From assembly GCA_950295325.1 (NCBI GenBank), contig OX485805.1, positions 28,693,501-28,757,500 of the forward strand: 64,000 nucleotides of DNA, given 5' to 3'. Position 1 is the first letter of the stretch; each line of letters starts with the position of its first letter. The DNA comes from Polytrichum commune. Taxonomy: Eukaryota; Streptophyta; Polytrichopsida; Polytrichales; Polytrichaceae. Below are positions 1 through 64,000 of this stretch, piece after piece. The notes beneath the pieces are model-generated. The model was given only the letters and a program-made list of their open reading frames with translations. It did no database searches and was not told where the DNA came from. The position numbers and the translations under genes are program-made.

Positions 1-342
1 CAACATCAAACAAATATTAGAGTTGCTTTTAAAAATATGGGGTTGAAGTGGGGTCAAAATCTTCTAATTTGTCCCTTTTTTGAGTATAACAACACAATCT
101 TAAGAGGACCACTTTGAGTTTAAGACGCCCATATGTTTCATCTTTAAGTAGCTAATACTATTATCAATTTTTTTCCGGATCAAATATGCATATGTCTTAT
201 CTAGGCCCTTCTTGGTCCGCTCACACTTGTCCACTACTCAAATAGAATCGAACTCACAATAATAAAGCACAAAAGTTTCTCAAAGTTTCTTTATCCTAGA
301 AAGAAAAGCAGAAGGTGTTTTGGTTCCTGAAATTGGGCTCAC

Positions 343-1981
343 CTGCCAAGGGGTAGCCACATAGGAAGATTCTGGCGGAATTGGGTATGGCAGTGGCCAT
401 GGCCTGCAACACCTCCCACATGTTGTGCTTGGCCTTCTGCTGCATCACCCCCTCCACCATCTCCATCCCTCCATCTTCTTGCAGAGGTGTAGCCCACAGA
501 TTGAGCTCTTTAAGATGATGATTCACTTCCAGTAGATCAAATATTGTCCCCAACACCCTCCGCCCAACCACCCCGTGACAACAAGATAACACGACTTCCT
601 CCAAGCACTTGTTGCTTTTGAGGGCCTCTAGCAGTGGGATCACGTTATCTGCAACTTGCAATAAGTGTGAGTAGCTCAAATCCAAGCTCAACAAGGAAGT
701 GTTTTGTCGTACAAGGATCTCCAAGAGCTCCACGTCCTCTACCCCTAAGTCTCCCCGCATACCAAGATGTGTAAGAGATGAATTGGGTTGAAGGTCACCG
801 TCGGCCATGTTGTGTGTCAGAGATGCAACCAGTGCCTTCAATCCTGCTGTACCGATGCGACGGTTGTCACTTATGTCCAATTCTCCAAGCGTAGTATTGG
901 AGCGTAGTGCCTCTGCAATGCGCGCCGCACCTTGTGGCCCGATTTTGTTTTGTTGGAGACCTATGCATGTAAGGGAAGTGTTGTGCCGCAACATGGACGC
1001 TACTACCTCTGCCCTCTCATCGTTGATTCCTGTGCTGTCCAGATGCAGAGTTTTTAAACCTTGGTAGGACCCTTCCCCACCTGTCATGAGGGGTTTAAGG
1101 AACAATTTGAGCCCCTCCGTGTCAGAAAAAACCCCCCATCCGGTAATCTGAAAACGGGTAAGGGTCAAATTCCTGCGGAGAGCGGATACTAAGCTTTCGA
1201 TTGCAGCTCGGTCGAGTGGAAGTCTGCTTCCTCCAGAAATAGCCAGGTCAACAGATTGCAAGCTCGGGTTCTCCAGGATCACTAGAATCATGTTCATCAC
1301 AAGTGTTCTGAAATGTGTTACAAGTGTGCTATCTGGTGCTGTGACGTAATCAGTTTGAACATGTACGCTTTCAATCCTTTGGTTGGAGCGTATGGCATTC
1401 GCAAACTCTTCCATGAACATAACTGGAATTTCTTCCTCCACAACGAAATCTCCGATGAAGTTGAGGGAGACTGCGGATTCAGAGGCTTTGGAACGTCGGT
1501 AAATGTGGATGCACAAATTCCGATCTTTGGAAATACTTTTCACAATAGTCTTCCACCATACATCGGGATCAAAAAGGCTAGGAGCATCAACTTTGCCGGA
1601 AGATGTATAATAAACCATGAAAGTCAGTTGCTCATCCGGGCAGATCGCAGAGAGAATCGGCTCCAGACCAAAATCTGGTGCATCATGTGACCTCCATGAT
1701 GTCGAATCCAAAGCATCCACAACCACCGTGCCCTGAACAAGCTGGCCCTCACCATGATGCGGTGCTGATCCGTCCACATGTCCAAGCACACAACTGGTCT
1801 CCCAGGTTGGGGCTTCCATAAAATTGAACGGCAGTGCGACTTCAACCAAACCGTACCTCTCACCAACAGAGAAATGAAAGCAATCCACGACTACATCCTG
1901 ACTCTTGTGTCGGTGGTTTGCAACAACGATAACAATATTAGTGTGTGCTACAAAACTAGTGCACTTCTGAGGAAGCACCAA
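343..1981 (-). CDS. TORNADO1-like LRR-ROCO GTPase, 5' large exon (partial, runs off left edge)
   Basis: The exon encodes 546 residues plus the first base of the next codon. Residues about 180-505 form ribonuclease-inhibitor-type leucine-rich repeats (for example LKTLHLDSTGIND, TLGELDISDN, LLSLDLSYSHL). They are followed by a linker (ELNLWATPLQ) and ARIFLCGYPLAG at 536-547, which lines up with the start of the Roc GTPase domain of Arabidopsis TORNADO1 (RVFLCGQEYAGKT). The reading frame stays open a little further (GEPNF...), but a good donor (G|GTGAGC) lies exactly where the P-loop glycine codon is split. I therefore end the exon at 343; the Lys-Thr of the P-loop should be in the next exon, outside the window. 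TRN1 acts in cell patterning and auxin-related leaf and root development (family knowledge). The ATG at 1981 is the first in frame; an upstream exon is possible. Symbol withheld because the family has several members in early land plants. Confidence 0.85.
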
Positions 1982-3590
1982 AAGTATCCCTTCGCAGGGT
2001 TTTTGCTATGAGTCACACGCATGTTCTCTCCCCTCCGAAGTTTGGAGGAAGAAATTAGAGGGTGCACAGTCCCCATCCACCAGCACAACCGTTCTCTCTA
2101 CACCTACGCTGTACGCAAGTCTTCATATATGGATCGTGGCAAGAGTGAGCTAAAACAATTTCTCGCTCAAGTTCTCCTATTCTAACAATCCCACTGCTGA
2201 CTCCAATTTCCTGTCTCTTTGATATATGTACCACGGAAAAACTCTCTCCGGGAAGAAGTGCGAGCATAGAATAGATTGAAGGGCACACGCTCCCAACTAG
2301 GCACCGCACGAGGCCGCCTAGAAATCCCCATCTAAACTCCACGGATTCAGAAGGTTGTCCGTCGTCAACAGAACCATGGATGCACCGGAGATCCTGAAGC
2401 TCCACAATACTGCATGGATTTTAAACGAACAGAAACGGTGTGCGGTATATCATGTTCAGAACATTGTGGTAGCAAGTGGGTAGCACCAACATCATGCAAC
2501 TTCTAAGTTCATGTCGAGTAATGTGTTGTGGCGTCCGTGCACATGATTTTTTTGCTTGGTATTCTTTTCAACGAAGAGCAGATTCTCGGGAGGATGGATG
2601 CTCCACCATTCATCGTCAGCATTCTTCAGCATCCCTGGAATCATGTTTGCCGCGTTCAAAAATGTCTGTAAGGGGGCAAATGCACAGAAGCCTGGCTGTA
2701 TTTATTTCCGGGTTATTCCCTGGGGGAGAATTCCAAGATCCTAAATGTGCTCAAAGTGGGCCCTGTCAACAAAAGAATCGCCTTCAACACGCGGCAGTTG
2801 CCTCCTTTGCACCAGTTAAGTTACATCCGTGGGCGTGGAGAGTTGAGGCATCCGGGTTTGTAGGAAATGACAAAGTCTTCAACCACAACTTGTAGCGCAT
2901 GGCAAAGGGGGACGTTAAACCTTCCCATACAAGCTTTGAGGGTGAGGTAGATAGGGGCCGGGGCTCCCTACATATGTAAACAAAAGAAGTTGTTTGATAG
3001 AAAACTTAGCAATCCATCCACGTTTCTTTGATTGAGGGTGTTGAGGATCTCTCATAAGGTTTTTTGGTCCAAATGCACTCATAGTGAACATGCTCAATAT
3101 AGGAATCGATTTAAGGTCTTCCCACTTGTACCCCATGAGCTCTGTCAACAACAATTCATTCAACAGCAGAGCCATCTGTACAAGTTTGCCAGCTATGAAG
3201 TCTTCAATTCTATTGAAAGGAAGATATATTGTCATGATAGTTAACATCTTTCCAAACCCCTTCCTTGTCTTTGGCGCCCATTGAATATCTTGAAAAAATA
3301 TTGGCCCTGGCTTGGGTTGTTGTGCAATGATGGAAGGTTTCGGCTTCCTTAGCATATTGGCCCCTGCATACAGTAAAAGAAATTCATAAGGCAATACCCA
3401 CCATCCAGCGAATATGCAAATGAAGATATATCTTGCGTAGGTAAAAAAAAGTCCCGAAGAAAGTTGAAGTCACAGGCGCAATACCCATCTCACCGAAGTT
3501 TTGAATTCCATCGCAAAGACCTCGAGCAATATCCATCACATACCGATGTTTCAAAAGGCAATGTATCTATAGGCTTCTAGCGTTGAATGG
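1982..3590. other. Upstream region of the LRR-ROCO gene, no supported gene
   Basis: This is presumably promoter and 5' leader of the minus-strand gene to the left. A 159-codon minus-strand reading frame sits at 2915-3394, but I find no recognisable domain or splice partners for it and do not call it a gene. Confidence 0.4.
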
Positions 3591-3593
3591 TAT

Positions 3594-3925
3594 CTCTGTT
3601 TGGTTGGAATTGAATAAGTTATGATTGTATTTCTATTTGGTTTTCGATGGGTATTGCAAATTTGACTTGTTTTTTCAAAGTAAATGCAATACACATCATA
3701 CACTAAAAAAATGCCTCACAAATTTTGATTGGGGGAGTATCCATCATGGACTAGAAATAAGTTCAAATTGTATCTCTGTTTGGTTTGCGATGGATATTGC
3801 ATATGTGACTTGTTTTCTCAAAGAAGATGAAATATCTATTATGCACCATAAAAATGCATTACAAACTTTGATTGGGGCAATATCCATCACGATCCGGAAA
3901 TAAGTTGGAATTGTATCTTTGTTTA
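3594..3925. repeat. 143-bp tandem repeat, two full copies plus partial ends
   Basis: The motif ATTGTATYTCTRTTTGG starts at 3624, 3767 and (diverged) 3910, giving an exact 143-bp period. Within the unit, GCGATGG/TATTGCA and TTTGATTGGGG recur in register. Copies differ at many positions, so the duplication is not recent. The open frames inside it are by-products of the repeat. Confidence 0.8.
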
Positions 3926-6900
3926 TTTCATGAAATATTTTGTCACTTCTAAAAGAAAATATTTTTAATGAAAATAATACATAGCACAAACTACATTTTA
4001 ATAACATTGTCCTTTAATTAACTTGGAAGTCAAAAACATTACATAGGCTACTGCACTCCGCCACTCTAGAGATTTAGATGGTTTGAAGCCATCATGATAT
4101 AGTTTTAGTCTTATTATCCTTTATGGCTTCCAAAACCTTAAAATCAATTTCAATGTATTGCATGACAAAGTCCTCGTTAGCATTGAGGTTATAATTTTGG
4201 TGACTACGATTTGAAAAGGATCTTTGTCATTCTGAAATGAGACTTAAATTATTGTGTACAATTTAATATAGTTTAGGTGATGTCTTCTACTTTCAAAAGT
4301 TTTTAAACACATTCAAACTAATCAAGTATGAATAAATGTAATCAAGCATATTTAGCCTAATTAAATATGCTTCCAACATAAAACTTGACCCCCCCCAATA
4401 GGATTGTGGCTTATTCATCTCCAATGACTTGGACTAGACTAATCATGGTCTTTAGAGCTAATTCTACTACCAACTCAACACAAAAAAGCAATTTACCAAA
4501 CTACATACTATCTTAGGACTTCTATGTTGGATGAATGAGAGGTAAGCTCCTATGCCATAATTCCCTCTCTCCCCGGTTGTTCACATGTGAGGTTACTTTG
4601 GTACTACACTAAATATTGTATTTAGTGTCATGTGGTATTTTGTATCACTATGGTATTTCTTCTAATGACACTTGCTTAGACAGGTACATGTTCATTTTGC
4701 GATATCCCCCCAGGCTATGGACTCGGCACTCACAATTTCCCGGTCACTAATTCTGTGAATAGAATCAAAACCTTACTTTCTCTCAGCCGATTGCCATAGA
4801 ATTTCAGTGTTCAAACACAACTTCAAACTCGTAAATTATCTTACCCGATTGCCTAAGTGTGCGTTAATTCCATTTCAAAGTAAACGCTATCAAACAAAAA
4901 TTATAGCCTTTTTAGTTATCTCAGGGATTGCAAACAACGTCCACAAACAATTCAACCTCTTAAAACCAAGGTGCTCAATTACAATCAAAACCCTCCAATC
5001 TCTACAGGAATTACTCATGTAATAAAGTAATAATTTCTACACTAAGCAACACAAGCTCTTTGCTTAGCTAATGTCAATTGCGCTAGACTATGGTCCTTTA
5101 AGGCAATCTGTAATCCATTTCTCCAAACAACAGTTCCTTCTCATTCAGACAATTGCCTCTATTTCCAAATTATCAACCATCCTTACTCATTCAACATTCA
5201 TGAATCAATTATGATGAAATCATGTACCCTGAAATAAACATCTAAAAATATTCCTGCTTAATTCCATGCGTGCATGAGATGAGACATACATATGTAAATT
5301 CATTCATACACACAATCTATTAATTGGGATTACATTCCTTTCACTGCCAACTTATAACTCAAGATTAAATCAGATTATAGCATGTAATTGTAGCAATTCG
5401 GCTACAACAAATTCAGACTTTAATAATTTATGAAAGTATTATATTCAAATGTCGGCCAACAGGTAAAATTCCTCTGCACGGACTATGGCATAACCAATTA
5501 CATACCATGATCTAGTTACACACCTTGGATTGGGCAATACAATTCAAATATTAATCAAACAAGCTCCGAGGAATCACTACTCGAAAATTTGTAACACTCT
5601 TATAGATTTTTTATAATACTTATCAAAAATTGCATCTATCTTCTCTCTGTCCCTCTCTTCCTTCCTGTCCAAAGTTGTACTTAAAATAATAATAAGCCCC
5701 CTTTTCTTTTCCAGACAATGGCCTTTATCTCTTCCTGGAACCTCCTAGAATTAGGCCATAGCCTCTTGCAGTTGCTTACTAAAATCCCAATCCATAGCCC
5801 CTTTCATACCTATCCATTTACACTTTTGAAGTTCAAAAAGGGCACTATTTACATTTAAACATTGTTCTGACTAGACAGATTTAAAAACTGACACCACAAG
5901 GACACATTACAATGGAGCATAGCATGGTTCCAACTCTGCAGCATTCAAATATGTAGTGGATATTGTAAATTCTTAAGTCATTAATTATTTGATAGATTTT
6001 ATACAGTTGTTGTATTATTTATTTATTTTAAAATAATAGTAGATAAATATATTGAACAATAATTTAAATAATATCATACAAATATATTATTTAGATTTAG
6101 ATTATTTTTTAAAAATTAAATTATTAATATATACAATAATAATATAATACTTAATTTTGGAAATATCAAAATTTATGAATATTTGATCAAATTATATAAA
6201 TAGTAAGGTTAATATTAATAATATAGTGAATATTTTCATGACATTGGTTCACGAAATTATATAAAGCTATGCAATTAGATCACGATGACTTGTTTAATGA
6301 TAGTTGGAAATTTATAGAAATTCATAAATATCTTCAGACCTCAAGTAATGCACAACATATTCAATTGATGAGCTCTTCAACAATTTGTGACCGGTGATAC
6401 AAGTCTTATATTATAGTTATACATTCTTAAGATGTTGCTTGAGCCATTTGGAAGTTAATACATACAATGTTATCATGTGTTTGCAATGATCTCATTCACG
6501 AGATGGACATAATTTGTTGTTGGTAAAAAAAAGACGTGGAGCCCGCAATGCCAAAGAGTACGAGCTTGTATTTACAAAGATATTGGAGACACCATGACTT
6601 AATAATGATTTGTTACCATTTTTAGTAGCTCAATCTAAGTTTTCTTTTGCTTATTGCTGCATAGGTAGGTATATGAATATGAAATTGTGTAGTCATTAAA
6701 GTAGATGTAGCAATTGGGAGCATGCATGGACATGGAAAACAAAAGTAACTCAATATTTCATCTATAAGTTTTAAGATATGAAACAAATATTCTTTCAAGG
6801 AGATTATTATTCCACTATTACTAGTTCATTTTTTGTGCACATACCCTTGGAACATGAACTAACATGCATGAGTATAGTTAACAATAATGTACAAAGGTGG

Positions 6901-8770
6901 CCCAGTGATGACATTAGAGTGGTTGTTTATTTCCGGACAAATTATCACCTCATATGTAGTTTATGAGTTGGAAAATGTGGGCCTATGAGAGCACTTGTTC
7001 TTGGATGCTAAACTAGGTTGCATACCTCTGTACCCTGAGAAATATGATGTAATGTTGGTAAGAGCCATAAATTGGACAAGATAAAAATTAACATTTATAG
7101 TTGCAATTGTTTGAAATGTAACAATCCGAAGGTATATTTTCGTTGTTGAAAGGGAGACTTCAACGATGAAAGATATAACTACAAATGCTAATTTAAAGGA
7201 ACAAAATTATTTTGTTTGAGATCTTGAGTTGGTATGGTTACAGATGGTTGGTCGATCAATTGAAGATTGTATCCAAAGTTCAAGGGATTAGGTAGCAAGT
7301 GCACAAAGTTGTAGCATTATTTGGTGAAACATTTATTCACATCAAGGTAAACCTTCTGAGTGGATAAATCAAGAGGTAGAAGATATTTCATGCACTTTGA
7401 ATTTATAAACTATATTAAATTTGCATATTGAATTCATTGTCATTTTTATTTCAACTTCATTGTAATGCTAGAAATAACTTAAAGATACTTGTTGAGTGAA
7501 GATCCAAGGATATATAATGTTAACGTGTGGAGGTGGTAAAGGACATGTAAGCTTGATTTTGACTTTCATGCATCCATTAAAGCTACGAGGTTGTAACACG
7601 TTGTTGGAATTTGTGTGACCATGATGTTTGTGGAATTTTGGGATTTTTAATTCAAAGCGCAAAGTTGGACAAGTTTCTAGTTGTGCAATCAACTTCCATG
7701 AAATCTATAATCGGTATGGAATAAAAATTAATAAAACTAGACTTTACTTTAAGAACAAGATTACACAAGATTTTATACAAATGTAGAAAACATTATTTTG
7801 CCTCCTGAGACTATTACGAGTAGCACCCTTTAGAAATCTTTAGAGAGCTTGTAGATTATGCATGGGGAAAAAAAACTATGTTTTCCATAACTCAAAGTTA
7901 ACTTGATGTTAGTGTAGATTACACAAGTTTTTTTTTTAAAGTTTTTCCCACAATTCAATGTTTACCTGATTGTAGTAAACATTAAATTGTTTACTGGCAG
8001 TGGAGTGGGAGATTGTAGAGATTTTGCTCTTGATATGCACATGAACCCTTCTAGATGTATAAATAATATATAGTCTACCATATACATCAATTTCTGTGAC
8101 TATAGTGACACGGTAAAATGTTTGAGTTTACAACGTGTCCCATGAGGAAATTTTCACAGGCCCCTTGTGAGAGCCCACCTAACAAACAGTGGGTGCTGAG
8201 TAATCTTATGGAAGTGCCCACAATGAGTAAATGTTAGGGCCACACACATTAGCACAATCTCACTAGTGACTTAAGTCTAGGTTCATGGATGCTTTCTTAG
8301 TATTAAAATTCCTGCTAAAGCCATAAGTGCCGAAAACTCTTCTCACCGGCTTGAATTAGACTTGTGTACTCTAATGGAATGCATGGGCAAAATCATCTGC
8401 TAACAGATCTCTTATATTTTACTCAAGAACCCATCGTCACAGTTTGCTTTGTTAATGGCAAGTTCGTGGTAACATTAAGTGCAACTGAATGGCAGCTGTA
8501 CACTGCAGATCACAACACTACAGGGAAGTGCAAGATCAGCACACTGAAACAAAAGTATCGACAAACTGCTCTCCGCACATGACTTGGGAATTTAGCTGGG
8601 ATGGCCCAAATTTCATCCTAAGTCCCACACAGTCTGACATCGGGGCAACATTGGAGGAGCTGACTGACTCATGATTCATGAAGAGAAGGCGCTGCACCCG
8701 GGTTTCATCAGCATGGGACACCTGTGATGGTACTGATGAGGTAACAAGTTCAAATTCAATTGCAACCTCG
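3926..8770. other. AT-rich intergenic DNA
   Basis: No reading frame here looks like a conserved protein. The stretch 5985-6245 is extremely AT-rich (long runs of AATAAT and ATTATTT). I see no RNA gene or clear terminal repeats. Confidence 0.6.
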
Positions 8771-8818
8771 AAGGAAGAAAGAAAGAAAGAAAAGGAAGGA
8801 AGGAAGGAAGGAAGGAGG
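8771..8818. repeat. Purine microsatellite (GAAA/GGAA)n
   Basis: AAGG/GAAA units run without interruption; on the minus strand this is a pyrimidine tract about 70-115 bp beyond the stop codon of the bHLH gene, so it may lie in its 3' UTR. Confidence 0.85.
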
Positions 8819-8885
8819 GTACGTGACATGCAGATCCTTTGATTTGCAATCAGATAGTAGAAGGAAGGACGACTAGCTTTATTAA

Positions 8886-11800
8886 TTAGAATTGCAAGGA
8901 GTGCACGGAGCTGAAGGTCTGGTGCAAGGCCGTTGCCATTTCCTCCACGCTCAGTCGGCACTTGGCTCCGATCTGCAACAGTTACCCACAAGGAACACAT
9001 TGAGTGAGGTAGATGGGTCCTAAAAATGGTTACTTTTTCCGACTATCCTACTTCTCCTAGGATATGAAACACACAACTAGTACATGATTAATTAGCAAAT
9101 CCAAATCTAGGCAGCAGCCACTTTCCTCATGATTTTCAGAGCTCACATGGATATTAGGTATCCTAATCACGAGCAAAGTGAAGTTCCTTGTGCTTATTAA
9201 CTGGTCATATATGTCCCTCCAAATTATGTTGACTATTGCGCCAGGAATAGTTATCATATCTTGAGCACGCGTGTCTGTTTGGTATCCATTCTTGGAGCCA
9301 CACCTAACCACACATCACTCAAAAAAAGGTATCTGAAAAAGACAAGTAGTTGAATTCAATGTCCGAGGAGGACTTCGGGCATAAGCGGTCGAGGTCCTAG
9401 CGTTTCCAAGTCCAACCCGTTACATGTTGACATCTTTCGGCTTTTCTTTATCAATATGAGGTATATTCCATAGATTCCCTTAGAAATGATGGGTAATTTC
9501 CCTGAAGTCTTGAACGCCAACCGGTGATTTCTCAAACTCAACCGGTTCACCTGTAACCAGCGGCCGGTTGTCCACGTTCATTGATCGAGTCAGGCACGTC
9601 TGCTACAGATGCAGGAAGGTGTTAGATATAGTTACCGAGACATGGAAGGAGTAGAGGACGGTGTGATGGATAGTGGTGATGTTGGTGTGGAGGATGGAGA
9701 GGCCCAGCAGGCTCTCCAGCGCCACCACCGTGCGCAGCAGCTGCCCCCCTCGCCTGGGCGACAGGATCTTCACCACCGCCGCCTCCCACCCCACGCGACG
9801 CACCTCCACGCTCGCCATCTCTGACCGCGCCTCGCCCACCATCCCAATCCCTCCCATTTCATCCGACACCACCATCACATTGCCACCCGCTGCTGCTGTT
9901 GCCGCTTCCAGCGGATGCTTCACAGGCAGTAACATTGCTGCTGGTATTACTGCAGCAGCAGGCGGGTTGCTATTATACAAACCGAAGGCGCCAGAGAATT
10001 GTCCACCCAGCTGCTGCTGCTGCCGCCTTGTAAAGCCGTCGGGGACTGGTCCTAGTGGGAAGCTGGAGCTAGACTGGTGTTCCATGGACCCCTGCTCAAA
10101 TGCACGTCAAGAGCCAAAAACCATATTTCAACCATCAACTCCTCATTCCATCATTCCAATTTCTAAGCAAAGGCATTTCCATTACCATGAGAAAGCCCGT
10201 TTAATAATGACCGGGTTCAGAGCAATGTTGGACCGGTATATAGGTCAATGCATGTATCAATAATCAACATCTCCAATGGTATCAAAGAACCTTCGTGTAT
10301 CAAAATTTTAGGTCAGAGAATCTTTGTGTACCTGAGTTCTTATTTGGGTTAATACCATTCTAAATCATACTGATACTAGGACCATTTTACCTAGGTATGA
10401 AGGGGTTTTACATGGACTATAAACCCCAGGGGTATCAAAAAACAAATATCCTCAAGTACCCATACATTAAATTTGAAAAATTTAATGTGTTATCCTAATA
10501 TTGATATCCGATTGGTATCAAAGAAAGATGATACCAGTCCAACATTGGTTAGGAGGCGGGCTGCCATCCTCACAGGTTGTCGACGGTACTCCTTACCTTT
10601 TAGTAGCTGGGCTTTATGTTCGACGACTAGTGGTCGCATAACAAACTAGAAGATATGACTATGATGTTGCGACCGAGCGTAAATTAATAATATGGTGTTG
10701 GTTCATGTATTATCGAGTTGGTTTGATTGCATCATATGTAATCTTGTAATGCGGGGCATGACAAGAATTAGAGGGATCTCAAAATATTTGAATACTGATT
10801 CCTTTCAGAAGTGGATGTGGACAAACCTGGCCCGCACTAATCTTCCTCAAGGGCAAAACCATAGAATCCCATGTCATGGTTGGTTGAGAAATACAGGCTG
10901 ATACCTTCACTATGATTGGGTGGAGCATAGTGGTCAGATGGTCTGCAAAGTGCTAGCATGCAAAACTACCGATGGGTTGAGTTCCCAAACATGCAAGCTC
11001 CACATACTTCAAGGTGAAAGTAGACTCACAGTAATGTCTCATGACAAGGTTACCAAATGCAATTAGAACAAAATTCCAATACATAACCTAGCCTGCACTG
11101 AATTTCATCATGTATGGGATGTCACGATTCACACCATTAGAGAGCCTTGCAATATAAACGTGCAGGTCTCCTCACCTGGCTGGCCGAGTTGAAAGAGAGA
11201 TGGGAGTGGGCTGGGATACGCTGGGGGCTGAGCTGATGATCGGAGAGTATTGAATTGACAGGTCGACTAGCAGGGGCAATGGCGGTTGTGAGTTCACTGT
11301 AAGCACGCCGCCGCTTCTGATTTTGCAAGCAATGCAGGAGATGCTCCAGCTCCTTCACAAACTCAATAGCTCCCCCTACAATAGATGCCTGATCACCCTG
11401 CACCAACCCATGGGACAATATGCCTGCATGCTTAGGAAACCGCTCATGCACGTCGAGAATCATGGGTGTACCACTATATTTCTTCAATAATTTCCCGGTC
11501 CAAACTTCATTATTTTAGCACCAGTGCCCCCCCCCCCCCCCTCCCATGCTGAAAAAGTTTCAGTAAAAGGAAAATTAGAAGAAAAAAACAAAAATAACCA
11601 GGGTTTGACGTCAGGACAAAAGCGAAGTATTCTCCCAGCCATTGTGCCACAGGCCTCAAGTGCAAAGGTGGTGGCAAGGAGAGGTCCTCTCGAAGAGGCT
11701 TGCTCTAGTATACGTGTTCACACAACTAACTGCCTCCCTTTCTCCAGCATCTAAATGTTGCCGCCTGTGTTGCCGGGGCATCTAAGGTACGTGGGTGTTA

Positions 11801-14439
11801 TTCAGTTACTTTACTTAATCGCACACCTATATTTGATTAGTGTGTGGTCATGTGACGATCAAAGAACAAACATCATAAAATTAGACACATGTTCAAAAGA
11901 GGTTGGACTACGTTTCAGATTCTGTTAACCGTAACTCCACACTCAGTTGTGAGGACCTATGTATACAGTTAAGAAATTAAGCAAATGTGCGCTTTCCGAT
12001 AAACTTAACGAAATCAGGGGAGGTCTAGGTTTCAGTCTGGATTGCGTTGACGCTTCATTGTAGACACAAGTTTCCCTTGTGTAATTCTAATTTGTAGAAG
12101 TTGCAGAACATGAATGATCAAGCAATATATGTCCAGCAGGTAGCGTGCTTTCTGGCTGGCTTACCTTTTGCACGTAAGAGCCAGGCATGAGGGCACGCAG
12201 AGACGCCAAGTGTTCGTTCATCTGCTTCCTGCGGTTGCGCTCCACAGCAATGTGAGTCATCCTTTGGCTTTCCACTTCATCCCCCTGCTTGGGCGCCCTC
12301 GTCCTCGTCCTCTTCCTCTTGGCCCTCTGCACAGTGCTATTCTGATGCATCGAATTAGTTAACCCTCCAGCCTCCATATGAGATTCGGAAGTCGACCTGG
12401 AGTGCCGAGACATCAGGATTTCGCCAACAGCATAATTGGGCACATGATGGTGACTAGGAGTGCTCATGCCCTCCTGCTGCAACTCCTGAACTGTTGCAGA
12501 TGTTGAGGCAGTACCGAAGGTGTCCATGTAATCGGTGCCACTGGAGAGGGCCTTGGTGAAGCCGGAGATAACACTGCAGGGAGAGTCGAGGCTAGCCTCA
12601 TTCATATTTTTGTGCTGAAAGATTTTCTTCTCAGCCGATGCTAACGCACCACATTGCACTGCAGGGGGGGTAACAATTTTGTGGGTGAATTTGGTGACTA
12701 ACTGGAGGTGGTGGTGGCCGGAGTCAGGCCGCTGCGATCCAGGACGTTGTGCAGGCAGGAAGGGTTTCAGAAACGCTTCATGGTAATGTTGCACTGGCGC
12801 CCGGAAGTTGTGAATAGCGCCAGCCGTGTGGCCATGCAGGAAGTCATGGTCTGCATTCGCACCCTTGTTCGACTCAAATCTATGGCCAGCATTACCACCT
12901 CCATAATGCTGGAGATACTCATCAAACTGTGGAGCACTTACGGCCACCTCCTCCTCCTGCTGGTGCTGCTGCTCCTCCTCCAGCATCTGCATATGTATGA
13001 GGGAATTAGAGCTACACGAATTTCGGCAGCTGTCAAGATTCGCCAGTTTCACTATGTAGAGATTTGGAAGTTTGTTCTCCTTGTCTAAGAGTACATATGA
13101 CACGGACAGAAGTGTATGATTTCTGCCAAAAATATAGCATGATTGCATTAAAAATTAGACCGACCGGGCGAGCAAGCATCATGTAAACTTGATCAATAGA
13201 AACATCTGGAGCACGGATTGATTCAGAGTTTTTAGAGATACACGAATTGCAGCTGTGAAGTGTCGCCAGTTTCCCTATGTAGGGATTTGGGAATGTTCTA
13301 ATTTCTCTCTCTAAGTACATACGACACGGACACAAGTGTATGATTTCTGCCACAATTATGGCATGCTGAATTGCAAACTTAGACCGACAGGGCGAGCGTC
13401 ATGTACACTTGAATGATGGAAACATGAACCATTGAATCACTAAACTGGTCGATGAGTCCAAAGAACCAGGTAGAGACTGAGTGGTTTAACAATGATAAAA
13501 CTGAGGGCCATAGGAGACTTCTGGTACTTTTGAGTGCCAGGACTGATAAGGAACACGGCACGAGTGTCAAGGATGTACTGGCGCGGTCGTCCACGAACTA
13601 CAGTAGGTACTTGGGGTAGGGTTGACACCTCCTCTTCAATCTGGTTCGATATTGCAGGTGCAGGCACTCACCGGATCACGGTGAGTACCCTAACACTCGA
13701 GAGCGTCTTGGCGTATGCGAAGGACCACCAACAGAGCGAAGCACAGGAACTTAGTAACTTTAACCTTCTCCAAGTTTTACATGTCCGACCTCAATTCTTT
13801 TTGCTTAAATTCTTTATTTCGGTCGATGAAATTGCTGAAGGTGGCGGGTTACTGTTGTAATTGTAATGCGCTCTTTGTGACCACGCATTATAGAAGGAAG
13901 AGGACTCTGCATCAGAATGTTAGTACAATATAGAATCACAGCAGGTGCATGTGTGCTCGTGCAGCAGGGCGGCGGCTTACCCTCGATGATGACAACCAAG
14001 CTTGTTGCAAAGGATCCATAGTCATACTCCCAGGAATTATGTGATTACTGTTGTCGATGGTGCAGAAAGATGATTCATGTCCCCCTCTTGACTGATCCGT
14101 GTCACTAACCTCTGAGAGGTCTTCGAGCATCGTCTTGCGATAGGGATGATTCTTAAACTCCTGCAAATTATACGAGTTGCCGGTGACGCCAAGTGCAGGG
14201 CCGGTTATACTGTCATGGCATACTAGGGCGGAGCATGATGAAGGGAACAGGAAGGTGGAGCATGCTTCCAGGTTGGTCGAGGCTGCAGTAACATTGTGGT
14301 CGAAGCTGGCTGAATATGCAACAGCCGGTTCGTGAGGGTTCCATATCCCTCTGGAACTCGCTCCACGACGTTGCTGCATCTCCACCTCTGGGTAGTCCAT
14401 TGTCAGCGGACTCTGAAGTAATTCTGTCACATTCTTCAT
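8886..14439 (-). CDS. SMF: Stomatal-lineage bHLH transcription factor, SPEECHLESS/MUTE/FAMA (SMF) group, FAMA-like
   Basis: Five exons join in phase 0: 14439-13981, 12986-12165, 11397-11176, 10091-9636 and 8972-8886, about 681 aa. The bHLH spans the exon 2/3 border: [20 protein letters not shown] (basic part with the His-Glu-Arg E-box contacts) up to GSYVQK, then [18 protein letters not shown] in exon 3. The C-terminal ACT-like domain (about 594-678) includes [25 protein letters not shown] and VLYSFHVS, then [20 protein letters not shown] in the last exon. These motifs are diagnostic of bHLH subfamily Ia SMF proteins, which drive guard-cell formation as dimers with SCRM/ICE1-type bHLH partners in the nucleus. 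Every splice site is GT..AG. The start at 14439 (MKNVTELL) or 14400 (MDYPEVEM) is not certain; further upstream the frame is hydrophobic and unlike this family. At 681 aa it is longer than Arabidopsis FAMA (about 414 aa), mostly in the Gln/Ser/His-rich N-terminal part. No LxCxE motif is seen. Confidence 0.93.
9359..9590. repeat. Dispersed repeat family A, copy 1 (in intron 4 of the bHLH gene)
   Basis: Shares blocks with 29019-29225 and 32060-32275: TTCCAAGTCCAAC, GAGGTATATTCCA, AATGATGGGTAA, CTTGAAC.TC.ACCGGTT and GGTTCACC. Three diverged copies in one window mark an interspersed repeat. I see no coding capacity and could not define termini. Confidence 0.75.
10194..10562. mobile_element. MITE-like element with imperfect terminal inverted repeats (intron 3 of the bHLH gene)
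   Basis: The left end reads AGCCCG..CAATGTTGGACCGGTAT and the right end is its near reverse complement ATACCAGTCCAACATTG..CGGGCT. The arms differ by a short indel and one substitution. The interior (GTATCA repeats, TTTACCTAGGTATGAA) has no reading frame. Much of the interior matches 35660-35905, so a family exists. Length about 370 bp fits a non-autonomous DNA transposon. Superfamily and target duplication were not determined. Confidence 0.65.
11822..12070. repeat. Dispersed repeat family B, copy 1 (intron 2 of the bHLH gene)
   Basis: Matches 41040-41285 in the same orientation: CACCTATATTT.ATT.GTGTG, GATCAAAGA.CAAACA, GGTTGGACTACG versus GATTGGACTACG, TCAGGGGAG, and TTGACGCTTCAT. The two copies are separated by 29 kb and diverged throughout. 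Confidence 0.75.
13002..13436. repeat. Diverged tandem duplication of about 220 bp in intron 1 of the bHLH gene
   Basis: First unit about 13008-13213, second about 13230-13436. Both carry TTAGAG.TACACGAATT, CGCCAGTTTC, GACACGGACA, AAGTGTATGATTTCTGCCA and TTAGACCGAC.GGGCGAGC in the same order. Confidence 0.8.
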
Positions 14440-16734
14440 CCAATGAGTAGTGAACACTTTGATAAAAACATCCGAGTGCAGAAACACGAAGAACAGTTCA
14501 TTCCTTCCGACCTCAATAGACTCACATACACATACGAGCTTGGTGTAGCATAATCCCAGGAGGACAAAAAATGTTGTCGCTGGAATTTCTGACAGTATGG
14601 ATCCCTGACAGTTCAATCTGTGAAAGAGATCCAGTCCGGCCCAACTCCGGTGGAGGAATGCAAGTAGTTAGTTTGTAGACTGTCCCCTGCTAGCAAGATC
14701 ACACTCATTGTGGTGCCTGCCCACCGAGGCTCTCTTGTAGTGTTTAAAGAAACAAAAACATTATTTTAGACGATTGAAACAAGGTATATTCCAATGTCAG
14801 AAAACATACAAGGCCACCGGGACCCGAAGGCTCACTTGTAGTCAAAATTGGGCTAAGATTGACACAAGATCTAAACATGTGTATCAGAGAATCTGTGCAC
14901 TCAGACTGTCTTGGAGCCCACTTAGTCCAGACCATTTTGGACGACTCTACCGAGATGGTTGGAACTTACCGATGTGTTGATGTATCTCCACAAAATGACA
15001 CCTGTGAGGAAAACTTCGCAGTTAGAGCTTCGAGGAGCGGCTGGGGTTTAGTTGACGACTGGCTCGTTGTGCGCAACGCAGTGACCGCGTGCTACATGTA
15101 GTATTCTGCACATTCATTCATCTTCCGTCAACAATCTGCAAGCAGATGTTCATTTCCAACAATTTATCGACATGTGGACACTGGACACCTCGCCGCTCTG
15201 GAAAAGTCCGTACTCTGTTCACATTGCCCTACCTACTTAGGTCGCCCTTTTCAAGTGGCTTGGTCTCCGGGTATTTTGGAATCTTGGATACATTATTGCC
15301 GGTAGTAGATACCCTTTTCAGGCAGACTCATCAACAGGGAAATAGAATATGTACGGCGTCAAAACACACTAATGTACATCCGGTATACACATTGTAGAGT
15401 TCTTCCAATACAATCAAGAGATATTGACACATTCATAATATGAACGAAAGCTAATAAGGTCGATCGGCCGTTGTAACAGTTATTGATCAATGTCAGTTAT
15501 GAGTGAAGCTCAACACGTTTATCCCAGAAACTTTTTACCAAGATGGGTCGATGAGCTAAGGTTTTTGTGAGATTGTCCGGCTAAATGAAATCTGATGCAA
15601 TTCCTGTAGAGCGTTTTACCTGCAAAACTAAGGTAGGCTGGTCGGTGACTTTCCGGCAATCTATAAGACTTTCCTTTAACTTATGAAGTTTCTAAAGAGG
15701 GCGTTGGCAACTGCTGCTGATGTGAAGCACATTATCAGGTGGGAACCTGTGCACCCTTGAGTACGAGTATCATTGTTGCCTATCCATAAAGACCTGTCGA
15801 TTACCCTTTTTGTTGTTGGTGAACAACTCTTTCCAGCATCAAACAGGGGCTTCATCAGACGGCCAACGAAAACAGTCTGGGAATCATTTGTCACCTATCT
15901 TCAATTATAGTCATAGGATTGGCATCTTACGACATGTCAGGAAGGGGCCAGGAATACATTCAGGATTCTCGAGGTTACAAATCATCGAGGTTTTCATACA
16001 AAGATACTCTCTCAAAGAATATCAGAAGCTTCAATGTGAACATGTGATTAGTGATTGAATTAGCATCACTATAATGAACTATTCCAACTAATTGCAAGCT
16101 CTAATGTACATGTTCCTGGGGGACATCCGCGCCAATGTGTCAGATTTTATTTACATTTAGTTGAAACGAAATCAGATCGATTAATCTCCTAAGCGACATG
16201 GCTGGGGATTTAATTTGGAGGCATCTTTCGCTATCGCTGCAGGCGAAAGTCGAAGAATAACGAAGTAGAACTGGATCCAATGTAGAGTTGAGCTGAACTG
16301 AGTGGCTAGTGCTTTGCAGATGGAGATTTTATTCCGAAATGAAGGATAATGGAATAAAGAGTTCCGGGCGTCACTGGACAATATATATGCATATTGCAGG
16401 ATACTTGCAAGTCGCTGTTGCCAATCTTGGGCGCAGTGACCATGCATTATATGTCGTATGCAGGACCCGGTCCCTGGACGTTTCTCTAGAGGATCTTGTC
16501 ACTGGAGTCCCCACAAAATGGTCTCAAAGGCCAAGATGCAGCGATCATCAGTAGGAGTACAATTTTGTTGGTAATTTCAAGCTAGGTGCTGCACTGCATA
16601 GCCGGTGCAGATTCCAAGGTGACAGAATCTGGTGGGTGATGATTGAGAAGGACCAGCTTCACCGTTAGGAGAGCTGGCCCATGGAAAGCTGGAAGACAGA
16701 CTTATTCAAAGTTCCTCTACTTTTTCAGTCGGTG

Positions 16735-16772
<38 letters not shown>

Positions 16773-18190
16773 CCATGTGTCTTTTTTCCTTCGTGAGGGC
16801 CCCCCCGCCCCGGAGCAGATAAGCTGGAGGACCTCAGCTATTGTCATGTGGAGACTACATGGGGACAGAGAGGGACCTGCTTATGCAAGCAATGTTCCTA
16901 GTGCTCTGGACATAGACACGGATGCTTAATTACACCAGGGAGCCACTGAGCCTAATTCTACTCACCTCATATCCAATCGCTTTTCTGGCATAGTTGGGTT
17001 CAGCCCAAAGCCCTTTGCAGGCTTGCTAAGAGATTGTTGTTAGCGCTCTGCTGTTGCAGAATGCAGTTCCTGGATAAGGTCCTGCAGCAGACTAACTTTC
17101 GTTAATCGGAGCCTCTAATTTGAGCTCAATTGGAGCTGCCTCTAGTTGGAGCAGGCTAATTCTCCCAGTCATGATGATCCACCTTGTGATGAACAGCATG
17201 GCAGTGCAAATTGCTCAAGTAACCTGCACTTTCCGAAAACACAGAAAGTTGAGACTCGGATGTCAGAATTGGTCAAGATTGACGCAAAAAGCTCATGTTT
17301 AACTCTCACTCTAATCTCTCACTCACTCCGCTCCGGGTCTAAGTAAGTAACCACTTCAATAAAACACTGCTAATAGACCTCTGAATGCAGGGATTGCTAA
17401 GCTTGTGCAGCGGTTCTAAAACAAGGTTAAACTTATAAACCTTGGCATAACAGCCACCCTCTGCCCTAACCTGCCTACGTTCCAGGATTGACCTTTCTAA
17501 CCTCTGCCTATCCGGACTAGTGTGCACAACCGGGCATCCCCTTCCAAATATTCACTACGTTGAAATACAGCAATCAGTTGGTATCGATGGCCGAAGAAGC
17601 ACAAACCACATAGCTAATACATATTGATCACATAGAGGATCAGAAACAGCGAAGTGCGGCTAACACCCAAATGAGAACGTCAGCATTGCATGTGAGCATG
17701 CTCGAAGCTTCCGTATTGTATGAACCTTCAAATTATTCTTTGACACCGCTAGTCACCTTCATTCTAAACGACACACAGTCACACACTGTAATCAGGAGAA
17801 GGTGAGGGGGCTAGTTCACGTGGACGAAGCAAGGGGGCTAGCTAGTCTAGCTCTCAGCAACAACGAGGACCGGAGTAGTCCCAACCTGCGATGCAATTAA
17901 TCAGCCCGACTGCATGAGTACAATCTACCATCACTACACACAAGGAGGCAGACACAAGCTGATTTCAGGTTAGCAAACCGGCCAACGATGATGACCATTC
18001 CACCAGCTTACAGCCCCCAAGTAAGCAACTACCTGCATTACGAGAGCACAGTTTGCTGATACTGAGGCCGCGAGCAGGAGGTGACGAGGGAATCAGGAAC
18101 GGCAATGGCTAAAGATGGCAGGCGTGATGAGGTGGGTTGACATTAAATCAACAGGCTCAGCTGATCATCTGGTTTAAGTTAGCTAGAGAC
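14440..18190. other. Region upstream of the bHLH gene, no supported gene
   Basis: Probably holds promoter and 5' UTR of the minus-strand bHLH gene. The only distinct element is the GA/CT microsatellite at 16738-16768. Reading frames here are short, overlap on both strands and show no family signature. Confidence 0.5.
16738..16768. repeat. (GA)n microsatellite, (CT)n on the minus strand
   Basis: About 15 uninterrupted GA units. It lies about 2.3 kb upstream of the bHLH start; as a CT tract on that gene's strand it could be part of a 5' UTR or promoter, which is inference. Confidence 0.85.
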
Positions 18191-18550
18191 ATATTGCAGC
18201 AAAGCAGAGCAGAGCAGAGCAGGGCGAGCCTGAGGCGATGGGGATTCCTTTACTTCCTCAGTGAGTGAGTCGTCAGCTGATCTGCTGGTCACCGCCTGGA
18301 CTGGTGTGTAGGTGAGCGAGGTAGACCTGGCGCTGGCGATGGCGCTGGCCTCCTCGTCGCGGGGGTCACGTCCACGGTCTGCCCTTCTTGTCCACTAGCA
18401 CGTTGACATACCTTTGGAGATTTGTCCCTCCCCTGCCGTTGCGCCCATGTGGACCGCCTTGCCTCTGCAGCACCAAGGCAAGCCTAGCACTGCGGGTAGA
18501 GGCGCTAACACCATCGCTGAGCATAAATACTGTTGTTATTATGTTCTATG

Positions 18551-20090
18551 GTTTTTATTTGAAGACGAAAAGAATCGATTCGCATTTGCTGTTGACAGGG
18601 AATTCCAGCGCACCAAGATATGTGTTATTTGAGTTTCGTATGAAGAAATTATACAAAGTTCAGAGTTTGGTGGTAGATGACCCGAACCTAATATGTGAAA
18701 CTAAGATATATGGCAACTTGATGTTTAGGTGGTGCATCCATGTGTTCAGCTTTGGCTTTGTAGCACCAATGCAAGCCTAGCCACACAGGCAGAAGCACTG
18801 GGGGTAGAGGCACTAACACCATCGCTAAGCATAAATATTGTTGTTATTATAATATGAGGTTTTTATTTGAAGACGAAAATAATTGATTCGCATTTTTTGT
18901 TGACAGGGGATTCCAACGCACCAAGATATGTTTTATTTGAGTTTCGTATGAAGAAATTATACAAAGTTCAGAGTTTGTTGGTAGATGACCCGAACCTAAT
19001 ATGTGAAACTAAGATATATGGCAACTTGATGTTTAGGTGGTGCATCCATGTGTTCAGCTTTGGCTTTGTAGCACCAATGCAAGCCTAGCCACACAGGCAG
19101 AAGCACTGGGGGTAGAGGCACTAACACCATCGCTAAGCATAAATATTGTTGTTATTATAATATGAGGTTTTTATTTGAAGACGAAAATAATTGATTCGCA
19201 TTTTTTGTTGACAGGGGATTCCAACGCACCAAGATATGTTTTATTTGAGTTTCGTATGAAGAAATTATACAAAGTTCAGAGTTTGTTGGTAGATGACCCG
19301 AACCTAATATGTGAAACTAAGATATATGGCAACTTGATGTTTAGGTGGTGCATCCATGTGTTCCGCTCTGGCTTTGTAGCACCAATGCAAGCCTAGCCAC
19401 ACAGGCAGGAGCACTGGGGGTAGAGGCACTAACACCATCGCTGAGCATAAATATTGTTGTTATTATGTTCTTAGGTTTTTATTTGAAGACGAAAAGAATT
19501 GATTCGCATTTGTTGTTGACAGGGGATTCCAACGCATCAAGATATGTTTTATTTGAGTTTCGTATGAAAAAATTATACAAAGTTCAGAGTTTGTTGGTAG
19601 ATGACCCGAACCTAATATGTGAAACTAAGATATATGGCAACTTGATGTTTAGGTGGTGCATCCATGTGTTCCGCTCTGGCTTTGTAGCACCAATGCAAGC
19701 CTAGCCACACAGGCAGGAGCACTGGGGGTAGAGGCACTAACACCATCGCTGAGCATAAATACTGTTGTTATTATGTTCTTAAGTTTTTATTTGAAGACGA
19801 AAAGAATCAATTCGCATTTGCTGTTGACAAGGGATTCCAACACACCAAGATATGTGTTATTTGGGTTTCGTATGAAGAAATTATACAAAGTTCAGAGTTT
19901 GTTGGTAGATGACCCGAACCTAATATGTGAAACTAAGATATATGGCAACTTGATGTTAAGGTGGTGCATCCATGTGGTTCACTCTAGCTCTACAACATCA
20001 TTGCAAGTGTAGGCACCCCATTCCCACCCCCACCCCCATCCCCAGCCCCATCCCAACGAGGCAGGTATGGTGTTGAGATAGAGGTGCTAA
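18551..20090. repeat. 308-bp tandem repeat, five copies
   Basis: The block GTTTTTATTTGAAGACG starts at 18551, 18859, 19167, 19475 and 19783, an exact period of 308. Each copy also carries GTATGAAGAAATTATACAAAG (AAAAAATT in copy 4), GATGACCCGAACCTAATATG and GCACCAATGCAAGCCTAGCC. Copies 2 and 3 are almost identical. Each holds a frame of about 73 codons, but 308 is not a multiple of three, so the frame shifts from copy to copy; I do not call these genes. The array ends with C-rich DNA at about 20010-20050. Confidence 0.92.
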
Positions 20091-20760
20091 AACTATCAAT
20101 GAGCACATCAATTTTATTCTTAAAATATTCTTAAAAGTGTTTCAAGTGATTTTTATTAGCAGTTGAGAGGGGATTCCAACGCACCAAAGTATTTGTTATT
20201 TGAATTTTGAATGAAAATTTTTTGCAGGTTCTAAGTTTTATTGATACATTCAAACCCAATTTCACCAACTTGAATATTAACTAATAGGCAACCTAATATA
20301 AAGGTGGTGCACCCATATGGTATGACTTTGCAGCACCAATGCGAGCCTAGACACCAAAATATGTCTTATTTAAATGTGGTATGAAGAAGTTATATGGGTT
20401 CAAAGATTTATTAGTAGATTCAGAGCCAAAACCAAAACTAATACATCAACCCAATGTTCAGTGCACCCATGTGGTCTCCATATGATCCATCTCTGAGCAC
20501 CAAGTCTATACACCCACCCCACTCCACTCTGAGAGAAGCACTGAGGTAGAGTTCACAAAACCATCATTGAACATCGATATTAATAACTATTAATTTTTTA
20601 AAGAGTGATTCTCATAATTTAGCAGTTGACAAGAGACTTCAATGCACCAAAGCATGTTTTATTTGAATTTTGTATGAAAAAGTTACAAGGGTACAAAGTT
20701 TTATTGGTAGACATTTGACCCAAAACCAACGTAAACCCAACATAGTAGCTCGATATCAAG
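20091..20760. repeat. Degenerate continuation of the 308-bp array
   Basis: Old copies are recognisable by GTTGAGAGGGGATTCCAACGC at 20163, TTATTTGAATTTTG(T)ATGAA near 20210 and 20660, and GTGGTGCACCCATATGG near 20308. They show insertions and deletions and no fixed period. Confidence 0.7.
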
Positions 20761-23700
20761 GTGATGGACAATTTCATAATCAATAAGTATCTATAATTGT
20801 GCAAGATTTTAAGTGTTGGTTTTGGATGGGGTGTTAGTCTTAGCAATACATGTGCTCTACCTTACATCATCGCACTCTAAGAGCCATGTCACACATATTA
20901 GATGATAGGGGAACCAAATCCTAAGAAACACTATCAAGTTAGTCAAGGGCCACGCCGCACATATTAACTTGAGCTACCAAACCCTTGGCCAAAAACACTA
21001 TTAAGATTAGTTAACCCTATCAAAACACCTTTTCTTCCTAAAGGGCATCCGAAACTTTGCATATTACAAGAGGTCAAGGAATAGGGCTAAGGCCTACTTG
21101 GTCCCACCTTTGCCTTTTTCCTTCTCCGGGCCCTCTCCTTTTATCAGAGACTCTTATACTTATCTTGTCCCCCTTCATTAGATTAATATTTGGGAGTTAA
21201 CCAAGAGTATGAGGTGGATGTCCACTTAACTAAAGGTGCATGAAGGGTCCTTCAAGCAATAGCTCCAAATGTCAAACATGTTGAGATTTGCTTCTTCTAC
21301 TTTGCTGACTTAAGAAAATTCAACCCCTGAATACACTATTTCTTATCTTTGGTGTGCTAGGCCTTCAAAGTAATTTTTCACATAACCAATAGGGAACCCA
21401 ATCTGTCCACATAGTTATAAGCAAAAATATTCTTTGAAAACCAATGCTTGAGTGTCACATACCCCACCCCATTTAAGTTGAAGTACTCATTCTAACTTAG
21501 AGAAGTCTAGTGTAGCTTTGGATCGGTAGCTCATATGTGCAACATAGCCTTTAAAGTGTGTAAGTCTCGAAAACACCATCTATACTAAAGTGATTGGATT
21601 CTTCTAAAATGTAGCATTTCTCTTCATTTGAAGTGACATTGAAATTGCTTGGCCATGTTAAAATCATCTCATATTTAAGTAAAATTGGACTAAGTTCAAA
21701 TCCAAAACTGAACATGCTAAGTTTTATCATAGGAGCTTACGATAGGATTATGTGGTAAGATCTTTCAATAGAATATGCATAGTTGATTATGATAATATTA
21801 TAGCACTTGTTTTGAGTGTATTTTCATTATTCAACATTAATATTTAACCATCATATCTTAATGCATCAATTTTGTACCATGCTCCTGGCCCAAAAGTTGT
21901 CATGCATCTCCAAATCATCATCAACCCACCACCATGTTTCACAGTCCAAAGGACATGTTGAGGTCCAACGCATGCACGTACTATGGAACCAAGGCTACAT
22001 AATGCAGAAGAAATCTCGTGACATTCTCAACTACGCAATGCACACAAAGACGTCAATGTTGGAAAATTGGCGGCAAACAAAAGTGATTACTATAACCCTA
22101 ACTACTAAAAACATTCCTTATTTTAGAAACCTTAAACCCTTCTCAATTTTTGGTTTCACATTTATGCAATTAAGTACTTAGACTCTTGCGTTGATCACTT
22201 CATCACTTTATTTTCTGATCCGAATCAGCTGACAATGGGAGCCGAAGTTGAGATTGTGTACAACGTACTCAGTTTTGTTCGTAACTGCTTATACATTGTA
22301 TTCTCCTCAGAATTTGTTTCTCTTCGCAAGAAAAACAGTTCCCCCCTTCTACTCCTCCTAGTAAACAGATGCAAACTCTCTTATTTTATCGGTCACAGTT
22401 GCCTCAACCTTTATTTTTCATGTGACTGCTTGCTTTTCCCAGCCTCCAGGCACATTTCAATTACATCCGACTCTACATCTGATAGAATACAGGTGTTTTT
22501 TTAGACGCCGAGCTCTCAACAGATGGCATAATGCCATTAAATGCAAGGTGCATATCTGTGACTTTAAAACTACACAGGTGTATTGGACCAACTCTCTGTA
22601 CTCCAAAGTCCAGGGTCCAGTTGGTGAAAAGGAGTAACTTATTAACTTGGTGCAGATGACTCTTTTTCACAAAGCTTCAAGTAGCTCATGCAATGTTTAA
22701 ATAGTACGATCGGCAGTTGCAAGGTCACATAGACTGGAATTTGTCACAGAACTGTCAGGATTGTTCGTAGAGTCCATGCTTGCTTTTTAGGTGGAGTTGA
22801 GGTAATGTGGTGATGCATGGCTTTGCAAACGTCGTACGCCCAAGTGTAAAATTTGGATCCACATCCAGCATGTGTGTTTTGTGGGATATGGAACATCGAT
22901 CCTTTGTAATTTGTCCACGTGCAGTTCCCCAGTTCAACTTTGTACTCCTTGCACTAGAATTGGATTTGGGCTGCAAAAGTCAGAAGTTGAGGTAGAAGTG
23001 AAGATTTCGTATAAGCCTTCCTATTTATGAAAAATATGGAGCTACTTGAAACTTTTGTTGTTATTCTGAGCACATATATATGGGAGCAATCTCATCATGG
23101 GCCACGGCACAAGTCTTTCTGGTGGACTCATTCTTGACTACAACTTACAAGCCTTCTATTAATCACTTGAATATTTATTTTTATGTTTATATTTAACCCT
23201 TAAGTGCCCTAAGAGGTCATATCTTGGAGGGTTATGGACCTCCCATTGCATGAAGTGCTCTTACTTGTTCTAGAGGGGATGAACTCTAGAACAAGTTGTT
23301 TACAATTTATAACTGAGTTATATTGGTTTGTCAACATCACCTTCAGTTTTTGCCCATGGCAAGCGTCTCTATCAAGATTGCCCGAGTGGTCTTGCAACGC
23401 TAGAAAAAAGTGTGGTGGGCAAAATGCCATCTCTAGCTTGGGTAAATATCTCAATACTTCAACCACCCCACCTGAAGTCAATGCACATGTCCAACTCCAA
23501 AATCCCGTGGAATGTCAAAGCTCTTCTATGCTTCACTTAGCTTATCATATTTAGGTTTCATCTCATACCCTAAGCTTCATGGGGTTGCCTAATAGCTCCA
23601 CAGTGTACACCCCAAACAATTATACCTCTCTCAGTGTGAGAACCTTATGCCATTATATGAACTGTGATAATGGAATAAAGTGGCACATCTTTCTACATTC

Positions 23701-24290
23701 AAAAAAAGAAAAAAAATGTTGCATTGCAATGACCATCCACGAAATTCCATCCAAAGATTAAATTTGGAGATTCAAATCTTGTGTTTAGCTTCTGTGATAT
23801 TTTATTGTGGGCGATGGATAGAAACCCTCATCCACCCCATCACCCAAGTCCCAACTTAATCATGCTCTTGCGATCCGGTATAAGTTCCAAATGAGTTGAG
23901 ACTCGTCCGATAAATGAGCAATGAAGTTGACTACGCGATTCAAATACTTTACGTAAACACGGAGTATGATCTTTAACCATATTAAGGCACGGATTGCTTT
24001 GGACTTCCAGAGAGCAACTCAAGAAGAGCGACCATATAATATACTCATAACATACCTTCGTTATTAGGTTTCCTTCTCACCCTCACCAACCCTCGGAACT
24101 TTAGAATTTAGAACACCGTGTGTAGGGAAAGCCCAAACCTACTCTCTACAGTTGCGTACATGTCTTAGTACTCAATCGAACCATTTAAGGGACGACACGT
24201 GAAGGTTATCTCCAAAGTCCAAAGGCCCGGCTGAGAGACTTCGGAAGTGAAAGGGTCCATAATTAAGAAGGTAGAGTATGAGTGACCTGT

Positions 24291-24291
24291 A

Positions 24292-24325
<34 letters not shown>
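24291..24325. repeat. (ATT)n microsatellite
   Basis: Eleven to twelve ATT units without interruption. Confidence 0.9.
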
Positions 24326-24695
24326 TGAACAACGTTTTGTGGAGCAAAGGCAGTCTTCCGTCTTGTTCATCTTTTTGCAGGGATGGGTAGAGGAATCATC
24401 ATGCGAGGTCGCCGTGACAGAGATAGGCAACTGAAGTGCCTTCCTTTCCCAGCTTTTACCATCGATGAGACCCATGTCAATTCCTCACAAGCTGATTTTA
24501 TTGTCCTTAAATTTGTTGACCAAACACGATGGGTGACTAGGGAGTCACTCTGAATCTTCACTAGCTGGAGCATCGCATGGTTATATTCTCAGGGTCCATA
24601 TGAACGAACGCACACTGTTTAATAATGTTATGAAGCTCGTTCTTTGTTCCCTGTAATTTGTAAGCGTCATATTGAGAGTGATTCACGGGATTGGG

Positions 24696-24698
<3 letters not shown>

Positions 24699-24726
<28 letters not shown>
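24699..24726. repeat. (CT)n microsatellite
   Basis: Fourteen CT units. Confidence 0.9.
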
Positions 24727-25140
24727 AAATATATAAATATATCCTTAAGACACTTTTCAAGGGGTTTTTAATTATATATAATATGTTTTGTAGGTGCAAC
24801 TACATTCAAGTGGACATCTCTTGATCCCTACATCCCATTTGATTGTGCTCGAATCTACAATGCTACTGCGAATATCCCATGGAACATCTCATAACTATTT
24901 GAGTAATGTCAAGTTAATTATTGTTGTCGGTCCTAAAAAGATTACCATAATATTACTAAGCCATGGGGTCATGTCCTGTTCCAACAATAGACAGTATGAC
25001 CGGGGTCCAAATTGCCTTCTTAGAGCCTTTTTTTTTTTTAATAATGAAAGTTGACTATGAGGGCAAGTGAGAGTTTGTGCCCAAAATGTTGGCATTATCC
25101 TCTTGATGTTTATTAGCCCCAGGAACATAGTCATAACATT

Positions 25141-25647
25141 GAGGGCCACTTTAAACTAGAGATGGAGGGCCCATGACATCTAATATACAAATTATGTTAT
25201 TGGTCCATTAAGAAGTTGGAGATAGTCCAAGTTCACTTTACACTAGACCTTAAAGGGCCGTGGCATCAATGAAATTTGAATGAATGAAAAACCTACACGG
25301 CTTCTTACGTGGCAACAAGTGGAAAATGTTTTGAAAGGTATACCTTATATTGCGTCAGAACTATCAAAAAGAGGTGGGTCTAAAGCAAAATTAGGGGTTG
25401 ACCAACGTGGCAACCAATTTAATTTCCATTGACTCCTAGGAATATTAAATTGCCATGGTGGAGACCCGAATTAGAACAAATGTTGTGGTCCCTCAACATA
25501 GTCCACTTTCACTTTACACTAAGCTTGAGGGCCCATCAAACTGAAAAAAGTAGATTTCTATTCCCCACAATCCAACCTTTTGATGATTTTCAAGGGCCCT
25601 CATGTTTTCATGGTCACGGCTCTTGGTCTGTGTGTAAAACAACCCCA
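25141..25647. mobile_element. TIR element family C, copy 1 (about 500 bp)
   Basis: Left end GAGGGCCACTTTAAAC..GGGCCCATGAC; right end CATGGTCACGGCTCTTGG..TGTGTGTAAAACAACCCC is a diverged reverse complement. The interior matches copy 2 at 26510-27012 (for example TACACGGCTTCTTACGTGGC versus TACATGGATTCCTACATGGC). No coding capacity, so a non-autonomous DNA element. Confidence 0.55.
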
Positions 25648-26326
25648 AGGAATGATATGAGAACATCACAACCGTGCTTTTCCCAACTTACTTTGTTCTG
25701 AATTCTTTGGAGGCAATGACCACACCTAATGGGTACTTGAAAAAATGCAACCCCAAAGCAGAACTTTGTATTGTGCAATGTTATGTCTTTGAGATATTCA
25801 AGTAAATTTTTACCAAGTAGAGATGCAAATGTTTTATAGTACCCACACCACCAATTCAACCTTTGTTGGTAAAAAATAAGAAGATGTTAGTTATAGCATT
25901 GCGTAATTCCAAATAGTAAGTGACACTAATACAATATTTAGTGTAGTGAGTAAAGTAAACTTCCAAAGACCATGGGGAGACTGTGACGCAAGGGTAAGTC
26001 TATACAACCAAGTTGGTCCAGCCAATGATGTCAATTAAGAGTATCCCCACCAGACCGGGCATGGGGCATGCCAACATCAAAAATGGGGCATCCCGGGTTC
26101 TTAGGTGGCGGTACCGGCATAAATTGAGCCCCACCAATATCCGGCCCCCCATAATTTAGAACCGGCCCGGGTATAGTAAAGACCTTCCCCCGCCATAAAT
26201 GGTTCATATAACGGCCCTTCTCCAGCCCGCCAAGAGATTACTTTAATATCAGATACTCCGATGTCCTACTTTATCCCATGTCAGATAATAGGTGTCGTTG
26301 TCTTATTGATTGCTTCCTAATTATAC

Positions 26327-26362
26327 TGGGGGTATGCCCAGGCTTTGGTGGGCATACCCCCA
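26327..26362. repeat. Perfect 13-bp-arm inverted repeat with 10-nt loop
   Basis: TGGGGGTATGCCC and its exact reverse complement GGGCATACCCCCA are separated by 10 nt. It lies between the two family C elements. Function unknown; it could be the junction of a small foldback element. Confidence 0.85.
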
Positions 26363-26509
26363 CCAAATCTATAGAAGAATATACCTCAAATGAATGAAAA
26401 CAAAACTGGAAGATGATGTCAACATGTAACCGGCTGGATTTAGAATCACTCGGATCTTGACCAACTATATATGCCCAAAAACTTCCCAGGCACTGAGCTG
26501 ACAATTACT

Positions 26510-27012
26510 AAGGGCCACTTCACACACGGGACTGAGAGCCCGTGACCATTACACTCCAAGCACTCTCATTGGTGGAAAGGACGGAGCCGGTCCAAGTTTG
26601 CTTCACACTACGCTTGAGGGACCAACGGAGTACGTGAATGCAAGATGGATGTAAAGTCTACATGGATTCCTACATGGCACCGAATGGATCATGTTTCATG
26701 GTCACTTGGACTATTTTCAAAAACCACCTCTTGGAGGTAGGCCTAACACAAAACTGGGAGACCACGGCACTCCGAACGCTCACAACCGTTGGTTTATTCT
26801 ACTTTATCATGCGTGAGGACCCATGTGAATAGAAATTCATTGAAATAACGTTTGGTTGAGGGCCCTGTCACATATGACTTCACACTACACTCGAGGGTCC
26901 GTGACCACACTACGTGATTGTGGAGGTGTGTTGGGACGGCCTTTGGACACTTTCTTTCGGGCTCTCACAATTTCATGGTCACGGCCCTTGGCTCGTGTGT
27001 GAAGTGGCCCTA
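26510..27012. mobile_element. TIR element family C, copy 2 (about 500 bp)
   Basis: Left arm AAGGGCCACTTCACACACGG..CCGTGACCAT and right arm ATGGTCACGG..CGTGTGTGAAGTGGCCCT are reverse complements over about 38 bp with few mismatches. The interior is homologous to copy 1, 1.4 kb away. The better-preserved arms suggest this copy is the younger. Confidence 0.7.
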
Positions 27013-27965
27013 AATTGCTCGACAACCCAAAATCTCCCAAACTTTGCCATATTTTGGCGGGTGTGTTGGAAAGGCAATCTACAAGGTGCAGAGTGAAGGA
27101 GGTCACCAAGGAAACATTTGGAAGGAAAGGGCAAAAGGTACTTTCTTCAGCACCTCGACAAGCATACCACACTAATTATGATATTGAGTGTTTGATTATA
27201 TTTATTGTTGTTACCACTCTATCCTACTCAACATTAATTTTCACTTCTTTGATGATTAGTGTTAGACATAAATGCGTCACCACCTTCCCTACCGCCACCT
27301 CCCTTCTCCTTTTATCATTGTTAGTTTTTCTTTCATATCTTTACTAACACTAAATTCGTGCATGTAACTTCCACATATGATTACCATAGTTGATATTTTG
27401 TGTTTAAGTTTATGTTTAATGTTACTTACTTTCATAGGGTTAGTGATATTTAGTGTAGTTCCTATATGCTAGATTAAGTTTGGTGGTGAGAGGACCTCCG
27501 ATGGTTATTGTGAAACGAGTCACTCAATAATCGGCTTTCAAGTTGTTGGGCCGATGCACATGTTCGTAACCACACCTAATGAAAGTCCACGTCTCTTTAA
27601 ATGGGTATTTTGTCCCCCAAATTATTGAGTGGGAGGCCACTCTCTAGAGTCTCTACATTCTCCATTTTTGAGGTTGGAAAGGGAGGATTTGGAGCTTTGC
27701 CTTTCGCTCAATAATCGATCGGCAATGAGGATGTAAAACATGTTTGGGTGAATGTGGATGGCATGAGCATTGGGTCTCACTCCCTAGAGCCCTAGGAAAC
27801 CGGTTATCAAGATAATTGGGTCAGCTTCCCGTGACCGTATGAGGTAACTAGTAATGACATAATTCTAGACTTTCGATGAGTCCGGAAATAAGCAAGAAAA
27901 TTTTGGAAATGTGAACACTCATGCTCAATTGTTGTTATTTGTACTCACCGGGTTTAAATAACCTT

Positions 27966-27983
27966 TGGCACCGTGGTGGGGAT
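27966..27983 (+). other. Possible decayed LTR-retrotransposon primer-binding site
   Basis: TGGCACCGTGGTGGGGAT resembles the tRNA-Asp-complementary site TGGCGCCGTTGCCGGGGAT used by many plant Ty3-type elements, with three or four differences. No LTR pair, gag or pol frame could be confirmed nearby, so this is only a hint of an old element. Confidence 0.3.
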
Positions 27984-28860
27984 ATTCAATGAGGTATATG
28001 CGGTGGTAATTTGGTCGGGAAGGAATTGCCCCAAAAGCCCAAATTTATCAGAATGTTAGCTAGGTGCTCTAATTAATACTTGTTAACTAACCCGTCTTTG
28101 CTACAAACAATCACCTCAACATTGATGGGGCATTGAAGGGTCACGGTATGGGTGCGGTTTCTAGAAATTTGACGAATATGGTGTCAATATTAGAGGAAGG
28201 GCAAGCCAACCTCAAGTCCAACCCTAATAGCTCAAAATTATGAGGCAAACGACTACAGACATAATTTGGAATTGGCAACCATCTCACATGAATTATGTAT
28301 TTTGCAACCTACAAGAAGTGAGCCTAAAAAGACATGCTTGCCTTAGAGTTGATTGCCAACTGAATCGTCAAAATACAAGCTTGAAACCACAAGACATCAG
28401 TTCACTCTAATGAGCCCCTTCATGAAATTACAAATGCAAGGTGTAATGCTTTTGAAGAAGAACATAACATTAGGTAACAATGCTAGGAGGGTACCCTTTG
28501 AGTACCCAAAAATTTACCTTAACAAGAAGGGAAAAGCTTGCAAAGCAAGAGTGAATGAATGGATAATTAATCAAGTATAGAAGCTTCAAAAAGGTATCAA
28601 AGAGGTTTCCAATGAGGGTGTTGGGAGAATTTTCCAAAAAGTGTAACTACCATTTTGACCTCACCAACTTTTCCGTTGCTTTATAGCTATTTAGATTTGT
28701 TTAGATCGTAATTTAGCCCAGATTAGAACCTTTACCGCCACTTGGCCATTAGTTTTGTCCTAGAAACTGACATAATTAATTCTAAGCATTGAAAGTAACT
28801 ACCCAAATAGATTAAAAACAACCTAAGTAAAACTCAAACTTAATGCTACCTTTGCTCTTG

Positions 28861-28900
28861 AAAGAGCATCAAACCGGCACGCGCCGGTTTGATGCTCTTT
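28861..28900. repeat. Perfect palindrome: 18-bp arms, 4-nt loop
   Basis: AAAGAGCATCAAACCGGC is followed by ACGC and then its exact reverse complement GCCGGTTTGATGCTCTTT. Arms carry no mismatch although the surrounding DNA is diverged AT-rich sequence. No open frame or known element surrounds it. Confidence 0.95.
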
Positions 28901-29018
28901 TGAGAAGGTCAATCCAGGCTTGCTACTCAATGTTATGAACATAACTTAAGCATGTCTTTTAATGTGGTAATTTAGAGGAACAAGAACTAAGGTTGGTGTC
29001 TACCTGGTGCTAAGGATC

Positions 29019-29225
29019 AGTGCCCCGGGAGGTTTTTGAGATCCTCCAAGTCCAACCGGTTACATGTTGACATCTTTCGGTCTTTCTTTATCAATATGAG
29101 GTATATTCCAAAGATTCCTCTAAAATGATGGGTAAATTTCCTGAACTCTTGAACTTCGACCGGTTAATATCCTCAAACTCCACCGGTTCCTCGGTAACTA
29201 GCGGTTGGTTCACCCCGTTCATAGC
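29019..29225. repeat. Dispersed repeat family A, copy 2
   Basis: Closest to copy 1 in the bHLH intron: AAGTCCAACCGGTTACATGT, GACATCTTTCGG, TTTCTTTATCAATATGAGG and GAACTTCGACCGGTTAA align in order. Confidence 0.75.
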
Positions 29226-29518
29226 TAAAGGATGGCCATGGCTAGAGTACAGTTACGCTTTGAGGTTAGGATCGCACACCACTGGTCGATATCCACAATT
29301 TGACTCCTTAAGCGTGCCCGTCCGTTGACCCTAAAAATAGACTACAGTCTACCAGACTAATACCCTACACTAAAACTTGAGCTACCGTGTACAAACTTAC
29401 ATTGATAATCGATCGTCACTTGAGTGGGCTTCGAAGGGTACCCCGCTTGGTACCCGCGTCAAAGCCCGGCTTGTCTCCAACGTCCCAAACAAAATACCAG
29501 CTTTGCATGAATGCATTT

Positions 29519-29912
29519 CACCACCCATAAATTCCGATTTGTGCGTAATAATCGGTTCTTCAAACCCCACCAATCCACTCTCGGACTTCAGTACGGTGAC
29601 GTTTTGTGAACTAGTAATTTGTACATCGAATTTAACTTGGAGACAAAGAAAAGAAAAGAAAAATGATGAAACAATTCTTTCTTACTTCGTTGCCTAGTAC
29701 CTAAGAAACACCACTTGAGGTCACCACCCATAAATTCCGATTTGTGCGTAATAATCGGTTCTTCGAACCTGACCAATCGACTCTCGGAGTTCAGAACCGA
29801 AACATTTTGTGAACTAGTAATTGGTACATTGAATTTAACTTGGAGACAAAGAAAACAATGAAACAATTCTTACTTCGTTGCCTATTACCTAAGAACCACC
29901 ACTTGAGGTCAC
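29519..29912. repeat. 203-bp tandem duplication
   Basis: Units start at 29519 and 29722 with CACCACCCATAAATTCCGAT. Both contain GTGCGTAATAATCGGTTCTT, AACTTGGAGACAAAGAAAA and CACCACTTGAGGTCA. The second copy has small deletions in its A-rich part. Confidence 0.9.
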
Positions 29913-32059
29913 GTGGATCCGAAACAGGATTGGACCAACTCTTTAGGGTGCACAATTGTCACGGAACCAAACAACTGCAGGAAGGGTACTACCATTGTCG
30001 ACTAAAACATGCGAAATGAAAGCCTACATCAGGTGACTCGATGCCCTAACATGGTTTGAAGTATAAAAGAGTCTTAGAGCGATTTAGTATAGCAGAGACA
30101 CATGTTCTCGATCAAGACCCCATTGGCAATCTATAATGTACCGGAATTTTGATCAAGTTGGGATTGAATTTCAATTAGGTTGCAACCAATAGTGTCATGA
30201 TTTTGAGTGCTAAAGTGAGGAGGAGTGAGCGGTTATGACAAACACTAGACATTGGTAATATGTCTGAATCGACTTTTGGCTTCAAAAATCGGAGTAATTT
30301 CACTTTAGGGAATAAGATTACCGAAAATTTCACAATCCTCCTGATTTCTATCTTCCTACAAGAGTAGAATTTGCACCGCCTTATACCTCTCCAGATCTAG
30401 CGCAAAATCTCTTGAGTGATCGCTTAGATGAGATTGTTAGCACCCCACGTAGAGTCAAAGCATCCAAAGGTTTCTTCGCAATTATATGCCTCTTCCGGAT
30501 CATCTCAAGCTCCTTTAGGCCAAGCGATTCTTTGGAGTGCGGGAGGCCTTGCCAAATGGAGTCTCGTTCCACTTGCAGCGATTGGAAGAGACATCATTTA
30601 GTAATGCAGATTGTGCTCATTTAATCCTAATCAATCTAACCACGGGCTCTTATGCAAGTTATGGTGTCAAAAGCCAAATTACGACAACAAAAAACTGGGA
30701 TATATGGATCAACACTTTGAGTGCCAAAGAGTGATTTCCACATATGAATGAATGGGTCTTGGCCAATGTGTAAGTGACATGTGCCAAATTTCCTTCAAAA
30801 AGAGGATATTCTGTGTCGAACTAGATACCTCATGCTACCATATACACTGGCATTTGCTCTTATGGTTTTTTTAAATTTTTTTTTTACTAACTTCAACTGA
30901 ACTCCCCCTCCCACTGGACCAATATTAAAACTCAAAGTAGGTTTCCGTTGCACTCACTCACAATGTCCTCCTGCAAGAACATGTGAATTAAGCACAGAAT
31001 TTTTTATTTAATCACGCGAGGACAAGGCATATTATTCAATCTATTGTACTCAGATGGTAACATTAGAATCACTTGAGTGCGCTTAAAATTTCAAGATCGG
31101 CTCAATTGCAACAACGGGTGTACCAGCATCTCAACCACTTTCAACTTAGAATAACGTGTTTTGGGTGTATTAAACAAGTATATATACGATGTTAAAGTTG
31201 GCAAGTATTAAGTACGGGATTAGCTCTCAATCAAGTGGCTAACATTGTCCCTCAATGGTACTTGAATACCAAACCCACATATGTCCAGTCCTATAGTAGT
31301 TTTCTAAGCTCAATTTTCCACATCCAAATAGTTTGCACAATATGACAACTGGATGTGCAATTACTTACACTGCAGTACTTTAAATGGTGCAATCAGAATG
31401 ACTTAATTTACTGGGGTTCAAGAAATTACTAACTTGGTAAATGTGCCTAACCTTATCTTATTGGACACTTGCTTGAGCGGTATCGTAGAGGGCTCCCTAT
31501 TTCATCTTTACAGCAGTTTCCACGTGGGATACAAGTGGGTCCTGACAAATGTGAGCATGACACGTGGCAGATTTTGAGGGGAAAAGTAATTGATTTTTGT
31601 CGGAATAGGGAGCCCTATATGGTGTAATGCTCTGCACTCTTTAAATGTATGTGTCAAATAACTACAAAAGTTGGTGTCAACTTTGGATGCTTCGGACTAC
31701 TATAATGGGAATTATTTTTTGAAGAAAATTCTACACAACAAGATCGTTGTGCTTGCCAAGGGTTATCACAAAGAACATTTTTGCCCAATCCCTCATGATT
31801 CATGTCACCCATGTTAGAGGATCAATAAATACCTACCCCACATAAGTGTGTGACAACACGTTGTTAGCAACTTTATTACAAGGAGAGGATTCTTTTTGAA
31901 AAGTTTGCAGTAAAGGATAATAAAACATGGAGGTAGACTAGCACAAAAGGCGTTTTCCGCACAATCAATAGCTTAATATGATTCATGACACCTAATATGT
32001 TAGGGGGTCCAATAGAAACCTACACCCTATAAGTTTGCGGCTCATGAGTCATCCCAAAT
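29913..32059. other. Gene-free DNA
   Basis: No conserved reading frame or clear repeat was seen here. Confidence 0.5.
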
Positions 32060-32275
32060 TAGTGTCCGGGGAGATTCTTGGGCATAATTGGTCAATATTC
32101 TATTGTTTCCAAGTCCAAACAATCACATGTTGTGATTTTTTTCAAATTTTCTTTAATAATTCGAGGTCTATTCCACAAATTCCTCTAAAAATGATCGGTT
32201 ATTTTCATGAAGTTTTGAACTTCAACCGGTTCATATGTAATTAGCAGTCGATTCTCCCCAATCATTGCCCTAACT
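32060..32275. repeat. Dispersed repeat family A, copy 3
   Basis: More diverged than copies 1 and 2 but shares GTCCGGGGAG, TTCCAAGTCCAA, GGGCATAA..GGTC with copy 1, and GAACTTCAACCGGTTCA. Followed at 32319-32339 by a G-rich tract. Confidence 0.65.
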
Positions 32276-32787
32276 TAGAGTATTATGAGATCTTGTACGT
32301 TAATTCCAAGGCACCGAGTGGGGGGGGGGGGAGGGGGGGTGTATATCACGTGCAACCTAGGGGTATTATTGTAAGGGGTAGTTTGATGGCCTGGACTAAT
32401 CGAATGGACCATTCAATTACCTAGTTATTTAATTCATGGTATTTTAAAGGTCCATATAATTACTTACAAATTGTGAAGGGGGTAATGTTTTAGTCCCTAA
32501 ATTCTATATAACAAATTGAAGTAATTCTAAAAAGTGAATCCAAATATTAAAGAACTCCAACGCGCAAGCAAACTTGCAATGTTTGTTTGCAAAAGACATC
32601 GTCTCAACACCCATGCACACAAAACCCATGGCTGAGACTGATGATGTGGTAACATTTCATTCATCTGCCAACATACCCATGTAAAAGGCCAACTTTCATC
32701 CATGCCTCGATTGCCACTATACATACCATGTTTTAATCTTCATCCAAACTCTATATCCCATACGGTATATTATATCTAAACAACCTA

Positions 32788-32792
<5 letters not shown>

Positions 32793-32826
<34 letters not shown>
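32793..32826. repeat. (TA)n microsatellite
   Basis: Seventeen TA units. A second AC/TA compound microsatellite lies at 33744-33781. Confidence 0.9.
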
Positions 32827-32831
<5 letters not shown>

Positions 32832-33097
32832 AGACCCTATAGTAGTTTTAATCAATATGACATATTTTATTTATCATATAATACCTCTAAAATTTTCAAA
32901 ATTTCAGATACAAATCATAAAATACATCATATCTTTGGTCGCACCATTCCCACTGAATGTTCCCAAGTCAACCCCCATGGTTCCGAAGTCAAACATGCTT
33001 TTAAAGAAATTTTGAGATACCTCACATGAACGATTTCCAATACCTCGAACTTATGTGGATGCCCCAAAGCCTTGGCCCCAATCAACATGGATTTGCC

Positions 33098-33370
33098 TAA
33101 ATACCCCCGACGAGCGTGGCTCGGAGGCTAGGTTCGGGAGGGGGTGGCAGGGTTGGCATAAAACATGCCCCCTATTTTTTTAATTGGGTGGGGCCTTATT
33201 TGATCTCATAAGGGGCTCCCTAGGGTAATTTGGGGCTGCAAGACCCAAATTTAGCAAAAAAGAAACCAAAAAAAGTCACCAAGTGGCTAAAACGGGGAGG
33301 GCCAGAAAAATAAACCCCACCGAACCTGGCCTCCGAACCTGACACCTGCAACGCTCGTCGGGGGTATTTA
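33098..33370. mobile_element. Small TIR element with perfect 20-bp inverted ends
   Basis: The left end TAAATACCCCCGACGAGCGT and the right end ACGCTCGTCGGGGGTATTTA are exact reverse complements 273 bp apart outside to outside. The interior is GC-richer than its surroundings and non-coding. A MITE, possibly PIF/Harbinger-like from the TAA/TTA edges (inference). A 16-bp direct repeat (GCCCCAATCAACATGG) flanks it at 33075-33090 and 33375-33390. Confidence 0.85.
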
Positions 33371-33781
33371 GGGAGCCCCAATCAACATGGCCTACTCGAG
33401 GATGTCAGGACCCATGTGACTTCATTAAATGTGTCACTCCTTTGTGGATGTGACTTCACCTCCATTGATCCATAAGGAATATTATATATATCTACACGAT
33501 GCTTGATATTAAGATGAATGTTGCCGATGATTGGCTTTTGTCAATTCCCGAATTGGACAGTATATACACTACTCCTATTTTCCATTTTTCATTTATGTTT
33601 TTACAACATAGCATTCTTATTAAGCATGTGTAAGGTTGATGTTTCCTTTAACCTAAAACTTAAGGCCTCCTTTGTAAACATACCTCTACATAGTTCTCAT
33701 ATACCAAGTCTACATGAAAGTCATTATTTTTGCACATTCAACAACACACACACACACATGTGTATATATATATATATATAA

Positions 33782-35659
33782 GATGTGGCATGTCTGTCAT
33801 TTCTCAAATTAAACCCTTCTATAGGGCATCCACATGGGTTTCATTCAAGTAAGAAATAATCCTAGGGAAGGCACCTCTATAGAAAATTGGCATACAGGTG
33901 CGAGAACCAAGTATTTGTTTAGGGGCTATTTATCTTAGTCTTTGGAAAAATTGGACCCTATAAGAAAATTCTTACTTATCACCATTTTCCTCCACCCTAT
34001 GGGTAATTATAAATTCCATAATTGTGCAGTAAAGTGCACCTCATTTTATTAAGAAAAAGTAGTGGTTCAAATTTTTTTTCCCTTCATACTATTTGAGTGG
34101 AGTTCCTTGTTTGCTAATGTTTGTCACATGAGGAAACATAGAAAAATGACAAAGCATCTGAACGATCTAAAGATGGCATGACCATGCAATTGAGGGAGTG
34201 GTGCAAAATGACAATGGAAAGGAAAAACTAGCTCAGTGTGTTTCTAACCTTCCAAAACCTCCTTTTCCTTGTTTCATCCACATCGGACCAAACTTCATCC
34301 ACAATGAACTGAATCACCTCCATAGTAATTGACACTCCCTTCATGTTTCCAACAAACCCATGCTATTTTTTAATAATAAAATCAGGCTTGCAAATTAAAT
34401 TAGTTAAACTTTTTAACAAGCTAAATTTAGCTGAATGTTTCATAAATCAAGCTTGCAAATTTTACTTTGTAAGTGATTTTCAAATTGCATAAGATGTTAG
34501 GGACATTGACTTGGTTAATGGTAAGGAGGAGTTGCTAGGAGATGGTCTAGCTAGCTAGTTCTTTTGGCATGTCAAGTGAGACATCATTTTTTCTTAGTTT
34601 AGTTTATCATTCATGGTATATATTGTCACATGTGCATAATAATATCACTTACCTTATCATGAGGTCAATGCTAGATTACACTAATGGCCAACAACGTGAA
34701 ATTAGGATCTAAGTAAATTTGGACAAAATACTTGTCCAAAATTAGCAATGGATCTAAGAGTATTTTTACACAATCGAGACATGCACATTGCAAAACAAAT
34801 TATTTGGGGGATTTAACCGAAAGAACATGATGAATATTTCACTAGTACATACTTTAAGAAATGATATGGTCAAATTATCCCTCTAGATGTTTATTTTTTG
34901 TATTGAGTTGTTGTCTTGCATTCAAGTTATTCTTTTGACATATGGACCCAAAGTAAATTGATATCATCTAGTCTAAAACGAGAGTGCACATTTGGTAAGA
35001 ATATGCTAAAGCATGGAAGGTTTAGCATGAGGCGGTGACTCGTGCCTTTCTCTTCTTGTCTGCGAAATTCTATGCACATAAATGAATTTGGAGTGTGATG
35101 AGTGTAGTTTGCAAAACATGGAGAGAGAAATGTTGAATATGAGAGTACCTCTCATCCACCTAACATAAAAACTTAAGAGATTCCAATCGTGATGAGGTGT
35201 ACCACTAAGGACTAAATAGAGAGGAGTCCTTGTTATCATTATTATCACTCATTTAAATATCAAAAGTCAGTTAAATTACATAAATCCAAACGTATTCTCA
35301 AAATTTGGACTTTTTGATTACTTCGATTCTATCGGTGTCAATATACCTAAATTTCATAGGAGGTATGTGAAATCTTAGTGATTACTCAAATGCATAACAT
35401 CAGAAAATGATGGGATAAATCACATATCTATTCTTTAATGCTAAATAATAAAATGATAAGTGATGAGAATATAAAGAAAAGAACTGCTCTAATATTATCA
35501 TAATCAATTGTGCAAATTCTATCATAGAATCTTATAATATAATTCAACATTTTGTAACTTTGGACTCGGACTTAGTCTAGTTTCACTTAAATATTAATTT
35601 CAAAGAACTAATATTCAGTGGGCGTCAAAAATACTCAATCAATTCTTGACATTGATGAG
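33782..35659. other. Gene-free AT-rich DNA
   Basis: No protein signature, RNA gene or terminal repeats noticed. Confidence 0.5.
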
Positions 35660-35905
35660 TATGTCCAAGTGAGAGAATTTGTATATACTTGAGTTATTAT
35701 TTGAGTCAAAATCATTCTAAACCATATAATCTGATACTCAAATGACTTTACCTATGTATGAAAGTTCTTACATTGATATAATAGCCCCAAATGATATCGA
35801 AAAACAAAAATACCATCGAATAGCCATGATACCTTGTTGGTATCAAAAAATGTGAGTTCCTCATTAAAACACCGGGCGAATGGTATCAACAAAAGATGAT
35901 ACCAG
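35660..35905. repeat. Second copy of the MITE-like sequence found in the bHLH intron
   Basis: Matches 10300-10540: GAGTTATTATTTGAGT, CATTCTAAACCATA, TTTACCTATGTATGAA, AAAAACAAA.ATACC and AGATGATACCAG. The left terminal repeat is not recognisable and the right side joins the 202-bp array. Confidence 0.65.
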
Positions 35906-35990
35906 ACTACTAACACCAGTTTGCACACTTGCGTCTGAGACTTCCCTTGCTCTAGTCTCTCTGTGTGTGCATGAGAAGCAAAGTGAGGGT

Positions 35991-37410
35991 TGTGACTCCA
36001 ACAATTTAGTGCAGTTTGGGCACAGGAGAGATTCGAGCCTGCATGGACTCTTGAAGGCGGAGGGGCTGATCACACTGGCACCATCCGTTGGCATTTCCAG
36101 TTGTAGTAGTGTGAAAAGCGGTGGACCAACATTTATTTATCAACATAATCCTCAGCAATTTCATAGTTTAGAACCGGATGGGAACTTTGAGTTGTGACTC
36201 CAACAACTTAGTGCAGTTTGGGCATAGGAGAGAATCGAGCCTGCATGGACTCTTGAAGGCTGAGGGGCTGATCACACTGGCACCATCCGTTGGCATTTCC
36301 AGCTCTAATAGTGTGAAAAGCGGTGGACCAAAATTTATTTTTCAACATAATCCTCAGCAATTTCATAGCTTAGAATCGGATGGGAACTTTGGGTTGTGAC
36401 TCCAACAACTTAGTGTAGTTTGGGCATAAGATAAATTCGAGCCTGTAGGGACTCTTGAAGGCTGAGGGGCTGATCACACTAGCACCATCCGTCGGCATTT
36501 CCAGCCACAATAGTGTGTGAAAAGTGGTGGGCCAACATTTATTTATCAACATAATCCTCGGCAATTTCATAGCTTAGAAGTGGATGGGAACTTTGGGTTG
36601 TGACTCCAACAACTTAGTGCAGTTTGGGCACAGGAGAGATGCGAGCATGCATGGACTCTTCATAGCTGAGGGGTTGATCATACCAACACCATCCGTCGGC
36701 ATCTCCGGCCAAAATAGCGTGTGAAAAGTGGTGGGCCAACATCCATTTCTCAACATAATCCCCAACAATTTCACGGCTCGAACTGGGTGGGAACTTTGGG
36801 TTGTGACTCCAACAACTTAGTGCAGTTTGGGCACTGGAGATTCGAACCTACATGGACTCTTGAAGACTGAGGGGCCGATCACACCGGCACCATCCGTCGG
36901 CATCTCTGGCCGCAATAATGTGCGAAAAGTGGTGGGACAACATCTATTTCTCAACATAATCCCCAACAATTTCACGGCTCGGAACCGAATGGGAACTTTG
37001 GGTTGTGACTCGAACAACTTAGTGTAGTTTGGGCTCTGGAGATTCGTATCTACATGGACTCTTGAAGACTGAGGGGCCGATCACACCGGCACCATCCGTC
37101 GGCATCTCTGGCCGCAATAATGTGCGAAAAGTGGCAGGACAACATCTATTTCTCAACATAATCCCCAGCAATTTGACGGCTCGGAACCGAATGGGAACTT
37201 CGGGTTGCGACTCGAACAACTTCGTGCAGTTTGGGCACTGGAGATTCGAACCTCCATGAACTCCTTGAAAATCGAGGGGCTGACCACACCGGCACCATGC
37301 ATCCGTCGGCACCTCCGACTGCATGAGTGTGAAAAGGGATCGGCCGACATCTAATTCTCAACCTAATCCCCCACGATTTCACGGCTGAAACCAGATGGAA
37401 ACTCTGGTGT
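35991..37410. repeat. 202-bp tandem array, seven copies
   Basis: TGTGACTCCAACAA (last copies TGTGACTCGAACAA, TGCGACTCGAACAA) starts at 35991, 36193, 36395, 36599, 36802, 37004 and 37206. Each unit carries GTGCAGTTTGGGCA, CATGGACTCTTGAA, GCTGATCACAC or CCGATCACAC, CACCATCCG.CGGCAT, and CTCAACATAATCC. Internal frames of about 66-105 codons arise from the repeat and differ between copies. Neighbouring copies resemble each other most, as expected of unequal exchange. Confidence 0.93.
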
Positions 37411-37529
37411 GATCGGGACATGAGCCAGTCTCTCAGAAGTTGTAATCCAAGTTCGCTCCTGCCAGACCTGCAGCATGTGCAGCAGCACCACCTATATAGC
37501 CTGAGCTTTAGCTTAACTTAACTTCTGGC

Positions 37530-37568
37530 TCCTCTCCTCTCCTCTCCTCTCCTCTCCTCTCCTCTCCT
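37530..37568. repeat. (CTCTC)n minisatellite
   Basis: About eight TCTCC units, just after the 202-bp array. Confidence 0.9.
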
Positions 37569-37599
37569 ATATATGTAGCTATATATGTAGCTAGCATTG

Positions 37600-40500
37600 T
37601 CACAGCATCCACAGCATGGATTTTTATTCTTGTTGACGTCGAGGGGTCTCCGCTGTGGCAGGATTGCACTTGAGGATGATGTCGACGCTGCCAGAAAAAG
37701 CGAGATTTATGAAGAAGTGATGTTTTGTCTGGTTCAATATTGCCCCGCCAGCAGACGTGCTCTAACCCAACCCTTGAAGCTGGTCTAAGGGGCGAGTCAA
37801 TGTTGTACTACACATGATTCTTACACATTTTTTACATGCAAGTCCTCACCGAGGCATAACATTATATATATGCTCAGCGACGTTACTAGTGCTGTTCCTG
37901 CAGGGTCCGGGAAGGGAGTGAGCTCGGTTTCGTTCTCTTCTTGTTTTCTTGAAACCCTTTTGCATCAGATGCACGCTGATTAATTTGAGTGATCTAGTGA
38001 AGGATAAGTTAATGCACAAGTGTCCATTAACTTCACTCTTTTGAGTCGAGAGATGAGTCTGACGGTTGCCAACCGAGAAACATGTGTAGTCATTGTTGAT
38101 CGCAGACATAAAATATTTAACTAAGGCAAGTAAGTTCTTTCAAAATAGAAAGGAACACAACCTGAAGGTTGAATGATGTTATGATCTTACATTCATACTA
38201 TCAAAGGCAAAGACACAAACATATATATATATATATGAGCTTACTCGTCCGTCTAAGGTCTGTTGCACCATGGGTTGGGAATTTTTCGGGAATAATGTCC
38301 ATTTAATCTGGGGGATTTTTTTATATATTGAATAGTACTCAACTTGAGAAATATTCGTTCTACCACATTGAAATAATGATTGGGAGTTTTTGGGCTTCCC
38401 TGGTACGTTGTTCATTAAAGTAGTGTCATAAGGCCTGATGCCAACTTTGCATGGCTAAGGGATTTGGGCCAGTAGTCATGGCCAATGAGGTAGCCTAGGG
38501 CCTACCCCTCCCCCTTTAGAAAGGGAGCTAAGCCAATAGGGTTTAATGTTATGAAGTTTGGACTTTATTAATTTAATATATTTCTATGTGAATTTAATTG
38601 GACTTTCAGTTAGGAGTTGGATGTTTTACTTGTAACGTTTTTCATGTTGAATAAATTTTGACCAAGCACGATGAACCAATATAGAATGCTCTTTGATCAA
38701 ACTTCCATCGCACAAACTCCAAGCATGCACCAAAAATTTACCGAACATGGACAATGTTGTATGCAAAACAACCAACTCCCAATCAATAGTCCGATTGAAT
38801 TAAAGGATAACTCTAATGCTTTTGGCACAGTGTCACCGGCCTAAGGGTGTTAATTACCCTATTGTGAGGCCTATGCCTACGTTACACTAACATGGTCAAC
38901 AAGTGGTGTAACCACATAACACTTGGCATTAGTATGTTCATTATTATTACAAGGCCTAATAATCATAGGCAAAACGAAAGCCTATAATGCTTATTTCAAG
39001 CATTTTGGCATATATAGGGATCGTAGAAAAAATTAGAAACTATGCGAGCCCATTAACAATTTTTGTTTTATCAACGTAATTCAACTTGGATCCTCATTTT
39101 TGTGGACCCAAGAATATGTTGGGATTGGTGCCCACATAACTCCCTAGAGACAAATCATATTTGTCAGGTTCAAGCTACATAACATCATCCAACTAAGTTT
39201 GTATGCTGGATGGGACGGGGAAAAAGCCAAATTCTATTTAATATTATACTTTGTGTATTCTCTTAACAAAGCACTGCACTGGCAAATTCAACTTGATAAA
39301 CTTGGGCAAAGTAGTGTCACTGATATTATTAGAATGGAACGGCTGATAGCAACTGAATAATGTTATGTAAATCTTAAAGCTACAAGAAAAACTCACCACC
39401 GAGTTTGCAGGTTAACTAACCCTTATTCCATAGGGTGAGCTGAATAATGTTATGAGATGAAGCACATAAACTTGCACTTACAATTTTGGAGTCAAGTTTA
39501 ATATCTTTTGAATACTTAAAGTGTTATTTGTAAATATTTTAAAATCGCTTTTCTTTGGATATGTTCATTTCATAGTTGACTATTTATATATCGCACGGTA
39601 GTAATATCCTAAGAAGTTCGTGTTTGCATAAGACTAGCCTACATTAATTGCTCGGCAATCTCTATAGTTGAAGAGACTCTATAATTGAGTCTAGTGTTGG
39701 CAAGCATAGACGCTATCCTTTTTCTTTTCTTGCCTACTAGTAGGTACCTTAATCGATGAGAGGAGAGTGGATGAAGAGTTGTGATAGTAGTAAATCATCC
39801 ACCTATTTAAGTTGTTTATGAAGTATTATTGATCTACTCAGTAATGAAAATTTAGAGAGGTTATGAATGAAATGTTTCCACTCTATGGGACTTTTAAAGC
39901 ACATGTGAGTTTTGGGTACTCCTACTATCCAACAAGGGAAAGATCTCTATTTACTAGTCCTTACCTTAATGCGATAATTTATATGATCAGATTATGGAGA
40001 ATCATGAGGAAGTGTTTTTCATAACAGGCTATAACTTATACTACAATTTATAGGATGAATACAATGAGGTGACATGGACCAAAATAGATCCCACAATGAC
40101 TTGTTTGTAAGGCATGATTCATTAAATAAGCTCATAAAACAAACTAGGCGTTTACTACGGAATGCTTTTGTCCGATAGAAATTGTTTTAAGGATAACTGC
40201 TTGTTCACAATCTCCATAACTACATGTATCAACTTTATTCACATGAAATTTTGTGGAGATGTATGTGAAAATATCAAGCGGATATCATAACTGGTATTAT
40301 GTTATGTGATATCATATAGCCGGGCTTTTAATACCCATATGTACATACCCTTGAATTTGATACCTTGGTTACATGTAGATACCCGTACAATATTGGAATA
40401 TGTATATAATAAATGTCTAGGGGGTGGACTCTTCATGCCACGTCTGAATTAATGTGTGTGTAATAAGGGGTATTAATCAAGGTATTAGCGTACATAGCAT

Positions 40501-41029
40501 ACATAAGGGAGAGGTATTGGTTTTCTCTAGTGTGTACATTTACAGAGGCTATTAAGATTCTTTTAAGTAAACGTAGATTCACAGGAGGGGGCGCTAAGGT
40601 TTAGAGATAAATTGACAATAGATGTGTTAGTTTCATTCAAGTTACATTTTCATCCAATGTTGTCATATGGTAATAGTTCCCAAAGACTCGTATATGTAAT
40701 AAAGACCTATTTGTTGTATGATTCATATTTTGTGTATGTAGTGGAGGCATTTATCACATTGAATTTGAATGTTTAGTATAAATACATGAGTCCATTTTCT
40801 AGCCTACCATCAGTACGTATACATTTTTTTTCATTATAAACTTCTTGTATATAGGGGGTTTTATTGCATGGTCACCCATGCACATCATTTAGGTTTCCAA
40901 TGAAGAGTTTAGCCCCCAGGGATAAAGGTCATGTTGATCTTATGAGAACTGAAGATACCAAAGGGATGGATTAGGAGCCGGTTCCATTGGAGACTACGGT
41001 ATGCGGGTGTAATTTGGACCTCGATTACA
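37600..41029. other. Gene-free DNA
   Basis: No conserved coding signature. A short (AT)n run lies at 38220-38236. Nothing else clear. Confidence 0.5.
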
Positions 41030-41039
41030 TTTTTGATCC

Positions 41040-41285
41040 AACACCTATATTTCATTGGTGTGTGCTTAGGTGGGGATCAAAGAGCAAACACCACAAAGGC
41101 ATATGCTTAGAGGAGATTGGACTACGCCTGTAAATATTAGTAACTACTCTACACTCAATAGCAAACGCATGTGTATTCAATTAGGGAGTCAACAAGCATG
41201 AACTTCGATAACCATAACTAATTCAGGGGAGATCCGATTTCCAATGTGGTTTTTGTTGACGCTTCATCATAGATTTGCTAATGCA
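41040..41285. repeat. Dispersed repeat family B, copy 2
   Basis: Partner of the copy in intron 2 of the bHLH gene (11822-12070), same orientation; shared blocks include GATCAAAGAGCAAACA and GTTGACGCTTCATCAT. Confidence 0.75.
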
Positions 41286-42263
41286 ACACAAATATGAAGG
41301 CGTAAACATGATCAATAGTAGACATAGACCAAGGAAAACAAGTCACTTAACACCCACACACCCACATGCAACAAGACAATCAAAGATCAACATAAGATTA
41401 TTGAGCAACTAGATGACGGTCTCTCTTCAAAGAAAGAAGCTACTATCTAAAAGCTCAATTTACAGCTAGTTGTTGAATACTCCACAACACACAGCTTGAA
41501 TGCTCCCTATAAATGACAAATCCCAGAACTAAAAAAAGAATTATCCTCGTCCGACACATGGTCCCACAAAACACAACCAAAAAGCTGAGTAATGTTATGG
41601 ACTTAATTGAGAGAGAGAGAGAGCGTAAAATGTAAAGCTCATCACATAATATCTTAGTTTACAAAGTAGAGAATTCCCTTCCTTGAAAGGACCACCGAGC
41701 AAGTGTTGGGTGGGGGGGGGGGGGGGGGTACTTGACGTGAGCCATGGGGACGTTGAAACTTGAGAGACCGGAGGGCTAGAGTAGTCCCGTCTTCCTCTGA
41801 CATGACTAAGTGTGTATTGTCAATGGGATTGTGCCTGATCATCAGATTCATTGCCTTCTTGCAAACTTAATAAATATCCAGCCACCCTAAAATGTCCCAT
41901 ACCATTCTTCCTCGGCGTCTTCACGGTGTTCCATGGGCCATGGCTGAGATTCTAGAATATTTTGTTAGTTTCATTCTGAACTCATGAAATGTTCCAAAAC
42001 TTCAGCCACGATCCATGAAATCTCAACCATGAAGGTGTTGGGTGATGTTATGTCTCAAACGATATTATGTATGTTTATTGTATTTTTCAGCCCTTGTTTA
42101 ATCTAGAGGTGTTGTGGTGTTAGGAACAACTTGCAAGATGTGGATTCTAGCATAGTGCTTTCGAAATTCTCCCCAACACCAAATTCGATGTTGAATATGA
42201 TGATTTCGAGCTCTACAATACATCTTAAATTAGGCTTCTTGGGCATGTAGTATTTAATGCCTT

Positions 42264-42296
42264 AGATAAATAGATAGATAGATAGATAGATAGATA
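42264..42296. repeat. (GATA)n microsatellite
   Basis: Seven to eight GATA units. A run of 17 G residues also occurs at 41712-41728. Confidence 0.9.
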
Positions 42297-42357
42297 CGTC
42301 GGCTATTATTGAAGCAAGTTGCATGCATGAAGAGCCTCTTCGCCTACAAACAAAGAT

Positions 42358-43079
42358 AAACAAACAAAGACGAGAGCACAGTAACTTAGCCATAGTTTTG
42401 AGAGCAAAACTCAAGGGAGCCCATGAGTGTTCCAAGAGCCTCTAGTTCATAAAAAACCAAAAACTCAAATGCAAATTATAACAACAGTGAACTAGGTAGT
42501 CATTGAGGATTATCATCATATGACAACAATGGATGAAACTTGAATTGGATGAAACGAACACATCTACCTAAGGATGGTCTCTTCATTGGAAATGTAAATG
42601 ATGTACGTAGCTCACTATGAGATTAAACCCCCAATATACATGAATTTTATGGTTAAAAACAAATGTATACGTACTAATGGCAAGCTACAAAATGGATTGA
42701 TGTATTTATGCTGAGCTTTTCAATTGAATGTGATTGAATGCCTCCACTACATATTCAAAATATGAATCATGACTTTAACATGCCCTTATTACATATAAAA
42801 TCCACTTTCACTTTCCAATGAGAAAGTTAGTGAACAATTTGTCATCCATAGCATGAAACTCAACATTTGCACCAAACAAACAAAGATTAAAGCACAATAA
42901 CTTAGCCCAATCCGGAGAGCAAAACTCAAGGGAGCCTATGCTCTCCAAAAGCCTCTAGTTTGTGAAAACCTAGAACCCAAATGTAAACCCTAACAAGAAT
43001 GGACATGGTAGTCATTGAGGACTATAACCAAACGACAACAATGGACGAAAACGTGAATTATATGAAACAAACACATCTC
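42358..43079. repeat. Direct repeat of about 205 bp, copies 514 bp apart
   Basis: Copy 1 at 42358-42565 and copy 2 at 42875-43079 share AGAGCAAAACTCAAGGGAGCC, GGTAGTCATTGAGGA, GACAACAATGGA and ACACATCT. Directly after copy 2, a shorter direct repeat (TGTC.AATTT.CTC..AAAC.TTAGGG and TTGTACATCTATCTTT) occurs at about 43080-43150 and 43271-43350. Confidence 0.8.
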
Positions 43080-44283
43080 TTGTCAAATTTTCCTCTAAAC
43101 CTTAGGGCCCCTTTTTGTACATCTATCTTTGTTTCAAAGTTATTGACACCCTTTTTCAATGCACATAGTAGAAAAAAATAAATACCTCTCCCTTACGTAT
43201 ACTATGTACGCTAATACCCCTTCTTGCTATCATGTTAGTTTGTGCGTGGTATGAAGAGTCCACCCCCTGGGCACATCTATTGTCGAATTTCTCTCCAAAC
43301 GTTAGGGCTCCCTTTTGTACATCTATCTTTACCTTTAAATTATTAGTAGTTGTTTTATTTGTACACACTAGAGAAAAATAACCACTAGTAGAAAACATGG
43401 TTAAAAAAAACCGCAGTCGTTTTTCTATTGCGGTTCTTTTGACCACTATTTTAATAGTTTTTTTGGGGGGGCGATAATTACCAATATTGGGTCACTGTCA
43501 TTCAAGGTTTTAACTGTTTACACATTCATAGATCATTTCTCTTTATATTCTGTGTATATGCATTTGCGTGCAATTAATTTTTGGAAACTTAATGTCTTCA
43601 CACATCCTTTACGTACGTAAAATATATATATATGTCTGGGTTAGTTTAGGTACGTACGTATCAGCAAGTGTTTGGTGCCTTTTGCAAAGAGTAAACATTG
43701 ATTCGGAGTTAATTTGAAATCACAGTCCCATGTCATTCCATGAGCTATATATATGACTTTCAGGAGATATGCAATTGCTTGCCAAGTCCGTATTATGTCA
43801 ATACACAGGTATGTCTTCGATTGCCTCTGCAACAATTAATGCACACCTGGGGAGAACCGGCAGTTGGTTACAAATGGTCCGGATGAAGTGGAAATACGAC
43901 CATTCGAAGTTGAAGACTGCAGAAAAGGGGCCTACCATGGAGTAGGAATTTATGAAATATACCCTATTTTTATGAAGGAAATGGCAAGTTTGTTAACACA
44001 TAACCGGTCCGACTTGCAAACCCGCGGATCTCATCCAATCGTGCCCAATGCGCTCTTAGATCGATGTTCTTCAATTCCTACGCGTGTTTCAATCGACCAA
44101 CAGTGCACACACTCCCTTTAATTGTGGGACGGGTTTGTCCTATATTGACTGCCACTCACACCGAAATGCTCCTACGTATTGGGTTCAGCCCTAGCTGCAA
44201 TGACGATGGCTGTCCAGTGCCTGTTGGAAACATGTGGCATTTGGATGCAACTTGTAGTCAAAATACAGTTGCAGCCAACTTGC

Positions 44284-44390
44284 ACTGTCTTCTGAAAACG
44301 AGTGTCACTCGATTTCCACTGTCTTCTGAAAACGAGTGTCGAGTCACTCGATTTCCACTGGCACTGGAAATCGAGTGACACTCGATTTCC
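44284..44390. repeat. Cluster of direct and inverted motifs, candidate CACTA subterminal region
   Basis: ACTGTCTTCTGAAAACGAGTG occurs at 44284 and 44318 (34-bp period). CACTCGATTTCC recurs four times and its inverse GGAAATCGAGTG once, forming a near-perfect 16-bp-arm inverted repeat around 44345-44378 (one mismatch). In En/Spm elements such dense short repeats bind the TNPA protein; that role here is inference. Confidence 0.6.
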
Positions 44391-44399
44391 GTTGACACC

Positions 44400-45733
44400 C
44401 GCAATGCGTTGTGCCTCAAGCGGACTGAACCCAAAAACGATTGCGACATGCATTCAACCTACACTCGAATGCTACTTGCTCTTGTATTCAAATCATAGAT
44501 TACAAATGGGACAGGTCAATGAGCAAGGGACACTGGAATTGAAAAAAATGGTCTGTACAATGGTTGCAATGATAACTACATTCCCATGAAAGAAAGTCGT
44601 GCACAAAATTACACACATACATGTCTATCAAGCGTCATAGTCTGCACACAAACTTCACATCATACATTTCAGCGATATGAATATTTTGGGCAACATACTA
44701 GAGTTTCATTGTTTGGCAACTCCAATGAAGCTCAGTAACATTATCCGCCATGCTCAGTTAATACTGCGTCCCACATCTCTCAAAGTCTCAATGCAACTAC
44801 ATTCAATGGTCCCAATATGTTTGAACCTTTCTTCTCTGAAAAATGAACTACTGTGGATGACATGTTCCAACACGTACAAATTTGCTATTGAATCTATGGC
44901 CACATTTCGAACATTGAGCAGAGAACAGGATTGGCGTTCCGGGTCCAGGATGCTGTAGCGCTTCAAAGCCGCTGCCACAGTCCATAGAGTTCCAGACTTG
45001 CCAATCTGCACAAATAATTACACTTTCAGGATTTATGCTTTGTACACTAAACAACTCCACATTTAGTGACTGTCATAACAAGTAGATACAAGGCAAGAGT
45101 TTAGTGGAGCTTGTCATTTACTCTGCAAAGTATACAGCTCCAAGTCCAAGTATCAGAAGGAACCTTACACTAGACTCACTATAAATTGATGCAAATACTG
45201 CATGAATAGGATAATTGCCATGTCATCTCCTTAACAAGTTAAAAATTACATCACATATTAATATCTATTTGAAGACAATTCAAACGAACAAAAAACGCCC
45301 ACAATGCAAGCACGGATCATGTAAAAACAACTGGCACGAATAACGAGTCGAAATTTTACCTGGAGAGGAGGAGTTCATAGCACCCCAATCTGGAAAGGCC
45401 GGTTAGATGAACACATGCGTGTCTCTGTATATGAAGAATACAATGATTCGATTTCAAATTTATGGAGTCAGGTTGAATGTAGCTAGACATGAAACCCAAA
45501 CATGGCATGCCTACATTCAACCTGAAACCATAAACTTGACCTCAAATCAAGTTTAGCAACCCCCAAGGACAACAGACCTCGGATCCGAGGCCTTCTGCAA
45601 AGTAGCCTATTTCGATCCACAGTAAGTCAAGTTTGGAATGGTGATTGAGATGCACCCTCTTGACTTTCAAAGACATTCAAGCCTGAAACTGAGCCACATG
45701 AAAAGATGATTGCAAGGTCTTCTGAAAGCCTAC
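44400..45733. other. Transposon-internal region without a recognised gene
   Basis: Minus-strand frames at 44754-45060 are open but show no family signature. May be further captured or spacer DNA. Confidence 0.35.
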
Positions 45734-47028
45734 CTTGTGGGAGAAATTTGGCATGAATGGTTCAAAAAGTGTCGTCAACAAATGAACCGGTCCAACAGAT
45801 GCCTTCAACACAATTGCACAAGCAGGTGGATCTTCCTTGTACAACTTCCAGAATTTGCTGTCCTGTTCCCATGAACCATGATTGATATGACAGAAAGTTA
45901 GGATTTACAAACATCGCCATGATGGAGCTCCTCAACATAGAATCAATCATACAAAGGTAGGACTTTCACGGCACAAATGGGTCCTGACAATTCTCCAAAA
46001 CTTCTTTAGGTGCAGTGCCTGTAAATAAAGGTTGCCAAGACTGGAAGCGTTCATTGCTACTCTAAGCATGTCTTCAACTTCAATTTCTCCATAGCGTCAA
46101 CATACTCAGTCACAACCTTCTCAACTTCGGATCCGAAATTGGCTGTGAGTTCATGCTCTACAGGGTTGATAGCTTCGGTAGCCACTGATATATACCCACC
46201 TTCCCCTGTCAAAAAATCCCACAAAACCTTCATCTCATAATCATTTGTATATGATCATTTCATATATAATTTACAAGCAGAAACACTAGTCTCATAACAC
46301 TTTCATAAACTAGCTAGAGAATACTTTCATAACTTTTGAATATGAGGTGGTGCAGACCTGAAGGTTTGGCCAGAAAAAACAAGGTCTGATGAACAAAGTT
46401 GCCCATATTCTTTAGCAACTCATTGTTTTGCTTGGCCTGAAGGTCTGCCCAGGTAAACAGAGTATCTGAAACCTGTAGTAAAGACATCATTAAAGGGTCC
46501 AAAAAAAAAAAAATCAAAATAATAATGAATTTATTGGAATATTTTTTAAATGATCGTTGCCATACAAATGCACAACCCATAAAGGAACATTTTGTTCACA
46601 CAAGCCTTTGTGAACTTCAAGTTTGGATTAAAAAGGAATAGCAAGGAAATCCGTTTTAGACAATAATTGCTTCCACAGTTCTCAATTATGTTTATCCTTC
46701 ATAACTGCAAGAACGACCACAACATTCACACACAGCATGCAGAACATATTGGAAGAACAACATAGATGTACCCAACAGCTAAAAACTATATAAGAACTTC
46801 ACAGATAGATTCAAGCAGTAGCTAGACACACTAGTTGATTAAGGATACACGAGGTTGCATTTTAGCCTTGCAAGTCTCTCAATAAGGATAAGATTAGTGT
46901 ACCTTTGGCCGATTGACAAGAAGATAGTATCTCCATACTTCTACAGGAATATTTGTGGTTTTCACGTCATTACGAAAATCCCCCACACCCCTATTTTTTG
47001 AGAATTTTCTTGCACAATTCAAGGATAG
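45734..47028 (-). pseudogene. Methionyl-tRNA synthetase fragment (truncated, frameshifted, introns kept)
   Basis: Four exons of a plant cytosolic-type MetRS can be read: 47028-46903, 46472-46358, 46205-46019 and 45862-45734. They give the KMSKS-loop region as KFSKNRGVG (plants usually KFSKSRGVG), then NIPVEVWRYYLLVNRPK, SDTLFTWADLQAKQNNELLK, YVDAMEKLKLK, and DSKFWKLYKEDPPACAIVLK..LFEPFMPNFSHK. Intron phases fit throughout except that the third exon lacks one base near 46045, which brings in a stop; its 3' splice donor is GC instead of GT. The catalytic N-terminal half and the C-terminal end are missing. It lies 1 kb downstream of the transposase gene, same strand. Retained introns show it came from genomic DNA, not from mRNA. 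Not expected to make a working enzyme. Confidence 0.88.
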
Positions 47029-48039
47029 CTACATTTATGTAACATCACAAATATATGTTGTCAACAAAGTCGCACATGAAAGATCCAAACATCACTTGAA
47101 AGCAGTAGTCTTCATCAGCTGAAGGTATTAGTTTATACTTGCTTTACATTCTGAAAGTCCGTGCTCTCCACAGAGGAGTAAAATGAGTCCATGCAATAAA
47201 ATACATGAAGTCATGCAAATCAGTGAACCCACACCGTAGTCCAACAGAAGCCAAGGGCAGCAGATCTGAACAATCTCCTACACGCTGAGCTCCGATAAAC
47301 TGAGCAGCTGGAACTCCTAGTCATCCGACTTTCAAATTTCAAGGTACAAGGAAGAGAACATACCTGACTCATAGTTCAAGTATTATGTGACACTTATTGT
47401 TTTCATCAGGGTCCAAGGTTCTCCAGTACCCAGGAGTGTGCAGGGGAAGATCAACTGTGCAACAAGATTAAACAATGATTTAAAACAGATAGATTCATCA
47501 TTCACCTACCTGAACAAAGTTGAGGCAAGGCCCAATATTATGTCTCGCATCACAAAATATAAACATCTTAGAAGCAAGACCTCTTTGCCAAGTAATAGAA
47601 AGCTCTACATAAAAACATCCTCAAATATGACAAGTGTAATCTTCCTTCAGTGTAAGGTAGACATGTACGTCCACAATCTGCCGTCCACAGTCCCATTCCC
47701 AGATGTCCCCAGAACACTTCGAATCTTTGAGCTTTAATAGTTCGGAAATAGGAATCTCATCAACCACCTGAAATATTACATGACCACATGATTGACATTA
47801 GTAACCCACAATGTTATCACAATTGCCACATCAAAGATGACAAACCATTGCTGTGTCTGTAGAGACGATGTGCACAAGGGGTAAGTTCGATGCATTGCAT
47901 TAACAGGAAACATCAAAATATCATGTTTGAGTTGCATTTATGCAATCAGAAATACTGGTGTCTACCGGAAAAATGCCGTCAGCGCCATTCGAGGTGTTGC
48001 AAAGCACATGACTGCCATGTCCGAATTCCAAGGTCCTAT
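47029..48039. other. Spacer between MetRS fragment and transposase gene
   Basis: Probably the 3' UTR of the transposase and decayed MetRS intron or exon DNA; a possible relic LMKT at about 47105 fits the expected upstream MetRS motif but is too short to call. Confidence 0.35.
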
Positions 48040-51000
48040 CTAATTCCTTCTTGGCAACCTCCTCCGGTTGCCTCCCCTTCCCCTTCCCCTTCCCCTTCCC
48101 CTTCCCCTTCGTCCATTGGCCCCTGCATGTTGGTGAATTTGATGTGGATCACCAGCCACTAGTGCATTCAGCCTGGCAATCTCCGCGGCTGGAACTGCCT
48201 CCCCTGCATTCACAGGGTTTGGCCTGAAATGCGCTGCGTTCATGTCCAACGGTAGTTGGAGGCCAATCAGATCCCCCGATATCCCCAATGTCTGTTCATC
48301 GTCGTTGTCCACCACTCTCCGCGATCGCGGCTCCTTCTGGAGCACCACGCGCCACGCAGGATGCCTCCAATCCTCAATGAAGAACACCTTGCGCCATGTG
48401 CACAAATAGTCAACAAAGGTATTGTATGGATTCACACAATATATGCACATCCTCCGATGCACCATACATTGGGGCACACTTCAACAGGGAGGAGCCACAT
48501 TCCCACATGAACCCCAATCAGACTCACTACATTGTGATACCTGGCGGATTGTGGCCGGTAACACATACGGTTCTATGTCACGGGCAATCCGATCATTGAA
48601 CCTGACAATCGTGAAGCCATACTGGTCTACCTTCGTGGATGACTGTGCCCCAGGAGCATTGCGAATCCATGAACCACGAAACACTACCCTCCTTTGCGCT
48701 GAGTATCGAACAACAATAATCTCTTTCAAGACTCCTACCATACTCACACCTGCGCTTTGTCCCTCCTCTGCTCCAAATATGCTGGCGATTCCATAATCTT
48801 GTGTCACGAACCCTCGTTCATCTCCCTCGTTGTACACCCTGTAGTGGTTCCCATAGGCCCACATTTGCTGATAACTCTCAGCATCTCGAGAAGGGAGACT
48901 CGATAGTCGGAGCAAATCGATGTCAACATTGCGTGAACCATGTGTGTTGACCAACTGCGTGGTGTATGATGGCAACCAGTCCACAAAGTCAGGCAAGTCG
49001 TTCAAGAGGTCATTAGGATAAGCACGTTGTTGTCTTCGGCTAAGCCCTCTTAATGCAGCATCCCTCCTGAATGTTGCCCTTCCTGCCTCCAGTTGCTCTT
49101 TAAGGGCCTGGTATTGTCTGGCAGATACAAAATAACTATACATTAGTGGGTGTGACAGCACCTGAACGCAAAGGCCATGGCTACATACAGACTAGGCGTG
49201 AATTTGATTATTCATCAAGACATAATGCATATGGTTTACCTCCAAGGCTCCCTAGTTGCCTCTGAATTCCTAATAATCCAAGAATGGATTGCTCTCCGCT
49301 CCTCGTTGGTTAGTTCTCGGTTTAGGGCTTTTCCTTCTAGCAGTTCTCCACAATCACCCAACTCCTCCTCGTCATCCCAAATTCTTCGTCGTGTGAAGGG
49401 ATAGAGCTTCAAGTACTCGGTGCAAAATCCGAGTGCCTCATCATACAAGTAAGCATTCGCAATGGCACCCTCGGGGTGTGCCCGGTTCCGGATATATTTT
49501 TTTAAAACATTCAAGTGTCTCTCTACCGGATAGCACCAAGCATTGGCAATTGGGCCGCACAACTTCACCTGCCTAACAAGATGGATTGGCAAATGGACCA
49601 TAATGTCAAAAAAAGAAGGAGGAAACCATACCTCCATTAAGCACATTGTTTCGGCTGCATAATGTTGTAAACGCTCTAACTCTGTCACAGCTATGACCTT
49701 TTTGCAGATCATTGTGAACAACCTTGCAAGCCGAATAATGGCCGATCGGGGCCCCCTGTCCATAAGATGCCTCAAACAAACAGGGAGTATAAATTGGAAA
49801 AAGATGTGGAAGTCATGGGACTTCATGTTACCAATTCTATTCTGGAGTATGTGCTTCTGCATTGGCCCACAATAGCCCGTCGGTAGTGATATTCCAGCCA
49901 ATTGCTCTAGAAAATTTTTTTGTTCCTCTTTGGTCAGCACGTATGGTGCAGGAGGCTTGATGTAATTTCCACCAGGCACCGGCCCTCGACGAACCCACAA
50001 ATGTTGCCGTATTCTCTCCTCCTCCATATCTCGACGCGAGGCTGCGGTGTCTTTCGCTCCAAATAGTAACTTCACTAAGCTGTCGCATATGTTGCGCTCA
50101 ATGTGCATTACATCCAAGAGGTGCCTGATTGGAAGCTTCTGCGGCTACAAGCTGCAATAGTAAGCATATGTTGCAATGTGCATAATGGTCTCGTAAGTCA
50201 CTAGGTGTTTTCAACAACAAGCCACAACATGCTAGTGTCCAACATCATATATGCACATTTGGGACCACAACAACCTGCAAGCAAGTAGGCAATGCTTCAT
50301 TGTCTGATATTCATATATACATATGTCAAATTACATATATTTCATTTGCAGTTGTAGATGAATGAGCAGGCTGGCAACAACAAACTGTCCATTTTGATAG
50401 AGTCAGGGTATTGTCTGCATTGCATTTATTCTTAATTCATTACAGACTCTGAAGTTAAACATTGCAGTGTGTCCAGCAAGGACCAGGAATATTCACAACA
50501 TCCCGGTGATCATATCATCTTCCTGGCCATGTAAGGTAGACATGAATTGACAACCAGAGATATTCAACCATGTCATTCCTTTCAATGAAAATTAGGAGAA
50601 TAAATAGCAACAGGTTTCGCAATACTAACCCTCCAGTATGGTAACTGGTATAGCGCTGATACTCTCTTTACACCGTGCTCCTTGGCAGGAAATTCGTCGT
50701 CCTTCTCTGTGCCCCCTCCGTCAATGTAGGCCTCTGATTGACGGCCATACCGAATTGTTTGGTTTCCTGTTAGTGGTTCGGCCGCCGTTTCATGGTTTGC
50801 TTCACCGTCAAATGCTGCAGCTGCGCCCCGAAAATAATGGTCTCCTTGCAGATATCTTCTATGGCAGTTGCAGTACACATTTTTCCTCAGTATTTTGGAC
50901 CTGCGAGATACTGTGTGGGGTCCGCATACAGGACAACCTTTGAACCCTTTTGTAGTTAGTCCAGAAATCAATCCATAGGCCGGAAAATCGTGCAATGTCC

Positions 51001-52781
51001 ACATCAAAACGGCCCTCAGGTTGAAGTGGGACACTCCCAAATTAGCTCTAGCATCCCATGTAAGAACCCCCCTACGACTCCACAGTTGTTGCAACTCATC
51101 TACCAGAGGTTGTACGAAGACATCAATATTTGAACCTGTTAGACTTAATTTAGTTGGAATCAGAAGACATAACATTACAAAGTATTTTTTGGTTACCAAC
51201 CACGGAGGCAAGTTGTAGTTGAACACAATGACTGGAGTTAAGCTTTGGGTTGAGCGTTTCTCAGAATATGGGTTCATGCCGTCCAGGGCAAGTCCTAGAT
51301 GGATATCCCGCGGATCTCGACCGAACATATCATTGCCCGCTTCAGGTTCCAGTTCTGTGTTCACAAAATTCCACTGTGGAGAATCAGCAGTGTGTCTCAT
51401 CTTTCCATCAACCGACTTGTTAAAATAGTGCCATACATTTAACTTTGACAACTTCTTAGAGCTAAACATCCTTTGCAGCTGAGGGATAAGGGGAAAATGA
51501 CGCAATATCAAAGTCGGTACCCTTGACCTCCCGCACATTCTGTACCTATCATGCTCACACACTGGACATTTCTCAACATCCTCTAAATCACCATTAAATA
51601 AACAACACCCATTAGGACAAGCATGTATCATGTTATATGCCAACCCAAGTCTCCGCAGAATTTTGCTCGCCTCATACTCCGTTTTCGGAAGACAATTTCC
51701 CGCGGGCAGAATACTCATACTCAGGAGCATAAGTAGCTCATTCGTAAATGTGTTGGACACACCGTGTGTCTTACAACAATTCACTATGAGCAAGGTTGCG
51801 CATAGCATGGACAAGGTGCTGCCCTCATACAAGGGCAGTGTTGCGGCAATATCAAATTCGGGATTCGAACCCATTCGGTCCTCGGGAATTTGACCCAGCA
51901 GCTCTTCCAGGTCCTCCTCATCACTCTGTTCGTCGTCCGATGCATCCCCTGGCTCCCTCCTGGAGGAATCACTAGAGTTCTCCTCCGCGTCCCCATCTTC
52001 GGCCCCTAAATTGGCCGAACCCTCCTCTCCGCTGGAGCCTCCATCGACATTGCTTGTTCCATGTTGACGTGGGCATTGGCTGTGATCGTTACTGCAATTG
52101 GACTGCAGGGACCTTGTTTGAAACTCAGCAATGTATTCACCTTCTGACCGCACATTAATGTTGCTCACAATATCCGCATCTCCGAGTCCATCCTGCCGGT
52201 GCTGCATTGGGGACCCCTCTGCAACGGCAGCTTCGGGGCAGGCGGCCACAGCCGCACGCATGTGTATGTTGTCCGCAAACGTGAAAGCATTCCTCACCAT
52301 CATCCCAATTCCAACGCCGTCGTCGAGAGCTATCTCAGCTATTGGCTCATTCAGGCCGAGAAATGCTCGAGCGTGTGAGCCAATGTGCTGATCCCACTCC
52401 TCGTCAGATGAGTCATAGTCGTCACCCTAAATGTCAACATACACCAATATTAAAACACACATCGACAACAAAATGGTCACGTCAATAATAAAGTTTAAGT
52501 ATTTCATGACCACTCCCTCAACTATGGTCGATGTGCGTAATTACCTGTGTACTACCTCTCAAGGCACCATGTCGGCCCCGATGCCTGAGGTGCCTTGCAA
52601 CTGTGCTGGTCTTGTAGGGTCGTCTCCGCCCCCCACAAAGATTGCAAGGGCACCTGTACCTAGACAATGCATTCCTGTCAGCACGATCCTCGTCTCGCTG
52701 CTGCAACTTCAAATCCCTTGCCTTGATGCGGAGTGGATGGTCTAGTGGAAGCCGAGCTACTGGTTCACCCTCCATGCTCAT
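48040..52781 (-). CDS. CACTA/En-Spm transposase (TNP2/TNPD type), apparently intact
   Basis: Five exons join in frame: 52781-52545, 52426-50630, 50138-49240, 49117-48541 and 48387-48040, about 1285 aa. Exon 1 carries a Cys/His motif (C44, C46, C49, H64, H71; RCPCNLCGG) as in transposase-associated N-termini. Residues 80-280 are acidic. A zinc knuckle CPNGC..CPVC (349-369) precedes the TNP2 transposase domain with LALDGMNPY (Asp461), LHDFPAYG (Asp559) and GCPVCG (577-580). Exon 3 begins KLPIRHLLDVMHIERNICDSL and holds DUF4218; exons 4-5 hold DUF4216 (YGIASIFG, RVVFRGSW, VFFIEDWRHPAWRVVL). The tail is an RG-rich stretch made by a CCTTCC repeat. Borders at exons 1-4 are canonical; the last acceptor reads AAG rather than CAG, and is the weakest. 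The enzyme would cut and join element ends in the nucleus. No stop or frameshift was seen. Confidence 0.92.
48073..48110. repeat. (CCTTCC/CCCCTT)n repeat encoding the RG-rich tail
   Basis: Six units of six bases, in frame with the transposase, so each unit adds Arg-Gly. Length changes here would keep the frame. Confidence 0.85.
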
Positions 52782-55700
52782 GCCTCAATCTGCATCATGT
52801 TTTAGCACCATGTTATTCTTTAATGAACCCAGTCTTGCATAACAGAAGAACGTCCCAGCTACGGCAGGCGACACATAACTTTGGGCAGTCCAACATTCAT
52901 AGTCTTGTAGACTTATTGCACCATTACAATATGAGATCAATGTGAAGCAACTCACCTCGCACCTTGGCTAATTTGCTATCAACCACCTTAAAAGGGTGCA
53001 AATCATTCACTGAAGGGGACACCGATATTGCTAGTCATACACACGGTTTTCATCCACATCAACTCACGCCGGGGCACCAAGTAAAAATGGCGCTAAACCA
53101 CTCCAGCATCCACACTACTGTCTTGTTAGCTGTGTCGTTGACCATATACACAAGTTATTCACTCAGGCAATGGACCTTAGATATACTGCCAGCAACAGAC
53201 ACTCCGAAGAATCATTAGGGCAAGTAGTGTTGTCAATGTCTGCCTGCAACAGGGGTTTCATGTAAGCATCCATACTTACATGGTCCTCGCAGATCTTCTG
53301 GTACACGCAATCTTACCTCAACGGTTCCCCTGAGGACTCGATCGTCAGCCGGTGAAGCCCGGTTCCCTGCATCCTCCGCAGATAAAGACCCCATGCCTTC
53401 TACATACTGCTACTTGACACAAATACGAATCAGTACCTCCCATGAAAGTGAGGTGATCTTCACAGAATATGGGGACATTGCTTGACATAATTCAGGAGGT
53501 AAGATGGAAAGCCCATCAAAGTCCTATTCATGTTGTTGCGCGCATTACGAAGGCACTTTATATGATCATGGTGCTCAATCAGTGGCTGCCATTCTCGACA
53601 CAACCTGTTCTCCCATACCCAACATCATCACCAGACTGGGTGAACCCTCTAACTTTTCGTACATTTCTCAGCTGAGTTGAGAATGACACACATTCTGACA
53701 CACATCATACGCTCTTACACAGTGAACTAAGAATACGTTGTATGTTTAAACCATTAGACTTCTAACAATCCTCCAGGTTGAAGATGGTGTAGCCATTCTG
53801 GCAGGCAACTCAACCGCAAACATCTACATCCTTGCAGCATGACAACCATGATAACTATATATTACTGAATCTGCCCATCTGTAACTGATGTTACACTCCG
53901 ACTCTGCATTGCCGAAACAAGTCTGGCTACAGATCGAACTGCATAGGCAGTGTGTGGCATAACGGAACACGCAGGCACGACAATGTTGAAGAGGACCCAG
54001 TGGGTCAATCCATAGTGCTGAACCAAGCCATTGTTGCGTGGTCAACATTGGTGGAGGCAGGTTTCATATATTTTGGGTGAAAACATTAAGAATCGTATCG
54101 GCAAAGCACACTAGCCAAAAATGGGGCTTGGAAACTTACCTTTCGGATCGCAGACTCCGCTGTCAGATTGCATCTGACAACAGAATGCCCTTGTAATTAC
54201 GTTCTGCTGCGACGGCGATCTCCTCCAATAGGTGTGACACTCCAAGTGCATACCCACACACAACTGGGTCAGTCGTCACGATAAAAACATACTGAAGAAT
54301 GCTGACCAAGCTAAGGATGCAAGATGCCAATAATGACATAATGACATAATTGCTACACAGTTTGCCCGGAAATCCAGTTATAGAAGTTAAGAAAATGTCA
54401 CAAAATAGATAACAACGCCAAACATTCAAGCTACTCTGAGACAAGGGAGGACAGCAGCCACGCGTCCCTCGTCCGCCTCTGAGAGCGTGTGCAATTCAAG
54501 TCCCAATCACGGAGACGTTCATTCTGCAATGAGGCACAAGATCAGTCATAGTACTGCAAGTTTTATGATCGGCACACGGCGATGACTTGATCTACTCGAC
54601 ACAATAACTACGACATGGCATGAACAAGGCTGATCCACGCCGTCATACAATCACCCACACACAGAAACATTGGGGCGGATCCACCACAAATCGCAGAGTG
54701 AATGGATCTAAACAACACATCACGGCTACACAGAACCTGACATGTAGAACGCCAAGCTAGTCAGCAATGGCGCAAATTTCCTCGGGTGAAAGTGCGACGA
54801 TGCCGTCATGTAGACGGACAATAGAGCTTTGTAACACAGCTCTGGACCCGGGAGCCCAAACCGTCGCAGATATGCACACACAAGGTGAAGGACACATGAA
54901 CTCTTCACAAAAGAAAGAGATAACCTCGGCAAGTTGCAACGTCGCAGACCCCGCAAAAGGCAGTCCTCGCCAAGATAGCCTCGGTTGTATCATTCACGCT
55001 TTGCGGCATGACACAAAGGAACCTCACACAATGCGATCTACAATGGCGCAACGCGTCGTGAACGCCGATGCGTTACGCGGGGTATGTGTCCTCCCCTAAA
55101 CCAGCAGAATGCAACACACATCCAGCACCAAGATCGCTGAGTTGCCGTCTACTGCAATACGAGCTTGCCGAAACCTCCAAAAACCATGACAAAGCTGCGT
55201 ACATGCAAGAGCAGATGGGTAGAACGAACGGGGATGACAAGAATGGCGGAGTTCAAGCAGGGTGGAGCCTACCTGTGTAGAGCCCGCCGCCGAAAATACA
55301 CAACCAGACTGCCCGATTAATTTTGGCCGTTGATGGCTCCCTGCCCGAGGCAATGTGCTGCCCGAGGCAATCTTGACCGTCCATCAGGGGGCGACGATGT
55401 GGATGGGAAAAGTTATTCACACGTGTTGAGGATGACGTGTCTCCCACCACGTCATCGGTGGGGGCTGGAGTTAACCCCATGATTGCCATGGCCATGCTGC
55501 CAGGCCGCTGTGCGTACGTGGGGATTTGATCCAGCCCCCGGGTGATGATGGTTGAAGATCTTCGACACGATTCCCCTTCGCTCGAGGCTGGCAGTTGGCC
55601 CACCCTCATCAGGCACACTTTGTTGCAGACTCTTCCCATTTCGACTTTCCCCCGGAACGGATCTCTTTCGCTTCAATTTCCCGCTGCTTGGCAATTGAAT

Positions 55701-58154
55701 TTCCCTCGAGGTCCCTCTGAGTCGGTTTGGTTCTGCCTCGACTTGCATACATCCTGTCAATCACCTGCATTCGTTAGGAGTCTCTGTTAGGTGCATCGTC
55801 TCCTCGTCTCCGCGAATCTTTCTTTTCTCTCAGACTCACTACATCGTCTCCTCCTCGCCTTTCTCACATGAGCAGACTCTATCCTCAACATCAGCGTGCA
55901 TTGCCTCTCGGTCTTTGTGTGCCTCCGCCTTGCTACCCTACACTGTACAAGGAGTGGAGTGTTGCAGTGATCCATGGTCACTTTCGCACTTGCCTCCCGT
56001 TGGCCAATCCAATCACCTATCTGTGCGCAGCCTGTGGTTTCCATCTCATGCTGGCATAGGTGTGCAACATGTGCAGTTTTCATACACGCAAGTTTCCCTT
56101 CGTTCTTTGTCGCTCTGACCTGCCTATAGCATGCCGGATGCGGACCCTAAAGCATCGCCATGTTTTTTGCGCCAGGGGTCTTAGTCAAGCAACCTTCTTT
56201 TGGTGTTGAACCCTTCGCACGCCCCGTCGCCTTTGTCTGGGGGCTCGACTATCACTTGTGCGTCAGAGTGCACCAGTTTGTCTGCCTGTGCCACACAACC
56301 CCACACTGTGCACCCTGATGTGTTTGACCTGTGTTGGGTCGGTGTGCAAACCCAACATGTTGATGCTGCCAAGATCCCCCGCCAATGTTGTTGTTTTGAG
56401 CTACCTTTAACACGCAGGATGTGGCTGTGCCATTTTCCGTCATCAGTTTTTTCAATTTTGGTCTGCTTTCAGTTTGTTGGTGATTGTTTAGGCAACATTT
56501 GATACATATGTCCATGTTAAAACTAAACCCTGCTCAAGTTGCCTCCTGTGAGTACGGTCTTGTTGTATCCGGTATGTGGCTATTTTGTGAAGACTCTTAG
56601 TCAGATCTGTTTTGAGTGGTGTATTGGCCCAGCATGTTTGCCTATTTCCCCTAGAATCAAATGTGTGGACTATGGTGATGGGCTATTACACCACGGAGAG
56701 ATCATCTGTTACAGTTTTCCTGTCATCGTTCACTTCAAAATGACCATATCGTCATATTTTTCAGTCTTGGTCTGCGGCAAGTTTGTTGGTGAGTGTTTAG
56801 GCAGCATTTGATACATATGTCCATATTAATCTTCCTTGCTCAAGTTGCCTCCTGTGAGTATTCTCTTGTTGTTTCCGGTATGTGGGCATTGTTTGATCAC
56901 TCCCAGACAGATATGTTTTGAGTGGTGTATGGCAAAGTGTGTTACGACTATTTCCTCTATCCTCAAATGTATGTCATATGGGGATTGGCTATTACATCAC
57001 GCAGAGTTCCCTCTGTAACAGTTTTCCTGTCATCGTGCATTTTGAAATGACCATATCAATGGTCCCCTCCTGGATGAGGGAACCACTGCGCAATTGTGCC
57101 GTCGACTCGCTGTAGTGTCGAAGTGGTCGTATTCGGGTGAGATGGCAATGGAAAAGTAGTCCGGTGCTAACTATTTTTTGGCATGCTTGTGACCACAATT
57201 ATTTCTTAATCCGGGGTGACATTGTTTAGATGCGTGGTTGAGAGATAAACTTATGTGCTGGTATTCTCTATTAAAGACACTATGCTTAGAACAGTATTTT
57301 GCCTTTGGCACCACTGCAGCGTCTTGAACGTGCACACAGGAATGTTGAAAACAAACCAGAAGAGGCTGTAAGTAATCCGATTTATGTAGCGATACTTTGC
57401 TCACCAATAGTTAGCAATGTCGATGTGGATCCCGTATGGCCATGTCCTGTGACATGTAGTTGTATGCTCCTTGGAACTACACACTCCCTGGGATTTGTCT
57501 TCCTTCCAATTCGTGGTCATTGCTTATGCCGTGTTCAAGTTGGACAACGGCAATAGTGTATTGTGTTTGATGCCGGTTTAAGGGTACACGCTGTGTCGTA
57601 TATTTCTCCATGCTTGAGTATTCCGTGTTGCTGGATGTTAGATTCTTCTCTTTTGATTCTCTATGTGACACCCTTTTTAGGACTCTTCACAAAATTTCTC
57701 AACTTTTTCTAGCTTGCAGGCGGTGTACTTTTGCAGATCAGAGATCACTCTCCCATTGGTTCATGATTATGGAGTAGCAGGCCTCTTACATACACATTTC
57801 ACATCAGCTTATCCAAGATCAGCAGGTTCTTTTCACTTTTCCATCATAAACCCATTTCCAGCCTCCATTCAACCTTGATCCGTATATTGATGGTCTGTAG
57901 TGTGTAGTGGTCTCAAATCAACCTCCATTTTTTATTAGGTTTCTCTATGGCAGAATTCAGTGATCGAGGCCATGCCAGTTGCAATGCAAGATATGGCCAG
58001 GTATTGATGAAGTTGGTTGCAATGCCTCCGTGATAGTGCACAGATTCCACTCTGTAACTTTGGGCAGACACAATCTACGACCACAATTACGTGATCGCCC
58101 AACACTCAGAAGTCCTTCGCATAGTAGGGCCCCGATATTTTTCCCAGTTCTATA
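52782..58154. promoter_or_regulatory. Divergent intergenic region between the two transposon genes
   Basis: Both genes point away from this 5.4-kb stretch, so it should hold both promoters and leaders. Many short overlapping frames on both strands, none with a family signature. It includes a 309-bp tandem duplication at 56443-57056. Exact promoter sites were not identified. Confidence 0.5.
56443..57056. repeat. 309-bp tandem duplication inside the transposon
   Basis: GGTCTG starts at 56460 and 56769; both copies share TTTGTTGGTGA.TGTTTAGGC, CATTTGATACATATGTCCAT, CTCAAGTTGCCTCCTGTGAG, TTTTGAGTGGTGTAT and CAGTTTTCCTGTCATCGT. Copies differ by scattered changes. Confidence 0.9.
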
Positions 58155-61100
58155 TTGGACAATTATATGAATACTATGGCCGACCAATACAGTCAGGGGA
58201 CCCTCACGGAATATGACGTCGTGAGGAGCACCCAGTTTGTGGACGACTTGTCCCGACCGGTATGTGTTTCTCGCACTCTGCATCCTCAGTTGGCCAACAC
58301 TAATGCATGGCCTTGTGGCAACATGGAAAACGTGCCTGTAAGTAATTCTGATTTATGCACATTCACATTGAATTGCACTCTTTTGCAACGTCGTTGAAGT
58401 AGTTAGCTGTCATTTCCACCACAAATAGGTCTTGCATTGACACTCATGTGTTCCCCCTTTGTATATACAGGTATTTAGAGGTGCATCAGCGCAACCACAG
58501 AGGATCGACCAATCACAGGTCCGACCCCTCCCCTCCTCACCAGTGCAGTCGCCCTGAGATCATACCGATGTCTCTTTATTGTCCTTCTCCCGTGCATTAT
58601 GAATTGGATGTAATGCAGTTCTCTCCTGGCATTGCCAATGTAACATATTGGATGCCCTGCATATAGTTGTCTAGGTTCCGTGCTCATGGTTGGTATGCCC
58701 CAGACGAAGATAAACTTGCCTACTCACAAATCATTGTATGCAGATATTCAGCATGCCTTATTCAGCGCCCTATCACCAACAACAGAACACAATTCCGTGG
58801 CAATCTGTCCAGCCGGTTTATGGAAGTATGGGTGGTCTACCCCAATCCATGTACAATCCGTATATTGGTACACCAGTTACTCCATCCAATGCATACAACA
58901 ATCACGTGTCATATCCTGCACAGCCACGAGACACGCAGTTCGATGGGACTACCTCTGGCCGCGCATTGTTGCCGCAGCAGAATCGGCCACAAGGTGCACC
59001 ATTTGGCTCCCCACCCAGTCATGCGGCAGCCGCAGAATACTACACATCAGGACAGGTGCAAAATCCACCACATGAAAGTACGCAACCTCGCACACGGACA
59101 CAGTGTATGCCTGTGGAAGCTGCGGAGGGCCAGACAGTTGCTGGACTCCTAACTGGAATGGGACAAGGCAGTTGTGGGCAACAAAGAGAAACCCATACAA
59201 CCAGAGATACGAGTGGGGGTCGTGTGGAGTCTAGCAAGGTTTTGGGAGCAGAGAGTGCACGGCCAGCGCCATCAACATTGGGGCGGCAATCTGTTCACAC
59301 AGTTGCCAGTGCCCATACATCATCGGAAGGAGGTACCTTGCGCGACCGGCGTCACTCCCTGAAGGAGCCATCTTTGGTGATAAATACAAACAATAGCCCC
59401 ACATTGTTAAGTCCAACATCCAGTAAGTCATCCCCACCCTCCACGTTGTCACAGAGAAAGCAACTTAGAGTAGAAGAGAAGTCATATCTAAAAGAAGTGA
59501 AAAGATCCATTGCAGAAGGTAGAGTGCCACAAGTCCGGCTCGAACAAAACCACAATGGTGCCATAGTCAAATACAAAGCGCAATTCTTGAACGCACTCAA
59601 ACTAGCTGCACTTGCAATTGTTCCATGCGCCGATATAGACATAAAGAATCCATGCACCATGCAAGAAATCATGAGAGAAGTGAAGCGACAGTTCATAATA
59701 GAGAAGCCACTCCCGGACGGCATGGTAGAGGGGTATCTCCAACGTCTATACAAGAGAAATAGATCATTGTATCATCGTCAATGGCTCCTACACGGTGATA
59801 GTAGCAGGCCTGATGATTGTTCATCAGCGGCATGGTTGCAATTGGTAGATTACTGGAAGTCATCGGAAGGGAGCAGAGAATGCGAGAGAAACAAGGCAAA
59901 TGCATCAACAAAGAAAGGCACGGGAGTACGTTATCATATCCTCTCCTTGTACTATGAAAATTTGTAATGAGGATTCAGCTGTTCCTAGTTCAGGAATTGT
60001 GAGGTCCACCGTTCTTTGGTGGCTGCAAGGATTTGTCTCCCCTCACACCTCCTTGGGGTGTGCAATTCTTGACACCTGTCCTAACTCATCACTTTGTTTG
60101 GGTGTATGTAGGCAAAACGCCATAGTACCTCCAGAGATAGGAGATCCACAACCGAAAGTGAAGGTGGCGCTCGTTGCAGCTCCTATGCGCAGGAGAAAGC
60201 ACATCCGGTAATATCATGAACCCCTAAATGGCCACTTTATTGTGTTTGCATGAATTTTCCAACACAGGAGTCCCACTGATTGACGGCAGGAGTTCAGGAA
60301 GTATAACACTTGTATTTTCCCCCTAAACCAGACTGCACACGTAGAATCTCTAACCCATGGGTGTGCTGCCCATGTTATGAACCTGCAGAAAGAAAATCCC
60401 TTACGGGGTACGGGACTGCCGCGTCTATCGCACACATCGTCGTCATCGAAAATTTCTTCTTCGGACGGTCTTGTGGAGCGACCGCCCATGCTCGACATTA
60501 GCAACAAACTCCATGCATTGGTAGATGAGTTTGTATCTAATTTGTCGTCAGAATGTGACTCTCTAGCTAACATTGTCTGTGTTGAAGCCCATAAGTATGT
60601 CGCACACGACAGTGCATTAACTCAGACACAGACTCAGAGGCCGAGCAATCGCACGACGTCAGAGGTGTTGAAGGGGTTGACCAGGCCCTCCACCACTCCC
60701 TTAACCACATTGCAGAATAGAGAAGGCAAGTCACATGTGCAACCGGGCAAACCAAACTTCCAGGCAGGCAACAAAGGAAATAGAGAGGAGGACAGTGACT
60801 TGCGATACATGAAGAACACGAAGGCGAAAAGTGCAGCTCCGCAGGAGTTGGACGACACAGTTCCCTTTAGAGTTCTGGAAGTGGATATTGAGGTCCAGAC
60901 GGCGAAGGATGTCCCACATCGTGGCGGCCGCACAAATCACACGGCGGCGAGAGGGAGACCCAACCAACCTGTTGAGCTATTGTCATCCGACTCAACTTCG
61001 GATGAAAGCCCTCGTGCACGCGCCAAACAATCTGTGAGAAAGCCAGTCACCCAATTTGCCACAAAGGGAAGAGACTCAACCTCTCAAAGGAGCTCAAGAA

Positions 61101-62258
61101 GGAAGGAGACTAGGAGCCCCTCCTGGTCTCCAGAGAGTTCACATTTGATGAACTATTCATATGAGGAGGATACGGCAGGACTTGGTGGGACAAGTCCTCA
61201 TGGTGAAACGACGTTCCCAAAGTTGAGGTGGCCTGCGGACTTAGGCGATGGCTACCTTGATGGAGGTTCTGGTCAGAAAAGTGACGACAATGATGTACAT
61301 AGCAAAACAATGAACGGGCCCAAACATGAAAGGTTAAAATCCGATGTGGACATCAGCCTGGAAGAGGGTGATGAATCTAATGGAGAAGATACTGGACGCG
61401 ATGCAATCCAAACAGAATCAGATGGCGAAGAGCTGCCTGTGCTACCCAAGGTTCCAGTGAAGCGGAAGGTGGCGAATCCACCCAAAGTCTCCGAGAGAAG
61501 GACCCAAAGAGGCAATGCAAAAAGTACAAGTCCCTCGACAAAGAGACAGAGAACTCCGCAGATGGATGCATCTGTCATCACTCAACTTTCATTTGCCAGG
61601 CGGCCTCCCAATAGTGTGAGTGTTCCACCTTCTGGTTGTGACTGTAATGCATAATAGAATTGTCGTCTTCAAAGTTGGCTGAAGTTGACCCTGTAATTAA
61701 ACGAATGGCAGTGACTTGATATAATTGTGGGTATCGATATTTGTGTCGCAGAGTCCAATCAGAGTCAGAGTAAAGGTTTGGGTTTTGCATCCAAAGTTCG
61801 ACGGGAAGGTTGTGGCGGAGGCCTACGCCGGAATCAACCACAAGTCTAGGTGCCTAAACGACGAGCAGGATTTATGCAAGAAAGGAGAACAAATGATTAG
61901 TGTAATAAGAGTGTTCTACAAAGACACTCCGGTGATGTTCAAGAAGGAAGGGCGCTACCCAAAGCACATCGCCTTCCTGGACCAAGCAGAGGGACTGCCC
62001 AACAGTCCCATATTGTGGGGCGTATGCTACATAATGCAGATTCCGACTATGGAAGAAATAACTCGGTTGATGGGTAAGCTCACCTCAGCTGTTTGTGGCA
62101 GGGCATCCTCCAATGCGGTTGGAGAGGGGCCGAAAGGGAAGAGAACGAACTCACCATCCACCACGACAGAATCTTTGGAAGCTGCCAAGCCGCGGGATTC
62201 TTCGCAATTGAGGAAGAAGACCGAGCAGAACAGACCCCCCAACAAGAAGGGTACCTAA
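58155..62258 (+). CDS. Second CACTA transposon protein, Transposase_24-like (TNPA-type accessory factor)
   Basis: Six phase-0 exons join in frame: 58155-58337, 58471-58518, 58744-59925, 60112-60207, 60389-61615 and 61752-62258, about 1080 aa. The first two exons are the least sure; translation could instead begin at MPYSAPYH in exon 3. The N-terminus is rich in Gln, Pro, Ser and Tyr. Residues 325-480 match the plant Ptta/En-Spm (Transposase_24) pattern: charged helices, VEGYLQRLYKRNRSLYHRQW, then AAWLQLVDYWKSSEG and ECERNKANAS. Exon 5 is charged, low-complexity and probably disordered with basic nuclear-localisation-like runs (KRKVANPPK, TKRQRTP). Exon 6 (VKVWVLHPKFDGKVVAEAY .. ILWGVCYI) may be a diverged TNP1-like domain. 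In En/Spm the equivalent factor binds subterminal repeats and helps transposition; assignment of that role is inference. Confidence 0.72.
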
Positions 62259-64000
62259 ATGCCAAACAAAGTGAATGGTAAGAGGAAGGTCCCACCCAAT
62301 GTCAATTGCAATGTTTGAGTCTTGTAAGTAGTGTTATTTGCAGTAACAGACCCTCACGCGAAGCACAAGGAGTTGACGGATTTGTCGCCGACAAATTGTA
62401 GTGGAACTGATCCAATTCAGCCCTGTATTTGTTGACCCTCAACCCCAATATGCATAATAATTTCGGTTGTGCAGCTGTGCCCCCTATGTGTAGTAGGAGG
62501 TGGAGATTTATTAATTAAGGTGCAGGAAAGCTGTGCGGCCAAATTCAGCATATAAATGTCAACAACACGTGATATGTTTACAGGCGACGAGTTCCCCCCA
62601 CCCCCTCCCCACCATTCATGGATTTTGTTTATTGATAATGTCACTTTTATTACATCACATATTTTATGTTGGATGATCCCTTGAATGAGTTCATGAGGAC
62701 ACTTGTTTGGATATGAAATGTTGTTACTTGCAAGGTTTAGCCTCACGCCAGCCATGCACGGTATTTGTGAGAACACCCAGAACTTTGAAGAATAGTATGT
62801 AGTGCAGGTGCAGACTATTGTTTATCAACGCATTGTAATTGAGGTGTGCCGCACAGTAAGCTGCTCGGCATTCCTTGGACACACATGCAAGCTGATATGA
62901 ATGTGTTGAAAGGACAGGTTGTATTTCACACCTACTCGCAGCGACATATTTAGAGGCATGACTCCGAATTTGTCCGGGAATTTTAACGTCCAGGTGGTTT
63001 CTTGCAGTACGGGGACGGTGTCGCAATCTGTTTATGAGTCGGTTACCTGGAATTCGTGCGGGATGCAGACATTGATGACTGCCCACAGCGAAATTGGACT
63101 GCCCTCTGGAGAAGAGCCCCAGCATATGGAGCACAGCAACCCGGTGGAACACATAATGGAAATTGTGGAATCTTGATTGACAAAGTTGGTGGGAGCGATT
63201 GGAATGAGCCTACATTTGGTCACCGTGGAAGGAGACCATCGGACGACGCTGTAACTAGGAGATATGTATTTTAGTATGGACATATGTAGGAATTTCCGAG
63301 TTCCATGAACTGCATAATTAGATGATGTCAATGCCACAGTTTACATATGGACATGTTTTTGTAGGATGAAGCAAGAAGTTTGCCTTGGTCTTATGTGGAG
63401 TGATATGTGGCTCTGATACTCACAAATGACCACAAAATTGTAGACTTGATGGCAAGGAGGACATATATGATTTCAAAACATTCTGGCGTTGAATTGGCAA
63501 TTTTGAATGATACCCAATTTATGTGGCGAGAGTTCCTTGCTCGTCCTCCATTATATGTGTTGGTTTTCGTGGAAAGCAACGTATATGCTGCATTTTTTTC
63601 ACTTTACAATGGTGTAGTTACTGGCATAATGCCCTGCATTCTAATGAGCTAAGAATTGTTGTTATCGGAGTGTTGCATACATCTTGTACGCTCCGAGTAT
63701 GAAGCAATCCATGGGCATGCATGAAATGTCTGTGAACATTGGATTGATACAATATTATGTACAGCATTAAGTGCATTGATCCATTGCCGTATGCATGGGT
63801 TTCTCGTTTTTAGTCTGCAACTTCATTTTGAGCAGGTTCCATGTGATGTGTCGGTGTCAGAATCACATTTCACACGACACATAGGCAGTAAAACCAACTT
63901 TGTACACATCCAAACTCAATTTGCTGAGGTTCCGTTGCCCTTCATTCTACTGAAAGACTAGCCACTCAAAGGTGTTCTTCTCACTATTGTTCTTTAACCA
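62259..64000. other. Downstream region, no firm gene
   Basis: Two overlapping plus-strand frames at 62919-63274 follow a good acceptor (TTTCTTGCAG at 62998-63007), but they compete with each other and show no family signature. The rest is AT-rich with no clear repeat. Element terminus not seen. Confidence 0.35.

Follow-up and report, generated by a model that had tools for sequence, protein, structure and literature searches.

A CACTA transposon of Polytrichum commune with two divergent genes, very young and probably autonomous

The element, its borders and its two genes

The 64,000-nucleotide stretch of Polytrichum commune DNA analysed here (‘the window’) contains one copy of a 21.5-kb plant cut-and-paste DNA transposon of the CACTA type. 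The element measures 21,467 bp in total and runs on C3 from window position 43383 (the start base shared by all 11 identical left ends) to window position 64849 (C3:28758349), which lies 849 bp past the end of the window. The terminal inverted repeats at these two borders begin with CACTA, as is characteristic of the superfamily, and extend for 70 bp with 2 mismatches; the left repeat (43383..43452, plus strand) begins CACTAGTAGAAAACATGG and is adjoined by AAC (43380..43382, no strand), one copy of a 3-bp target duplication. A first-pass annotation of this DNA had confined the element to 44284..62258, a span that must be extended at both sides, on the right beyond the window itself. A cluster of direct and inverted CACTCGATTTCC copies at 44283..44390 (plus strand), taken in that annotation for the left end, is an internal repeat cluster located about 0.9 kb inside the true left end at 43383; its repeats are candidate binding sites. 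When subterminal repeats were sought at both ends, a cluster was located at the left side only, and no 9-mer common to the left and right 1.3 kb was present at least three times.

The TNP2 gene lies on the minus strand and comprises five exons, joined at GT/AG junctions throughout, that encode 1285 amino acids with no internal stop. Exon 1 (52775-52545) encodes a cysteine/histidine-rich segment with a weak Transpos_assoc match (0.0041 for the exon 1 open reading frame, below the cut-off, and absent from the match list of the whole protein); exon 2 (52426-50630) encodes the Transposase_21 domain; exon 3 (50144-49240), for which an acceptor of the same phase was located in four of eight relatives, encodes DUF4218; exon 4 (49117-48541, with an alternative acceptor at 49135 that also keeps the frame) encodes the first part of DUF4216; and exon 5 (48387-48040) supplies the end of that domain and the stop codon. 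Joining exons 4 and 5 raises the DUF4216 score from 21.7 to 33.5 bits, over profile positions 3-73 of 73. The full-length protein matches Transposase_21 (1.1e-60), DUF4218 (5.3e-37) and DUF4216 (6.4e-8) in Pfam, all above cut-off, and the domains of a TNP2-type transposase of the CACTA superfamily are thus complete. Candidates for the three catalytic acidic residues, chosen from motifs rather than by mapping to a structure, are the D of DG.NP, the D of TWD/TRD/TVD/CWD and the E of H[IV]E[RK]N; they are present respectively in nine of nine sequences, in eight of nine, and in the window copy plus five of eight relatives, the E not being seen in the stretches read from the remaining three.

The second gene lies on the plus strand and comprises six exons (58167-58259, 58471-58518, 58744-59925, 60112-60207, 60332-61615 and, including the stop codon, 61752-62258) that encode 1069 amino acids, again with no internal stop; its junctions are all GT/AG and all in phase 0, and a conserved domain begins at residue 225 of exon 3. 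Its earlier designation as ‘Transposase_24-type’ is weak, since every score falls under the Pfam cut-off. The best score for Transposase_24 (PF03004), obtained with the exon-3 open reading frame, is 13.7 bits (E 0.069) against a gathering cut-off of 28.7; the whole protein gave no match to this family at E<=0.1, and exon 3 proper gave nothing at E<=1. In its alignment, 5 of the 13 members reach E 0.068 at best for the family, and two remote homologues scored 27.1 and 12.9 bits. Because one of these two reaches 27.1 bits (a protein of 33% identity, encoded head-to-head with a TNP2), a distant kinship with Transposase_24 is likely. For the second gene itself, neither a domain nor a fold could be assigned with confidence.

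The first-pass annotation had proposed that both genes join in frame with no stop, and had named disabling mutations common to the copies as an observation that would speak against its reading. The first point holds at every splice junction; as for the second, such mutations were not seen, and both frames are open in all six copies that are readable across both genes, the window copy included. The stop-free runs in the element (614, 456, 417 and 302 residues) all exceed the maximum from 200 dinucleotide shuffles of the element (290 residues), so the open frames are not attributable to chance. In both genes the exons that were sampled are under purifying selection: dN/dS is 0.11-0.22 for TNP2 exon 2 (six relatives compared) and 0.29-0.44 for exon 3 of the second gene (12 relatives compared).

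The two start codons are separated by a shared upstream region of 5391 bp (52776..58166, no strand) that presumably holds both promoters, in agreement with the 5.4 kb originally described. A single transcription unit yielding both proteins, as in En/Spm, is not found here; the genes are arranged head to head on opposite strands, and therefore both products cannot arise by splicing one transcript. The difference from En/Spm that had been pointed out is thus real, but it is no peculiarity of this element: in the same genome, 41 of 41 TNP2/second-gene pairs are head-to-head, in a count that covers partners at most 30 kb apart (32 of the 73 TNP2 matches in the genome have no second-gene partner within that distance). 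The layout was probably inherited by a local clade of elements.

Copies, flanks and target duplications

Five full-length copies of 21,467 bp are present in the genome, 0 or 1 base apart; the true identity may be lower if a single collapsed repeat was used several times in the assembly. The single-base differences sit in copies c2 and c4 and show that more than one unitig underlies the copies. The 11 left ends carry ten distinct flanks and there are likewise ten distinct right flanks, all joined to the element at the same base; the 300 bp next to copy c3 are the same, left and right, as those next to c11. The 3-bp target-site duplication typical of the superfamily is found in place at one site, CAT/CAT around copy c3 (C6:20279763-20301229), and seven further sites show equal duplications after flanks are re-matched, giving eight distinct sites. 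As assembled, the window copy has AAC on the left and TTT on the right, and hence no duplication in place; a copy on C7 has AAC after its right end, followed by sequence resembling the window locus’s own flanking repeat. Accordingly paired, the window copy’s left flank (C3) matches the right flank on C7, and the left flank of c7 (C5) matches the right flank on C3. Copy c2 is assembled as AAA/CGA, with flanks that do not pair, and the left ends of c2 and c4 and the right ends of c2 and C61 remain partnerless after re-pairing. Flanks outside the in-place site, the window’s included, appear to have been swapped, most likely by assembly.

Reading frames across the rejoined flanks provide a further test, of limited power for some pairs since wrong pairings read open for up to 126 residues. 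The rejoined c5/c6 and c7/window flanks are open over 216 and 251 residues in about 1.1 kb, c6/c9 across all 165 residues tested, and c10/c10b over 148 residues; c1/c1b (93 residues) and c9/C7_24 (52) read no longer than wrong pairings. At copy c3, a pol-like flank frame is open over 76 residues. Full-length copies with CACTA ends, to which the first-pass annotation had looked as a check, exist, together with duplications that stand in place at one site and at seven only once re-paired. Recent activity, which that annotation had put forward as a possibility, has strong support from the five near-identical full-length copies, the ten distinct left flanks and the paired duplications.

A mosaic element with a captured host fragment

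The left arm (43383..45611, plus strand, about 2.2 kb) has a separate history. Six other elements match it at 81-99% identity depending on the block, and at 93-99% in most blocks; they include two in which TNP2 exon 2 was read and is only 75-76% identical at the DNA level; in the two nearest TNP2 relatives, the left arm is only 66 and 82% identical. The right arm (62259..64000 in the window and on to 64849 outside it, plus strand), where the right inverted repeat ends, has the same best relative as the gene core and not that of the left arm, and the right arms of the families that share the left arm are 71-82% alike where they match. Judged by these identities, the element is a mosaic, in which left arm and core are discordant in kinship.

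Between the left arm and the TNP2 gene lies a captured host fragment (45615..47636, minus strand), methionyl-tRNA-synthetase-like and with introns included, that is colinear with C4:15585506-15588290 at 84-89% identity. Within it, 46314-46595 matches Pfam tRNA-synt_1g (2.2e-4, 20.6 bits, cut-off 20.1) and 45677-45904 matches Anticodon_3 (7.1e-4, 19.9 bits, under the cut-off of 23.5).

Interpretation and comparison with known systems

The reading that we favour, with a probability of roughly 80%, is that of a very young, probably autonomous plant CACTA element that carries TNP2 and a helper gene in an inherited layout, and that underwent an arm exchange before it spread. TNP2 would act as a DDE transposase, cutting the CACTA ends and leaving 3-bp duplications, and the divergent second gene most likely makes a helper that binds subterminal DNA (the part of TNPA in En/Spm), with separate promoters presumably driving the two genes. 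The present left arm would have been acquired from another CACTA family, or donated to others, through recombination or through gap repair with template switching; spread to at least ten sites would have followed. Autonomy itself is probable; copy number, intact frames and selection bear on it indirectly.

Among the alternatives, an unlikely one is that the element is mobile and non-autonomous, its second gene dispensable or functionless and its helper supplied in trans by a related family. The left arm is common to other families, which could cross-mobilise the element, and no domain can be assigned to the second gene with confidence; against this, both genes are open in six of six readable copies and exon 3 of the second gene is conserved (dN/dS 0.29-0.44). 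Slightly less likely again is that assembly produced most of the near-identical copies: the 21-kb repeat would have collapsed, and scaffolding around it would have multiplied a few real copies. Such an origin would suit the division of flank pairs among C3, C5, C7, C6 and C2, the 200-N gaps beside or inside copies, the incomplete duplicates that lie on C2 and C7 and the identical flanks of c3 and c11, but it fits poorly with ten distinct left and ten distinct right flanks that meet the element at the same base, with re-pairing that yields eight equal-duplication sites (three with a long rejoined frame), and with the single-base differences in c2 and c4.

The flank swaps might instead be real, identical copies on different chromosomes having recombined and rearranged them. 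The matches between the window copy’s left flank (C3) and C7, and between the c7 left flank (C5) and C3, are what such events would leave; yet the right flanks that would be foreign extend for no more than 593 bp on C7 and 1008 bp on C3 before 200-N gaps, and on C7 a right flank with the equal duplication (ACA) lies further along that scaffold. This account is quite improbable. Least probable of all is that the left arm was never exchanged and is extremely conserved for a function in cis: it does hold the repeat cluster, a possible binding platform, but the arms of the two nearest TNP2 relatives are only 66 and 82% alike, and the right arms of the arm-sharing families, where they match, only 71-82%.

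Under the favoured reading of a young, probably autonomous element, its roughly ten near-identical insertions, with both genes open and under selection, make it a promising entry to a living CACTA system. Because the divergent layout uncouples products that are tied by splicing in En/Spm, two promoters could set the doses of transposase and of helper. The inferred exchange of arms would be a concrete case of families with diverged transposases sharing ends and possibly mobilising each other. A broader and tentative reading, which we hold at a little under even odds, is of a plant CACTA clade with two separately promoted back-to-back genes, whose arms are swapped as modules between long-diverged transposase families; one such exchange would have preceded the present burst, perhaps with capture of the host fragment by template switching.

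As described in PMC2613891, the CACTA elements En/Spm (maize) and Tam1 (snapdragon) combine a transposase of the TNP2/TNPD type with another protein, and both products come from overlapping, alternatively spliced transcripts. The window element likewise has a TNP2-type transposase and a second protein but, in a comparison by description rather than by sequence, differs in having its genes back to back on opposite strands. The same source describes soybean Tgmt*, an element of 20.5 kb with many exons, a tnp2 domain and Transposase_24 (8e-05), in which one gene, 14.6 kb long and confined to one strand, carries both domains; the window element resembles it in size, in its many exons and in its tnp2 domain, and departs from it in having two divergent genes. 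Caspar-type CACTA elements (wheat, barley) and Jozin (Chenopodium) also pair a transposase with a second ORF, which in some cases contains Transposase_24; the strand of ORF2 is not stated in the descriptions drawn on, and divergence there is neither shown nor excluded (PMC2756281, PMC8978399, PMC4158355). Finally, gene-capturing (transduplicating, Pack-TYPE) CACTA elements such as grapevine Cactavine-5 (PMC2528002) carry genomic pieces of host genes, and so does the window element; unlike such elements, the carrier in the window has both of its transposition genes open and exists in near-identical copies.

Age, borders and coding capacity

The window covers C3:28693501-28757500. At its position 43383 the element opens with a canonical CACTA end, CACTAGTAGAAAACATGG, and it closes with the inverted partner at C3:28758349, 849 bp past the window's edge, so that the element spans 21,467 bp between inverted repeats of 70 bp with 2 mismatches. 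The first-pass annotation had placed a potentially autonomous CACTA element at 44284..62258; its presence holds, while both borders lie further out. In a search of the genome (408 Mb, 64 contigs), a left-arm query of 1717 bp gave at least 11 full-length matches at 100% (93 rows; 40 of 112 candidates scored). Six copies (c1-c6) could be read apart from that in the window: c1, c3 and c6 show no difference over 21,467 bp, and c2 differs at a single base. Two copies run into gaps, c4 after 20,785 bp with one difference and c5 after 17,733 bp with none. At 6.5e-9 to 1.3e-8 substitutions per site and year, a single difference per 21,467 bp corresponds roughly to 1,800-3,600 years, a figure that depends on an assembly in which copies have not collapsed, as collapse would hide differences. 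The element is very young, and the earlier suggestion of recent activity agrees with copies separated by zero or one base over up to 21,467 bp.

The TNP2 gene (minus strand) encodes 1285 residues in five exons, and its Transposase_21, DUF4218 and DUF4216 domains all exceed the Pfam cut-off. Joining exons 4 and 5 completes DUF4216 (21.7 to 33.5 bits) and therefore supports that splice independently. Five of six close relatives share the intron 2 donor, GG|GTTAGT; in the remaining one, where the match ends differently, GTTAGT stands three bases further on. Both remote relatives have GT there. The second gene (plus strand) encodes 1069 residues in six exons, phase 0 throughout. Both genes had been described as intact and joined in frame, and this is upheld in all six copies readable across both (the window copy, c1, c2, c3, c4 and c6), among which no common disabling mutation was seen; in c5 a gap is reached inside the second gene. 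Between the genes, at 56440-57057, about 307 bp are duplicated in tandem, the two units being 80-89% alike.

For TNP2 exon 2, dN/dS is 0.11-0.22 against six relatives (protein identity 76-87%), two remote comparisons being saturated; for exon 3 of the second gene it is 0.29-0.44 against 12. These relatives (8 of 73 TNP2 rows, 12 of 79 second-gene rows) were chosen by long open matches, leaving out TNP2 rows with stops and two stop-containing second-gene rows of nearly full length, and decayed relatives are thus under-represented.

Insertion sites and apparently swapped flanks

All 11 identical left ends begin at the same base, with ten distinct flanks, because those of c3 and c11 are equal (300 of 300 bases either side); of the eleven right ends read, ten are distinct. 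Equal 3-bp duplications define eight distinct sites, one in place (c3, CAT; c11/c11b on C2 has the same flanks and CAT) and seven through re-pairing of flanks: c1/c1b (ACA, C7), c5/c6 (AAG, C6), c10/c10b (GTT, C2), the left flank of the window copy (C3) with the right of c1 (C7; AAC), the left of c7 (C5) with the right of the window copy (C3; TTT), the left of c6 with the right of c9 (AAA), and the left of c9 with the right of C7_24 (GTT). The left ends of c2 and c4 and the right ends of c2 and C61 have no partner.

More than one pairing is possible for AAA, and likewise for GTT. The c6/c9 pairing is preferred because an internal repeat is common to both flanks and all 165 tested residues are open, and c10/c10b because the rejoined frame is open over 148; c9/C7_24 is what is left over, with no frame (52 residues open). 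In the same test wrong pairings stay open over 126, 115 and 76 residues and c1/c1b over 93, and frames alone therefore do not settle c10/c10b or c1/c1b. A longer test gave 216 open residues for c5/c6, 251 for c7 with the window copy and, in c3, a pol-like frame open over 76. At the AAC site the flanking repeat runs on across the junction (69% over 106 bp). Because the swaps are accompanied by 200-N gaps, the swapped flanks are read as assembly chimeras; most likely, the right flank behind the window copy belongs to the C5 insertion site.

That right flank occupies C3:28758350-28759357 (1008 bp), followed by a 200-N gap at 28759358-28759557. In the left flank, 40414-43381, repeats are nested in direct and inverted orientation, with arms of 35-84 bp and a pair of direct copies spaced by 200 bp; they stop at the element's start. 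Among the flanks examined, C6:229443 (left) and C2:56253518 (right) included, one insertion seems to fall in a leucine-rich-repeat gene rich in internal repeats and another (c3) in what we take to be a retrotransposon pol-like frame, both labels coming from the translated strings. Another CACTA element, identical in its first 18 bases, starts about 280 bp past the right end of c2, and TNP2 at C6:27441296 (75%) marks a related family nearby. Elsewhere in the window are tandem arrays at 18486-19989 (308-bp unit, 4.9 copies, 96% matches) and 35987-37407 (202-bp unit, 7 copies, 87%).

A left arm of separate descent

The left arm (43383-45611) of the window copy matches six elements (C1:47.48, C1:63.97, C3:42.84, C4:51.26, C5:16.90 and C7:7.19 Mb) at 93-99% in most blocks and 81-90% in some. 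In the C4 and C5 elements TNP2 exon 2 is 75-76% identical in DNA to that of the window copy, with synonymous differences of about 60%; three others have a TNP2 match in reach at 75-78% protein identity (35 kb off at C1:63.97), and at C3:42.84 no nearby TNP2 is among the matches listed. By TNP2, the nearest relatives are those at C5:11.82 Mb (87% DNA identity) and C6:32.77 Mb (86%), whose left arms match that of the window copy only over 220 bp (82%) and 899 bp (66%), respectively. Since the arm-sharers with a TNP2 match carry diverged versions of that gene and the nearest TNP2 relatives carry different arms, the left arm has a history of its own. Patches of the window copy's intergenic region (70-89%) recur only in those two nearest relatives, among elements with a listed full-length TNP2; the best right-arm match, C6:32.78, reaches 69% over 1.5 kb and 88% in the last 177 bp. 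Exon 3 of the second gene is 71-72% identical in DNA among three arm-sharing families (three pairs). At the arm's inner edge, about 165 bp (45441-45610) recur at 93-95% identity in at least 20 other listed places.

The arm-sharing block stops at 45611, and at 45615 begins a captured fragment (45615-47636) that is colinear, introns included, with C4:15585506-15588290 at 84-89% (one further genomic place). Its probable naming as methionyl-tRNA-synthetase-like depends on two frames that match domains of this enzyme in the expected order, the one scoring just above the Pfam cut-off and the other below it. Template switching during gap repair would fit the 45611/45615 junction.

Divergent genes in this genome and in known elements

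The layout was surveyed with 73 listed TNP2 matches (of 717 candidates) and 71 of 79 listed second-gene matches, eight short fragments being excluded. A second-gene match lies within 30 kb of 41 TNP2 matches and is absent within that reach for 32; all 41 pairs are head-to-head, none same-strand or tail-to-tail. By TNP2 identity they comprise 12 identical copies, 17 at 69-88% and 12 at 43-49%; five remote pairs spaced 14.8-25.6 kb and one middle-class pair at 17.3 kb may not each be one element. Counting the identical copies once, and one trio likewise, reduces the pairs to about 28, for which random orientation would give this outcome with a chance of about 1e-17, the pairs being non-independent through common descent. 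The head-to-head arrangement first noted for the window copy is thus the rule in its clade among the pairs surveyed in this genome, and is best explained as a trait which that clade inherited.

The superfamily is ordinary. CACTA is given as the largest terminal-inverted-repeat transposon group in a moss (PMC11704416), and the word CACTA is absent from the main text of PMC7466625 (Physcomitrium). State and architecture are unusual (very young, frames open, divergent genes, an apparently exchanged left arm). The accessible parts of PMC8978399, PMC8195511, PMC4158355, PMC2528002, PMC4219821 and PMC2756281 do not state a divergent two-gene layout. According to the available sections of PMC2613891, En/Spm and Tam1 each obtain their products by splicing the transcripts of a single region, and in Tgmt* one gene carries both tnp2 and Transposase_24 domains; the element described here, in contrast to both arrangements, has two divergent genes.
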